In this document: piece by piece, positions 1 to 44,773 of the stretch
How the letters are laid out: each line of letters begins with the position of its first letter
How positions within the stretch are numbered: position 1 is the stretch's first letter
Assembly: GCA_028714955.1 (NCBI GenBank)
Contig: JAQTLK010000001.1
Span: 96,050-140,822 of the forward strand
Direction of reading: 5' to 3'
Length of the DNA stretch: 44,773 bases
DNA from: Sulfuricella sp.
GTDB taxonomy: Bacteria > Pseudomonadota > Gammaproteobacteria > Burkholderiales > Sulfuricellaceae
The notes under the pieces: model-generated
Seen by the model: only the letters and a program-made list of their open reading frames with translations
What the model was told of the DNA's origin: nothing
Databases searched by the model: none
Made by a program: the position numbers and the translations under genes

Positions 1-127
1 ACGCGATATTTCCTTCAGTGATGCCCAGGTGCTGGCGAAGGAGCAGGAGGAGGCGATGCTGTACCGGGATATGCAGAACGACGCGGTACAGCAGATCATC
101 CGGCGCCTCAACACGGTCAAGATTTAA
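1..127 (+). CDS. lptE: LPS-assembly lipoprotein LptE, 3' end (partial)
   Basis: Only the last 41 codons are in the window; the 5' end lies before base 1. Reading from base 2 gives a tail with the segments VLAKEQEEAMLYRDMQND and QQIIRRL and a stop at 125-127. The 'VLAKE.EE..LY.DM..D.V.Q..RRL' pattern is typical of the LptE C-terminus. LptE is the outer-membrane lipoprotein that plugs the LptD barrel and helps deliver lipopolysaccharide to the cell surface. Its position directly before holA matches the common leuS-lptE-holA order of betaproteobacteria. The 108 bp to holA hold an imperfect inverted repeat (TAATGGG at about 149 against CCCATTA at about 186) but no clear terminator. The call is family recognition from a short piece, so moderately sure. 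Confidence 0.8.
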   Translation, partial: RDISFSDAQVLAKEQEEAMLYRDMQNDAVQQIIRRLNTVKI

Positions 128-235
128 GACAGGAATGACGTGATGCGTAATGGGAGATGAGTGATGGCCGGAGGTTTTCATCACCCATTACCCTATGGCT
201 TATTCGACATCAGTGGGTCAGTAAGAGACTAAACC

Positions 236-1240
236 ATGCGCCTCAAGCCCGAACAACTTGACCAGCATTTAGCCAAGGGTCTGCAGCCGCTGTATCTGGT
301 GTTCGGCGATGAGCCGCTGCTGGCCCAGGAAGCGGTGGATGCGATACGCGCCCGGGCGCGCCAGGAAGCTTATGCCGAGCGCGAGGTATTCATGGTGGAG
401 CGCGGCTTTGACTGGCAAAATCTGTTGACCAGCGGCAACAGCATGTCGCTGTTCGCCTCGCGCCGTCTGGTGGAGATCCGCATTCCGTCCGGCAAGCCGG
501 GCAACGATGGCAGCCAGGCTTTGCAGGCATATTGTGCCCGTCTGCCCGCCGACACGGTGACACTGGTGATGTGCCCCAAGCTGGACAAGGCGGCGCAGGC
601 GGGAAAATGGTTCAAAGCCATGGAACAGGCCGGCGTGGTGGTGGCGGTGTTCCCGGTCGAACGCGCCCAGTTGCCGGCGTGGATCGGCTCACGGCTGGCG
701 CGGCAGCAGCAGCGCGCCGAGCCGCAAACCTTGCAATTGCTGGCCGACCAGGTGGAAGGCAACCTGCTGGCGGCGTTCCAGGAGGTGCAGAAGCTGGCCT
801 TGCTGTTTCCTGCCGGCACGCTGAGTTTCGATCAGGTCAAGGAATCCGTCGCCGACGTGGCGCGTTTCGATGTTTTCAAGCTCGGGGATGCGCTGTTGGC
901 GGGTGACGCGGCACGGGTAAGCCGGGTGCTCGACGTGCTGCGGGGCGAGGGAGAGGACCCGGTACTGATCCTGTGGGCACTGGCGCGCGAAATCCGCACG
1001 CTGGCCAAACTGCGTGGCGGCATGCGGCGCGGCGGCAGCCTGCCCCAGTTGATGCGCGACGCCTGGATCTGGGAGGCGCGGCAGAAGCTGGTGGAACAGG
1101 CGGTGAAGCGCACCAGCGAGGCGCGCTTGCTGCAGGGCCTGAAACGGGCGGCCGGCATCGACCGCATGATTAAGGGTCTGGCCAGGGGCGATGTGTGGGA
1201 CGAGCTGTTGCAGCTCGGCTTGACCATGGCCAAGGCATGA
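236..1240 (+). CDS. holA: DNA polymerase III delta subunit
   Basis: 334 aa, the usual length for HolA, the clamp-loader subunit that opens the beta sliding clamp during replication. The N-terminus (MRLKPEQLDQHL, then LQPLYLVFGDEPLLAQEA) is the family's standard start: a domain that resembles an AAA+ fold but lacks the ATP-binding lysine motif. The C-terminal half carries the characteristic LILWALAREIRTL segment of the collar domain. It follows lptE as in most betaproteobacteria. The ATG at 236 has only a weak purine stretch upstream (AGAGACTAAACC). The next gene, proA, is separated by an inverted-repeat element, so holA may be transcribed with lptE rather than with proA. Identification is secure. 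Confidence 0.96.
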   Translation: MRLKPEQLDQHLAKGLQPLYLVFGDEPLLAQEAVDAIRARARQEAYAEREVFMVERGFDWQNLLTSGNSMSLFASRRLVEIRIPSGKPGNDGSQALQAYCARLPADTVTLVMCPKLDKAAQAGKWFKAMEQAGVVVAVFPVERAQLPAWIGSRLARQQQRAEPQTLQLLADQVEGNLLAAFQEVQKLALLFPAGTLSFDQVKESVADVARFDVFKLGDALLAGDAARVSRVLDVLRGEGEDPVLILWALAREIRTLAKLRGGMRRGGSLPQLMRDAWIWEARQKLVEQAVKRTSEARLLQGLKRAAGIDRMIKGLARGDVWDELLQLGLTMAKA

Positions 1241-1253
1241 ACCCCAATGACGA

Positions 1254-1321
1254 TTAACCACGGGGAACACGGGGCGCACGGGGTTTCAACCCCAAGGCTT
1301 CCCCGTGCGCCCCGTGGTTAA
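1254..1321. repeat. 68-bp intergenic inverted repeat, copy A
   Basis: The left arm, 1254-1283, begins TTAACCACGGGG and ends CGCACGGGG. The right arm, 1301-1321, is CCCCGTGCGCCCCGTGGTTAA without its last base. The arms share their outer 12 and inner 9 bases; the left arm is 9 bases longer. A 17-base centre separates them. The 30-base left arm recurs exactly, on the other strand, at 41959-41988. The element sits between holA and proA and could fold in RNA, but no T-run follows, so a terminator role is not shown. It looks like a dispersed palindromic intergenic repeat. Confidence 0.85.
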
Positions 1322-1355
1322 AATAAGTTTTTTTGATGAATCAAGGATTAGGAAT

Positions 1356-2612
1356 ATGGACGTCAAAGCATACATGCACAATCTCGGCCAGCAGGCACGG
1401 ACGGCTTCGCGCGCCATGGCCCGCGCCGACACCAGCGCCAAGAACAAGGCGCTGAGCGTGATGGCGCAGGCCATTTTGCGCGACAGCGCCAAACTGGTGG
1501 AGGCCAACGCCAGGGATCTGGCTGCCGCAAAAGCCGCAGGGCTGGACGCGGCCATGCTCGACCGGCTCGCCCTGACGGAAAAGGGCGTGGCCGGGATGGC
1601 CGAAGGCCTGCTGCAGATCGCTGCCCTCCCCGACCCGGTGGGCGAGATCAGCGGTCTGAATTACCGCCCTTCCGGCATCCAGGTGGGCAAGATGCGCGTG
1701 CCGCTGGGAGTGATCGGCATCATTTACGAAGCGCGCCCCAACGTCACGGCGGATGCCGCCGGGCTGTGCCTCAAATCCGGCAACGCCTCGATCCTGCGCG
1801 GCGGCTCGGAAGCCATCCACTCCAACCAGGCCATCGCAGCCTGCGTGCGCGAGGGGCTGGCGGCTGCCGGCCTGCCGGAAACGGCGGTGCAGGTGATTGA
1901 GACCACCGACCGCGCCGCAGTGGGGGAACTCATTACCATGCGCGAATTTGTCGACGTGATCGTGCCGCGCGGCGGCAAGGGCCTGATCGAACGCCTCATC
2001 GCCGAAGCGCGCATCCCGGTGATCAAGCATCTGCACGGTGTTTGCCACGTCTATATCGACGACAAGGCCGACTTGGCAAAGGCGGTAAAAATCGCCGACA
2101 ACGCCAAGACCAGCCGCTACGGCACCTGCAATACCATGGAGACGCTGCTGGTGGCCGAAGGGGTGGCGAAGGAAGTGCTGCCGCCGCTGTGCAGGATCTA
2201 CCTGGACAAGGGGGTGGAGCTGCGCGGCTGCCCCGTTGCGCGCGCCATCGTGCCGGCAATGAAAGCGGCCAGCGAGGAAGACTGGCACACCGAGTATCTC
2301 GCGCCTATCCTCTCGGTGCGCGTGGTGGCCGGCCTCGACGCGGCGATCGAGCATATCAACACTTACAGCTCCCAGCACACCGAATCCATTGTCACGGAAG
2401 ATTACACGCGCGCCCGGCGATTCCTGCGCGAGGTGGATTCCAGCTCGGTCATGGTCAATGCCTCCACGCGCTTTGCCGATGGTTTCGAATACGGCCTGGG
2501 CGCGGAAATCGGCATATCCACGGACAAGATCCACGCCCGCGGTCCGGTTGGCCTCGAGGGACTGACCTCGCAGAAATTCATCGTGCTGGGTGACGGCCAC
2601 GTCAGAGGCTAA
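1356..2612 (+). CDS. proA: Gamma-glutamyl phosphate reductase (proline biosynthesis)
   Basis: NADPH-dependent reduction of L-glutamyl-5-phosphate to glutamate-5-semialdehyde, the second step of proline synthesis in the cytoplasm. It is an aldehyde-dehydrogenase-fold enzyme. Diagnostic segments include [51 protein letters not shown] (with the family cysteine) and [21 protein letters not shown]. The start at 1356 is preferred because AAGGA lies at 1343-1347 and the protein then begins [15 protein letters not shown], as family members do. An in-frame upstream ATG at 1305 would add 17 atypical residues that run over the repeat arm. The product is 418 aa, normal for ProA. It overlaps the start of nadD. 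The last proline enzyme, proC, is also in this window at 9001-9822 but in a separate unit. Confidence 0.96.
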
Positions 2613-3288
2613 GGCGGTGAGGCCGGTCGGCATCCTCGGCGGCACCTTCGACCCGATCCACTTCGGCCATCTCAGGCTTGCGGAAGAAATGGCGCAGCAG
2701 CTCGACCTGGAGGAGGTGCGCTTCATTCCTTCGGGGCGGCCGTGGCACCGCGATGTGCCCGGCGCGCAGCCGACGCAGCGCCTGGAGATGGTGCGGCTGG
2801 CCATCGCCGGCAACCCCCGTTTTCGCCTGGACGGGCGCGAGGTCAGCAGCGACTCTCCAGGCTACACGGTGGAAACGCTTGCCGGCCTGCGCCCGGAGCT
2901 GGGCGCAAACCGGCCTTTGTGCCTGCTTCTGGGCGCAGATGCCTTTCTCGGCCTGGCAACCTGGCATCGCTGGCAAGCCCTCTTCGAACTGGCGCATATC
3001 GCGGTGGCGCAGCGCCCCGGCTTTCCGCTGCGGGTGGAACAGATGGGCGCTGCGCTGAGGGCCGAGGTCGAGGGGCGCATGAGCAATGACCCGCATCAAC
3101 TGCAGAATACCCCTTGCGGCAAGGTAATGGCTTGCCCGATGGCCCTGCTCGACATCTCGGCTACCCGCATCCGCGCAGCCATCGCGGCAGGACAAAGCCC
3201 GCGCTATTTGCTCCCGGACGCGGTTGTCGACTATATTCAAACCCATCATTTGTACCGCCAAGGAAAACAATGGAACTCGAAGCAATGA
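2590..3288 (+). CDS. nadD: Nicotinate-mononucleotide adenylyltransferase
   Basis: Transfers AMP from ATP to nicotinic acid mononucleotide to give deamido-NAD, a late step of NAD synthesis. The N-terminal nucleotidyltransferase signature [12 protein letters not shown] (GxFxPxHxGH class) and the C-terminal ISATRIR (SxTxxR) motif are both present. At about 232 aa it has normal length. The start is uncertain: GTG at 2590 overlaps the end of proA by 23 bases and lacks a Shine-Dalgarno sequence, while GTG at 2617 has AGAGG about eight bases upstream and gives a start (VRPVGILGG) closer to the family norm. The 3' end overlaps rsfS by 19 bases, pointing to translational coupling in a proA-nadD-rsfS-rlmH-maf-rng run. 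Confidence 0.94.
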
Positions 3289-3677
3289 AGCAGGCCGTGG
3301 TGGCCGCCCTGGAAGACATCAAGGCGAAGGATATCGCGGTGCTGGACGTGAAACACCTCACCAGCATGACCGATTGCATGATCATCGCCACTGGCGACAC
3401 CAATCGCCAGACCCGGGCCCTGGCCAACAATGTGATCGTCAAGCTCAAGGAGCAGGGTGCCGAGGTGATCGGCGTGGAAGGCGAGGACAGCGGGGAATGG
3501 GTGCTGGTGGATTTCGGACAGGTGGTGGTGCATATCATGCAGCCCACGACTCGCGAATATTACAACCTGGAGCAGTTATGGGGTGGTGTCGAGGCGGCGC
3601 GGCGCCATCATCAGCCGGCAGTGGAAACAACGCGAAGCGTTTCCTCGTCCTCCTCGCCCGTTGGAAGAGGGCAATGA
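3270..3677 (+). CDS. rsfS: Ribosomal silencing factor RsfS
   Basis: RsfS binds ribosomal protein uL14 on the 50S subunit and blocks joining with 30S when nutrients are short. The core has the family features: DIAVLDVKHLTSMTDCMIIATG, SNRQ-like TNRQTRALANNV, and GEDSGEWVLVDFGQVVVHIM, followed by REYYNLEQLWG. The start at 3270 is chosen because AAGGA lies at 3260-3264 and [11 protein letters not shown] is a typical beginning; the frame stays open upstream only because of the overlap with nadD. The protein is 135 aa, about 20 longer than usual. The extra serine-rich tail (TTRSVSSSSSPVGRGQ) is encoded by a dispersed repeat copy at 3624-3684, so the stop codon has probably been displaced by repeat insertion. 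Confidence 0.93.
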   Translation: MELEAMKQAVVAALEDIKAKDIAVLDVKHLTSMTDCMIIATGDTNRQTRALANNVIVKLKEQGAEVIGVEGEDSGEWVLVDFGQVVVHIMQPTTREYYNLEQLWGGVEAARRHHQPAVETTRSVSSSSSPVGRGQ

Positions 3678-3684
3678 TCGTTAG
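3624..3684. repeat. Dispersed repeat copy overlapping the 3' end of rsfS
   Basis: The stretch 3624-3647 (core ACAACGCGAAGCGTTTCCTC) and the stretch ATGATCGTTAG at 3674-3684 both recur in opposite orientation at 34151-34174 and 34054-34064. In the 24-base block the two copies differ by one base (GCGAAGC against GCAAAGC). The copy here is 61 bp and the other is 121 bp, the difference lying in the middle. It encodes the unusual C-terminal tail of RsfS. Confidence 0.75.
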
Positions 3685-3693
3685 GGTTCGTTA

Positions 3694-4164
3694 ATGAAGC
3701 TGTGGATCCTTGCGGTCGGCAACAAAATGCCGTCCTGGGTGGACGGGGCCTTTGGCGAATACGCCAAGCGCATGCCGCGCGAGGCGCGCATCGAGTTGCT
3801 GGAAATCAAGCCGGAAAAACGCGCGGCAGGCAAAACCGTCGAGCAGATGCAGGAGGCCGAGATGGCGCGCCTTTTGGCGGCGCTGCCTGCTGGCGCACAT
3901 CCTGTCATGCTCGATGAGCGCGGCAGCGAAATGACCACCCTGGAACTGGCCGTCGGCATGAAGTCCTGGCTGCAGGAGGGGCGCGATGTCGCTTTTATCA
4001 TCGGCGGCGCGGACGGCCTTCACCCCGCCTTGCGCCAGCGCGCCGGCAAGCTCTGGTCCCTGTCGCGCCTGACCCTGCCGCATGGCCTGGTACGGGTGCT
4101 GCTGGCAGAGCAGCTTTACCGCGCCATGTCGGTGCTCCAGAATCATCCTTATCATCGCGAATGA
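3694..4164 (+). CDS. rlmH: 23S rRNA (pseudouridine1915-N3)-methyltransferase RlmH
   Basis: SPOUT-class methyltransferase that modifies pseudouridine 1915 in helix 69 of 23S rRNA. It is 156 aa, the normal size. The signature for SAM binding in the knot is present as [11 protein letters not shown], followed by [12 protein letters not shown]-like [25 protein letters not shown] and the terminal HPYHRE, which ends almost every RlmH. It starts with [13 protein letters not shown], again canonical. The gene follows rsfS by 16 bases, the standard pairing in proteobacteria, and precedes maf. Identification is secure. Confidence 0.97.
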
Positions 4165-4179
4165 ATGAGCCCATAAACC

Positions 4180-4797
4180 ATGGCCAATCGACACCACGCC
4201 ATCTACCTGGCCTCCGCCAGCCCACGGCGCCGCGAGTTGCTGAAGCAGATCGGGGTGCGCTTCGAGGTGTTGCTGCTGCGCGACCACCCCTCGCGCATGG
4301 ATGTGGACGAAACGCCGCATGGCGGCGAGGATCCGCGCGATTACGTGCTTCGCCTGGCGCGTCTCAAGGCGGAAGCGGGAAGCCGCGCGTCGCGCGCGCG
4401 ACATTTGCCGGCCTACCCCGTGCTGGCGGCGGATACCAGCGTGATCCTGGATGGACAAATCATCGGCAAGCCCGCCGACCGCGGTGAAGCGGAAAACATG
4501 CTGGCGCGTCTCGCGGGGCGCCGGCACGAGGTGCTGACCGCCGTGGCGGTGGCCTTCGAGGAGCGGGTTGAAATCATGCTTTCAGCCTCCACGGTAGAAT
4601 TTGCTCCGCTGGATGCGCGTCGTATCAAGCGCTATGTTGCCAGCGGTGAATCGCACGACAAGGCGGGAGCCTATGCCATCCAGGGCCGCGCCGCGGCATT
4701 TGTTGCGCGCCTCGAAGGCAGCTATTCCGGCGTGATGGGCCTGCCGCTGTTTGAAACGGCTCAGCTACTGCAAAAATTCGGCATGGAAGTGATATGA
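4180..4797 (+). CDS. maf: Maf-type nucleoside triphosphate pyrophosphatase
   Basis: Hydrolyses dTTP/UTP and modified nucleotides to the monophosphates, keeping them out of nucleic acids. The N-terminal hallmark YLASASPRRRELL is present at residues 9-21, followed by the catalytic-site segments ADTSVILDGQIIGKP and SHDKAGAYAIQGRAA. The latter, with the upstream SGESHDKAGAY, groups it with the YhdE-like dTTP/UTP branch rather than the YceF branch. 205 aa. The start is the ATG at 4180, 15 bases after rlmH. The stop overlaps the start of rng by four bases (ATGA), so translation is probably coupled. Substrate preference is inferred from subfamily resemblance only. Confidence 0.93.
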   Translation: MANRHHAIYLASASPRRRELLKQIGVRFEVLLLRDHPSRMDVDETPHGGEDPRDYVLRLARLKAEAGSRASRARHLPAYPVLAADTSVILDGQIIGKPADRGEAENMLARLAGRRHEVLTAVAVAFEERVEIMLSASTVEFAPLDARRIKRYVASGESHDKAGAYAIQGRAAAFVARLEGSYSGVMGLPLFETAQLLQKFGMEVI

Positions 4798-6242
4798 GCG
4801 AAGAGATCCTGATCAACGTGACGCCGCAGGAAATTCGCGTGGCTGTCCTGCAGCAAGCCGTGGTGCAGGAATTGCATATCGAGCGTGCCAGTGCGCGCGG
4901 CCTGGTCGGAAATATCTATCAGGGGCGGGTGTGCCGGGTGTTGCCCGGCATGCAGTCGGCATTTGTGGAAATTGGCCTGGATCGGGCCGCCTTTCTCCAC
5001 GTTGCCGACATCTGGTGCGCCCCCGGCGAGGAGCCGCGTCCCATCGAGCGCCTGCTTTACGAAGGACAGACGCTGATGGTGCAGGTCTTCAAGGATCCCC
5101 TGGGCACCAAGGGGGCGCGCCTCTCAACCCAGATCGGCCTGGCCGGGCGTTTCCTCGTTTTTCTGCCGCAGGAAACCCATATCGGCATTTCGCAGCGCAT
5201 CGAGGACGAGGCGGAGCGCGAGCTGCTGCGCGAAAAGCTGCAGCACCTGCTGCCTGATGCCGAGCACGGCGGCTTCATCATTCGCACCATGGCAGAGACC
5301 GCGAGCGACAAGGAGTTGTTGGCTGACATCGAATACCTGCGCAAGGTATGGAGCGATATCCAGGCGGCGGCCAAGGATGCGGCGCCCAAAACCATGCTCT
5401 ATCACGACCTGGATCTGCCGTTGCGCGTGCTGCGCGATTTTGTCACGGAAGAAACGGATGCCATCGTGGTTGATTCACGTGAAACATTTTTGCGCATGCA
5501 GTCCTTCGCCGGGGAATACACCAGCGCGGTGACGAAAAGGCTCTCGCATTACCAGGGCGAGCGGCCTCTTTTCGACCTGCGCGGGGTGGAGGACGAGATT
5601 GAAAAAGCCCTCGCGCGGCGCGTGGACCTGAAATCCGGCGGCTATCTCATCCTCGACCAGACCGAGGCCCTCACCACGGTGGATGTGAATACCGGCGGCT
5701 TTGTCGGCGGACGGAATTTCGACGACACCATATTCAAGACCAATCTCGAGGCGGCACAGACCATCGCGCGCCAATTAAGGCTGCGCAACCTGGGCGGCAT
5801 CATCATCGTCGATTTTATCGACATGGACAACGAAGAACACCAGGCGGCAGTGCTGGCGGAATTCAAAAAGGCCCTGAGCAAGGACCGCGTGCGCATCACG
5901 ATCAATGGATTTTCCGCGCTTGGCCTGGTGGAAATGACGCGCAAGCGCAACCGCGAAAGCCTCGCCCACGTGTTGTGCGAGCCTTGCCCGGTGTGCCAGG
6001 GGCGCGGCGAGTTGAAAACGGCGCAAACGGTATGCTATGAAATTCTGCGCGACTTGCTGCGTGAAGCGCGCCAGTTCGATGCGCGAGAATTCCGCATCCT
6101 GGCGTCGCAACAGGTGATCGACATGTTTCTCGACGAGGAATCGCAAAGCCTGGCGCAACTGGGCGACTTTATCGCCAAGCCGATCTCACTCCAGGTGGAG
6201 AGCCAGTATTCGCAGGAACAGTACGACGTGATCTTGATGTAA
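4794..6242 (+). CDS. rng: Ribonuclease G
   Basis: Endoribonuclease that matures the 5' end of 16S rRNA and degrades some mRNAs. The 482 aa length fits RNase G and not RNase E, which has a long C-terminal scaffold. After an N-terminal S1-type domain (GLVGNIYQGRVCRVLPGMQSAFVEIG) come the catalytic-domain hallmarks TTVDVNTGGFVG and IIIVDFIDM, whose aspartates bind the catalytic magnesium. The zinc-link CPVC lies in EPCPVCQGRG. It starts in a four-base overlap with maf (ATGA) and ends the long plus-strand housekeeping run. A palindromic repeat follows at 6305. Confidence 0.97.
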   Translation: MSEEILINVTPQEIRVAVLQQAVVQELHIERASARGLVGNIYQGRVCRVLPGMQSAFVEIGLDRAAFLHVADIWCAPGEEPRPIERLLYEGQTLMVQVFKDPLGTKGARLSTQIGLAGRFLVFLPQETHIGISQRIEDEAERELLREKLQHLLPDAEHGGFIIRTMAETASDKELLADIEYLRKVWSDIQAAAKDAAPKTMLYHDLDLPLRVLRDFVTEETDAIVVDSRETFLRMQSFAGEYTSAVTKRLSHYQGERPLFDLRGVEDEIEKALARRVDLKSGGYLILDQTEALTTVDVNTGGFVGGRNFDDTIFKTNLEAAQTIARQLRLRNLGGIIIVDFIDMDNEEHQAAVLAEFKKALSKDRVRITINGFSALGLVEMTRKRNRESLAHVLCEPCPVCQGRGELKTAQTVCYEILRDLLREARQFDAREFRILASQQVIDMFLDEESQSLAQLGDFIAKPISLQVESQYSQEQYDVILM

Positions 6243-6304
6243 TAAACCTGGAAAAGGCGGTCGGGTAGACGAAATCTGCTGCAACGCCAGTATCCACGCG
6301 GGTT

Positions 6305-6384
6305 CCCTCACCCAGGCCCCCTTTCCCGGCGGGAGAGGGGTTGCACCCTTCTCCCCCCCCGGAGAAGGGCTGTGGGGGTGAGGG
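6305..6384. repeat. Palindromic CCCTCACCC...GGGTGAGGG intergenic repeat
   Basis: Outer arms CCCTCACCC (6305-6313) and GGGTGAGGG (6376-6384) enclose two smaller palindromes: a CTTTCCCGGCGGGAGAGG core and a CTTCTCC...GGAGAAG core. This is the common 'CCCTCACCCC...CTCTCCC' type of dispersed intergenic element found in many proteobacteria. It occupies the space between the convergent rng and dynamin-like genes, where a folded transcript could help end transcription from both sides. A related core is nested in the repeat at 34086-34138. Confidence 0.75.
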
Positions 6385-6472
6385 TGCACGCGACCATAAC
6401 CGCTTCCAGCTGCGGTTTTTAGCAAACCCGGACAAATAACATCGTTGGAGCGGTCGACGGAGGTTGCCGGGA

Positions 6473-8380
6473 TTATTCCTGGTTGATCTTGTCGCGGATA
6501 CTGTCGATAGCCTGGTTTTGCTTCAGCAGCGAGGTCTGGCGCCGCACCAGGTCATTGATGCGGTCTTCCAGGGTGTCGACGTTGTCGTGAATCTGCCTCA
6601 CGGTGGCGATGCGCCGCTCGATCTGCCGCTTGTAGTCATGAATCTGTGTCATCAATGGCGCAAGCGAAGCGCTTAACCAGGATTTGCTGGCGCTGCGGGC
6701 CTGGTCGAACACGATGTCCGCCGATGCTACCAGACCGGTGTAAAACTTGCGGATGAGAAAGTGTTTTTCGGTCATGATGTTGAGCGGATCGTTACAGAAC
6801 TCGCCTGTTTGCTGTGCCAGGTCGAGCAGCCCCTGGCGGGCGCGCTCCAGGTTCAGCGGCGGCGGCGACAAGCGGGCGAAGCCATGCTGTTCGTGAAAGC
6901 GCCTGTAGGCGGCATCCACCAATCCCTTGATTTGTCCGGCATGGTGATGAATCTTGTCGAACTGCAGGGTAGCCTGGTCGAATAAAGATTGCATGCCGCG
7001 CAGCAGGCCGTTGGTGGTCCAGCAGTCTTCGATGGCGTTGCGGCTCTTTTTCAGCATGTCGGCCCGTTTTTCGCTGTCCAGGCTGGCCATGAGCGCCCTG
7101 CCCTGCCGGGAAATTTCGCCGTGCGCGATGTTGAAGCTTTTTACCGTTTGCTCATAGCGCATCTTGTCCGCCTGCACCTTGTCCAGCAGTTTTTTGATCG
7201 CCTCGCGGTTCTTGCCGGTCAACGCGACCAGCTCCTTGATCTCATGGCGCACGGCGGCAAGTTCGCTGCGCGCACTCTGGTGCGAGGCTTCTACCATGGC
7301 GCCGATTTCCCTTACCACGGCGAGGCGCAAAATCTGCTGTTTTGCAGGAATGATGCTGTGCGCCAGCAGTGCTTCCACGGCCTGGATGCCGCTTTTTCTC
7401 AACAGCAGTTCGTCGCCCCGCACCTTCGCCAGCAGTGCCTTCTGGGCCGAAACGGCGAGCACGTTGGCGCGTGGCAGTTCGAGCAGGCGCGCGGTATCGT
7501 CAAGCTGTTTGTTGATGCTGGCCTGGACTTCCTCCCAGGGCTTGAGGTCATCCCACAGGATGTCCACCTTGTTGAGCACGGCAAGGCGATGGGGGACGAA
7601 CCTGCGGATGTACTTGTGCCAGATTTCCATGTCGGACTTGGTTACGCCGGTGTCCATGGCGAGCAGGAAGAGGACCGCATGGGCGTTGGGAATCATGGAG
7701 AGGGTCAGTTCCGGCTCGCTGCCGAGGGCATTCAGGCCGGGCGTATCGAGTATCACCAGGCCGCTCTTCAGCAGCGGATGCGGATAATTGACAAGCGCAT
7801 GGCGCCAGGCGGGGATTTCCACCGTGCCATCTGGAAGCGCCATCTCCTTGAGGTCGGGATCCTTGTCGTCCCACAGGCCCAGTGCCCTGGCATCATGCAT
7901 CGAAACCCGCTTTTTCTGCGCCACGCTGTGCATGGCCGCCAGCATTTCGTCCGGCGCGTCCGGGCTGAGGCGGATCTTGACCCATTCGACCGGCAGGCGT
8001 TTCAGCGCGGCGATGCTTTCCTGGCGGTAGCGCGTCTCGATGGGCAGCAGGCGGATGTAGGGATCTTCGCCGGGGTCGCAAAAAATTTCCGTGGGGCACA
8101 TGGTGGTGCGGCCAACGTCGGAAGGCAGCAGGCGCTGCTTGAAATCGGAAAAAAACAGGGCATTGATGAGTTCACTCTTGCCGCGCGAAAACTCGGCGAC
8201 GAAGGCCAGAACCAGCCGGTCTTTCTTCAGGTTTTCGAGCACGTCGAAAATGCGCAGCGATTGCTGGGCATCGACTTCACCCGCGCTATCCAGCCAGGAC
8301 TGGTAGTCCTCGATCGCGGCGGCGAGTTCGTCGCGCCACCGGCGATAATGTTCGACCTCGAACTGGAGCTGGGCGCTCAT
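6473..8380 (-). CDS. Dynamin-family GTPase
   Basis: 635 aa protein with the GTPase motifs of bacterial dynamin-like proteins. The P-loop is AEFSRGKSELINALF (about residues 62-76). Switch I follows around VGRTTMCPTEI. G3 is LDTPGLNALG, and G4 is LNKVDIL (NKxD). The remaining half is mostly helical, with heptad-like stretches such as HEIKELVALTGKNREAIKKLLDKVQ and a C-terminal coiled coil (IDSIRDKINQE). No membrane segment or signal is visible. Bacterial dynamins remodel or protect membranes; the specific role here is unknown. It is a single large protein with no partner dynamin beside it. yggT and proC lie upstream on the same strand, with 57 bases between yggT and this gene. Confidence 0.88.
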   Translation of the reverse strand: MSAQLQFEVEHYRRWRDELAAAIEDYQSWLDSAGEVDAQQSLRIFDVLENLKKDRLVLAFVAEFSRGKSELINALFFSDFKQRLLPSDVGRTTMCPTEIFCDPGEDPYIRLLPIETRYRQESIAALKRLPVEWVKIRLSPDAPDEMLAAMHSVAQKKRVSMHDARALGLWDDKDPDLKEMALPDGTVEIPAWRHALVNYPHPLLKSGLVILDTPGLNALGSEPELTLSMIPNAHAVLFLLAMDTGVTKSDMEIWHKYIRRFVPHRLAVLNKVDILWDDLKPWEEVQASINKQLDDTARLLELPRANVLAVSAQKALLAKVRGDELLLRKSGIQAVEALLAHSIIPAKQQILRLAVVREIGAMVEASHQSARSELAAVRHEIKELVALTGKNREAIKKLLDKVQADKMRYEQTVKSFNIAHGEISRQGRALMASLDSEKRADMLKKSRNAIEDCWTTNGLLRGMQSLFDQATLQFDKIHHHAGQIKGLVDAAYRRFHEQHGFARLSPPPLNLERARQGLLDLAQQTGEFCNDPLNIMTEKHFLIRKFYTGLVASADIVFDQARSASKSWLSASLAPLMTQIHDYKRQIERRIATVRQIHDNVDTLEDRINDLVRRQTSLLKQNQAIDSIRDKINQE

Positions 8381-8437
8381 GCTTTTCCGGCCGTCAGCAA
8401 AATTTGCATGTCGTGGCCGTGCCGGGTTTTCGGGGTG

Positions 8438-9007
8438 TCAGACAAGCTGCACCGCAAGCTGCTCGAGCCATGCAACTGGCAGCATCAGAATCAACTGGCA
8501 CAGCAGGATGAGCACCAAAGGCGACAAGTCGACATTGCCGATGGTCGGGATGATGCGTTGCAGCGGCCGGAGAAACGGCCATGCCAGCCCACTGGCAAGG
8601 CTGTTGATCCAGTGACGGGGCTGAACCCAGCTCAATACGGCCGAGATAATGACCGCCCAGATCAGCATGTTGATGCTCAAGGCCAGCAGCTTGACGGCGG
8701 CCAGCAAGGCAAGGCCGGCCAATGCCGCGGGAAAGCCGGCAGCGTGGCCGAGCAGCCAGAAAGTCGTCGTGACGAGCAGGACTTCGCTCAGCCAGGCCGC
8801 CATCAGCGAAGCCCAGTCCCACCCCAGCAAACCGGGGATGATGCGGCGCAGGGGCTTGACGGCGAAATCGGTGGCGGCAAGCAGGAACTGCCCGACGGGG
8901 TTGCGGAATGGCGCGCGCAAAAGCTGCATGTAAAAACGCAGGAGAAATGCGCCCGCCGCCAGCGACAGCAGCGTGTCGAGCAAAAACAGCAGGGCCTGGT
9001 TCAGCAT
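8438..9007 (-). CDS. YggT family integral membrane protein
   Basis: 189 aa protein with four or more hydrophobic segments. It has the two-fold YggT domain repeat: LRFYMQLLRAPFRNPVGQFL with LRRIIPGLLG in the first half, and LSWVQPRHWIN with LRPLQRIIPTIGNVDLSPLV in the second. The PL(R/Q)RIIP motif occurs in both halves. YggT proteins are inner-membrane proteins usually encoded next to proC; a role in osmotic or potassium homeostasis or cell division has been proposed, but the molecular function is not settled. The start overlaps the proC stop by seven bases, indicating coupled translation. The usual yggS neighbour is absent upstream of proC. Confidence 0.92.
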   Translation of the reverse strand: MLNQALLFLLDTLLSLAAGAFLLRFYMQLLRAPFRNPVGQFLLAATDFAVKPLRRIIPGLLGWDWASLMAAWLSEVLLVTTTFWLLGHAAGFPAALAGLALLAAVKLLALSINMLIWAVIISAVLSWVQPRHWINSLASGLAWPFLRPLQRIIPTIGNVDLSPLVLILLCQLILMLPVAWLEQLAVQLV

Positions 9008-9822
9008 CCCTGCTCCCTGCCCAGCGCATCGCCCAGTTCGCGCGAGCGTTCTGCCGCGGCATGGATGGCCCGGATGATGGACGACTTGATGGCGGCGTCT
9101 TCCATCGTGTCCAGGGCGCGCTCCGTGGTGCCGCCCCTGGAAGTGACGCGGGCGCGCAATGCGGCGGCGTCTTCGTCGCTTTGCGCGGCGAGTCTGGCGG
9201 CGCCGAGGAAGGTTTCGAGGGTGAGCATGTGCGCCTGCCGGGGCGAAAAACCGAGTTCCACGGCAGCCGCCTGCATGGCTTCCATGAAATAGAATACATA
9301 GGCCGGCCCACTGCCGGAAATGGCGGTGATGGCGTCCATCTGGCCTTCTTCTTCCAGCCAGAGCGTGCTGCCGGCGGCCTGCAGCACGTTTTCGGCCTGC
9401 TTGCGACGGGCCGGGAGCACTTCGGGCAGCGCATACAGGCCGGTCATGCCGGAAGAGACCATGGCCGGGGTGTTGGGCATGGCCCGCACCAGTTGGCGGT
9501 AGCCGCCAAGCCAGCGGCTGAGGTCGCCGCTACGCACCCCGGCGGCAATGGAAATCACCAGTTGCTGCTGCAACAGCGGGGCCAGTGCGGCCGCCACGCC
9601 GCACAGTTGCTGCGGCTTCACGGCCAGCACGATGACCTCGCTGGCGGTGGCCGCGTCACCCAGTTCGGCAAAGGTTTGCACCCGATAGCGGGCGTGCAGG
9701 CTAGCCAGATTTTCTGGAGAAATGTCCACCACGCGGATATTTGCTGCCTTGAAGCCTTGCTTGATGAGGCCGCCGATCAGGGCGGAGGCCATGTTGCCGC
9801 CGCCGATGAAGGTAATGTCCAT
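9001..9822 (-). CDS. proC: Pyrroline-5-carboxylate reductase
   Basis: Last step of proline synthesis: NAD(P)H-dependent reduction of pyrroline-5-carboxylate. The N-terminal Rossmann motif ITFIGGGNMASALIGGL is present. The C-terminal signature is seen in AISGSGPAYVFYFMEAM and in VTSRGGTTERALDTMED. About 273 aa. The start is not certain: the ATG at 9822 gives the family-like MDITFIGGGNM, while an ATG at 9837 would add five residues; neither has a good Shine-Dalgarno sequence. It is the first gene of a proC-yggT unit, divergent from the PBP7-like gene across about 225 bp. Confidence 0.95.
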   Translation of the reverse strand: MDITFIGGGNMASALIGGLIKQGFKAANIRVVDISPENLASLHARYRVQTFAELGDAATASEVIVLAVKPQQLCGVAAALAPLLQQQLVISIAAGVRSGDLSRWLGGYRQLVRAMPNTPAMVSSGMTGLYALPEVLPARRKQAENVLQAAGSTLWLEEEGQMDAITAISGSGPAYVFYFMEAMQAAAVELGFSPRQAHMLTLETFLGAARLAAQSDEDAAALRARVTSRGGTTERALDTMEDAAIKSSIIRAIHAAAERSRELGDALGREQGC

Positions 9823-10047
9823 AGCTGTGGAACCCATTGCGTCAAGATGCTGGAATTATAAAGCTTTCCGTGCGTTTCCACGAAAATCTTCCAGCGTGGG
9901 TGTTCCCGTCGTGCATTGCAGCCAATCGGCAACGGGCCTTCGTGATGCCCCGCCCTGGCTGCCAGCCGCGATTTTTATAAAAATACTAAACTAAAGTAAA
10001 ATCCGGGCGTTATAATTAACTATTAAAGCATCCCGGGAGAGTTCATC

Positions 10048-10968
10048 ATGAAAGTAAAATGGTTTATAGCCTGCCTGTTGCTTTCCTCCTCGATTGCCGT
10101 GGCCGAGCCGGTTCACAAGAAACACCGCCACCACAAGGCCGTCAAGCCTCATGCCGCGAAGGTGGTGAAAAGCCGGCCGAAAAAAGCGGCAACAGCGGAG
10201 GAAGCCGGTCCACTTAAACTGGCTTCGTCTGTAGCCATGGTCGTCGATCAATCCAGTGGCGAGACGATTTTTTCGCGCAATGCCACCAGCCAGGCGCCCA
10301 TTGCTTCCATTACCAAGCTCATGACCGCAATGGTTTTGCTGGATGCGGGGCTGAACATGGCCGAGCCGATCACAGTGACGGAAGAAGATGTCGATTCCCT
10401 GCGTAATTCCGGTTCCAGGCTTCACGTCGGCACGACCCTGACGCGCCAGGAAATGCTGCAAATCGCCCTGATGGCATCTGAAAACCGTGCCGCGCACGCG
10501 CTGGCGCGCACCTATCCGGGCGGGACGGAGCGTTTCGTCGCCGCCATGAACAGCAAGGCGGCCGAATTGGGCATGAGCCACAGCCACTTTGTGGATCCTA
10601 CCGGCCTGCATTCGGAAAACGTTTCTACCGCCGAGGACCTGGTCAAAATGGTCAAGGCCGGGCATGACTATGAGCAGATACGGGCAATAACCACGACCGA
10701 AGCCTACGATGTGGTGCAGAACAACGGACGGCTCACGCCTTATAAAAACACCAATGCCCTGGTGAAAAGCCCGGCGTGGGACATCGGCCTGTCGAAAACC
10801 GGCTTCATCAACGAGGCGGGGCGTTGCCTGGTGATGCAGGCCAAAATCGCCAGTCGTCCGATAATCATCGTGCTGCTCGATTCGTGGGGTAAATACACCC
10901 GCTTCGCCGATGCCAACCGCGTCAAGAAATGGCTGGAGGCAAGCCGCTCCACCGCGCCGCGTCTCTGA
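10048..10968 (+). CDS. PBP7-type D-alanyl-D-alanine endopeptidase
   Basis: Periplasmic serine peptidase of the S11 (low-molecular-weight PBP) family that cleaves D,D cross-links in peptidoglycan. A signal peptide is clear (MKVKWFIACLLLSSSIAVAE), then a strongly basic His/Lys-rich linker (residues 21-50) that could bind the wall or membrane. The three active-site motifs are present: SITK (87-90), SEN (144-146) and KTG (250-252). There is no C-terminal amphipathic anchor of the DacA type, which favours PbpG (PBP7). The Shine-Dalgarno sequence is GGGAG about ten bases before the ATG. A TATAAT sits at 10011-10016, but no convincing -35 accompanies it. It may be co-transcribed with the antiporter 12 bases downstream. 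Confidence 0.9.
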   Translation: MKVKWFIACLLLSSSIAVAEPVHKKHRHHKAVKPHAAKVVKSRPKKAATAEEAGPLKLASSVAMVVDQSSGETIFSRNATSQAPIASITKLMTAMVLLDAGLNMAEPITVTEEDVDSLRNSGSRLHVGTTLTRQEMLQIALMASENRAAHALARTYPGGTERFVAAMNSKAAELGMSHSHFVDPTGLHSENVSTAEDLVKMVKAGHDYEQIRAITTTEAYDVVQNNGRLTPYKNTNALVKSPAWDIGLSKTGFINEAGRCLVMQAKIASRPIIIVLLDSWGKYTRFADANRVKKWLEASRSTAPRL

Positions 10969-10980
10969 AAGAGACAAGAC

Positions 10981-12213
10981 GTGGAATCCACTGTTGCAAT
11001 CGAGCTGGCAAAACACACCCTGCGGGTATTCGGCATCATCCTCGCGGTGGGCGCCTTTTCCGGATTGCTGGCCCGGAAGGCGCGCGTGCCGGATGTCGTG
11101 GTCTTTCTCCTGGTGGGCATGCTGCTTGATCCGGCCGTGTTGGGGCTGATCGATATCAAGGCCGCTTCCCCCGTCAACCAGTTGATCCTGATCTTTGGCT
11201 CAAGCTACATCCTGTTCGACGGCGGCGCGTCGATTCGTCTCAAGGTGCTCAAGGAAGTCTGGGTCACGGTCGCCGTCATCGCCACGATCGGCGTTCTGAT
11301 TACCGCAGCCATTACCGGAGCGGCCGCTTACTATATTCTCGGCGTGCCGCTGACCGTGGCCTTGCTGCTGGGCGCAACCCTGGCTTCCACCGATCCCGCT
11401 ACCCTGGTGCCGGTATTCCGCCAGGTGAAAATCAAGGATCGGGTAGCGCAGACCGTGATGACGGAATCCGCTTTCAACGATGCCATGGGCGCCATCATTA
11501 CCTTTACCGTGCTGGGCATCGCCATGGGCGCGGGCGAATTTTCGGTAGGCGACGCATTGCTCGACCTGCTCAAGGAGTCCTTGCTGGGTATCGCCATTGG
11601 CGGGGGGCTGGGATATCTTGCCGTGCTGCTGATTTCCCATGAACGCTATGGATTTTTGGCCGAATATGCGCCGGTCGTGACCCTGATGGCAGTAATCGGC
11701 GCCTACATGAGCGCGGACGGCCTGCATTCCAGCGGCTTCATGGCGGTGTTCGTGTTCGGCATCATGCTGGGAAACCAGGAAACCTTCGGTTTCAAACCGG
11801 AAAAGAACGATGAGCGCATTCTCGAGGATTTCATCATGACCACGTCGCTTATCATGCGCATGTTCATTTTCATCCTGCTCGGCGCCCAGGTCGATTTCGC
11901 CTTGATGAACCAGTACCTGCTGGCGGGCTCTGCCGTGGTGGCGATATTCATGCTGGTGGCGCGACCGGTGACGGTTTTCCTGTGCGCCGGTCCGGACCGG
12001 CGTGCCAAATGGAGTCGCAACGAACTGCTGTTCATGTGCTGGACACGCGAAACCGGCGTGATTCCGGGAGCCCTCGCCGGTCTGCTGCTGGGCATGAAGG
12101 CCCCGGGGGCGCAGATCATCGCCTCGGTGACCTTTATCGCCATCCTCATGACCATCCTGATCCAGGCGACGACCACCAAGTGGCTGGCAGGCAAGCTTGG
12201 TTTGCTGGTGTAG
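10981..12213 (+). CDS. Cation:proton antiporter (CPA, NhaP-like)
   Basis: 410 aa membrane protein with about twelve hydrophobic segments across its whole length. The GATLASTDPATLVPVF and MTESAFNDAMGAI segments match the conserved core of CPA1-type Na+(K+)/H+ antiporters, the ND pair being the ion-translocation site. Unlike the longer CvrA/KefC types, no C-terminal TrkA or RCK regulatory domain is present. The start is GTG at 10981, 12 bases after the PBP7-like stop, with only a weak ribosome site (AAAGAGAC). The DUF1538/P-II-like genes that follow on the same strand could belong to the same ion-homeostasis unit. The transported ion cannot be told from sequence. Confidence 0.88.
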   Translation: MESTVAIELAKHTLRVFGIILAVGAFSGLLARKARVPDVVVFLLVGMLLDPAVLGLIDIKAASPVNQLILIFGSSYILFDGGASIRLKVLKEVWVTVAVIATIGVLITAAITGAAAYYILGVPLTVALLLGATLASTDPATLVPVFRQVKIKDRVAQTVMTESAFNDAMGAIITFTVLGIAMGAGEFSVGDALLDLLKESLLGIAIGGGLGYLAVLLISHERYGFLAEYAPVVTLMAVIGAYMSADGLHSSGFMAVFVFGIMLGNQETFGFKPEKNDERILEDFIMTTSLIMRMFIFILLGAQVDFALMNQYLLAGSAVVAIFMLVARPVTVFLCAGPDRRAKWSRNELLFMCWTRETGVIPGALAGLLLGMKAPGAQIIASVTFIAILMTILIQATTTKWLAGKLGLLV

Positions 12214-12296
12214 CGCCTATTCTGTTCGTGACTCACCACCCTGCCTGCCCTGTTCCCGCGGCCAGGGAGAATGGGTCTTGTGGAAATCCGGCCTTC

Positions 12297-14000
12297 ATGG
12301 AACAAAAAGTACGTTATGGCGATTACCTGAGGTTTGCGCGGCGCAAGATGCGCAAGCTCAGTTACAACGAAGTCGTCACCTATGATGCGGCCCATCGCCG
12401 CCGCGTGCGCCTGCGAGCGGTGGATGTGTACCGCCTGCTCACCCCCTATGTGAGCGTTCGCTTTCTCGACCAGGTGCGCGCAGTCGTGCCGCTGGCCATT
12501 TTCCTGGCGGCTTTTCAGTGGTTCGTGCTGTCCGCTCCCATCGCCAGGGCCGGGGGGGTCGTGGGTGGGCTGATGCTGGTGATGACCGGATTGATGCTCT
12601 TCATGGAGGGCGTCAAGCACGGGCTGATGCCCTTCAGTGAAAGTATCGGCTACAACATGCCGCAACGTTCGCCCGCGTTTGTCGTGCTCACCGTGGCCTT
12701 CGTCCTGGGCGCGATGGCGACTTTTGCCGAACCGGCAATCGGTGCGCTAAAAGTGGCGGGCGCCTTCCTGGCGCGGGTAGATTCCCCCCTCCTTTATGTC
12801 CTGCTCCATGAAAAATCCGCTTACCTGGTGCTGGCGGTCGCCCTGGGCGTGGGGCTGGCGGTGCTGTTGGGCATTCTGCGCTTCCTCAGGGGCTGGAGCC
12901 TGAAAACCCTGATTGTCCTTACCCTCGTCCCGAGCCTGTCCTTGACCGCCTGGCTCGCTTTTCAGCCGGAATTCGCACCGGTGCTGGGGCTGGCATGGGA
13001 TTGCGGCGCCATCACCACCGGCCCGGTGACAGTGCCGCTGGTCCTGGCTATCGGTATCGGTGTTTCCGCTGCCACCAGCCAGGAAGACAACCCCCTTTCG
13101 GGCTTCGGCATCGTCACGCTGGCTTCCCTGTTCCCCCCCTTGGCCGTCATGTTGCTGGCAGTGGGCGTGGCCTGGGACGGCACGCAAGTCGCCATGGTTC
13201 CCCTTACGCCGACTGTTCCGCCCGGACATGAAGACGTTTTCGTTAACCGTAACCTTGCGGCGTTGCGCGCCATTTTGCCGCTCACCCTGTTTTTGTGGCT
13301 GATACAACGCGGCATCCTCAAGGAAAAACTCTCCCAGCCGAAAATTATCGCCTATGGCATTGTTATCGCCGTTCTGGGAATGACCCTGTTCGATACCGGG
13401 CTGGCTTTTGGCCTGGTTGAACTGGGTAAACAGGCCGGTGGATTGCTGCCCACCGCCTTCGCCGGCGTTGCCGCGTTGCCGGGTTCGCCGCTATATCCCT
13501 ATGAGGCGGGAATCGGGCTGGTATTGCTGTTCGCATCTCTGGTGGGTTTTGGTGCCACCATCGCCGAGCCGGCCCTGAACGCGATGGGCATCACGGTCGA
13601 AAACCTCACCGATGGCGCCTTCCGTCGCCAGACATTGATCCATGCCGTAGCCGCCGGAGTTGGCCTGGGCACGGCGCTGGGCGTGGCAAAAATTCTTTTC
13701 GACGTGCCGCTGGCGGCGTTGTTGTTGCCAGGATACTTGCTGGCGCTGGCCATGACGATTCTTTCCAGAGAGGAATATGTGAATCTGGCATGGGACAGCG
13801 CCGGCGTGACCACCGGGCCGGTCACCGTGCCGCTGGTACTGGCGATGGGCCTGGGCCTGGGGCAGGCCGTCCACGCCAGGGACGGGTTCGGCATCCTGGC
13901 GATGGCATCGGTGGGGCCTATCGTCAGCGTGCTGGGGGTTGGGCTGTGGATCGGTTTCAGGCGCAAGCTGAAACTTCGCAACAAGGGAAAAGACGCATGA
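12297..14000 (+). CDS. Tandem DUF1538 integral membrane protein
   Basis: 567 aa multi-spanning protein made of two homologous halves. Matching blocks are RAVVPL (61-66) and RAILPL (324-329), AEPAIGAL (144-151) and AEPALNAM (423-430), and TTGPVTVPLVLA at 240-251 and again at 505-516. The first 45 residues are basic and cytoplasmic-looking. The repeated TTGPVT/AEP pattern resembles the inverted re-entrant motifs of transporters, but the substrate of DUF1538 proteins is not known to me. The ATG at 12297 is used because the frame upstream runs inside the antiporter gene; its ribosome site is poor. Two small P-II-like genes follow with four-base overlaps, so they probably form one unit with this protein as the membrane target. 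Confidence 0.85.
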   Translation: MEQKVRYGDYLRFARRKMRKLSYNEVVTYDAAHRRRVRLRAVDVYRLLTPYVSVRFLDQVRAVVPLAIFLAAFQWFVLSAPIARAGGVVGGLMLVMTGLMLFMEGVKHGLMPFSESIGYNMPQRSPAFVVLTVAFVLGAMATFAEPAIGALKVAGAFLARVDSPLLYVLLHEKSAYLVLAVALGVGLAVLLGILRFLRGWSLKTLIVLTLVPSLSLTAWLAFQPEFAPVLGLAWDCGAITTGPVTVPLVLAIGIGVSAATSQEDNPLSGFGIVTLASLFPPLAVMLLAVGVAWDGTQVAMVPLTPTVPPGHEDVFVNRNLAALRAILPLTLFLWLIQRGILKEKLSQPKIIAYGIVIAVLGMTLFDTGLAFGLVELGKQAGGLLPTAFAGVAALPGSPLYPYEAGIGLVLLFASLVGFGATIAEPALNAMGITVENLTDGAFRRQTLIHAVAAGVGLGTALGVAKILFDVPLAALLLPGYLLALAMTILSREEYVNLAWDSAGVTTGPVTVPLVLAMGLGLGQAVHARDGFGILAMASVGPIVSVLGVGLWIGFRRKLKLRNKGKDA

Positions 14001-14365
14001 GCGAAGACATCGTCGTCCTCACCGATGCGGTGCTCATCACCTGCATCGTTCAGCGCGGCATGGCGGATGCCGTGGTAAAAGCCGCGCAAAAAGCCGGGGC
14101 TCAAGGCGCCACGGTCTTTTATGCCCATGGCACCGGGGTGCGCCAGCGTCGCCTTGGCGTATTGGGCGTCACCGTGAACGCCGAGAAGGAAGTGGTCTAT
14201 ATCGTGGCATCCACCGATCAATCGGACCGGATTTTCGAGAAAATGTTCGTTGCCGGAAAGCTCGACACCCCGGGCATGGGCATGATCTACACCACGCCCA
14301 TCGACAAGATGGCAACCTACGTGCCCCATGAAATCGCCGAACGCTTAAGCGGGAAGGTGGAATGA
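13997..14365 (+). CDS. P-II-like regulatory protein, first of two
   Basis: 122 aa. Pattern LTDAVLITCIVQRGMADAVVKAAQKAGAQGATVFYAHGTG followed by a short VLGVTVNAEKEVVYIVASTDQSDRIFEKMF block is the beta-alpha-beta ferredoxin-like layout of the P-II superfamily. GTGVR stands where the nucleotide-sensing T-loop begins. It lacks the T-loop tyrosine region of GlnB/GlnK, so it is not a nitrogen P-II proper. The start overlaps the DUF1538 stop (ATGA), and the stop overlaps the next P-II-like gene. By analogy with GlnK-AmtB and other P-II-like/transporter pairs, it may gate the DUF1538 protein in response to a small ligand. That role is inference. Confidence 0.8.
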   Translation: MSEDIVVLTDAVLITCIVQRGMADAVVKAAQKAGAQGATVFYAHGTGVRQRRLGVLGVTVNAEKEVVYIVASTDQSDRIFEKMFVAGKLDTPGMGMIYTTPIDKMATYVPHEIAERLSGKVE

Positions 14366-14712
14366 CCAGCGACCGCCGCTTGCCCCAATACAAAACCATC
14401 ACTTGTTTTCTGCCCGCGGGACGGGCGCAAGGGGTTCTGGACCGTTTGCGCAAGGAAAAGGGGATCTCCAGCGCTTTCGCCTACCATGCGCGAGGCGCGG
14501 GTTTGGCGACCCGCCGCGACAAGAGCCGCCCGGAATATGTGGAACGGGAAATGATTACCGCCCTGGTGCCCGCCGGGCGCGCCGACGAGATTTTTCGCTT
14601 TATTTTCTACGCATCCGGCATCGATCAGCCTCATGCGGGCATGGTGCTGATGATGCCCGCCCCATGCGCTGAAATGTTGTGTTTATCCGACGATATCCCC
14701 GATGAGGTCTAG
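14362..14712 (+). CDS. P-II-like regulatory protein, second of two
   Basis: 116 aa. YKTITCFLPAGRAQGVLDRLRKEKGISSAFAYHARGAG begins the same ferredoxin-like fold as the preceding protein. EREMITALVPAGRADEIFRFIFYASGI follows, then HAGMVLMMPAP, which matches the GMIYTTP strand of its neighbour. Sequence identity between the two is low, so they may form a heteromeric or functionally split pair. The start sits in a four-base overlap with the upstream gene. The partner transporter is most likely the DUF1538 protein. Ligand unknown. Confidence 0.78.
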   Translation: MTSDRRLPQYKTITCFLPAGRAQGVLDRLRKEKGISSAFAYHARGAGLATRRDKSRPEYVEREMITALVPAGRADEIFRFIFYASGIDQPHAGMVLMMPAPCAEMLCLSDDIPDEV

Positions 14713-14781
14713 GAGTCCTGTCGGACTTATGATGAATCGGCTGCGAATCCGCCTGGGCGGTCCATATTTCACCGCCTTTTT

Positions 14782-14804
14782 GGTCAATAGAATGACTATT
14801 GACC
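14782..14804. promoter_or_regulatory. Perfect 9-bp inverted repeat
   Basis: GGTCAATAG (14782-14790) and CTATTGACC (14796-14804) flank AATGA. A T-run precedes it but none follows, so it is not a standard terminator for the P-II-like genes. On the minus strand it is followed by AAAAAGG. It could be a regulator site or part of a degraded element. This 320-bp stretch (14713-15032) holds no convincing gene: only this repeat, the tandem repeat below and the downstream end of rnpB. Confidence 0.5.
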
Positions 14805-14816
14805 TGCAAAACCGGC

Positions 14817-14902
14817 AAATGGGGTCAGCAGGGATGGGCGGCTTTATCGCCCAACTCGCAAATGGGGTAGGCAGGGATGGGCGGCTTTATCGCCCAACTC
14901 GC
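14817..14902. repeat. Two tandem copies of a 43-bp unit
   Basis: Unit 1 (14817-14859) and unit 2 (14860-14902) differ at two bases (GGGGTCAGC against GGGGTAGGC). Each unit contains GGGCGGCTTTATCGCCC, a short stem-loop. The repeat lies between the second P-II-like gene and the 3' end of rnpB. There are no spacers and only two copies, so it is not a CRISPR array. Confidence 0.85.
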
Positions 14903-15032
14903 AAAATCTGTCCTCGCCCAGCCGAATTCTGCGAGCAGCCGCTTTGCGGCTTGCCTGCCAAAATCGTTGCGCTTCGATCCCCATAAATCCGACAGGCTCC
15001 CAGGAGCCTGAATATTGCATAAAAAATAAGGT

Positions 15033-15480
15033 GAAGCTGGCCGATAAGCCGGGTTCTGTCGTGGACAGTCATTCCTCTAGGCGCCGAATTGCTCCGGCGC
15101 TCGTGCAGCCTACCCGGGGGCAACGCGAGCCGCGCCAGTGCCCCCCTATTTGGCCTTGCTCCAGATGGGGTTTGGCCTGCCAGTGCTGTTGCCAGCAATG
15201 CGGTGAGCTCTTACCTGGCGGAGACTTTCGCCTCCGTCCGCCCTCCTTGCGGAGTCCGCACCTTTTAGCTCCGGCATAACCTGCAAGCAGGTTAGCCTTC
15301 ACTGAAAGGTGCTGGCGCGCCTTTTCAACCTTGCCTGATCCCTTGCGGGCCATCGGCGGTATATTTTCTGTGCCACTTTCCATCGCCTCGCGGCGTCCGG
15401 CCGTTAGCCGGCATCCTGCTCTGTGGAGCCCGGACTTTCCTCTGCATGGAAAACCATGCAGCGACTGCCTAGCCAGCTTC
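15033..15480 (-). ncRNA. rnpB: RNase P RNA (bacterial type A)
   Basis: Catalytic RNA of ribonuclease P, which removes the 5' leader of tRNA precursors. Read on the minus strand, the 5' end GAAGCTGGCTAGGCAGTCGC is followed by the conserved AGAGGAAAGTCCGGGCTCC. The middle has the GCCGATGGCCCGCAAGG-type segment and GGTAAGAGCTCACCGC. The 3' part has GGCCAAATAGGGGGGCA, ACGACAGAACCCGGCTTAT and the terminal CGGCCAGCTTC that pairs with the 5' end. All are hallmark type A elements as in Escherichia coli. The length is about 448 nt. Just beyond the 3' end, ACCTTATTTTTTATG gives a T-run consistent with termination. Open reading frames across this region are fortuitous. Confidence 0.96.
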
Positions 15481-15546
15481 GGTTTGAATTTTAGCATGAA
15501 TCATGCTATAAATCCCGACCAATATAGTCAACAATCGGATTCCCCT

Positions 15547-16578
15547 ATGGACTTGTCCAGCCTGCGCGCCACCGTCCAGCGCAACTGCCATATCAGCGAT
15601 GCCCTGCATGCACGCAATTACACCCTGTGCACTTATTTGCTCAAGATGCGCGAGTTCTACCGCTGGGAGAAAGGTTTCCCCTTCGATGTTTCGCTGCCGA
15701 AGGATGACTTGGGGGACTGGATCACTGAACGGGAAGCATTGTGGGGACAACTGGAGCTCAACCGCTTCGAGGCGCTGCGCCTGGGTCAAGGCGAAATCGA
15801 CCCCTTCGAAACCACCGCCATCAACCAGGAGTTGACCGTGCAGGGGCTGGTCTACAGCGGTGGCTACGGGGGCTACGCCGCGCCGCATTTCTTTCTCGCC
15901 GAGCTGTTGCGCGCCGAGCGGCGCGAGGGTTTGCCAGTGCTTATCGCCGGGCGCGAGCATGCGCGCGACATGGCTGCGCCGCCGGCGATGCTGCTCGATG
16001 GCACACTGTTCATCCGGCGCGAATCGATGCGCCGCATGCTGTGGGAAAAAATCGAGGAGTGGCGCTGGAAAAAGCATCAGGATGCCATGGCGCGCGCCAT
16101 GGCATGCTATGACTTCGACGCCGGCTTCGAGCAGGCCCTGGAAAAGATGACCGACAACGAGGTGGAATCCGCGCTGCTGCATGAAGTCGGGGAATGGCGC
16201 GCGGAGAGGCATCTGGGCGAGGATTGGCCGGCACTGCTGCTGGCCATTTCCGGCACGCGAGGCGAAATCGTGGCGCGGGCGGTACGCGACCATCTGGCCG
16301 ACTGTCTCTCCACACTGCCCACGCTGCTGGAACAGGAAAACGCTCCCGGGCTGCACTTCTATTTTGCCAACTTCAAGGGCATGCGACGCGAATTGTTCCC
16401 TGAACTGAGCGACGCTTACCGGCGCTGGCTCGACGGGGGGCAACTGCAAGCGCTGAACATCCAGGTCAAACAGGGCGCGCAACGCTGGCTGGAAACTGCG
16501 CATCGCCTGATTGGCCTGCACCACGACGATCCAGGCAATTGCGCGGCCGAAATTGGGCGCATGCACGAACAAACGTAA
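15547..16578 (+). CDS. Conserved protein of unknown function (Sfum_1244-like)
   Basis: 343 aa soluble protein without signal peptide or membrane segment. The N-terminal VQRNCHISDALHARNYTLCTYLLKMREFYRWE and the later LVYSGGYGGYAAPHFFLAEL and EKIEEWRWKKHQDAMARAM are conserved blocks I associate with a family sometimes called Sfum_1244; no activity is known. The start at 15547 is chosen because the family begins near MDLSSLRATVQRNCHI; an ATG at 15496 would add 17 residues close to the rnpB promoter region. TATAAA lies at 15507-15512 as a possible -10. It is divergent from rnpB, 66 bases away. The gene is followed by a MITE-like element. Function cannot be assigned. Confidence 0.8.
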   Translation: MDLSSLRATVQRNCHISDALHARNYTLCTYLLKMREFYRWEKGFPFDVSLPKDDLGDWITEREALWGQLELNRFEALRLGQGEIDPFETTAINQELTVQGLVYSGGYGGYAAPHFFLAELLRAERREGLPVLIAGREHARDMAAPPAMLLDGTLFIRRESMRRMLWEKIEEWRWKKHQDAMARAMACYDFDAGFEQALEKMTDNEVESALLHEVGEWRAERHLGEDWPALLLAISGTRGEIVARAVRDHLADCLSTLPTLLEQENAPGLHFYFANFKGMRRELFPELSDAYRRWLDGGQLQALNIQVKQGAQRWLETAHRLIGLHHDDPGNCAAEIGRMHEQT

Positions 16579-16600
16579 ACGCAACCGCCCCATTGCTTCA

Positions 16601-16768
16601 TTAACCCGGATGTTTCATAAATTGACGCGCGCCCTCGCTGGTCTTTTGTTCCGTATGGAAATTTCGTTCGGTCGGGCGTATGAATAAAACGCCACTCCCT
16701 CACAGAATTCCCATACGGAACAAAATCCTGCGCGATCATCCCGCGAATTTATGAAACATCCGGGTTAA
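16601..16768. mobile_element. 168-bp MITE-like element with 23-bp perfect terminal inverted repeats
   Basis: The left end (16601-16623, beginning TTAACCCGGATGTTTCATAA) and the right end (16746-16768) are perfect 23-base inverted repeats. A second, nested inverted repeat lies inside: TTTTGTTCCGTATGG (16644-16658) and CCATACGGAACAAAA (16711-16725), each extended by AATT beyond one mismatch. There is no room for a transposase, so movement would need one in trans. No clear target-site duplication is seen. It sits in the 261-bp gap between the unknown protein and the SHP cytochrome gene and supplies part of the region upstream of that operon. Confidence 0.8.
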
Positions 16769-16792
16769 GTTTCGGGTTAAGATATTCTTAAG
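16765..16792 (+). promoter_or_regulatory. Triple TTAAG direct repeat, candidate response-regulator operator
   Basis: TTAAG occurs at 16765-16769, 16777-16781 and 16788-16792, spaced 12 and 11 bases, about one helical turn. Spaced TTAA(G/T) repeats are the known type of site for PmrA/QseB-branch OmpR regulators. The downstream operon (SHP, DHC, b561) is followed by such a regulator. The first copy overlaps the last five bases of the MITE-like element region (its terminal TTAA plus one G). The last repeat is 48 bases before the SHP start codon. Confidence 0.5.
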
Positions 16793-16839
16793 CATCGGGT
16801 TGTACAGTTCGTCCTGTCTTGTTAACCAGGAGAGCCGTC

Positions 16840-17250
16840 ATGACCCGTTTCATCATTCTGATCGCCGGATTTCTGGCTTATGGCGCCGCGCAGGCGGTAG
16901 CGCAGGAGTTGCCGCAAGGCTACTTGGCGCAAGCCCGGCAGGAAAATTCGCAGTTCCGCGAGTTTTCCGCCAGCCGCGGAGAAAATTTCTACCACGCCAA
17001 GCGCACTCACAGCAACGGCAAGCCCGTCAGTTGTGCCGCCTGTCATACCGACAACCCCAGGTCTGCCGGACGCAATGAGAAGACCGGCAAGGAAATCCTG
17101 CCCATGGCACCAGTTGCCAACAAGGCCCGTCTGGCCGATCCCGCCAAGGTGGAGAAATGGTTCAAGCGCAATTGCCAGGACGTGCTGGAGCGCGCCTGCA
17201 CCGCTCAGGAAAAGGGCGATTTTCTGACTTACCTGCTGTCGATCAAATAG
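16840..17250 (+). CDS. SHP-type monohaem cytochrome c (DUF1924)
   Basis: 136 aa exported cytochrome: signal peptide to about residue 21 (AQAVAQ), haem site CAACH at 65-69. The C-terminal half (RTGKE-like KTGKEILPMAP, then KVEKWFKRNC and ACTAQEKGDFLTYL) matches SHP, the oxygen-binding cytochrome of Rhodobacter sphaeroides. In SHP an Asn just before a Cys is the sixth haem ligand; here that is Asn111 before Cys112, with Cys120 available for the conserved disulfide. So the unusual Asn-ligated haem is probably kept, unlike cytochrome c'' where the ligand is His. A good AGGAG precedes the ATG at 16840. It is the first gene of the SHP-DHC-cytochrome b operon known from several proteobacteria. Confidence 0.87.
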   Translation: MTRFIILIAGFLAYGAAQAVAQELPQGYLAQARQENSQFREFSASRGENFYHAKRTHSNGKPVSCAACHTDNPRSAGRNEKTGKEILPMAPVANKARLADPAKVEKWFKRNCQDVLERACTAQEKGDFLTYLLSIK

Positions 17251-17259
17251 GAGTTCACC

Positions 17260-17748
17260 ATGAAACGTACACTTTTCGTGATTGCGATGTTTGGCGCGGC
17301 CCCGGTTTGGGCCGACGGGAACGAGAATCTTGCATCGGCGGTGGCCAATCCGCACTGGAAAACAGAATGCAGTGCCTGCCATATCGCCTACCCGCCATCC
17401 CTGTTGCCGGAGCGCTCGTGGCGCAAGTTGATGTCCGGCCTGGTCAAGCATTTCGGGCAGGATGCCAGCCTGGATGGGCCGACAGCGCAGGAAATCACAG
17501 CCTTTCTGGTAAACAACAGCGCCGATCGAGCACCCAATAAACGCGCAAAAAAAGTGATGGGCTCCCTCGGCCCTAACGAGGTCCCGCTGCGCATTACCGA
17601 AACTGCCTGGTTTGTCCGCAAGCATGACGAAATTTCCGCGTCAGTCTGGCAACGCCCCAAGGTGGGCAGTCCGGCCAATTGCGCCGCCTGCCATGCGGGT
17701 GCTGAGCGTGGTGATTACGCCGAGCACCGGGTCCGGATCCCGCATTAA
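17260..17748 (+). CDS. Diheme cytochrome c (DHC)
   Basis: 162 aa exported protein with two haem sites, CSACH at 37-41 and CAACH at 141-145, after a signal peptide (MKRTLFVIAMFGAAPVWA). The order 'W..EC.ACH.AYPP.LLP..SW..LM..L..HFG.DASL' followed by 'PLRITET..F.RKH..I...VW..P.VGS.ANC.ACH' is the DHC family pattern. In characterised members DHC passes electrons to SHP. It lies nine bases after SHP and nine before the cytochrome b gene. The C-terminal haem half is copied as the C-terminal domain of the next protein. Confidence 0.9.
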   Translation: MKRTLFVIAMFGAAPVWADGNENLASAVANPHWKTECSACHIAYPPSLLPERSWRKLMSGLVKHFGQDASLDGPTAQEITAFLVNNSADRAPNKRAKKVMGSLGPNEVPLRITETAWFVRKHDEISASVWQRPKVGSPANCAACHAGAERGDYAEHRVRIPH

Positions 17749-17757
17749 GGAAGAAAC

Positions 17758-18654
17758 ATGAAAATCCTTGTCTGGGATTTGCCCACGCGACTGTTTCACT
17801 GGCTGCTGGCGCTGAGTTTTGCGCTCGCCTACCTGAGTGCCGAGAAAGGAAACTGGCTTGAGGTACACGTTTTTTCCGGTTACCTGATGCTTGGCTTGCT
17901 GGCGTTCCGCCTGGCGTGGGGGTTCGTCGGCGCGCGCTATGCGCGCTTTTCTTCCTTTCGTTTCAGCTGCAAGGAAGGATTCGACTACCTGCAACAGGTT
18001 ATTGCGGGAACGCCCAGGCGCTACCTGGGCCATAACCCGGCGGGAAGTTGGGCGGTTTATCTGCTGCTGACATTGGCGTTTCTGGTCGGGTCGAGCGGAC
18101 TTTTTACGCTGGCCGGGCAGGAAGGGCTGGGGCCTCTGGCGGCATGGGTGCCATATGCCTCCGCCAAGACATTCAGGGAAATACATGAGGCCACGGTCAA
18201 TGCCATGCTGGCCATGGTGATCCTGCATCTGGCAGGTGTGGCGCTTGAGAGCTGGCGCCACCGCGAGAACCTGGCGCAAGCGATGCTCACCGGCAGCAAG
18301 GAGGGGAAACCCGAAGCCGCCATCTCCTCGCGGCATCTTTTCAGCGCACTGTCACTGCTTGCGGCAGTCATCGCGGGTGGTGCCTGGTACTTCAGTAGTG
18401 CGGCTGTTGCCGCCAGGGAGGGCAATGCAGGCGATAAAATCATGCGTTCCATTGATCCACGTGAAACCCCCTTGCGTATTACTGAAACGCCATACTGGCA
18501 AGGCAAGCACCGGCATATCGCGGCCAGCGTATGGCGCAGCCACGCGGTCGGTGCAAGGGCCAATTGCATTGCTTGCCACCACAACGCGGAACAGGGAAGT
18601 TTTGCCGCCAGCGCCATGCCGCGCGAGGTGGCCGCCAAGGCCGCCTTGCATTAG
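17758..18654 (+). CDS. Cytochrome b561 fused to a DHC-like haem c domain
   Basis: 298 aa. Residues 1-180 are a cytochrome b561-type membrane domain: WDLPTRLFHW with His14, HVFSGY with His37, EIHEATVNAM with His143 and ILHLAG with His157 as likely haem b ligands. A further membrane segment (about 192-214) then leads to a periplasmic tail with PLRITETPYWQGKH and the haem site CIACH at 270-274. That tail is clearly homologous to the second half of the preceding DHC protein, so the fusion likely provides a built-in c-type electron exit from the quinol-oxidising b subunit. The start, ATG at 17758, follows GGAAG. A second, unfused b561 protein is encoded at 36715-37296. Confidence 0.88.
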   Translation: MKILVWDLPTRLFHWLLALSFALAYLSAEKGNWLEVHVFSGYLMLGLLAFRLAWGFVGARYARFSSFRFSCKEGFDYLQQVIAGTPRRYLGHNPAGSWAVYLLLTLAFLVGSSGLFTLAGQEGLGPLAAWVPYASAKTFREIHEATVNAMLAMVILHLAGVALESWRHRENLAQAMLTGSKEGKPEAAISSRHLFSALSLLAAVIAGGAWYFSSAAVAAREGNAGDKIMRSIDPRETPLRITETPYWQGKHRHIAASVWRSHAVGARANCIACHHNAEQGSFAASAMPREVAAKAALH

Positions 18655-18686
18655 ACTGGCCCATATGACAACGAAGCCAGAATCTC

Positions 18687-19349
18687 ATGCGCCTGTTGCT
18701 TGTTGAAGACGATCCGCTGCTCGGAGATGGCATTTGCGTCGGTTTGTCGCAGGCCGGTTTCGTCGTGGACTGGGTGAAGGATGGCCTGGCCGCCAAACTG
18801 GCTTTGGAGACTGGCGATTATGCGCTAATGGTGCTCGATCTGGGCTTGCCCCGCCTGTCCGGCACGGAACTGCTGAAGTGGCTGCGCGGCACGGGAGACA
18901 ACACGCCGGTATTGATTCTTACCGCCAGGGATACGGTCGGGGACCGGGTGCGCGGCCTCGATGCGGGCGCCGATGATTATCTGGTCAAACCCTTCGACCT
19001 GGACGAACTGGCTGCGCGCATACGCGCCTTGCTGCGGCGGGTGGGCGGCCGCTCGACGCCGCTGATCGTTCATGGCTCGGTGCGGGTGGATCCGGCATCC
19101 CGCCGCGTGACGCAGGCGGGCGCCGTGGTGGACCTTTCTCCCAAGGAGTTTGCTGTCCTGCTGGATCTGCTGGAAAACGCCGGCCGCGCCCTGTCGCGCG
19201 AACGGCTGGAACAGAGCATTTACGGCTGGGGCGAGGAAGTGGAAAGCAACGCGGTGGAGGTTCACATTCATCATTTGCGCAAGAAACTTGGCGCCGAACT
19301 GATCCGCACCTTGCGGGGTGTCGGCTACTTGATCGATAAGGGCTCGTAA
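18687..19349 (+). CDS. OmpR-family response regulator (QseB-like)
   Basis: 220 aa. Receiver domain: MRLLLVEDDPLLGDGI with the acidic pocket, VLDLGLPRLSGTELL with the phosphoacceptor aspartate (Asp51), ILTARD and DYLVKPFDLDEL with the conserved lysine. The C-terminal winged helix ends LIRTLRGVGYLID, and the DNA-binding part contains SRERLEQSIYGW and ESNAVEVHIHHLRKKLG, which resembles the QseB/PmrA/TctD branch. The stop abuts the ATG of the kinase directly. It follows the SHP-DHC-b561 operon by 32 bases. The TTAAG repeats at 16765-16792 are a plausible target. The signal sensed is unknown. Confidence 0.92.
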   Translation: MRLLLVEDDPLLGDGICVGLSQAGFVVDWVKDGLAAKLALETGDYALMVLDLGLPRLSGTELLKWLRGTGDNTPVLILTARDTVGDRVRGLDAGADDYLVKPFDLDELAARIRALLRRVGGRSTPLIVHGSVRVDPASRRVTQAGAVVDLSPKEFAVLLDLLENAGRALSRERLEQSIYGWGEEVESNAVEVHIHHLRKKLGAELIRTLRGVGYLIDKGS

Positions 19350-20762
19350 ATGAACAAGCCCACTTCCCTGCGCGCCAAGCTGCTCCTGCTGCTGCTTGGC
19401 GCTGTCACCATGACGTGGATGGCCATCGCCCTGTTGACCTATTTTGACACGCGCCATGAGATCGACGAGATTTTTGACGCCCAGTTGGCCCAGTCCGCCA
19501 AGGTGTTGCTGGCCCAGGCCGTCCATGAAATCAGGGAGCAGCAGGGCGTTCATGGGGGCGTGGCGGCGGAGATTAAAACGGGTGACCACAAGTACGAACG
19601 CGAGCTTGCCTTTCAGGTTTGGGACAACAAGGGCCATCTGCTGATGCGCTCTTCCGGCGCGCCAGAGCGATCCTTGTCGCCCGGTTATGCGGCTGCCTCG
19701 CGCGCTGAAGATATGCGGCGCCACGCCCGCGGGCGTTTCGACGACAGCAAGATCGATGGCCAGTCCTGGCGCGTGTTCAGTCATTGGGACGAGGAGGAGG
19801 CCGTCCTGGTCCAGGTCGGAGAGCATAGCGAAGTGCGCCGGGAGCTCGCCGCCGGCGTGGCGGGGCGTCTGCTCGGCCCGCTGGCCGTGGGCTTGCCGGT
19901 TCTCGGCGTGTTGCTATGGGTCGCATTGGGGCGGGGACTGGCGCCGTTGCGCAAGGTCAATGCCGAGGTGGAAGCGCGCGATCCCGGTTACCTCGCGCCG
20001 CTGGCGAGCCAGGGGATTCCTGCCGAAATAGCGCCTCTGGTGAACTCCATCAACCGTCTCCTGACCCGCTTGGGCGAGGCGCTGGAGAATGAGCGCCGCT
20101 TCACAGCCGATGCCGCCCACGAGCTGCGCACCCCGCTTGCTGCCCTGAAAACGCAGGCTCAGGTGGCCTTGCGCGCGGAAGATGCCGGGCAGCGGCGCAC
20201 CGCGCTGGAAAACCTGATTCTGGGAACCGACCGCGCTACCCACCTGGTGGAACAACTGCTGACCCTGGCGCGCCTCGACCCGGCGGCAGAAAACGCTGCG
20301 ATAATCGAGCGTTGCGACCTTGCGGTAGTGGCCCGGCGCATTCTGGCGGAGCTCGCGCCGGCAGCGCTGGCCCGGCACATCGAACTTGAACTGATGGGAC
20401 CCGAGTCCGTCCCGGTCACCGGCAATTCCGCGATGCTCGGCATCCTGCTGCGCAACCTGGTGGACAATGCCATTTGCTATACCCCGCCCGGAGGCAAGGT
20501 GTGGGTGTCGGTTGGAGCCGGGAGGCTGGAAGTGGCGGACAGCGGGGCGGGCATTCCCGCCGCGGAACGGCAGCGGGTATTCGACCGCTTTTACCGTGTG
20601 CTGGGGAGCGGGGTGCCGGGCAGCGGTCTGGGTTTGTCCATCGTCAAACACATTGCCGATTTGCATGGCGCAGCCATAACCCTGGGGGAAGGCGAAAAAG
20701 GTGTCGGTCTTCGGGTGACGCTGGACTTTGTGCCCGAGCGCAAACAGCAACGGGCGCCGTAG
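19350..20762 (+). CDS. Sensor histidine kinase (QseC-like)
   Basis: 470 aa. Membrane segment at about residues 8-28, then a periplasmic domain to about 168, a second membrane segment (LGPLAVGLPVLGVLLWVALG) and a HAMP-like linker. The H-box is FTADAAHELRTPLAAL. The ATPase domain has the N-box NLVDNAICYTPPGG, G1 VADSGAGIPAAE and G2 GSGLGLSIVKHI. The QseC relationship is a branch resemblance; no catecholamine or autoinducer sensing should be assumed. It begins immediately after the regulator stop and ends in the loop of a hairpin at 20747-20772, convergent with the TonB receptor gene. Confidence 0.92.
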   Translation: MNKPTSLRAKLLLLLLGAVTMTWMAIALLTYFDTRHEIDEIFDAQLAQSAKVLLAQAVHEIREQQGVHGGVAAEIKTGDHKYERELAFQVWDNKGHLLMRSSGAPERSLSPGYAAASRAEDMRRHARGRFDDSKIDGQSWRVFSHWDEEEAVLVQVGEHSEVRRELAAGVAGRLLGPLAVGLPVLGVLLWVALGRGLAPLRKVNAEVEARDPGYLAPLASQGIPAEIAPLVNSINRLLTRLGEALENERRFTADAAHELRTPLAALKTQAQVALRAEDAGQRRTALENLILGTDRATHLVEQLLTLARLDPAAENAAIIERCDLAVVARRILAELAPAALARHIELELMGPESVPVTGNSAMLGILLRNLVDNAICYTPPGGKVWVSVGAGRLEVADSGAGIPAAERQRVFDRFYRVLGSGVPGSGLGLSIVKHIADLHGAAITLGEGEKGVGLRVTLDFVPERKQQRAP

Positions 20763-20772
20763 CGCCCGTTGC
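20747..20772. terminator. Hairpin between convergent genes
   Basis: GCAACGGGCGC (20747-20757) and GCGCCCGTTGC (20762-20772) are perfect 11-base arms around a four-base loop, which contains most of the stop codon of the kinase. No T-run follows on either strand. The location between two converging genes suggests a bidirectional stop signal, but without U-tract this is provisional. Confidence 0.55.
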
Positions 20773-20796
20773 GATGCCATGTGATTCAGGCCCGGG

Positions 20797-23085
20797 TCAG
20801 AACTTCACGTTGACGCCGGCATAGATCGAACGGCCCATGCCGGGAACAGCGATTCCATAAGGAGAACCACCTGTCGGAGGCATGGTTCTCCCCTGTCCCA
20901 CATAGGCGCCACCCAAAGGATAGTCATAGAGCCTGTCGAAGACATTGTCTATGCCCACATCAAACCGTGCTTTTTTCCACGTATAGCTGCTGCGCAGATT
21001 GAGCAAACCGTAGCCCGAGGTTTTAAGCTCGTTGCGAATTTGCGACACGTCATCCTTGGCGGCAACCATCTGGACTTCCGCGGTGTTGGTCCAGCTGCCG
21101 AGGTGTTGCACGACAGCCAGTTTCGCGTTCAGCGGCATGATGTTGTAGAGGTCGTCGTCGGCGCCGCTCGCGGTCTTCCCCCGGACATAATTCAGCATGC
21201 CGGTTGCCGTGAAGCTGCCATAAGCAGTATTTTTGGCCAGCGGGAAATAACCGGAAACATCCAGGCCGTAAAGGCGCGCATCCTGGTTAAGGTACTTGAG
21301 GAAGACGAAATTGTTGCTCGTCGTCTGCGCAGCCAGCGTGCAGGCACCGCCGCTGCCATCGGCGGCCGTGCAGCGCCGCGCATTGATGTAGTCCTGTACG
21401 TAGGTGAAGTACGGCGTGACTTTCAGTCCCCAGTTCTGCTGCTCGGCGTCATGCCAGTCCGCGGTGGCGCTGAGGGTGTGCGCCACCTCCGGCTTCAGGT
21501 CCACATTGCCAACATAGCCGTTGCCATCGCCTGCCGTATTGATCATGTTCATGGCCATGCCGCCTGTCGACCAGGCATAGCGTTCATAGAGGTTGGGCGA
21601 GCGGGTTTTGCGGGCATAGCCGAACTCGTAAGTCTTGCTGCTATCCTGGGTATAGCGCGCCAGCGCGGTCATGTCCCAGTTGTTGTCGGTGCGGCTGCGG
21701 TCGCTGGCATTGAATTTTGTCGCATCGGCCAGATACGTGGCGCCGGTGTTATAGCCCTGCACCGTGCCCGTATCCATCTTCACCGTTTCGCTGCGCACGC
21801 CTAGCTGGCTGAGCCATTGCGGAGACCAGCGCGCTTCCCATTCTGCAAAGGCGGCATAGCGATCCCGCTGACCATCATTGATATCCCAAAACGTATTAGG
21901 CCACATGCCCGCGCCCGAGGGGTCCCACCAGTCGCTGAAGCGGTAGCGTTGATATTCGCCGCCCACCCTGAGCGTGTCACGCGCTGAAAGCAGGATATCC
22001 GCCTTGACCAGCGCGCCGGTATTTCTTCCTTCCGTATCCATCGGCATGCCGCCAGCGAGCGGCTTTGCGCTGGCGGCGTTGTAGTACCAGTATTCCTTGT
22101 CCTCGAGGAAATCCATCTTGTGCCGCGTATGCTCGTGATACGCGCGCGCCTGCAAGGTGCCCCAGTCGTATTGGCCGGTATAGCGCAGATTGACCTGATT
22201 GCTCTTGTTGTCGGTCATGTCCATGCGCTGGTTCGGGTAGCCCTGGTAGGGGATGTGTTGATATCCCACCTTCAGTTCGACCAGGTGGTTTTCATTGCGC
22301 AGCGCAAAGCCGAGCGAATGGTTGTCGGATTCATACGCGGTAGAGCCCACTTCGTCGCCAGCCAGCCAGGGTACCGATACGGCGGGCGCCTGTGGCGGGT
22401 TTATATAGGCCGGGCCTGCCTTCTTGAAGTCTCCGCCGGCTTTGTAGTTGTCGGACTGGACGGTCGAGCCACTGTAGGTCATGCTCAGATTTTCGTTTGC
22501 GATCGTCGCCGAAACATTGCCGCCCGTGGCATTGCCGTTGCTGCGATAGAAAGCGCCGGCCTCGCCCTTGAGCAGCATTCCCTGCCCTGCCGCGGCAAAC
22601 TCCGGTGCCGGGGAATTGACCACGATGGTGCCGCCAATGCTGTCGCCGCCCAGGCTCACCGGCGCGATGCCGGAAAATACCTGGATACTGCGCACGTTGC
22701 TGGGATCGATGTAGGAGAGAGGCGGATTCATGTGGTTGCCGCAGGCGGAAATCAGGTCCATGCCATCGACCTTGATGCGCAGCCGGTCATCCCCCAGGCC
22801 GTGGATCACCGGCAGGCCGGACACGCCGCCGTTGCCGTACAGGCTGACGCCGGGCACATCGCTCAGCAGGCTGGCGGTATCGCTGGTGGCCGAGCGCTTG
22901 GGCGCCAGGCTGGCCTCATCGATCAGGGTTGCGCCCACCGGCTGGCTGGCGTCGACTTTCGACGCGCTGACGGTGACTTCCGGCAGCGTGGTGGCCTTGT
23001 CCTCGGCGGCAGCCACATTGGCGCCAAACGCGGCGGGCAAGGTCATGGCAACCGCGAGTGCGATGCTCTTTCTGGTAAACATCAT
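20797..23085 (-). CDS. TonB-dependent receptor, putative copper type
   Basis: 762 aa outer-membrane receptor with signal peptide (to about residue 27, ANVAAAED), TonB-box-like LPEVTVSAS, a plug domain (VPGVSLYGN, IHGLGDDRLRIKVDGMD, IQVFSGIAPVSLGGDSIGGTIV) and a beta barrel ending in YAGVNVKF. Residues Cys115-Gly-Asn-His-Met119 lie in the plug motif SACGNHMNPPLSYID, and His322-x-Met324 lies in RHKMDF of the barrel. In the copper receptor OprC of Pseudomonas, a CxxxM pair and an HxM pair together bind copper, so the pattern here suggests Cu binding. Start at 23085 (or 23082, the next codon); AGGGAG precedes it but is buried in a hairpin. Its own upstream region carries a RegA-like box. Confidence 0.85.
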   Translation of the reverse strand: MMFTRKSIALAVAMTLPAAFGANVAAAEDKATTLPEVTVSASKVDASQPVGATLIDEASLAPKRSATSDTASLLSDVPGVSLYGNGGVSGLPVIHGLGDDRLRIKVDGMDLISACGNHMNPPLSYIDPSNVRSIQVFSGIAPVSLGGDSIGGTIVVNSPAPEFAAAGQGMLLKGEAGAFYRSNGNATGGNVSATIANENLSMTYSGSTVQSDNYKAGGDFKKAGPAYINPPQAPAVSVPWLAGDEVGSTAYESDNHSLGFALRNENHLVELKVGYQHIPYQGYPNQRMDMTDNKSNQVNLRYTGQYDWGTLQARAYHEHTRHKMDFLEDKEYWYYNAASAKPLAGGMPMDTEGRNTGALVKADILLSARDTLRVGGEYQRYRFSDWWDPSGAGMWPNTFWDINDGQRDRYAAFAEWEARWSPQWLSQLGVRSETVKMDTGTVQGYNTGATYLADATKFNASDRSRTDNNWDMTALARYTQDSSKTYEFGYARKTRSPNLYERYAWSTGGMAMNMINTAGDGNGYVGNVDLKPEVAHTLSATADWHDAEQQNWGLKVTPYFTYVQDYINARRCTAADGSGGACTLAAQTTSNNFVFLKYLNQDARLYGLDVSGYFPLAKNTAYGSFTATGMLNYVRGKTASGADDDLYNIMPLNAKLAVVQHLGSWTNTAEVQMVAAKDDVSQIRNELKTSGYGLLNLRSSYTWKKARFDVGIDNVFDRLYDYPLGGAYVGQGRTMPPTGGSPYGIAVPGMGRSIYAGVNVKF

Positions 23086-23086
23086 G

Positions 23087-23126
23087 AAATACTCCCTAGG
23101 TTATGGCTTGTTGACTGGGAGTATTT
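23087..23126 (-). promoter_or_regulatory. Leader hairpin enclosing the ribosome site of the copper-type receptor
   Basis: In the minus-strand transcript, AAATACTCCC (23126-23117) can pair with GGGAGTATTT (23096-23087) across a 20-base loop. The 3' arm contains the GGGAG that would act as the Shine-Dalgarno sequence, and it ends one base before the ATG at 23085. The ten pairs are perfect. Such a structure would hide the ribosome site unless opened, so translation may be controlled by heat, a ligand, a small RNA or a protein. Which, if any, cannot be told. Confidence 0.55.
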
Positions 23127-23151
23127 TAGTGGAAGCTAATGCAGCGGGGGT

Positions 23152-23166
23152 GCGGCATATCGTCGC
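23152..23166. promoter_or_regulatory. RegA-like box upstream of the copper-type receptor
   Basis: GCGGC (23152-23156), five bases, GTCGC (23162-23166), within the near-palindrome TGCGGCATATCGTCGCA. It lies 67-81 bases upstream of the start codon at 23085. The form matches the GCGRC-N5-GNCGC pattern known for RegA/RegR-family regulators, two of which are encoded at 34220 and 36139. Confidence 0.6.
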
Positions 23167-23216
23167 ATAGCCCATAAGGGGAGTGCCGCGGCAAATATTT
23201 GGCCCCAAGAGGGGCA

Positions 23217-23621
23217 TCATTGCGCCGTGGTGACGAATCCGAGCTTGCTGATGCCGGCGCGATTGATCGCGGCCATGACCTGCGCCACGCGGCCGTACTT
23301 TACGTTCTCGTCGGCGTGGAGCTGGACGTTCATGTCAGGTGTTGCGGCGTGCATTTTTTTCAGCTCGCTTTCCAGCATGTCGAAATGGATCGGTCGCTGG
23401 TCGATATAGACCGTGCCCTGGACATCGATGGAGATCTGCACCGGCTGGGCTTGCTTGAGCGGGTCGACGGCCGCCGTCTTGGGCAGGTCGACCTTGACCG
23501 CCTGCATCAGCAGCGGCGCGGTGACGATGAACACGATCAGCAACACCAGCATCACGTCCACCAGCGGCGTGACGTTGATGTCCGACATGGCGGATTGTTC
23601 GGAGGACGTGTGCAAGGCCAT
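23217..23621 (-). CDS. exbD: ExbD, TonB motor subunit
   Basis: 134 aa. One membrane segment near the N-terminus carries the proton-relay aspartate in INVTPLVDVMLVLLIVFI (Asp22), followed by a periplasmic domain ending GISKLGFVTTAQ. ExbD and ExbB convert the proton-motive force into movement of TonB. It is last in the tonB-exbB-exbD order and starts 12 bases after exbB. The copper-type receptor gene begins 131 bases downstream on the same strand, with its own box and hairpin, so it may be expressed both from read-through and separately. Confidence 0.93.
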   Translation of the reverse strand: MALHTSSEQSAMSDINVTPLVDVMLVLLIVFIVTAPLLMQAVKVDLPKTAAVDPLKQAQPVQISIDVQGTVYIDQRPIHFDMLESELKKMHAATPDMNVQLHADENVKYGRVAQVMAAINRAGISKLGFVTTAQ

Positions 23622-23633
23622 GGCGATCTCTCC

Positions 23634-24290
23634 CTATTTCACGCTGAAGTCGGACTTGAGCGCGAGATTCAGGAAGTCGTTGGCAAAGGACTCCAGTTCC
23701 GCCACGTACAGGCGCACCTGGCGCAAGCCATAGTTGTAGGCGAGCACGGCGGGGATGGCGGTGGCGATGCCGATGGCGGTGGAGATCAGCGCCTCGCCAA
23801 TCGGCCCGGCCACCACGTCAAGTCCGGCCGAGCCGGTGTGGCTGATGTCCTGCAAGGCATGCATGATGCCCCAAACCGTGCCGAACAGGCCGACAAAAGG
23901 CGCGGTGGAGCCAATGCTCGCCAGCACCATCAGGCCGCTTTCCAGTCGATGCTGCTCCTTTTCAACCTGGCTGCGCAGGCGGCGTTCCAGCACCGTCTGT
24001 TTGTCGCCGCTGTTTTGCAGGCTGTTCGCGCCGCCGCTTTCGATTTCACGCAGCATTTCGAACCCCGCCCGGCACAGTTGCGCGAGCGGGCCTTGCGCCT
24101 GCCGGGCGGCGGCTTCGGCTTCGGTCAGATTGCGCGCGTTCCAGAAACTTTTGGTGAAGGCACGGTTTTGCCGCGACAGCCGCCACTGCAGCCAGCCCTT
24201 CATCACGATCAGCGTCCATGAAATTACCGAGAAAGAGATCAGGAGCCACAGGGTTGCGGCCACGATGGGAGAGGTTGAATGTCCAAACAT
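23634..24290 (-). CDS. exbB: ExbB, TonB motor subunit (MotA/TolQ/ExbB family)
   Basis: 218 aa with three membrane segments: about 10-32, and the characteristic pair in LASIGSTAPFVGLFGTVWGIMHAL and GPIGEALISTAIGIATAIPAVLAYN. These are the MotA/TolQ/ExbB proton-channel signatures. The N-terminus has no long periplasmic extension, so it is the short ExbB type. The ATG at 24290 is preferred over an in-frame TTG at 24296. The gene starts inside or directly at the end of tonB (which stops at 24293), showing tight coupling. Confidence 0.93.
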   Translation of the reverse strand: MFGHSTSPIVAATLWLLISFSVISWTLIVMKGWLQWRLSRQNRAFTKSFWNARNLTEAEAAARQAQGPLAQLCRAGFEMLREIESGGANSLQNSGDKQTVLERRLRSQVEKEQHRLESGLMVLASIGSTAPFVGLFGTVWGIMHALQDISHTGSAGLDVVAGPIGEALISTAIGIATAIPAVLAYNYGLRQVRLYVAELESFANDFLNLALKSDFSVK

Positions 24291-24292
24291 GT

Positions 24293-24961
24293 TCAATTTT
24301 CCAATTTAAAGGTGATCGGTACTTCCACCCAGGCGGCGATGGACTGGCTGCCCTTTCTGGCAGGGACGAAGCGCCATTTTTTGACTGCTTCCAGCGCGGC
24401 CTGGTCTAGCAGCTCATAGCCGCTGGTTTTTCTCAGTTCCACCCGGTTGCAGGTCCCGTCCGCCAGCACCTCGGCGCGCACCAGAACCCGGCCCTCGATG
24501 CCCCTGCGCCGCGCCATGGTGGGGTAAACCGGCGGCGGGTTGTTGAGGTAGGCGGCGCTGAAGCGCGGGGCTTCCACTACCGGTTCCGTTGTCGCCGCCA
24601 CGGAAGGCGCGGCTGGTGCGGGCGGCGTTGGCGCAACGGCAACCGGCACCGGTTCGGGCGCCTGTTCCATGACCCTTTCCGGAACCGGCTGCGCCTGCAG
24701 CAACTGGCGCACCACGGGCTTTACCCGGCGCGGCATCCTGGGCTCGGGTTTGGGGGGTTCGGGCTGCTTCGGCGTGATTTTGGGCTGTGGCGGCAGAGGA
24801 GGCGCCAGCAGTGCCACCTCGATCACCGTCAGCGGCCGGGGCGGAACAACGTCGCTCTTGAAATGAGCAAAACCCCACCATGCGGTGGCATGCAGAAGCA
24901 CGACCAGGCCGAACGAGGGCAACCAGCGCGGCCACTCCCGCTCGGATTCGACTTGCACCAT
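24293..24961 (-). CDS. tonB: TonB, energy-transducing protein
   Basis: 222 aa. One N-terminal membrane helix (LPSFGLVVLLHATAWWGF, with a His as in TonB's functional helix), a long Pro/Lys/Glu-rich periplasmic spacer (PPLPPQPKITPKQPEPPKPEP), then the C-terminal TonB fold from AYLNNPPPVYPTMARRRGIEG to the end. It spans the periplasm and touches the TonB box of receptors. The ATG at 24961 is preferred; an in-frame TTG at 24985 would add eight residues. It sits 31 bases after the SafE-like gene in a single minus-strand run, so this motor is likely dedicated to the two receptors here. Confidence 0.9.
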   Translation of the reverse strand: MVQVESEREWPRWLPSFGLVVLLHATAWWGFAHFKSDVVPPRPLTVIEVALLAPPLPPQPKITPKQPEPPKPEPRMPRRVKPVVRQLLQAQPVPERVMEQAPEPVPVAVAPTPPAPAAPSVAATTEPVVEAPRFSAAYLNNPPPVYPTMARRRGIEGRVLVRAEVLADGTCNRVELRKTSGYELLDQAALEAVKKWRFVPARKGSQSIAAWVEVPITFKLEN

Positions 24962-24992
24962 TGCGTATTCCAAATACGATCCCAAACGGCGC

Positions 24993-25664
24993 CTAGAATA
25001 GCATAATCAACCGGCGCAGACCGATGGCGATCAGCACGATGGCGGCCCCCCAGCGCAGCCATTTGCCCAGCCACTGCCGCCCTTCGCGCAGATTGCGTCC
25101 GAACAGGCCCAGCAGGGGCACAATCACCAGCAACGGCGTGAGTGCCGCGCCCAGGCCGAATGACAGGCCGTAGCCCACACCCGACAATGTGCCGCCGGAG
25201 AGCGCACACACCGCCAGGAGAGAGGCCAGTGGCGCGCATGGCGTCAGGCTCAGGGAGAAGCCGAGCAGAAATGGCGGCGTGCTTTCCCCGCGTTGCGCTG
25301 CGCCGCATGCCGCCTTGCGCCGCGCCGGGCGCAACAGCCAGAACCCGGCGCCGATGCTGGACGCGCCAATGAAGGCATTGCCCACCCCGCTGCTGAGGGC
25401 GTGGGTCAACCACACACCGAACGCCCCAGCCAGTCCACCAAGCAGGCTATAAGCCGTTATCCGGCCGAGCACGAAAATACCGGTATCAAACAGTGCCTCG
25501 CGGTTGCTGCCGCCATGTCCCAGCACCCAGGTACCCATGAAGGGCAGGCAGGTGACGGTGCAAGCGGTCAGCCCCATGGAAACACCCAGTAGCCAGACCG
25601 AGAAAAAACTGAGGGTTTCAGGCAACAGGGGCGCTGTGCCGGGCATGATGACATCAAGCATCAT
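24993..25664 (-). CDS. TauE/SafE- or DsbD-like membrane protein
   Basis: About 223 aa, mostly hydrophobic, with six likely membrane segments. Two cysteine motifs stand out: TACTVTCLPF in the first helix (Cys35, Cys39) and SLTPCAPL in the middle (Cys143). Their pseudo-symmetric placement recalls DsbD/CcdA-type transporters and the related heavy-metal/SafE proteins, which move reducing power or metal across the inner membrane. The start at 25664 is chosen because GGGG lies six bases upstream; it overlaps the polyferredoxin stop. Being between polyferredoxin and tonB genes, it may carry electrons or a metal ion. Precise function is not established. Confidence 0.75.
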   Translation of the reverse strand: MMLDVIMPGTAPLLPETLSFFSVWLLGVSMGLTACTVTCLPFMGTWVLGHGGSNREALFDTGIFVLGRITAYSLLGGLAGAFGVWLTHALSSGVGNAFIGASSIGAGFWLLRPARRKAACGAAQRGESTPPFLLGFSLSLTPCAPLASLLAVCALSGGTLSGVGYGLSFGLGAALTPLLVIVPLLGLFGRNLREGRQWLGKWLRWGAAIVLIAIGLRRLIMLF

Positions 25665-26706
25665 TTGCCCCGGATCCAGGTTTGTGCGGTGCGGTGGCCT
25701 TGATTGTGCCATCGGGCATCTCACCCTTCATGCGTTGCCGGTAATATTCACGCGAGGATTTGAACAGCACGATCGGCCCCCACTTCATCTGGATCACGCC
25801 GTCATCCGGGCAGAATTCGACGCAGCGGCCACACAGGGTACAGTCCTCGTGGAATGCCTTGGCACCGTGCTCACGGGCAATTTCATGGATATCCATCGGG
25901 CAGGCTTTGGCGCAGATGCCACACTTGTCGCATTTGTCGTGCTGCTTCTTCACCAATCGCATCGGCGAGAGGCGCTGGAACACGGCGTTGAATGACAGCA
26001 TCGGGCAGATGCGGCAAAACGGCTGGCGCACGGCGAATGCTGCAATCAGGATGAAGCCGGCCAGGGTATTGGCGATGGCGCCAAGGGTAAAAGCAATACC
26101 GTCGCCGGTGCGCAGCGCGATTTGCTCGGTACTGCCGGTGAGCAGGGTGGTGGCGATGCGCGACGGGCAGACATCGCAGTAGGGGTTACCCAGACTGTGC
26201 GGCGTTATACCGAGGCCGGTCAGGAGCGGCAGGGCGAGCACCAGCACGATCAGCATCAGCCATTTCACCGGCCTTACCTTGGATACATTGCCATTTTCTA
26301 AACGGTGCAGCGGCAGGTTGAACCTGCGTCCGAGCTTGTTGACCAGATCCTGGATCGTTCCGAGCGGACAGACCCAGCCGCAGAATGCCTTGCCCAGCAC
26401 AAAGAAGAAGGTAAAGAATGTCAGTAGCGTAAACAGCAGCGGCAGGAACATCTGGAAGGTGATTTGCTGCGCCTTGGCCAGTGCTTCGCCAATGCGATGG
26501 TGAAGCAGATGCTGTGTCGAGATCAGCGCGCAATAGGCACCGTTCTGCTGATCGTAGGCGCAGGATAGTGCCGGCAGGGCGTTGGACACCTTTTCTGCCA
26601 TGTAGAAACCGACCACGTTGGAGCCATAAACCGTCAGCAGCAGCATGGCGATCTGGACGAACAGGCGGAAGCGGCCGAGGGTGGGGAACATTGTCTTGAA
26701 CATCAT
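25654..26706 (-). CDS. NapH/NosR-type membrane polyferredoxin
   Basis: 350 aa. Four to six membrane helices with conserved cysteine pairs: CGWVCPLGTIQD, YCDVCPSR and FCRICPML, as in NapH, NosR and RdxA/CcoG. Near the C-terminus two [4Fe-4S] clusters follow: CDKCGICAKACP and CTLCGRCVEFCP. Such proteins draw electrons from quinol and feed periplasmic acceptors. No nap, nos or cco genes are nearby; its neighbours are a receptor, a DUF4198-like protein and tonB, so the acceptor is probably the imported substrate or a partner here. It overlaps both neighbours by a few bases. AAGGAGG ends two bases before ATG 26706; the next codon, ATG 26703, is equally possible. Confidence 0.88.
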   Translation of the reverse strand: MMFKTMFPTLGRFRLFVQIAMLLLTVYGSNVVGFYMAEKVSNALPALSCAYDQQNGAYCALISTQHLLHHRIGEALAKAQQITFQMFLPLLFTLLTFFTFFFVLGKAFCGWVCPLGTIQDLVNKLGRRFNLPLHRLENGNVSKVRPVKWLMLIVLVLALPLLTGLGITPHSLGNPYCDVCPSRIATTLLTGSTEQIALRTGDGIAFTLGAIANTLAGFILIAAFAVRQPFCRICPMLSFNAVFQRLSPMRLVKKQHDKCDKCGICAKACPMDIHEIAREHGAKAFHEDCTLCGRCVEFCPDDGVIQMKWGPIVLFKSSREYYRQRMKGEMPDGTIKATAPHKPGSGANDA

Positions 26707-27668
26707 GCCTCCTTGGCGCCGTTGTGGTTATTGGCTTTCCTGCGGCGTAGCAGCGGCGTGGCCAGCAGCATGCCGAGCAGGCCGAAGCCGATGCCGGCAG
26801 AAAGATTCTTGCCGCGCGCCGCGTCAGCCGAATAAGTGTAGTTGAAAGCGGTCAGGAAGCGCTTTCCACCGTCGTCATGCACTACCGCAAGCACGAATTT
26901 CGCCCGGCGTGGACCGTGGTCGTGGCCGCCCTCCCCCGGTTTTTCTTCTGCTGGTTTGAAGTCGCGCGGGAACAGGACCGTCACCATGCCCTTTTCGTCG
27001 CTGATGAAAGACGTCTTGGTACCGAACTCCGTTTCCATTCGAACCACCTTTTTCGCCAGTGGTTGACCGTTGAAGCGCAGCAGAAATGGCCATTTCTCGC
27101 TCTCACGCCAGGCACCATGTTCACGCGGCAGTGGCTGGGGAATGATCTCCAGTTCATTTTTCTGCTCCAGCAGCAACCTGGTCGGCGCCTCGCCCGGATT
27201 GCCGAAGAAATAGGCGGTGGAGGCTACTGTCACCTTACTTGCCGATTCCTCGCGCGCGCTCACCCAGTGGTAGTTGCCGATCTTGGGCGTCACCGCTTCG
27301 ATCCGGGTTCCTTCAGCGCTTGCCGGAAATTGGCGATGTAGCCGGTCAGCAGGACCGCCGGGGGCGAATACCTCCAGTTTGGCGGGCCTGATGTTTTGTG
27401 CCGCAAACTTTGCCGTTGCGCGATCTCCATTCCTGTCCATCATTGGCGTGAGCAACGGGTAATTGGTCCACTCCCGCCCCTGCCATTTGCCTTGGCCGAC
27501 AGCAGCGCCCGGGCTGCCGGCCTGTGCCTGGGCATGGTCATGCTGTTTGTGTTGGGTGCTTGCCTCGGTGGCGACCGGCGCCCTTCCCGAGTGTTCGTCC
27601 TCCGCCATGGTGGAGGTGCAAATCAGCACCAGGGTCGCCGCCAGGCCCAGTTTGGTTGAGGGTTGCAT
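26703..27668 (-). CDS. Periplasmic DUF4198-like protein with His-rich stretches
   Basis: 321 aa. Signal peptide (MQPSTKLGLAATLVLICTSTMA), a His-rich segment (HKQHDHAQAQ, about residues 40-49), a domain with LELEIIPQP-like NELEIIPQPLPREHG and RFNGQPLAKKVVR, FISDEKGMVTVLFP, a second His cluster (GGHDHG) and a C-terminal helix (LSAGIGFGLLGMLLATPLL) followed by RRRK, so it is anchored in the inner membrane with its bulk in the periplasm. The pattern resembles DUF4198/NikM-like domains found with nickel or cobalt uptake systems. I suspect metal or metal-complex binding. It starts 24 bases after the receptor gene and overlaps the polyferredoxin start. Confidence 0.72.
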   Translation of the reverse strand: MQPSTKLGLAATLVLICTSTMAEDEHSGRAPVATEASTQHKQHDHAQAQAGSPGAAVGQGKWQGREWTNYPLLTPMMDRNGDRATAKFAAQNIRPAKLEVFAPGGPADRLHRQFPASAEGTRIEAVTPKIGNYHWVSAREESASKVTVASTAYFFGNPGEAPTRLLLEQKNELEIIPQPLPREHGAWRESEKWPFLLRFNGQPLAKKVVRMETEFGTKTSFISDEKGMVTVLFPRDFKPAEEKPGEGGHDHGPRRAKFVLAVVHDDGGKRFLTAFNYTYSADAARGKNLSAGIGFGLLGMLLATPLLRRRKANNHNGAKEA

Positions 27669-27692
27669 GGATGTTCTCCTGTTCCTGACCGG

Positions 27693-29975
27693 TTAGAAGC
27701 TTGCCGACAAGCCAGCGAACCAGGTACGCGGCCGCCCGACGATGATGGAAAGGTCATTGGCGTTGTATATATTGTCGTATGCGCCGGTAATGTAGTCAGG
27801 CTGGTCGTTGGTGCCGCGAGCGGTGACCCAGTACTTGCGGTCGAACAGGTTATCCACGCGGGCAAAGAACGACCATTTGCTGCCCCAAATCCCTTTTTGC
27901 TTGATGTCATAATTGGCCAGCAAGTTAAACAGCGTGTGGCCCGGTAGTTTTTCCTGTTCGATTTCATCCGCGTAGGACCAGGATTTGGCGTCCATTTCCA
28001 GGCTCAGGTGGAACTGGCTGGTGGGCTGCCAGTGGCCTGTCAGGTCAAGCTGGTGCCGGGGCACGCGAGGCACCTGATTGCCGGTATTGTTGAAGTGCAC
28101 CATGGTCGGGGTTGTGGCATATACGCTGCCGAGCACCTGGTAGAAATTGTCGTACTTGGTGAAATAAGCCTGGATATAGCTGTAGGCCAGCTCGAAAGCA
28201 TATTCGCGCTTGCGGTCGCTTTTCAGCGCCAGCTCGAAGCCGCGGTTGCGCACGCCGCCGATATTGTCATATTTTTCCTGAATGGTCGGGCTTGATCCCC
28301 CGTACTGGCCGGTGGTGGCCATGATGTAATCCTTGCGGTCGATCTGGAAGACCGAAGCATCCAGGTCCATTCCCACGCCGAGCCATTCGGTCTTGGTGCG
28401 CAGGCCGAACTCAAGGTTGAGGGATTCTTCCGGCCGCAGGTTTTCGTTGTTTGCGGTTTTTCCGTTGGACGGAGAAAGTGTGCCGCGGTAAAGCTGGTCT
28501 ACCGTTGGTGTACGGAAGCCGGTTGATAGATTGCCATATAGGTCCATGTCGTGGCTGAGCGCATAATTCAACCCTGCTCGCCAGGACGTGTTCTCGAACG
28601 ATTTGGAGCGGCTGATCGAGGCGTTGCCGTTGTCTTTCCCCGGCTTGGCGGAATAATCCAGGTCCAGTTCATCGTAACGCCCATTGAAAGTCAGCATCCA
28701 GTCAGTGGCTGGCTTGAATTTGAGCTCGCCATAGACACCATTGACCGCTTCGTCGGTATTGTCATCGGTCATCACGGTGCCCGCCACCACCGAAGCGCCC
28801 GGTGCGCAGGCCAAACCCTGTTTGCGGCTGCAATAATCCACTCCTGCCGTGTTCAACTGTTGGTATTCGTTGCGGCGTATATCCAGGCCGGCCAGCCAGC
28901 CGACGTTGCCTGCCGAGGAGCGCCATTCCCCTTTTGCGCCGCGTTGCACCTGCTCCCAGTTGTTGAGGGTGGTGTAGGCTTCGTAATATCCCGGGTCGGT
29001 TGGCAACACGCTCTTGCCGTTGGGGTAAAGCGATTGCGGCGCCGACCAGAAATTCGTATTGTCGCGATACTCGTACCCCATCAGCAAAATGTTGCTTTTC
29101 GGGTCATAATTGTTGGAATAGGTCATGTTGAGTTTCTGCAGGTCAACATCGTACTTGCGCGAGTAGTCGCGCCCGAGCACGCCGCGCGGATCCAGTTCGG
29201 CCTGAGTTGCACCTTTTACCGTGCCGTGCTTGTCCTTGTTGCGCTGGGACTTTTCGAAGCCGAAGGTGAGATCGCTGGTGTCGGAGAGATACAGGTTGAA
29301 GTTGCCATCGAGATAATCGGTCTTGTAGGCCGACTGAAAATAGTAGTCATCGCCCGCGCGGTGCGAGGCTTGGATGTGGCCATTACCTTTCTCGCCCGAA
29401 AAACCCACGCGCGCCATCTGTTTTTCGTAGTCCCACGAACCCGCTTCCGCGCCGACGGTCGTTCCGGCGTACTTGGCGCCGCGCTTGGTGGTAATGATCA
29501 CCGCTCCGGATAAGGCGTCTTCGCCGAACAGGTAGGATGCGCCGCCCTTGATCACCTTGATCGATTCGATGTTGTCGATGTCGATATTGACCTTTCCTGT
29601 TCGCTCGAACACCGGCACGCCGTCGATCACGATCGCCACCCCTGGTTTTTCGCCCATGTAGCGCTGGTTTTCAATGCCGCGCAGCTTGATCTTGATCTCG
29701 TCGCCGCTTGACAGGTCCGCCGTCACTCCTGGAATGGAGCGTAGCACCTGGATCATGTTCTCGATGTGGGAATCATCCACTTCCTTGCCGCTGATCACGC
29801 TGATGCTCGACGGTTCGTCGCGTTTGGATTCGAAACGGTCGTCGATGGTGGTCGAGGAGACGACTACCTCGTCCATTTTTTGCGGCGTGCCAGGCCCCGT
29901 TTCGGCCAGGGCGCTCCCCATGGCGCCAAGGTAAAGGGCTGCGACCAGATGGTGGACCGGTTTAACATTCGGCAT
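27693..29975 (-). CDS. TonB-dependent receptor leading the polyferredoxin operon
   Basis: 760 aa outer-membrane receptor. Signal peptide to about residue 24 (SALAET), TonB box DEVVVS (35-40), a plug domain (IPGVTADLSSGDEIKIKLRG, VAIVIDGVPVFERTG, IKVIKGGASYLFGEDALSGAV) and a barrel ending in FAGLSASF. GGGAGAAAG precedes the ATG. FecA/ferrichrome-type features are not evident; CirA-like architecture is nearest. The ligand is unknown; a metal or metal chelate is likely from the DUF4198-like and polyferredoxin partners. It is the first gene of a seven-gene minus-strand run (receptor, DUF4198-like, polyferredoxin, SafE-like, TonB, ExbB, ExbD). A RegA-like box sits 102-116 bases upstream. Confidence 0.88.
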   Translation of the reverse strand: MPNVKPVHHLVAALYLGAMGSALAETGPGTPQKMDEVVVSSTTIDDRFESKRDEPSSISVISGKEVDDSHIENMIQVLRSIPGVTADLSSGDEIKIKLRGIENQRYMGEKPGVAIVIDGVPVFERTGKVNIDIDNIESIKVIKGGASYLFGEDALSGAVIITTKRGAKYAGTTVGAEAGSWDYEKQMARVGFSGEKGNGHIQASHRAGDDYYFQSAYKTDYLDGNFNLYLSDTSDLTFGFEKSQRNKDKHGTVKGATQAELDPRGVLGRDYSRKYDVDLQKLNMTYSNNYDPKSNILLMGYEYRDNTNFWSAPQSLYPNGKSVLPTDPGYYEAYTTLNNWEQVQRGAKGEWRSSAGNVGWLAGLDIRRNEYQQLNTAGVDYCSRKQGLACAPGASVVAGTVMTDDNTDEAVNGVYGELKFKPATDWMLTFNGRYDELDLDYSAKPGKDNGNASISRSKSFENTSWRAGLNYALSHDMDLYGNLSTGFRTPTVDQLYRGTLSPSNGKTANNENLRPEESLNLEFGLRTKTEWLGVGMDLDASVFQIDRKDYIMATTGQYGGSSPTIQEKYDNIGGVRNRGFELALKSDRKREYAFELAYSYIQAYFTKYDNFYQVLGSVYATTPTMVHFNNTGNQVPRVPRHQLDLTGHWQPTSQFHLSLEMDAKSWSYADEIEQEKLPGHTLFNLLANYDIKQKGIWGSKWSFFARVDNLFDRKYWVTARGTNDQPDYITGAYDNIYNANDLSIIVGRPRTWFAGLSASF

Positions 29976-30075
29976 TTCTTTCTCCCTGAAATGAAATTTG
30001 CACCCTGTTTATTCAGGATGTCCATGTCTTCAATTGAAGAAGGCGAATGCTAAATGTAAAAGTTCCTGAAGAAAA

Positions 30076-30107
30076 TGCGACATGATGCCGCGCGTCACGA
30101 TGTCGCA
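30076..30107. promoter_or_regulatory. RegA-like box and inverted repeat upstream of the receptor operon
   Basis: GCGAC (30077-30081), five bases, GCCGC (30087-30091) forms a RegA-like box. It is nested in a larger inverted repeat, TGCGACAT (30076-30083) and ATGTCGCA (30100-30107). It lies about 100-130 bases upstream of the receptor start codon at 29975. A second site may be formed by the right arm. Confidence 0.55.
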
Positions 30108-30180
30108 GTCTGCGCGGGACAAAAAATCGCTCGGAGCGAGGCTCGTGGGCGGTTATTGGAAAGCTTTTTGCTAAGGAGGT

Positions 30181-30663
30181 TTAACGCGCACCCGTTCCCT
30201 GGTTCATCTCTGCCAGTTGCCGTTGCCACTTGTCCCATTGCGCCATGTCATGATGCATGGCGTGGTGCTTGCGATTCATGGCGAACCATTTCTGGGCCTC
30301 CTTTTCGTTCGCGGCAACACCTTCGCCGCGCAGGTACATCAGCCCGAGGTAGTATTGCGACTCCTTGTCACCCTGCTCTGCCGCCTTGCGGAACCACCTG
30401 GCGGCTTCGCCGGCATTCTTCGGCGCGCCGTCGCCATCCTGCAGCATGCGGGCAATGTTGTATTGGGCATCCACCTGGCCTTTCTCGGCCAGCGCCAGCC
30501 AGATCTTGAATGCGGTTTGGTAATCGCGCATGCGGTGCGCCGCTGCGCCGCGTTCGAATTCCTGTTCGACGCTGTTGGGGGCGGCGGCGGCGTTGAACGC
30601 GATGGCAAGTAGCAACGGCGCGCACAGCGCGGCGACGAAGCGAGAGAAGTTGGTTTGAATCAT
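30181..30663 (-). CDS. Sel1-repeat periplasmic protein
   Basis: 160 aa. Signal peptide (RFVAALCAPLLLAIAFNAAAA), then two to three Sel1-type repeats: A..WLALAEKGQVDAQYNIARMLQDGDG and A..WFRKAAEQGDKESQYYLGLMYLRGEG. A charged tail with HHAMHHDMAQW follows. Sel1 repeats form protein-binding solenoids; no enzyme activity is implied. AAGGAG precedes the ATG at 30663. An open frame continues upstream but lacks a good start, and the cydX transcript lies there. It stands alone after the cyd genes, with its own RegA-like box 58-72 bases upstream. Its partner is unknown; the bd oxidase or the receptor operon are candidates. Confidence 0.82.
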   Translation of the reverse strand: MIQTNFSRFVAALCAPLLLAIAFNAAAAPNSVEQEFERGAAAHRMRDYQTAFKIWLALAEKGQVDAQYNIARMLQDGDGAPKNAGEAARWFRKAAEQGDKESQYYLGLMYLRGEGVAANEKEAQKWFAMNRKHHAMHHDMAQWDKWQRQLAEMNQGTGAR

Positions 30664-30720
30664 GGCGTTCTCCTTAAGATTGAAGCCAATAGCATAGCGA
30701 GATTTTTCCGCGTTAAAAAT

Positions 30721-30735
30721 GCGACTTGATGCCGC
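30721..30735. promoter_or_regulatory. RegA-like box upstream of the Sel1 gene
   Basis: GCGAC, TTGAT, GCCGC. It lies 58-72 bases upstream of the start codon at 30663. The following bases (GCGGCATGCTGCCGCA) add a second GC-rich half-site arrangement. Its left part is nearly identical to the boxes at 30077 and 33978. Confidence 0.55.
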
Positions 30736-30770
30736 GCGGCATGCTGCCGCAGGCCGCAATTCCGGGTGGG

Positions 30771-30794
30771 GGGGCGTCCTGGACCGGACGCCCC
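30771..30794 (-). terminator. Hairpin downstream of cydX
   Basis: GGGGCGTCC (30771-30779) and GGACGCCCC (30786-30794) are perfect nine-base arms around six bases, 16 bases beyond the cydX stop on the minus strand. No T-run follows, so efficiency is uncertain. It separates cyd transcription from the Sel1 gene. Confidence 0.5.
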
Positions 30795-30809
30795 GGACAA
30801 GCTCGTGAT

Positions 30810-30917
30810 TCAGTGTTTTTCCCGCGCCGTGCTTTCCCTTGATTCGAGCCACAGGACATTGATCACGGCGAAGAGCACGGCGAAGCCCAAACCCAGAACC
30901 CAAGTGAAATACCACAT
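30810..30917 (-). CDS. cydX: Cytochrome bd small subunit CydX
   Basis: 35 aa, MWYFTWVLGLGFAVLFAVI at the start and then NVLWLES, a single membrane helix with the family's W-Y-F..W.LG..FA pattern and the short polar tail. CydX stabilises the haem d site of bd oxidase. GGGAG lies eight bases upstream of the ATG. It follows cydB by 15 bases, the standard position. It is too short for most automatic calls. Confidence 0.9.
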   Translation of the reverse strand: MWYFTWVLGLGFAVLFAVINVLWLESRESTAREKH

Positions 30918-30932
30918 GATTTGCTCCCTTTT

Positions 30933-32072
30933 TCAGTAAAGAACCTTGTCGTTGGCGCGGATGAAGTCGTCGGTCACCTTGCCGCGCATTACCCGGTAGG
31001 CCCAGCCGGTGTAGGCCAGGACCAGGGGAGTGAAGATGAGAGCCACCCACAGCATCACCCACAGGGTGTAGTGGCTGGATACCGCGTCCCAGGCCGTGAT
31101 GCTGGAACGCGGGTCACTGGAGGAAGGCATGACGAAGGGGAAGAGCGATACCCCCGCGGTGCCGATGATGCCGAGGCAGGCCAGCGACGATCCGGCGAAG
31201 GCGAGCAGTGTCCGCCCCGCGCGTACCATGAGCACGGCGATCAGCGCGCCGCCCAGGCCGCTGGCGGGCAGCAGCCACAGCAACGGGGCCTTGCCGTAGT
31301 TGGCGAGCCAGCCGCCGGGCGTGCGGGCGACTTCCTTCATCAGTGGGTTCATCGCCGCATTGGCGTCAATGGCCGAAGTGATGACATAGCCTTCCATGCC
31401 GGAGACCCACACGCCAGCAGCCACGAAACCCGCGATCAGCAGCACGCCGAACAGCGTGGCGGCATTTCGGGTTCTTGCCTGCAAGTGGCCTTCCGTGCGA
31501 TGCGCCAGGAAGGTGGCGCCTTGCAGGGCAAGCATGGCGACGCTGACTATTCCGGTCAGCAGGGCGAAAGGGTTGAGCACCAGCGCCCAGAAGCTGCCGG
31601 TATAAAACGAGCGCATCGACGCATCGAAGTGGAACGGCACGCCCTGCAAGAGGTTGCCGAAGGCCACGCCGAATACCAGCGCGGGCACGGCGCTGCCGGC
31701 AAACAGGCCCCAGTCCCAGAAACCGCGCCAGGCCGGATTGGGCAATTTGGAGCGGTAGTCAAAGCCCACTGGCCGGAAGAACAGGGCGAACAGCACCAGC
31801 AGCAAAGCCCAGTACATGCCGGAGAAGGCGGTGGCATAGACTACCGGCCAGGCGGCGAAAATGGCGCCGCCGGCGGTGATGAACCACACCTGGTTGCCGT
31901 CCCAGTGGGGCGCGACGGTGTTGATCATCACGCGCCGTTCGGTATCGGTTTTTCCCAGAAACGGGAGCAGTATGCCCACCCCCATGTCGTGGCCGTCCAT
32001 GATGGCGAAGCCGATGAGCAGTACGCCCACCAGCAGCCACCAGATGAGTTTCAGGGTTTCGTAATCCAGCAT
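30933..32072 (-). CDS. cydB: Cytochrome bd ubiquinol oxidase subunit II
   Basis: 379 aa membrane subunit that pairs with CydA. Hallmarks: MLDYETLKLIWWLLVGVLL, FAIMDGHDMGVG with the conserved DGxDMGVG, PHWDGNQVWFITAGGAIFAAWP, and the final ITAWDAVSSHYTLWVML. The ATG at 32072 is chosen over an ATG at 32138 inside cydA because it gives the standard N-terminus and has AGGAAACGAG upstream. It is 19 bases after cydA. The length fits the DgDMGVG long form (about 378-380 aa). Confidence 0.96.
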   Translation of the reverse strand: MLDYETLKLIWWLLVGVLLIGFAIMDGHDMGVGILLPFLGKTDTERRVMINTVAPHWDGNQVWFITAGGAIFAAWPVVYATAFSGMYWALLLVLFALFFRPVGFDYRSKLPNPAWRGFWDWGLFAGSAVPALVFGVAFGNLLQGVPFHFDASMRSFYTGSFWALVLNPFALLTGIVSVAMLALQGATFLAHRTEGHLQARTRNAATLFGVLLIAGFVAAGVWVSGMEGYVITSAIDANAAMNPLMKEVARTPGGWLANYGKAPLLWLLPASGLGGALIAVLMVRAGRTLLAFAGSSLACLGIIGTAGVSLFPFVMPSSSDPRSSITAWDAVSSHYTLWVMLWVALIFTPLVLAYTGWAYRVMRGKVTDDFIRANDKVLY

Positions 32073-32091
32073 GATCTCGTTTCCTTTTTGA

Positions 32092-33654
32092 TTATGCGTT
32101 AACAGCGGCCATCTGCAGCGTGGCGGCGGGTTCGTCATGCCCTTCCGGACCGCGGCGGGCGTACTTGAACATCAGGAACATCTCGGCGATGAGCAGCAGG
32201 GTGTAGAAGCCCAGAAAACCTGCCAGCGACCCCCACAGGTTGGCCGCCGACAGGGATGACGCCGACAGGTGGGTGGGCAGCATGCCATGCACGGTCCAGG
32301 GCTGGCGGCCGTATTCGGCGACGATCCAGCCGGAGTGGATGGCGAGCCAGGGCAGGGGCAGCGACCAGAAAGCCCATTTGAGCAACCACGGCCGGCTTTC
32401 GAAGCTGCCCTTGGTGCTGTGCCAGAAGGCCAGCACGAACAGGGCCAGCATGACGAAGGCGGCCAGCACCATGAAGCGGAAAATCCAGAACAGCGGCGCC
32501 ACCTTGGGAACGGAATCCATTGCCGCCTGGTCGATCATTTCCGGCGTGGCCAGACTTGCCTGTTCGCTGTATTTTTTCACCAGCAGGCCATAACCCATGT
32601 CTTTCTCATGCGCCTTGAAACGATCCTTGGCTTCCGCATCTTGCGGATTCTTGCGCATGGCTTCCAGGGCGGCGATGGCCTCGATGCCGGAGACAATGCG
32701 TTTTCGATTTTCCGCGCGTATCTCACGGATGCCGGGCAACGCCTTGTCGGTGGAGCGCGTGGCGATCAGGCCCAGCATATACGGGACGCGAATCTCCCAG
32801 TCGTTGGCCTGCTTATCCTCGTTGGGCCAGGCCAGGAGATTGAACCCGGCCGGCGCGGCCTCGCTTTTCCACATGGCCTCGATGGCGGCCAGCTTGGATT
32901 TCTGGCTCTCGGACACGGCGTAGCCGGATTCGTCTCCCAGCACGATCACGGACAATGCCGAGGCCAGGCCAAAGGCGGCGGCAATGCGGAAGGATCGGCG
33001 CGCGAATTCCAGGTGCCGGCCCTTCATGAGATACCAGGAGGAAATCGCCAGCACGAAGACGGAGCCGGTGACATAGCCCGCGGAGACGGTATGCACGAAT
33101 TTGGCCTGTGCCGCCGGGTTGAACACCAGCGCCCAGAAATCGGTGAGTTCCATGCGCATGGTGATGGGGTTGAAGACCGCGCCCACCGGGTCCTGCATCC
33201 AGCCGTTGGCGATCAGGATGAGCACGGCGGAGAGGTTGGTGCCCAGCGCCATCAGCATGGTGACGGCGAGGTGACCGACTCTGGAGAGCCGCTTCCAGCC
33301 GAAAAAGAACAGCCCCGCCATGGTGGATTCCAGGAAGAAGGCCATCAGTCCCTCGATGGCCAGCGGTGCGCCGAAGATGTCGCCCACGTAATGAGAGTAA
33401 TAGGCCCAGTTGGTGCCGAACTGGAATTCCATGGTCAGGCCGGTGGTGACGCCCAGGGCGAAGTTGATGCCATAGAGCTTTCCCCAGAAAAGAACCATTT
33501 CCTTGTAGATGGGCTTGCCGCTCATCACGTAGGCCGCTTCCATCGCCACCAGCAGCCACGACAGCCCCAGCGTGAGCGGCACGAAGAGAAAGTGATACAG
33601 GGCCGTCGCGGCAAATTGCAGCCGCGACAGGTCAACAACGGACGGGTCGATCAT
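32092..33654 (-). CDS. cydA: Cytochrome bd ubiquinol oxidase subunit I
   Basis: 520 aa. Oxidises quinol and reduces oxygen to water with haems b558, b595 and d. The N-terminal LSRLQFAATALYHFLFVPLTLGL carries the haem b595 ligand His, and GRQPWTVHGMLPT and EGLMAFFLEST match the family core. The Q-loop is long (about residues 255-380, including EIRVPYMLGLIATRS), so it is the E. coli-like L-subfamily. High oxygen affinity is typical of this oxidase. The start at 33654 overlaps the end of cydP by 23 bases. A promoter for the cydP-A-B-X run probably lies upstream of cydP. Confidence 0.97.
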   Translation of the reverse strand: MIDPSVVDLSRLQFAATALYHFLFVPLTLGLSWLLVAMEAAYVMSGKPIYKEMVLFWGKLYGINFALGVTTGLTMEFQFGTNWAYYSHYVGDIFGAPLAIEGLMAFFLESTMAGLFFFGWKRLSRVGHLAVTMLMALGTNLSAVLILIANGWMQDPVGAVFNPITMRMELTDFWALVFNPAAQAKFVHTVSAGYVTGSVFVLAISSWYLMKGRHLEFARRSFRIAAAFGLASALSVIVLGDESGYAVSESQKSKLAAIEAMWKSEAAPAGFNLLAWPNEDKQANDWEIRVPYMLGLIATRSTDKALPGIREIRAENRKRIVSGIEAIAALEAMRKNPQDAEAKDRFKAHEKDMGYGLLVKKYSEQASLATPEMIDQAAMDSVPKVAPLFWIFRFMVLAAFVMLALFVLAFWHSTKGSFESRPWLLKWAFWSLPLPWLAIHSGWIVAEYGRQPWTVHGMLPTHLSASSLSAANLWGSLAGFLGFYTLLLIAEMFLMFKYARRGPEGHDEPAATLQMAAVNA

Positions 33655-33910
33655 TGCTACCTCCTATTGGAACATTGGAAAAGAACGGGGAAAGAGTGAG
33701 GCGGCTGCCCATGCGCGCGGGGTCCACCGCGACATGCTGGTCGCGGATGAAGACCGCCCACAACAGCCAAAGCAGTGCGGTTTTTAGCAGAAGCACGATG
33801 GAAAGGCGGCGCAGAAGCGGTTTTCCGCGCAATGCCTGGCTCCATGCCCGGAGCCAGGAAGGCAACGTTCGGCCAGGGCGGACAGACAAAAACCGGCATG
33901 GTTTTCCCAT
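33632..33910 (-). CDS. cydP: Small bd-oxidase-associated membrane protein CydP
   Basis: 92 aa. One membrane helix (LSIVLLLKTALLWLLWAVFI, about residues 33-52) preceded by a basic N-terminal part and followed by the family pattern VDPARMGSRLTL. CydP is encoded before cydA in many beta- and gammaproteobacteria and is thought to help assemble or stabilise the oxidase. GGGAG precedes the ATG at 33910; the longer open frame above it lacks a ribosome site and runs through the promoter region. The C-terminus overlaps the first bases of cydA, showing coupling. A one-mismatch RegA-like box lies 68-82 bases upstream. Confidence 0.8.
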   Translation of the reverse strand: MGKPCRFLSVRPGRTLPSWLRAWSQALRGKPLLRRLSIVLLLKTALLWLLWAVFIRDQHVAVDPARMGSRLTLSPFFSNVPIGGSNDRPVRC

Positions 33911-33977
33911 GAACAGGCTCCCATTTCTGTAAATATTTCCAGGGGCAAATCTTAGTCTGGTTCGGATGGCGGGCAAT

Positions 33978-33992
33978 GTGACTTGAAGCCGC
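33978..33992. promoter_or_regulatory. RegA-like box upstream of cydPABX
   Basis: GTGAC (33978-33982), TTGAA, GCCGC (33988-33992): one departure from GCGAC. It is followed closely by GCGCGACAATTTAACGCGC, which adds another GCGAC half-site. It lies 68-82 bases upstream of the cydP start. RegA-type regulators are known to control bd oxidase genes in Rhodobacter, which makes this site plausible. Confidence 0.55.
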
Positions 33993-34053
33993 GCGCGACA
34001 ATTTAACGCGCCTGTGTCATGCGGGATTGTGGTTACAATGCACCGCATATTCG

Positions 34054-34174
34054 CTAACGATCATGGCGATTCGCCATGATCGTTTCCCTCATCCCTGGCC
34101 CCTCCCTTCTCCCTCCGGGAGAAGGTTGGGATGAGGGAGGGCGCGGGGGGCGAGGAAACGCTTTGCGTTGTTTC
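34054..34174. repeat. Dispersed repeat copy with nested palindromes
   Basis: The ends, CTAACGATCAT at 34054-34064 and the 24 bases at 34151-34174, are the inverted counterpart of the copy overlapping rsfS at 3624-3684. Inside are a perfect 13-base palindrome, ACGATCATGGCGA (34057-34069) against TCGCCATGATCGT (34071-34083), and a CCCTCATCCC...GGGATGAGGG element (34087-34137) with a CCTTCTCCC/GGGAGAAGG core, similar to the one at 6305. The element lies between divergent cydP and the first regA-like gene and probably affects their promoter spacing. Confidence 0.72.
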
Positions 34175-34219
34175 GTTAATGCGATGGCGGGTTCGATAAA
34201 TTGACTTCATCGGGATCAG

Positions 34220-34774
34220 ATGCTGCCTGAAAGAGAGAAACAAGAGCGCCCCAGCCTGTTGCTGGTGGACGATGACAAGACCTTGTGTCGCGTGATGGCG
34301 CGCGCGCTGGCGAAGCGCGGATTCCGGGTGAGCCAGGCGCGCGATGTGGATTCGGCCCTGTTGCTGGCCGAGGCTGAGCCGCCGGACTATGCCGTGGTGG
34401 ACCTCAAACTGCCGGTGCGTTCCGGGCTGGAGCTGATCAAATACCTGAAAGAATTGAAACGGAATACCCGCATCGTGATGCTGACCGGTTTCGCCAGCAT
34501 TGCTACCGCAATCGGGGCGATCCGGCTGGGTGCCACGCATTATCTGGCCAAGCCTGCCGACGCGGACGAGATCGTTGCCGCGCTGCATCGCGATGGCGGC
34601 GATGCGAATGCCGCCGTGGCCGCGTTACCCGTATCGGTCGAGCGCTTGAAATGGGAGCATATCCAGAAAGTGCTGGCGGAGAACGGAAACAACATTTCCG
34701 CTGCCGCCAGGTCGCTCAACATGCATCGTCGCACCTTGCAGCGCAAGCTGGCCAAGCATCCCGCACCGGAATAG
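34220..34774 (+). CDS. regA: RegA/PrrA/ActR-type response regulator, first copy
   Basis: 184 aa. Receiver domain with acidic pocket (LLLVDDDKT), phosphoacceptor Asp61 in YAVVDLKLPVRSGL, IVMLTGFASIATAI and YLAKPADADEI; then a short Pro-containing linker and a Fis-type helix-turn-helix (NNISAAARSLNMHRRTLQRKL). The near-invariant MHRRTLQRKL helix defines RegA. It regulates respiratory genes in response to redox state in many proteobacteria. It precedes regB by 93 bases, while a second, similar regulator follows regB. The start ATG has an imperfect ribosome site. Identity of the DNA-binding helix with the second copy suggests shared targets. Confidence 0.93.
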   Translation: MLPEREKQERPSLLLVDDDKTLCRVMARALAKRGFRVSQARDVDSALLLAEAEPPDYAVVDLKLPVRSGLELIKYLKELKRNTRIVMLTGFASIATAIGAIRLGATHYLAKPADADEIVAALHRDGGDANAAVAALPVSVERLKWEHIQKVLAENGNNISAAARSLNMHRRTLQRKLAKHPAPE

Positions 34775-34793
34775 CGCAGCCGCAACGGGGCGC

Positions 34794-34808
34794 GCGACGA
34801 TTTGCCGC
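34794..34808. promoter_or_regulatory. RegA-like box upstream of regB
   Basis: GCGAC (34794-34798), GATTT, GCCGC (34804-34808). It lies 60-74 bases upstream of the regB start at 34868, at the same distance as the other boxes, suggesting autoregulation of regB (and perhaps the second regA). Confidence 0.55.
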
Positions 34809-34867
34809 ATGCCACAAGGGAGCGGGTTGGGACTACAATTCGTCGGCTTGTTCACGGATTTGAATGC

Positions 34868-36136
34868 ATGGTCGGACATAACGCGCTCATTCAGGCGCCA
34901 TCAAACAGCAACTTGCGGCGCATTTTCCTGCTGCGCAGCATCGAGATCGGCGGCTTGCTACTGGCCGTCGTGCTGGCCTGGCACGGGCTGGAATTGCCTT
35001 TGCCGCTGCTGCCCATCGCGGTGGTGATCGGGTCGCTGGTGCTGGTGAACCTGTTTACCTGGTGGCGTTTGCGCCAGGACTGGCCGGTGGCAGATGGGGA
35101 GTTTTTTACCCAATTGCTGGTGGATGTCGTCGCCATTACCGTGCTGCTGTTTTATGCCGGCGGCTCGACCAATCCGCTGGTCTCGTTTTACCTGGTGCCC
35201 CTGGTCATCGCCGCCATCACGCTTCCCGCTGTCTACACCTGGGCCATGGCGCTGCTGACAGCCGGTTGCTATACCCTGCTGATGTTCAATTATTATCCGC
35301 TGATGCCGAAAAGCGGCGATTACAGCACCGCGATTTACATGCACCTCACCGGCATGTGGCTGACTTTCGTCCTTTCCGCATTCCTCATCGCCTTTTTCGT
35401 GGTGCGCATGGCCGCCGCCATCAAGGAGCGCGACCGGCAGCTTGCCGCGGCGCGCGAGGAAACGCTGCGCAACGAGCGCATCGTGGCGCTTGGCACCCTG
35501 GCGGCAGGGGCGGCCCACGAACTGGGCACGCCGCTCGCCACCATGGCGGTGGTGACGCGCGAACTGCAGCGTGAATATGGCGCGAATCCGGACCTGGCGG
35601 AAGACCTGCAACTGCTGCGCGAGCAGGTGGACGGTTGCAAGCACATTCTTTCCAGCCTGCTGGCTTCCGCCGGCCAGACACGCATGGAAGGCGCGGCGGG
35701 CGCCGCGCTGGATGTCTATCTCGACGAAGTGCTGGAGAAATGGCGCCTGATGCGCCCCGGCGTGAGCATGACCGTGACGTGGCTGGGCGCCGGCCCCGCC
35801 CCGCACATCATGACTGACCAGACATTGGGCCAGGCGCTGCTCAATTTGTTTAACAATGCCGCCGATGCCTCGCCCGATAACGTGGAGATCGAAGGGGGCT
35901 GGGATGAAACCGGGATCCGTCTGCAGATCCGGGACCGGGGGCCTGGCCTGACTCCCGACGCCGTGCAGCAAGCCGGCCGGCCTTTCTATACCACCAAGGG
36001 CCACGGCATCGGCATCGGACTTTTCCTCGCCAACGCCACCATCGAGCGGCGCGGCGGCAGCGTGACGCTGCGCAACCGCGAGGGCGGTGGCGCGGTGACG
36101 GAAATCCGCTTGCCTATTTCAAATCTTCAGGCCTGA
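34868..36136 (+). CDS. regB: RegB/PrrB/RoxS-type redox sensor histidine kinase
   Basis: 422 aa. Six membrane helices in the first 180 residues, with the quinone-binding motif GGSTNPL (98-104, GGxxNPF in others). The H-box is LAAGAAHELGTPLAT (His217), and Cys257 in VDGCKHI lies 40 residues later, as do His225 and the redox-active Cys265 in Rhodobacter RegB. The ATPase domain has NLFNNAADASP, IRDRGPGLT and HGIGIGLFLAN. It signals the redox state of the quinone pool or oxygen. The start at 34868 gives the family N-terminus; an ATG at 34802 would overlap the RegA-like box. It ends two bases before the second regulator. Confidence 0.94.
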   Translation: MVGHNALIQAPSNSNLRRIFLLRSIEIGGLLLAVVLAWHGLELPLPLLPIAVVIGSLVLVNLFTWWRLRQDWPVADGEFFTQLLVDVVAITVLLFYAGGSTNPLVSFYLVPLVIAAITLPAVYTWAMALLTAGCYTLLMFNYYPLMPKSGDYSTAIYMHLTGMWLTFVLSAFLIAFFVVRMAAAIKERDRQLAAAREETLRNERIVALGTLAAGAAHELGTPLATMAVVTRELQREYGANPDLAEDLQLLREQVDGCKHILSSLLASAGQTRMEGAAGAALDVYLDEVLEKWRLMRPGVSMTVTWLGAGPAPHIMTDQTLGQALLNLFNNAADASPDNVEIEGGWDETGIRLQIRDRGPGLTPDAVQQAGRPFYTTKGHGIGIGLFLANATIERRGGSVTLRNREGGGAVTEIRLPISNLQA

Positions 36137-36138
36137 CC

Positions 36139-36696
36139 ATGACGACTCAATTACCAAACAATGATGACCGTCCCAGCATCCTGCTGGTGGATGATGACGT
36201 GACTTTCTGCCGCGTCCTGAACAAGGCGCTCAGCAAGCGCGGCTTCAGCGTGAGCGTGGCAAATGACGTGGAGGCCGCCCTGCTCCTGGCGGAGGAGAAT
36301 GCGCCGGAATATGCCGTGGTGGACCTGAAAATGCCCGGTCCGTCCGGTCTGGTGCTGGTGAAACGCCTCAAGGAACTGGACGAGGAAACGCGCATCGTCA
36401 TGCTCACCGGTTTTGCCAGCATCGCCACCGCAGTGGAAGCGATCAAGCTGGGCGCGACTCACTACCTGGCCAAACCTGTGGATGCGGACCAGATCATCGC
36501 GGCATTCGAGCGCGAAGGCGGGGATACCGAGACGGAGGTGACGACGCAACCGCTGTCGGTCGAGCGCCTCGAATGGGAACATATCCAGCGCGTGCTGGCG
36601 GAAAACCAGCACAATATCTCGGCCACCGCGCGGGCGCTCAAGATGCACCGGCGCACCTTGCAGCGCAAGCTGTCCAAGCATCCGGCGCGGGAGTAG
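36139..36696 (+). CDS. RegA/PrrA/ActR-type response regulator, second copy
   Basis: 185 aa, about 70% alike the first copy by eye: SILLVDDDVTFCRV, phosphoacceptor Asp62 in VVDLKMPGPSGL, IVMLTGFASIATAV, and a Fis-type helix-turn-helix with NISATARALKMHRRTLQRKL. The receiver's LKMPGPSG is closer to classic RegA than the first copy's LKLPVRSG. It begins two bases after regB, so the kinase and this regulator are probably co-expressed. Two regulators around one kinase is unusual. It converges with the cytochrome b561 gene on the other strand, 18 bases away. Confidence 0.92.
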   Translation: MTTQLPNNDDRPSILLVDDDVTFCRVLNKALSKRGFSVSVANDVEAALLLAEENAPEYAVVDLKMPGPSGLVLVKRLKELDEETRIVMLTGFASIATAVEAIKLGATHYLAKPVDADQIIAAFEREGGDTETEVTTQPLSVERLEWEHIQRVLAENQHNISATARALKMHRRTLQRKLSKHPARE

Positions 36697-36714
36697 CCGG
36701 GTGCGCCTGGCGCC

Positions 36715-37296
36715 TCACTGTTTTTCGCCGTCTTCGTCATCCGCCTGTTTGTAGCCGGTCAGCATCGGGCGGATCAGGTCTTCCTTCTTGAAGATCCGGT
36801 GAGCGTAAACGGCGACCACATGCAGCGCAACCAGCGCCACCAGCAGGTTAAAAACCAAACCATGAACTTCCGTGAGCAGGCTGCTGGCGCGGTCAGATAC
36901 CAGGTGGCGCAGCGGCCCTTCGGTCATGACGTCGTCGTTGGCAAAAAGCCCCGTGGTTACCTGGATTGCCAATGTGCCCAGCAGCGCCAGGACCATCCAT
37001 CCGCCCAGCGGGTTGTGACCGAGATAGCGCGGCGCGGTTTTGGCGCGCATGGCGCGCGCGTATTCGATGGTCGGCCCCACGCCGCGCAGGAAGTTGCCGA
37101 AGCGCGCGTAGCGGTTGCCGGCAAAGCCCCATGCCACGCGGAACACGACCAGCGCGGCGATGGCATAGCCGGTCAGCAGGTGATAGTCCATCAGGTCGCC
37201 GCCGATTTCCGCGCTGGCCCACTGGAAGACGACCAGTCCCAGCAGCGTCCAGTGAAACAGGCGGGTGGGCAGATCCCAGACGTAAATTTTGTTCAT
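36715..37296 (-). CDS. Cytochrome b561 family protein
   Basis: 193 aa membrane cytochrome. MNKIYVWDLPTRLFHWTLL, then YHLLTGYAI, LGHNPLGGW and EVHGLVFNLLVALVALHVVAV are the haem b ligand regions, with four membrane helices. It closely resembles the b561 domain of the SHP operon protein but lacks the haem c tail, and ends in a charged KQADDEDGEKQ. It probably passes electrons between quinol and a periplasmic c-type cytochrome. It stands alone, converging with the second RegA-type gene and divergent from yheS. No RegA-like box was seen upstream. Confidence 0.88.
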   Translation of the reverse strand: MNKIYVWDLPTRLFHWTLLGLVVFQWASAEIGGDLMDYHLLTGYAIAALVVFRVAWGFAGNRYARFGNFLRGVGPTIEYARAMRAKTAPRYLGHNPLGGWMVLALLGTLAIQVTTGLFANDDVMTEGPLRHLVSDRASSLLTEVHGLVFNLLVALVALHVVAVYAHRIFKKEDLIRPMLTGYKQADDEDGEKQ

Positions 37297-37359
37297 CTCT
37301 TTGTGTTCCGTAAAAAGCGCGTCGGGCGGTATCGTAGTCCATTCTGCTATTATTGCACC

Positions 37360-39216
37360 ATGTTATCGATTCAGAACCTGGTTTATCTCCAGCACGGCAC
37401 CCCTCTTTTCCAGAATGCAACACTGCAAGTCTTTGCCAGCCAGCGCGTCGGCCTGGTGGGCAAGAACGGCTGCGGCAAGTCCACCCTGTTCCGCCTCATT
37501 CGCGGCGAGCTCCGTCCCGATGGCGGCGAGATCGCCTTCCAGCAGGGCAAGACCCTGGCCTTCGTGGAGCAGGAAATCGCCAACTCCGAGCGGCCGGCGC
37601 TGGAGTTCGTGCTCGACGGCGACAGCGAGTTGCGCCGGCTGGAGGGCATATTGGCGAAAGAGCCCCACGATGCCGCCTGGTTCGAGGCCCAGCACCGCTT
37701 CGAGGCCATCGAAGGCTATGCCGCGCCCTCCCGTGCCGCGCAATTGCTCGATGGACTGGGGTTTTCCAATGAACAGCTGACACGCCCGGTAAGCAGTTTT
37801 TCCGGCGGCTGGCGCATGCGCCTCAACCTGGCGCGCGCGCTGATGCGCCGCGCCGACCTGCTGCTGCTGGACGAGCCGACCAACCACCTCGACCTCGAAG
37901 CCATCCTGTGGCTGGAGCAATATCTCGCACGCTACCCCGGCAGCATCCTGCTGGTGTCGCACGACCGCGAGTTCCTCAATGCCTGCGTCAACCGCATTGC
38001 CCACGTGCACGACCGGGTGATCGACAGCTACGCGGGAAACTATGACAGCTTCGAACGCGCTCGCGCCGAGCGCGCCACGCAGCAGAACCAGGCCTTCGCG
38101 CAGCAACAGGAGAAAATCGCCCACCTCGAGGATTTCATCCGCCGCTTCCGCGCCAAGGCAACCAAGGCCAAGCAGGCACAAAGCCGCGTCAAGGCGCTGG
38201 AACGGCTGGAACGCATCGCCCCGGCGCACGTCGACCATGGCCATTTCGAGCTTGAGATCGAAGCCCCGGAACGCAGCCCGGACACCCTCATCCGGCTGGA
38301 CAAGGCCGCTTGCGGCTACGGCGGCCAGACCCTGCTCGCCAACATCAGCCTGGTGCTGCGCTCCGGCGCGCGCATCGCCCTGCTCGGCCCCAACGGCGCG
38401 GGCAAGTCCACCCTCATCAAGCTGCTGGTGGGCGAATTGCAGGCCACGGAGGGCAGCCGCGAAACTGCGCCGGACCTACGTATCGGCTATTTCGCCCAGC
38501 ATCAGCTGGAACACCTCGACGGCGCCGCGACGCCGCTCGAACACCTGATGCGCATCGCCCCCGAAGCCACCACTCAGGAACTGCGCAACTTCATCGGCCG
38601 CTTCGGCCTCGCCGGCGAAGGCGAAGACCGCCCCGTGGCCACTTTCTCCGGCGGCGAGAAAAGCCGCCTCGCGCTCGCCCTGCTGGCGTGGCAGAAGCCG
38701 CACCTGCTGCTGCTGGACGAGCCCACCAACCACCTCGACCTGGACATGCGCGACGCGCTCACCCTGGCGCTGGAAGAATACGGCGGCGCGATGGTGCTGG
38801 TATCCCACGACCGCAGCCTGATCCGCGCCACCGCCGACGAACTGTGGCTGGTGGCGGACGGCACGGTGAAGCTGTTCGAGGGCGATCTGGAAGACTATCG
38901 CAACTGGGTGGAGTCGCGCCGCCAGGCGGAGCATGCCGGCAGCAAGCCCTCCCCGGTGGAAAAGCCGCGGCGCGAGAATGCCCCGCGCAAGAAAGCGCTG
39001 CTGTCCAAACAGGCAAAACTGGACGCGGAGCTGCACAAGGCCCAGGCCGAGCTGGCCGAAACCAACCGTCGGCTCGCCGACCCCGCCTTGTACCAGAGTG
39101 CCGACGCGGCGCTGGCCCAGAGCCTCAACCAGCAAAGGGAAACGCTCGAAGCGCGCGTGGCGCAACTGGAGGAAGACTGGCTGGAGCTTGAAATGGCGCT
39201 GGAAGACGCGCTCTGA
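37360..39216 (+). CDS. yheS: ABC-F ATPase YheS
   Basis: 618 aa, two ABC domains joined by the ABC-F linker, no membrane segment. The first domain has the Walker A GKNGCGKST, FSGGWRMRLNLARAL and LLLDEPTNHLD; the second has NGAGKST, FSGGEKSRLALALL and LLLDEPTNHLD. The interdomain linker includes FRAKATKAKQAQSR. The C-terminus is a coiled coil (LSKQAKLDAELHKAQAEL). It matches E. coli YheS throughout. ABC-F proteins act on the ribosome at the E-site. The ATG at 37360 is chosen since an upstream in-frame stretch would run through the b561 gene region. A 34-base gap leads to the small lipoprotein. Confidence 0.95.
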   Translation: MLSIQNLVYLQHGTPLFQNATLQVFASQRVGLVGKNGCGKSTLFRLIRGELRPDGGEIAFQQGKTLAFVEQEIANSERPALEFVLDGDSELRRLEGILAKEPHDAAWFEAQHRFEAIEGYAAPSRAAQLLDGLGFSNEQLTRPVSSFSGGWRMRLNLARALMRRADLLLLDEPTNHLDLEAILWLEQYLARYPGSILLVSHDREFLNACVNRIAHVHDRVIDSYAGNYDSFERARAERATQQNQAFAQQQEKIAHLEDFIRRFRAKATKAKQAQSRVKALERLERIAPAHVDHGHFELEIEAPERSPDTLIRLDKAACGYGGQTLLANISLVLRSGARIALLGPNGAGKSTLIKLLVGELQATEGSRETAPDLRIGYFAQHQLEHLDGAATPLEHLMRIAPEATTQELRNFIGRFGLAGEGEDRPVATFSGGEKSRLALALLAWQKPHLLLLDEPTNHLDLDMRDALTLALEEYGGAMVLVSHDRSLIRATADELWLVADGTVKLFEGDLEDYRNWVESRRQAEHAGSKPSPVEKPRRENAPRKKALLSKQAKLDAELHKAQAELAETNRRLADPALYQSADAALAQSLNQQRETLEARVAQLEEDWLELEMALEDAL

Positions 39217-39250
39217 TTAAAGCAATTCACATTACCAAGGAGGAAAGCAA

Positions 39251-39460
39251 ATGCGCAAATTCCTGACCATGCTCGTAGTGTTCCAACTCGCCGGATGCGG
39301 CGTCGAAGTGGCCGGCACCGCCGCCACGGTCGCTGCCGCCAAAGCCAAGGAGGCCGAGGAAGCCAAGAAAACCATGGAGCAGTTCAAGCAAAATCTGGAT
39401 GCCGCGCAACAGGCGCAGCAACAGGCGAATGAAGCGGCGGAGAAGGAAGCGGGGAAATAA
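39251..39460 (+). CDS. Small lipoprotein
   Basis: 69 aa. A short signal (MRKFLTMLVVFQ) and lipobox LAGC place Cys16 as the lipidated residue. The rest is a low-complexity Ala/Glu/Gln/Lys helix (KAKEAEEAKKTMEQF, AQQAQQQANEAAEKEA), probably coiled coil. AAGGAGG lies eight bases before the ATG, a strong site. No family recognised. It follows yheS, but a functional link is not evident. Confidence 0.75.
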   Translation: MRKFLTMLVVFQLAGCGVEVAGTAATVAAAKAKEAEEAKKTMEQFKQNLDAAQQAQQQANEAAEKEAGK

Positions 39461-39515
39461 GCGAGCGGGGCGATTCCCCGTTCCTGTCAAGTATCGCCAT
39501 CAAAGACACTGGAAC

Positions 39516-39551
39516 TTGCCCGGCTATAGACCGGTCTATATACTGGTCTAA
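39516..39551 (+). promoter_or_regulatory. Promoter and operator of the toxin-antitoxin pair
   Basis: TTGCCC (39516-39521) and TATACT (39539-39544), with a 17-base spacer, form a good sigma-70 promoter. Overlapping it is the perfect palindrome TATAGACCGGTCTATA (39525-39540), followed by a further half-site TGGTCTA (39544-39550). This is a typical autoregulatory operator for a type II antitoxin. The antitoxin start is at 39575. Confidence 0.7.
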
Positions 39552-39574
39552 TCAACACAGCCAAAGGGATTTGA

Positions 39575-39826
39575 ATGACTACCTATGTCGAGATTGGAGC
39601 CTACGATGCCAAAACACATTTCCCGGAGTATTTGAGAAAGGTGCGCGCGGGGATGGCATTTAGAATTACCAATCGGGGGGAGCACGTCGCGGACCTGGTG
39701 CCGCCAGGAACAACGGAGAAACGTGATGGCGCCAAGGCGGCAGAGCGAATGCAGCAGTTCGTTCAGGCACACCCGGCGATCAAGGATGTCGATATCAAGG
39801 CACTGATCGAGGAAGGGCGCGACTGA
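39575..39826 (+). CDS. Phd/YefM-type antitoxin
   Basis: 83 aa. The N-terminus, VEIGAYDAKTHFPEYLRKV, then FRITNRGEHVADLVPPG, is the Phd/YefM fold that dimerises and binds DNA. The C-terminal helix (KRDGAKAAERMQQFVQ, then ALIEEGRD) would wrap the toxin. AAAGGGA precedes the ATG by about nine bases. The stop overlaps the first base of the toxin start, the standard arrangement for balanced production. The upstream palindrome at 39525-39540 is the likely self-regulation site. Confidence 0.88.
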   Translation: MTTYVEIGAYDAKTHFPEYLRKVRAGMAFRITNRGEHVADLVPPGTTEKRDGAKAAERMQQFVQAHPAIKDVDIKALIEEGRD

Positions 39827-40248
39827 TGCGTTTTGTGCTGGATAACTCGGTGGTTATGCGCTGGCTATTTGGAGATGGAACGCAGGAAGCACTTGAATAC
39901 TCCGCGCGTATTCTTGACCTCCTGAAACAGGGAGACCAGGTTGCTGTCGTTCCCTGCGTATGGGCGCTGGAGGTCGGCAACGTGATTGTCCGGGCAGAGG
40001 CCAAGGGGTTGCTGCAGGAGGCAAGGAGCGCCGGGTTTCTTGGCATCCTTCAGGATATGTTCATCGAAACAGATGACTGTTCTAATCAGCACGCGCTTGG
40101 CGATACCCTGCAGTTGGCTCGCCGCTACAGGCTGTCAAGCTATGATGCTTCATATCTCGAACTGGCCCTTCGCGAAGAATTGCCCTTGGCAACAAACGAT
40201 GATGCGCTTAGAAAGGCATTGGCAAGTGCGGGTGGAAGGTTGGCTTAA
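39826..40248 (+). CDS. PIN-domain (VapC-like) toxin
   Basis: 140 aa PIN-domain ribonuclease. Acidic active-site residues are visible: Asp6 in VLDNSV, Glu49 in WALEVGN, Asp107 in SSYDASY and Asp125 in ATNDDAL. Such toxins cleave tRNA or rRNA and stop translation unless held by the antitoxin. Pairing a PIN toxin with a Phd-type antitoxin is a common mixed module. The 3' end overlaps the last bases of xerC, which runs the other way, by four bases. The GC content looks slightly lower than that of the neighbours, consistent with acquisition. Confidence 0.9.
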   Translation: MRFVLDNSVVMRWLFGDGTQEALEYSARILDLLKQGDQVAVVPCVWALEVGNVIVRAEAKGLLQEARSAGFLGILQDMFIETDDCSNQHALGDTLQLARRYRLSSYDASYLELALREELPLATNDDALRKALASAGGRLA

Positions 40249-41156
40249 GGCTTCTTCCGCGCCCGTGGATGTGCGGCATCATATACCTTGGCGAGATGCT
40301 GAAAATCCAGATGGGTGTACACCTGGGTCGTCGAGATGTTGGCGTGACCGAGCATTTCCTGCACCGCCCTCAAGTCGCCGCTGGATTGCAGGACGTGAGT
40401 GGCGAAGGAGTGGCGCAGCACGTGAGGGTGGATGTTGGCGTTGATGCCGAGCTTGACGCCCCATTGCTTGAGGCGGAGCTGCACGGCACGCGGCGTGAGC
40501 CGGGTGCCGGCTTTGCCGACGAACAGGGCTTTTTCGCCACTTTGCGCCAGCAGCGCCCGCTCTGTCAGCCAGGTTTGCAGCGCTTCTGCAGCCAAGCGCC
40601 CGAGCGGGACAATGCGCGTCTTGTTGCCCTTGCCGGTGACGCGCACCTCCCCTGCCGCGAAATCGAAATCTTCCAGGTTCGACCCCACCAGTTCGGCCAG
40701 GCGCAGCCCCGAGGAATAGAGCAGCTCCAGCATGGCATGGTCGCGCACTGCCAGCACGTCGTCGGGCGGCACTTCCATGAGATGCGCGGCCTGCTCCGGG
40801 GAGAGCGCCTGGGGCAGGGTTTTGGCGGCTTTCGGCGCCTTGAGGCCGGCGCAGGGGTTGTGGACGAAGCCGTGGGCATTGCCGAGGTAGGCGTAGAAGC
40901 CGCGCCAGGCCGAGAGCATGCGTGCCAGGGTGCGGCTGCCCAGGCCACGGGCGTGAAGCTGGGCGATGAAGCGCCGGAGCTGGTGGATTTGCAAGTCGGC
41001 CAGCGGGGTCTCGCCGGCCAGGCGGAACAGTTCGTCGATGTCGCGCGTGTAATTCTTGCCGGTCAGGGGCGACAGGCGGCGTTCGTGCTGGAGATGGGAG
41101 AGGTACTGCCGCAGCAGCTCGGCGTTGTCGCCCTCTTCCCCCATCTCCCCGGTCAT
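40245..41156 (-). CDS. xerC: Site-specific tyrosine recombinase XerC
   Basis: 303 aa. With XerD it resolves chromosome dimers at dif during cell division. N-terminal core-binding domain (LLRQYLSHLQHERRLSPLTGKNYTRDI), catalytic domain with Arg in YSSGLRLAEL, His-x-x-Arg in HVLRHSFATH and the nucleophile Tyr in NISTTQVYTHL. The ATG at 41156 shares bases with the DUF484 stop (TGATG). An ATG four codons on (41144) is an alternative. The long open frame upstream is a shadow of DUF484. Gene order dapF-DUF484-xerC is conserved in proteobacteria. Confidence 0.96.
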   Translation of the reverse strand: MTGEMGEEGDNAELLRQYLSHLQHERRLSPLTGKNYTRDIDELFRLAGETPLADLQIHQLRRFIAQLHARGLGSRTLARMLSAWRGFYAYLGNAHGFVHNPCAGLKAPKAAKTLPQALSPEQAAHLMEVPPDDVLAVRDHAMLELLYSSGLRLAELVGSNLEDFDFAAGEVRVTGKGNKTRIVPLGRLAAEALQTWLTERALLAQSGEKALFVGKAGTRLTPRAVQLRLKQWGVKLGINANIHPHVLRHSFATHVLQSSGDLRAVQEMLGHANISTTQVYTHLDFQHLAKVYDAAHPRARKKP

Positions 41157-41830
41157 CAGGCGGCGTCCTTGCCCTCGGAGATGTAGGGCATCAGGGCGAC
41201 GCTGACCAGCTCGCCGATGCGTTTGAGGTACAAGGTGCCCATTTCCGGGTAGAAGCGCTGGGCGTCCTCGCTGGCCATGACCAGCAGGCCGAACACGTAT
41301 TCCGCGCGCAATGCCACCACGGCGAAGGATTTCAGCAGCCCGGCCGATTCGCCGAACCACGAAGCCACTTCGAAGGGGGCGGCAGAATCGCAATAGGGCC
41401 GCACCAGGCCGTCCGCGAGCGCCCTGAGATCGCCGCTTACATCAGCGAATTCCGCCTGGTCGGTGGCTTGCGCGGGGGTGGCCCAGACGCGCAGCGCCAC
41501 ATGGGGTACGGCGAAATCGTCGCGCAGGCTGAGGGTGATGGTGGGCAGCAGGGATTCGAGGGTGCGGGCGGAGAGCAGGGCGAGGCTGAAGCGGTGGACC
41601 TTCTCGCCGATCGCGTCGTTTTCCTCGCCGAACTGCAGCAGTTCGCGCAGTTTCGATTCCAGCAGCTTGTTCTTCTCGCGCAGTTGCAGCTGTTGCCGCT
41701 CGGCGAGCGAAATCGCCCGCCCGCCGTGGGGGTGCGGGATGGCGATGGCTTCCAGCAAACCAGGCTTGTCCTCGAAAAATTCCGGGTGTTGCGTGAGGAA
41801 TTCGGCTACTGCCTCTGCGTTCAGATTCAT
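41156..41830 (-). CDS. DUF484 family protein
   Basis: 224 aa, GAF-like fold family between dapF and xerC in many proteobacteria. The N-terminal AEAVAEFLTQHPEFFEDKPGLLEAIAIPHPHGGRAISLAERQ is its hallmark, followed by a helix (LREKNKLLESKLRELLQFG) and a GAF-type domain. No function is firmly known. It overlaps the xerC start, so they are likely co-translated. The 164 bp upstream hold the inverted repeat described next. Confidence 0.93.
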   Translation of the reverse strand: MNLNAEAVAEFLTQHPEFFEDKPGLLEAIAIPHPHGGRAISLAERQQLQLREKNKLLESKLRELLQFGEENDAIGEKVHRFSLALLSARTLESLLPTITLSLRDDFAVPHVALRVWATPAQATDQAEFADVSGDLRALADGLVRPYCDSAAPFEVASWFGESAGLLKSFAVVALRAEYVFGLLVMASEDAQRFYPEMGTLYLKRIGELVSVALMPYISEGKDAA

Positions 41831-41861
41831 GTTCGTGTCCTTGTTGTTCTGGAAAAATCAG

Positions 41862-41988
41862 TTAACCACGGGGCACACGGGGACATTCAATGCCTTGCAA
41901 CTCATGGCTCGCTCACTAAATAGGTGACGCTATAAAACACCCCACAATCCTTTACCTACCCCGTGCGCCCCGTGTTCCCCGTGGTTAA
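41862..41988. repeat. 127-bp intergenic inverted repeat, copy B
   Basis: The left arm 41862-41882 begins TTAACCACGGGG; the right arm is 41959-41988, whose complement is identical, 30 of 30 bases, to the left arm of copy A at 1254-1283. The left arm differs from the complement of copy A's right arm at one base. The centre is 76 bases instead of 17 and unrelated. So copy B is essentially copy A inverted, with a different middle. It lies between dapF and DUF484. Confidence 0.85.
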
Positions 41989-41994
41989 TTTACT

Positions 41995-42825
41995 TTATAA
42001 GTTTATTTCGCCTTCGAATACCGTCACCGCCGGCCCGGTCATCCATACCGGCTGGCCTTCGCCCTCCCAGCGGATGGCGAGTTCGCCGCCGCGGGTGCTG
42101 ACCTGTACCTGTGCATCCAGCAGCCCGCGCGTGATGCCGGCAACCACCGCGGCGCAGGCGCCGCTGCCGCAGGCCAGGGTTTCGCCCGAGCCGCGCTCGA
42201 AAACGCGCAGTTTAATATGAGTCCGGTCCACCACCTGCATGAATCCGGCATTGACCCGCGCCGGGAACGCCGGATGGCTTTCGATCAGCGCGCCCTGCTC
42301 GGCGACTGGCGCGTAATCGATATGGTCCACGACTTGCACGGCATGCGGGTTGCCCATGGAAATGGCGCTGATGTCGATGATCCTGTCGCCGACCGGGAGC
42401 GGGTAAGTCAGCGCCCGCTTCTCTGCGAGGAACGGGATTTCGCCGGGTTCGAAGCGCGGTGCGCCCATGTTGACGGTGACCTGGCCGTCTGCTTCGAGGC
42501 GCGGTTCGATGATGCCCGACGCGGTTTCGACGCGGATCGCGGTTTTTTCTGTCAGTCCCTTGTCGTGCACGAAGCGCACGAAGCAGCGCGCGCCGTTGCC
42601 GCACTGTTCCACCTCGCCGCCGTCGGCATTGAAGATGCGGTAGCGGAAATCGGCGTCCGTGCGGGTGGGCTTTTCCACCAGCAGAACCTGGTCGCAGCCG
42701 ACGCCGAAGTGGCGGTCGGCGAGAAAGCGGAATTGCGCGCTGCTCAGGGAAATATTCTGGCTGATGCCGTTTGCCACGACGAAATCGTTGCCCAGGCCAT
42801 GCATCTTGGTAAATTTCAGTAACAT
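41995..42825 (-). CDS. dapF: Diaminopimelate epimerase
   Basis: 276 aa. Converts LL- to meso-diaminopimelate for lysine and peptidoglycan. The two catalytic cysteines lie in EQCGNGARC and [10 protein letters not shown]. The N-terminus ([15 protein letters not shown]) is canonical. It starts two bases after the CoA-binding gene stop, and the intergenic repeat separates it from DUF484. Identification is secure. Confidence 0.97.
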
Positions 42826-42826
42826 A

Positions 42827-43240
42827 TCAGGTCATCAACTCGACATAATCCTTGTAAATGCAGCGGTCCATGACCACCGTCATCCCTGCGTCCCTGGCCC
42901 TTTGTGCCGCCGCTTCATTCCGGATGCCTTCCTGGATCCAGATGGCGGGGATTTTCAGCCGCAGGCACTCGTCGACGATGGCGTCGATGTGCTCGGCGGC
43001 GCGGAACACGTCCACCACGTCGATCGGCACCGGCACTTCTGCCAGGGTGGCATAAGCCTTCTCTCCCAGCACCTCGGACACGGCCGGGCGCACCGGCACG
43101 ATATGGTAGCCGAAACCCTGCATCGCCCTGGCCACGAAATAGCTGGGCCGTGCGGGTTGCGGCGACAAACCCACCACGGCGATGGTGCTGGCTTTCTTCA
43201 ACAGGGCGCGGATTTCGTCCGGCGCCGGGTTTTCATGCAT
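42827..43240 (-). CDS. CoA-binding domain protein (YccU-like)
   Basis: 137 aa, a single CoA-binding Rossmann domain: [52 protein letters not shown] and [15 protein letters not shown]. This resembles YccU and its relatives, which bind CoA; the physiological role is unknown. It is followed directly by dapF and preceded by the methyltransferase with a 24-base gap. Confidence 0.88.
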
Positions 43241-43264
43241 GATTCGCTCCCCCGTTCCGGCTGC

Positions 43265-43870
43265 TCATGCCGCCTTCCTCGCCACCAGGTCCACCAGTGC
43301 CGACATGCCGCTATGGCCCGGGCCTTCGCTGATGATCGTTTCGTGTTCGCGCAACTGCAGGATTTTCATGGCCGCGAAGTCGCGTTGCAAATCGGCCGCG
43401 GTGTACAGGTTGTCGCGATTGGACGGGCCGCCGGTCCTGAATTCGAGCTGTTTCGGGGTGTAGCCCTGCAACAGCAGCAGCCCGCCAGGTTTCAGTGCGC
43501 GCCCGATGGCCTGATGCAAGGCCGGACGCTCCTGCGAGGAGGCGAACTGGATGAAGATCGCCGCGATCACGTCGAAGCGGTTTTCGCCCCAGTTCCACCT
43601 GTGCAGGTCGGCCAGTTCGGTTTGCAGGGCCACGCCACGGGATTCGGCCAGTTTGCGCGATTTCTGCAGCGCCTTTTCGGAAAAATCCACCGCCAGCACG
43701 TCCAGTCCCTGCTCGGCCAGCCACACGCCGTTGCGCCCTTCCCCGTCGGCGACCGAAAGCGCGAACTGGCCCGGTTTCAGCAGGTGCGTTTGCGCGGCGA
43801 GAAAGGCGTTGGGCGTCGTGCCATAGAAATATTCTTCACCGCCGAAGCGTTCGTTCCAGAATTCCTTCAT
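43265..43870 (-). CDS. Class I SAM-dependent methyltransferase
   Basis: 201 aa. The SAM-binding motif I is VADGEGRNGVWLAEQG, with motif II around LDVLAVDFSEKAL. FDVIAAIFIQF and ALKPGGLLLLQGY follow. The substrate is not known; it resembles thiopurine or tellurite-type small methyltransferases. It lies three bases before dsbC's end on the same strand, so it is in one unit with it. The name is deliberately general. Confidence 0.85.
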   Translation of the reverse strand: MKEFWNERFGGEEYFYGTTPNAFLAAQTHLLKPGQFALSVADGEGRNGVWLAEQGLDVLAVDFSEKALQKSRKLAESRGVALQTELADLHRWNWGENRFDVIAAIFIQFASSQERPALHQAIGRALKPGGLLLLQGYTPKQLEFRTGGPSNRDNLYTAADLQRDFAAMKILQLREHETIISEGPGHSGMSALVDLVARKAA

Positions 43871-43873
43871 GGC

Positions 43874-44602
43874 TTATTTCCCGGCTTTGCCACCCAGCAT
43901 TTCCTCCAGTTTTGCCGCCGGGATCAGGCCCGGCACGCGGTGGCCATCGGCAAAGATGATCGCGGGCGTGCCCTGGATATTGAGCTTCTTGCCCAGTTCC
44001 GCCGTTTTGGCCAGGGGGGTGTCGCAACTGCCGTCATTCTTCGGCAGGCTGCCCCTCAGCATCCAGTCTTCCCAGGCCTTGGCGCGGTCCGGCGCGCACC
44101 ATATCTGTTTCGATTTCTTGCCGGCATCAGGATGCAGCTGATCGAGCGGGTAGAGGAAGGTATATACCGTGATGTCGCTCACGTTCTGCAGCTCGGCTTC
44201 GAGTTTCTTGCAGTAAGGGCAATCGGCATCGGCAAATACCGCGATCTTGCGGCTGCCGTTGCCCTTCACCACCTTGATGGCGGAATCGAACGGCAGCGTG
44301 TTGAATTTCACGGCGGTCAGCTTCTGCATGCGTTCGTCCGTGAGATTTTTCTGGGCGTTGAGGTCAAACACCGCGCCCATGAAGACATAACTCGCCTTGT
44401 CATCGGAGTAGATGGGCTGCAGGCCTTGCGGGCCTTCCACTATCACTTCATAGAGGCCGGCATAAGGCGTCTTGGTCACGCTTTGCACCTTGGCGCCGAG
44501 CCTGGACTCGATGTTTTTCCTGATGGCCGCTTCGTCGGCGTGCGCCGAGGCGCTTAGCAAGGCGAACAGCAGCGGTGCGGCAAGGCTTTTGAGAGAGAAC
44601 AT
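43874..44602 (-). CDS. dsbC: Thiol:disulfide interchange protein DsbC
   Basis: 242 aa periplasmic disulfide isomerase. Signal peptide (LAAPLLFALLSASAHAD), N-terminal dimerisation domain, a linker, then a thioredoxin-like catalytic domain with CPYC in FADADCPYCKKLEAE and the cis-Pro in IQGTPAIIFADG. Additional cysteines (WCAPD and GSCD) match DsbC's structural pair. It is start 44602 with CAGGAAAAACC upstream; the longer in-frame extension is not expected. It would assist disulfide repair in exported proteins, which may include the c-type cytochromes here. Confidence 0.95.
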   Translation of the reverse strand: MFSLKSLAAPLLFALLSASAHADEAAIRKNIESRLGAKVQSVTKTPYAGLYEVIVEGPQGLQPIYSDDKASYVFMGAVFDLNAQKNLTDERMQKLTAVKFNTLPFDSAIKVVKGNGSRKIAVFADADCPYCKKLEAELQNVSDITVYTFLYPLDQLHPDAGKKSKQIWCAPDRAKAWEDWMLRGSLPKNDGSCDTPLAKTAELGKKLNIQGTPAIIFADGHRVPGLIPAAKLEEMLGGKAGK

Positions 44603-44648
44603 GGTTTTTCCTGAGTGAGCGTTATAGTGTTTGGAAGACTGAAAGAGT

Positions 44649-44773
44649 TTAACCGAGTTCCCCGATGGCATGGCGCATCAGGTGATTTTTCAGGCCGTCG
44701 AGGCGGTTGGTCAGGCTCAGCCCGGTATTGCGCAGGGCGCGCAGCAGGGGGTTGGCGTTGTTGAAGAGCTTGT
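44649..44773 (-). CDS. UbiH/COQ6-type FAD-dependent hydroxylase, 3' end (partial)
   Basis: Only the last 40 codons are in the window. They read KLFNNANPLLRALRNTGL, then TNRLDGLKNHLMRHAIG to the stop at 44649-44651. The 'LF...NPLLR.LRN.GL....RL..LK..LMR.A.G' pattern is the C-terminus of UbiH/UbiF-like ubiquinone-biosynthesis hydroxylases. These hydroxylate the ring in quinone synthesis. Which branch cannot be told from the fragment. It lies upstream of dsbC on the same strand, separated by 46 bases. Confidence 0.75.
   Translation of the reverse strand, partial: KLFNNANPLLRALRNTGLSLTNRLDGLKNHLMRHAIGELG

Follow-up and report, generated by a model that had tools for sequence, protein, structure and literature searches.

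A conserved TonB-dependent receptor operon with a NapH-type polyferredoxin in Sulfuricella as a candidate copper acquisition system

The window, a 44,773-nt stretch of Sulfuricella sp. DNA, contains seven ORFs that all lie on the minus strand and form one operon (23217-29975). The first gene encodes TonB-dependent receptor 1 (TBDT1; 27693-29975; Pfam plug 72 bits, barrel 173 bits). A gap of 24 nt separates it from the gene for a DUF4198-like periplasmic protein with a C-terminal membrane anchor, a putative metal catcher (26703-27668), which is overlapped by 4 nt by the gene for a NapH-type polyferredoxin (25654-26706). The gene for a SafE/DsbD_2 membrane protein (24993-25661), read from the ATG start conserved in relatives, overlaps the polyferredoxin gene by 8 nt. 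TonB is encoded at 24293-24985 (or 24961; TonB_C 85.8 bits), leaving a gap of 7 or 31 nt to the SafE gene depending on the start; the ExbB gene (23634-24296; MotA_ExbB 120 bits) overlaps that of TonB, and the ExbD gene (23217-23621; ExbD 112 bits) follows ExbB after 12 nt. ORF coordinates and Pfam families thus bear out the run of seven minus-strand genes, with overlaps or gaps of at most 31 nt, described in an earlier sequence-only reading. No metal ABC or ECF gene was found in the cluster by Pfam, and an Rfam scan of 16-36 kb gave no match, and therefore no cobalamin or NiCo riboswitch, in that interval. The unit is larger than this earlier reading had it, since genes for an OprC-type receptor (20797-23085) and for RegB/RegA-like regulators (34220-36696) have to be counted in.

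The operon core is strictly linked across genomes. In a set of 80 loci, mostly betaproteobacterial, the polyferredoxin gene directly follows the DUF4198-like gene in 78 of 78, and the SafE gene comes next in all 76 loci with room for it. Of 150 related genomes, the same 18 carry both genes. The polyferredoxin and SafE genes are therefore fixed parts of the cluster, and the polyferredoxin is not usually located elsewhere in relatives, which would have spoken against the earlier proposal; the association of receptor, DUF4198-like protein, polyferredoxin and SafE/DsbD_2 protein is not accidental. TBDT1 orthologues, 46-87% identical, lie beside the same genes. In many Rhodocyclaceae the first receptor of the cluster belongs to another subfamily than TBDT1, so the imported form may differ there. 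The hosts, about 80 species, include sulfur-oxidising, denitrifying and iron-oxidising bacteria, many of them iron-oxidising Gallionellaceae. A BNR-repeat pair and extra receptors are present in Sulfuricella relatives. Plasmid searches gave no match with the DUF4198-like protein and one match, at 28%, with the polyferredoxin. The conserved gene set appears to be undescribed so far: no description was found in literature searches, which covered few subscription papers.

The polyferredoxin carries Fer4_5 motifs and two cytoplasmic 4Fe-4S sites (8 Cys) according to Pfam, and all of its 16 cysteines are invariant in 42 sequences. Extra residues C49, C59, H66, H69, H70, C177 and C180 are located on predicted periplasmic loops; C49, C59, C177, C180, H66 and H70 are invariant, and these extra Cys/His are missing from the five relatives compared. 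With the NapH quinol dehydrogenase it shares a four-helix core, two CxxxCP-type motifs and cytoplasmic 2[4Fe-4S] sites, but it is only 25% identical to E. coli NapH, scores 81 bits against the curated NapH cut-off of 234, has two insertions (with C49/C59/H66/H70 and C177/C180), and has no napG or napA in its operon. CcoG, an Fe-S cupric reductase (PMC7558416), is likewise a membrane Fe-S protein with Fer4_5-type motifs, and reduces Cu(II). The window protein differs in being encoded outside ccoGHIS, in ending after its ferredoxin domain without a C-terminal Ig-like domain, in sharing 22% identity with the CcoG of this genome and in its extra Cys/His on predicted periplasmic loops; the reduction we propose would also be periplasmic rather than cytoplasmic. 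The earlier statement that no nap, nos or cco genes account for the polyferredoxin holds for the window but not genome-wide, where napGH (on another contig), a nosZ-type cluster and ccoG, ccoP and ccoN occur, with a CcoG-like protein on contig 19 adjoining a cytochrome c oxidase subunit gene. These nap, nos and cco sets bring NapH-like proteins of their own, and the window polyferredoxin is a paralogue separate from them.

Assignment of the second protein to DUF4198 comes from its predicted fold and not from the family cut-off. Its score against PF10670 is 16.2 bits, below the Pfam gathering cut-off of 34, and a search of its own genome gave no match. The structure model (pLDDT 82.7) found Zcp, which binds Zn, Co and Cu, as its best Foldseek match (E 2.6e-09), and matched the solved Ni-DUF4198 structure 9gcb with an E of 3e-07 and probability 1.00. 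It had been called a His-rich, membrane-anchored protein; the model supports the anchor with a C-terminal helix (289-320), whereas the N-terminal richness in His lacks conservation. Inspected by eye, the window protein has no His immediately after its likely signal-peptide cleavage site, and many relatives have His-rich motifs nearby; the invariant His in the alignment of relatives is H184, within a PREH motif. The characterised IsDUF4198 prefers Ni, which it binds most tightly, and gains no stability with Cu (PMC12537917). The SafE protein scores 65.7 bits for DsbD_2 (PF13386; cut-off 24.9), and its C55, C59 and C163 (numbered from a GTG at 25724) are invariant in an alignment of 37 sequences.

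The two receptors of the window carry different information. The AF2 model of TBDT1 is nearest to the PqqU and FecA folds, and a fold search yielded nothing beyond general receptors for siderophores, PQQ and citrate; its best profile matches are siderophore/haem receptor models, below cut-off. No Cys/Met metal site was found in TBDT1 beyond the invariant M107. TBDT2 (20797-23085, minus strand), encoded by the gene next to the operon, is of the OprC/NosA type: its best PDB match is OprC (phmmer, 4e-20), and its CxxxM (ACGNHM) and HxM (HKM, residue 322) align with the sites that form the copper site of OprC (PMC8610252). Both motifs are kept in 21 of 21 OprC-type neighbours of clusters that cover the site, which fall into two subgroups 23-81% identical to TBDT2. 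TBDT2 itself scores 109.4 bits for TIGR01778, under the curated 472.45, and TBDT1 lacks the signature. A putative reductase module lies beside the window receptors, and none is described in the OprC paper (PMC8610252). Only about one locus in four has a TBDT2-type receptor alongside, and TBDT2 has a promoter of its own. Gene surroundings of stand-alone TBDT2 homologues were uninformative; their promoters were informative, through an operator.

This operator, with the consensus GYGRCA-N3-TGYCRC, is located upstream of the operon as a tandem pair, GCGGCATCATGTCGC and GCGACATCGTGACGC (30077-30106). A site with one mismatch lies about 80 nt upstream of TBDT2 (23152-23166), and a further tandem pair is found between cydB and a Sel1-repeat gene (30721-30750). 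In a check made after its discovery, the operator was present upstream of OprC-type receptors in 21 of 35 cases (0.4 expected), some of them in genomes without the cluster. Exact sites in the own genome precede nosZ, ccoN, PCuAC and an operon containing SCO1; in relatives, nosZ and a gene for cytochrome oxidase subunit II have the operator in front of them. In 16 of the 66 cluster promoters no such site was found. Consensus scans for Fur, Zur, NikR and CueR upstream of 66 receptors gave no clear enrichment. The candidate binder is a RegA/PrrA/ActR-like response regulator (34220-34774), encoded on the plus strand with a RegB/PrrB-like histidine kinase (34802-36136) and a second RegA-like regulator (36139-36696). 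NF033791 (196 bits for each regulator, cut-off 250) and NF033792 (286 bits, cut-off 350) are the best family for each protein, though below the curated cut-offs; the kinase motif GGSTNPL is one residue off the quinone motif GGxxNPF.

On balance we favour, with moderate confidence, the reading that the operon serves to acquire copper and brings along a dedicated reductase driven by the respiratory chain. The sequence-only reading is partly supported: metal as the type of substrate agrees with the DUF4198-like fold and the neighbouring receptors, and the metal, which it left open, is probably copper, as suggested by the OprC-type receptor with its CxxxM/HxM site and by the operator common to copper-enzyme genes. 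Counting against copper are the missing Cys/Met site in TBDT1 and its PqqU- and FecA-like fold, the Ni preference of IsDUF4198, the restriction of TBDT2 to roughly one locus in four, the promoters in which the operator was not found and the match of the operator to a respiration regulator of the RegA type, which nosZ and ccoN could have in common for the sake of respiration and not of copper. The metal of TBDT1, the identity of the regulator and each transfer of electrons or metal are inferred in what follows. Copper would enter through TBDT1, perhaps as a Cu(II) chelate, and through TBDT2, perhaps in ionic form, with passage across the outer membrane driven by the dedicated TonB-ExbB-ExbD. 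The anchored DUF4198-like protein would take up or strip the metal in the periplasm, and the polyferredoxin would pass quinol electrons through its Fe-S centres to the Cys/His site at the periplasmic face, where Cu(II) would become Cu(I). The SafE/DsbD_2 protein may then carry Cu(I), or thiol electrons, via its CxxxC and PC cysteines. The RegB/RegA-like redox system would turn the locus on together with the presumed users of the imported copper, namely cbb3 oxidase, N2O reductase and the chaperones PCuAC and SCO1; the best reading is that the system serves the two enzymes. The full proposal, a complete outer-to-inner-membrane copper route whose quinol-driven cupric reductase is a NapH-type Fe-S protein bearing a Cys4-His3 site at the periplasmic side, with a DUF4198-type catcher, a DsbD_2-type Cu(I) carrier and a redox regulon also commanding N2O reductase and cbb3 oxidase, is tentative, and we place it a little short of even.

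Iron is an unlikely alternative, yet one with a real chance of being correct: TBDT1 would take up ferric siderophore or ferric citrate and the polyferredoxin would reduce Fe(III) in the periplasm, as in Fur-regulated PepSY/DUF2271/DUF4198 clusters. The profile and fold matches of TBDT1, the many Gallionellaceae hosts and the induction by iron limitation of DUF4198 genes near iron-responsive receptors in Alteromonas and Caulobacter all fit such a system. It is opposed by the lack of Fur-box enrichment upstream (a mean of 10.6 matches versus 10.1 in shuffles), by an operator common to copper genes and OprC-type receptors and by the copper signature in the neighbouring second receptors. The module might instead be a thiol-redox or respiratory one and not serve metal uptake; the NapH-like and DsbD_2 proteins would then route electrons into the periplasm for some other TBDT1 substrate, such as an organic cofactor, under RegBA co-regulation with respiration. 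The DsbD_2 similarity and conserved transmembrane cysteines, the RegA-type operator, the RegB/RegA-like genes and the PqqU-like fold of TBDT1 speak for it; we nevertheless consider it improbable, as it accounts neither for the metal-binding DUF4198 fold nor for an operator that also precedes copper-chaperone genes and OprC-type receptors.

That the DUF4198-like protein passes Ni, Co or Zn to an importer, the polyferredoxin serving another step, draws on the tight Ni binding of the solved DUF4198 (PMC12537917) and on the Zn and Co bound by Zcp, its nearest fold. Uptake of these metals requires no reduction, so the invariant redox protein would go unexplained; moreover, Zur and NikR sites are not enriched, riboswitches and metal ABC/ECF genes are missing from the cluster, and by eye the window protein shows no evident counterpart of the N-terminal His seen in Ni-DUF4198, making this idea very improbable. 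A role in copper detoxification or resistance instead of uptake is the most doubtful of the readings. Copper-binding features would be compatible with it, and RND efflux genes come after the cluster in Dechloromonas, but a receptor powered by TonB-ExbBD works as an importer, the operator is common to copper-using enzymes and chaperones, and no copA, cus or cop resistance gene was seen directly behind operator sites.

Copper acquisition through this operon would have relatives among known systems, and the proposed design of a receptor with periplasmic reduction has precedents. In Bordetella, the TonB-dependent copper receptor CrtA adjoins CrpH (PepSY_TM), a putative periplasmic copper reductase serving haem-copper oxidases (PMC12914433, PMC13038864); CrpH is a haem PepSY protein, whereas the window has an Fe-S protein of the NapH type, accompanied by DUF4198-like and DsbD_2 proteins. 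Flavin-linked PepSY/DUF2271/DUF4198 clusters also combine a secreted DUF4198 protein, a membrane electron-transfer protein and a TonB receptor (PMC8238504, PMC7190382, PMC3751524). The window operon differs from them in lacking PepSY, DUF2271 and ApbE, in showing no Fur-box enrichment upstream of the 66 receptors and in using an Fe-S polyferredoxin as carrier. FtrD of the FtrABCD system is a polyferredoxin. FtrABCD, an iron system of Bordetella and Burkholderia (PMC5681537), is a metal-uptake operon too, but P19, a cupredoxin and an FTR1 permease are absent from the window operon, which instead has a TonB receptor and DUF4198-like and DsbD_2 proteins. The operon is best read as adding an Fe-S polyferredoxin to TonB-dependent metal uptake with periplasmic reduction, a kind already known.

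To our knowledge, copper acquisition by Gram-negative bacteria is poorly known; few TonB-dependent routes have been described, and the steps past the receptor are mostly missing. If the copper reading is true, NapH-type Fe-S proteins would join the means by which imported metal is known to be reduced. The fixed set of receptor, chaperone, reductase and carrier, which shares its operator with nosZ and ccoN, would then tie N2O removal and micro-oxic respiration to the supply of copper in about 80 iron-oxidising, sulfur-oxidising and denitrifying species, the host of the window being a sulfur-oxidising denitrifier; N2O reductase, a probable recipient of the copper, destroys the greenhouse gas nitrous oxide.

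The sequence-only reading had described seven minus-strand genes with short gaps (window 23217-29975), and all were found in the claimed order, encoding a TonB-dependent receptor (TBDT1), a DUF4198-like protein, a NapH-type polyferredoxin, SafE, TonB, ExbB and ExbD. Its domain labels were recovered by Pfam for the receptor, polyferredoxin, DsbD_2 (SafE), TonB, ExbB and ExbD, but DUF4198 fell below the cut-off. The genome is a 2.5-Mb draft, with Sulfuricella, Sulfurimicrobium and related Betaproteobacteria as nearest named relatives. Elsewhere in the window, an ORF at 39826-40248 resembles a VapC-type PIN-domain toxin, as judged by eye.

The DUF4198-like protein matched 18 of 150 related genomes, and the polyferredoxin gene adjoined its gene in 17 fetched relatives wherever the contig extended far enough. 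Scanning the family alignment against 84,980 species genomes gave 80 loci, mostly in Sulfuricellaceae, Gallionellaceae and Rhodocyclaceae, with single loci elsewhere, e.g. in Magnetococcales and Thiotrichales. The polyferredoxin gene lies directly 3' of the DUF4198-like gene in 78/78 loci with room, and SafE comes next in 76/76. The proposal was to fall if the polyferredoxin were usually encoded elsewhere; the opposite was seen, arguing for a real system. The polyferredoxin as query retrieved the identical 18 of the 150 genomes plus one 34% match with an in-frame stop, located in a genome of the same genus that lacks the DUF4198-like gene (G005:C1:62766-63755, locus L141). The receptor 5' of the core differs, being a TBDT1 orthologue at many loci and of another subfamily (~700 aa) in many Rhodocyclaceae.

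An alignment of 65 DUF4198-like sequences revealed the motif P-x-P-R-E-H-x3-R, including H184, as invariant except for one residue conserved in at least 90%; H251 and H134 are kept in 80-85% of the sequences, and the N-terminal His-rich stretch varies among relatives. In the AlphaFold2 model (pLDDT 82.7), the predicted periplasmic domain is rich in beta structure and the C-terminus forms a membrane helix. Because its best solved Foldseek matches are Zcp (cobalt, zinc or copper bound) and a Ni-bound Ideonella DUF4198 protein, the model places the protein as a divergent member of the DUF4198 fold. All 16 cysteines of the polyferredoxin are invariant in 42 sequences; eight belong to two cytoplasmic [4Fe-4S] sites and four to NapH-type motifs. 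The remaining C49, C59, C177 and C180, with H66, H69 and H70, lie in periplasmic loops as predicted from hydropathy and NapH topology, forming a putative periplasmic metal or redox site. These insertions are missing from E. coli NapH and the genome's own NapH, CcoG and two more NapH-like proteins. Four further NapH-like proteins, counting NapH and CcoG, are encoded elsewhere in the genome; NapG/NapH-like and ABC-ATPase genes accompany nosZ on contig C30, and a MoxR/NorQ-like ATPase has another polyferredoxin as its neighbour. SafE retains C55 and C59 (CxxxC) and C163 (PC) in 37/37 sequences, and the 8-nt overlap of its start codon with the polyferredoxin gene suggests translational coupling.

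A second TonB-dependent receptor, TBDT2 (20797-23085), is encoded on the same strand 131 nt beyond the last operon gene. Its best solved relative is OprC (4e-20), whose ligand motif CxxxM aligns exactly; the OprC copper site was experimentally defined as CxxxM-HxM (PMC8610252). Both CxxxM and HxM are kept in 21/21 OprC-type receptors covering the site beside the 80 clusters (20 loci; two subgroups, 51-81% and 23-31% identical to TBDT2). Among the 150 related genomes, 12/18 with the cluster have a TBDT2 homologue versus 23/132 without it (p = 3e-5, uncorrected for relatedness), within ~12 kb of the cluster in 11 of the 12 genomes having both. By the same division into genomes with and without the cluster, nosZ is present in 15/18 versus 20/132, and outside the family in 3/6 versus 13/122. 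Convergent with TBDT2 are a cytochrome b561-like gene and a QseBC/PmrAB-like response regulator and kinase (17758-20762); the same trio lies near an OprC-type receptor plus TonB-ExbBD genes at loci L055 and L179.

Reading promoters revealed a palindrome, GYGRCA-N3-TGYCRC, frequently in tandem, which in the window precedes TBDT1 (30077-30106) and, with one mismatch, TBDT2 (23152-23166). Allowing up to one mismatch, it lies 5' of 50/66 cluster receptors versus 1.6 in shuffles, a count made on the discovery sequences themselves; the following tests on the own genome, relatives and OprC-type receptors do not rely on that set. The exact pattern occurs nine times in the own genome (control 4): 5' of the TBDT1 operon, a PCuAC copper chaperone, an SCO1-chaperone operon, ccoN and nosZ, and in the gap that separates cydB from a Sel1 gene; the other three look like chance sites, two falling within coding frames. 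This Sel1-repeat gene (30181-30630), preceded by a tandem operator (30721-30750), lies between cydAB and the operon, and several relatives likewise have Sel1 genes adjoining the cluster. Intergenic operators were seen in two of the three relatives that were scanned, where they precede nosZ, the TBDT1 operon, other receptors and a gene for COX2; none was found at these positions in the third (G013). The operator precedes 21/35 OprC-type receptors versus 0.4 expected, including stand-alone receptors in cluster-less genomes, and Fur, Zur, NikR and CueR patterns showed no clear enrichment upstream of cluster receptors. Perfect FNR-like sites TTGATnnnnATCAA lie 5' of the first receptor at two loci, L046 without the main operator and L071 with both. 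A BNR-repeat gene (~410 aa) and a small Pfam-less gene behind an extra TonB receptor (L031:13019-14745, L029:3846-5584) recur in Sulfuricella relatives, and in G003 (L232) the operator also marks that receptor.

The operator is similar to listed RegR boxes, among them TGCGACATCGGCGGC, which lies 5' of fixK (PMC4064962). The window encodes a RegB-like kinase with GGSTNPL flanked by two RegA-like regulators, and among the two scanned relatives with intergenic operators the TBDT1 operon is divergent from a RegB-like kinase. Burkholderia RegA controls nosZ and oxidase genes (PMC8191878). A RegA-type regulator is the likely candidate for acting at the operator, which somewhat weakens the argument for copper because the presence of the operator at both nosZ and ccoN may reflect their role in respiration. 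The copper-specific regulon members are PCuAC, the SCO1 operon and the OprC-type receptors.

On the copper reading, TBDT1 and TBDT2, powered by the dedicated TonB-ExbBD, would bring the metal across the outer membrane. Beyond uptake, we infer that the DUF4198-like protein would take copper in the periplasm, that quinol electrons would pass through the polyferredoxin to reduce Cu(II), and that SafE would carry Cu(I) or hand on thiol electrons; cbb3 oxidase and N2O reductase would be the copper users. The operon resembles in its working CrtA/CrpH, which pairs a copper receptor with a putative reductase in the periplasm (PMC12914433, PMC13038864), and the PepSY/DUF2271/DUF4198 clusters (PMC8238504), although it lacks PepSY, DUF2271 and ApbE. 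CcoG (PMC7558416) is also an Fe-S protein used for copper, but the polyferredoxin is not itself CcoG. No description of this gene set was found in the literature searched, the coverage of which was incomplete. The gene set thus appears to be a new version of the receptor-plus-periplasmic-reduction design that has precedents in CrtA/CrpH and the PepSY/DUF2271/DUF4198 clusters.
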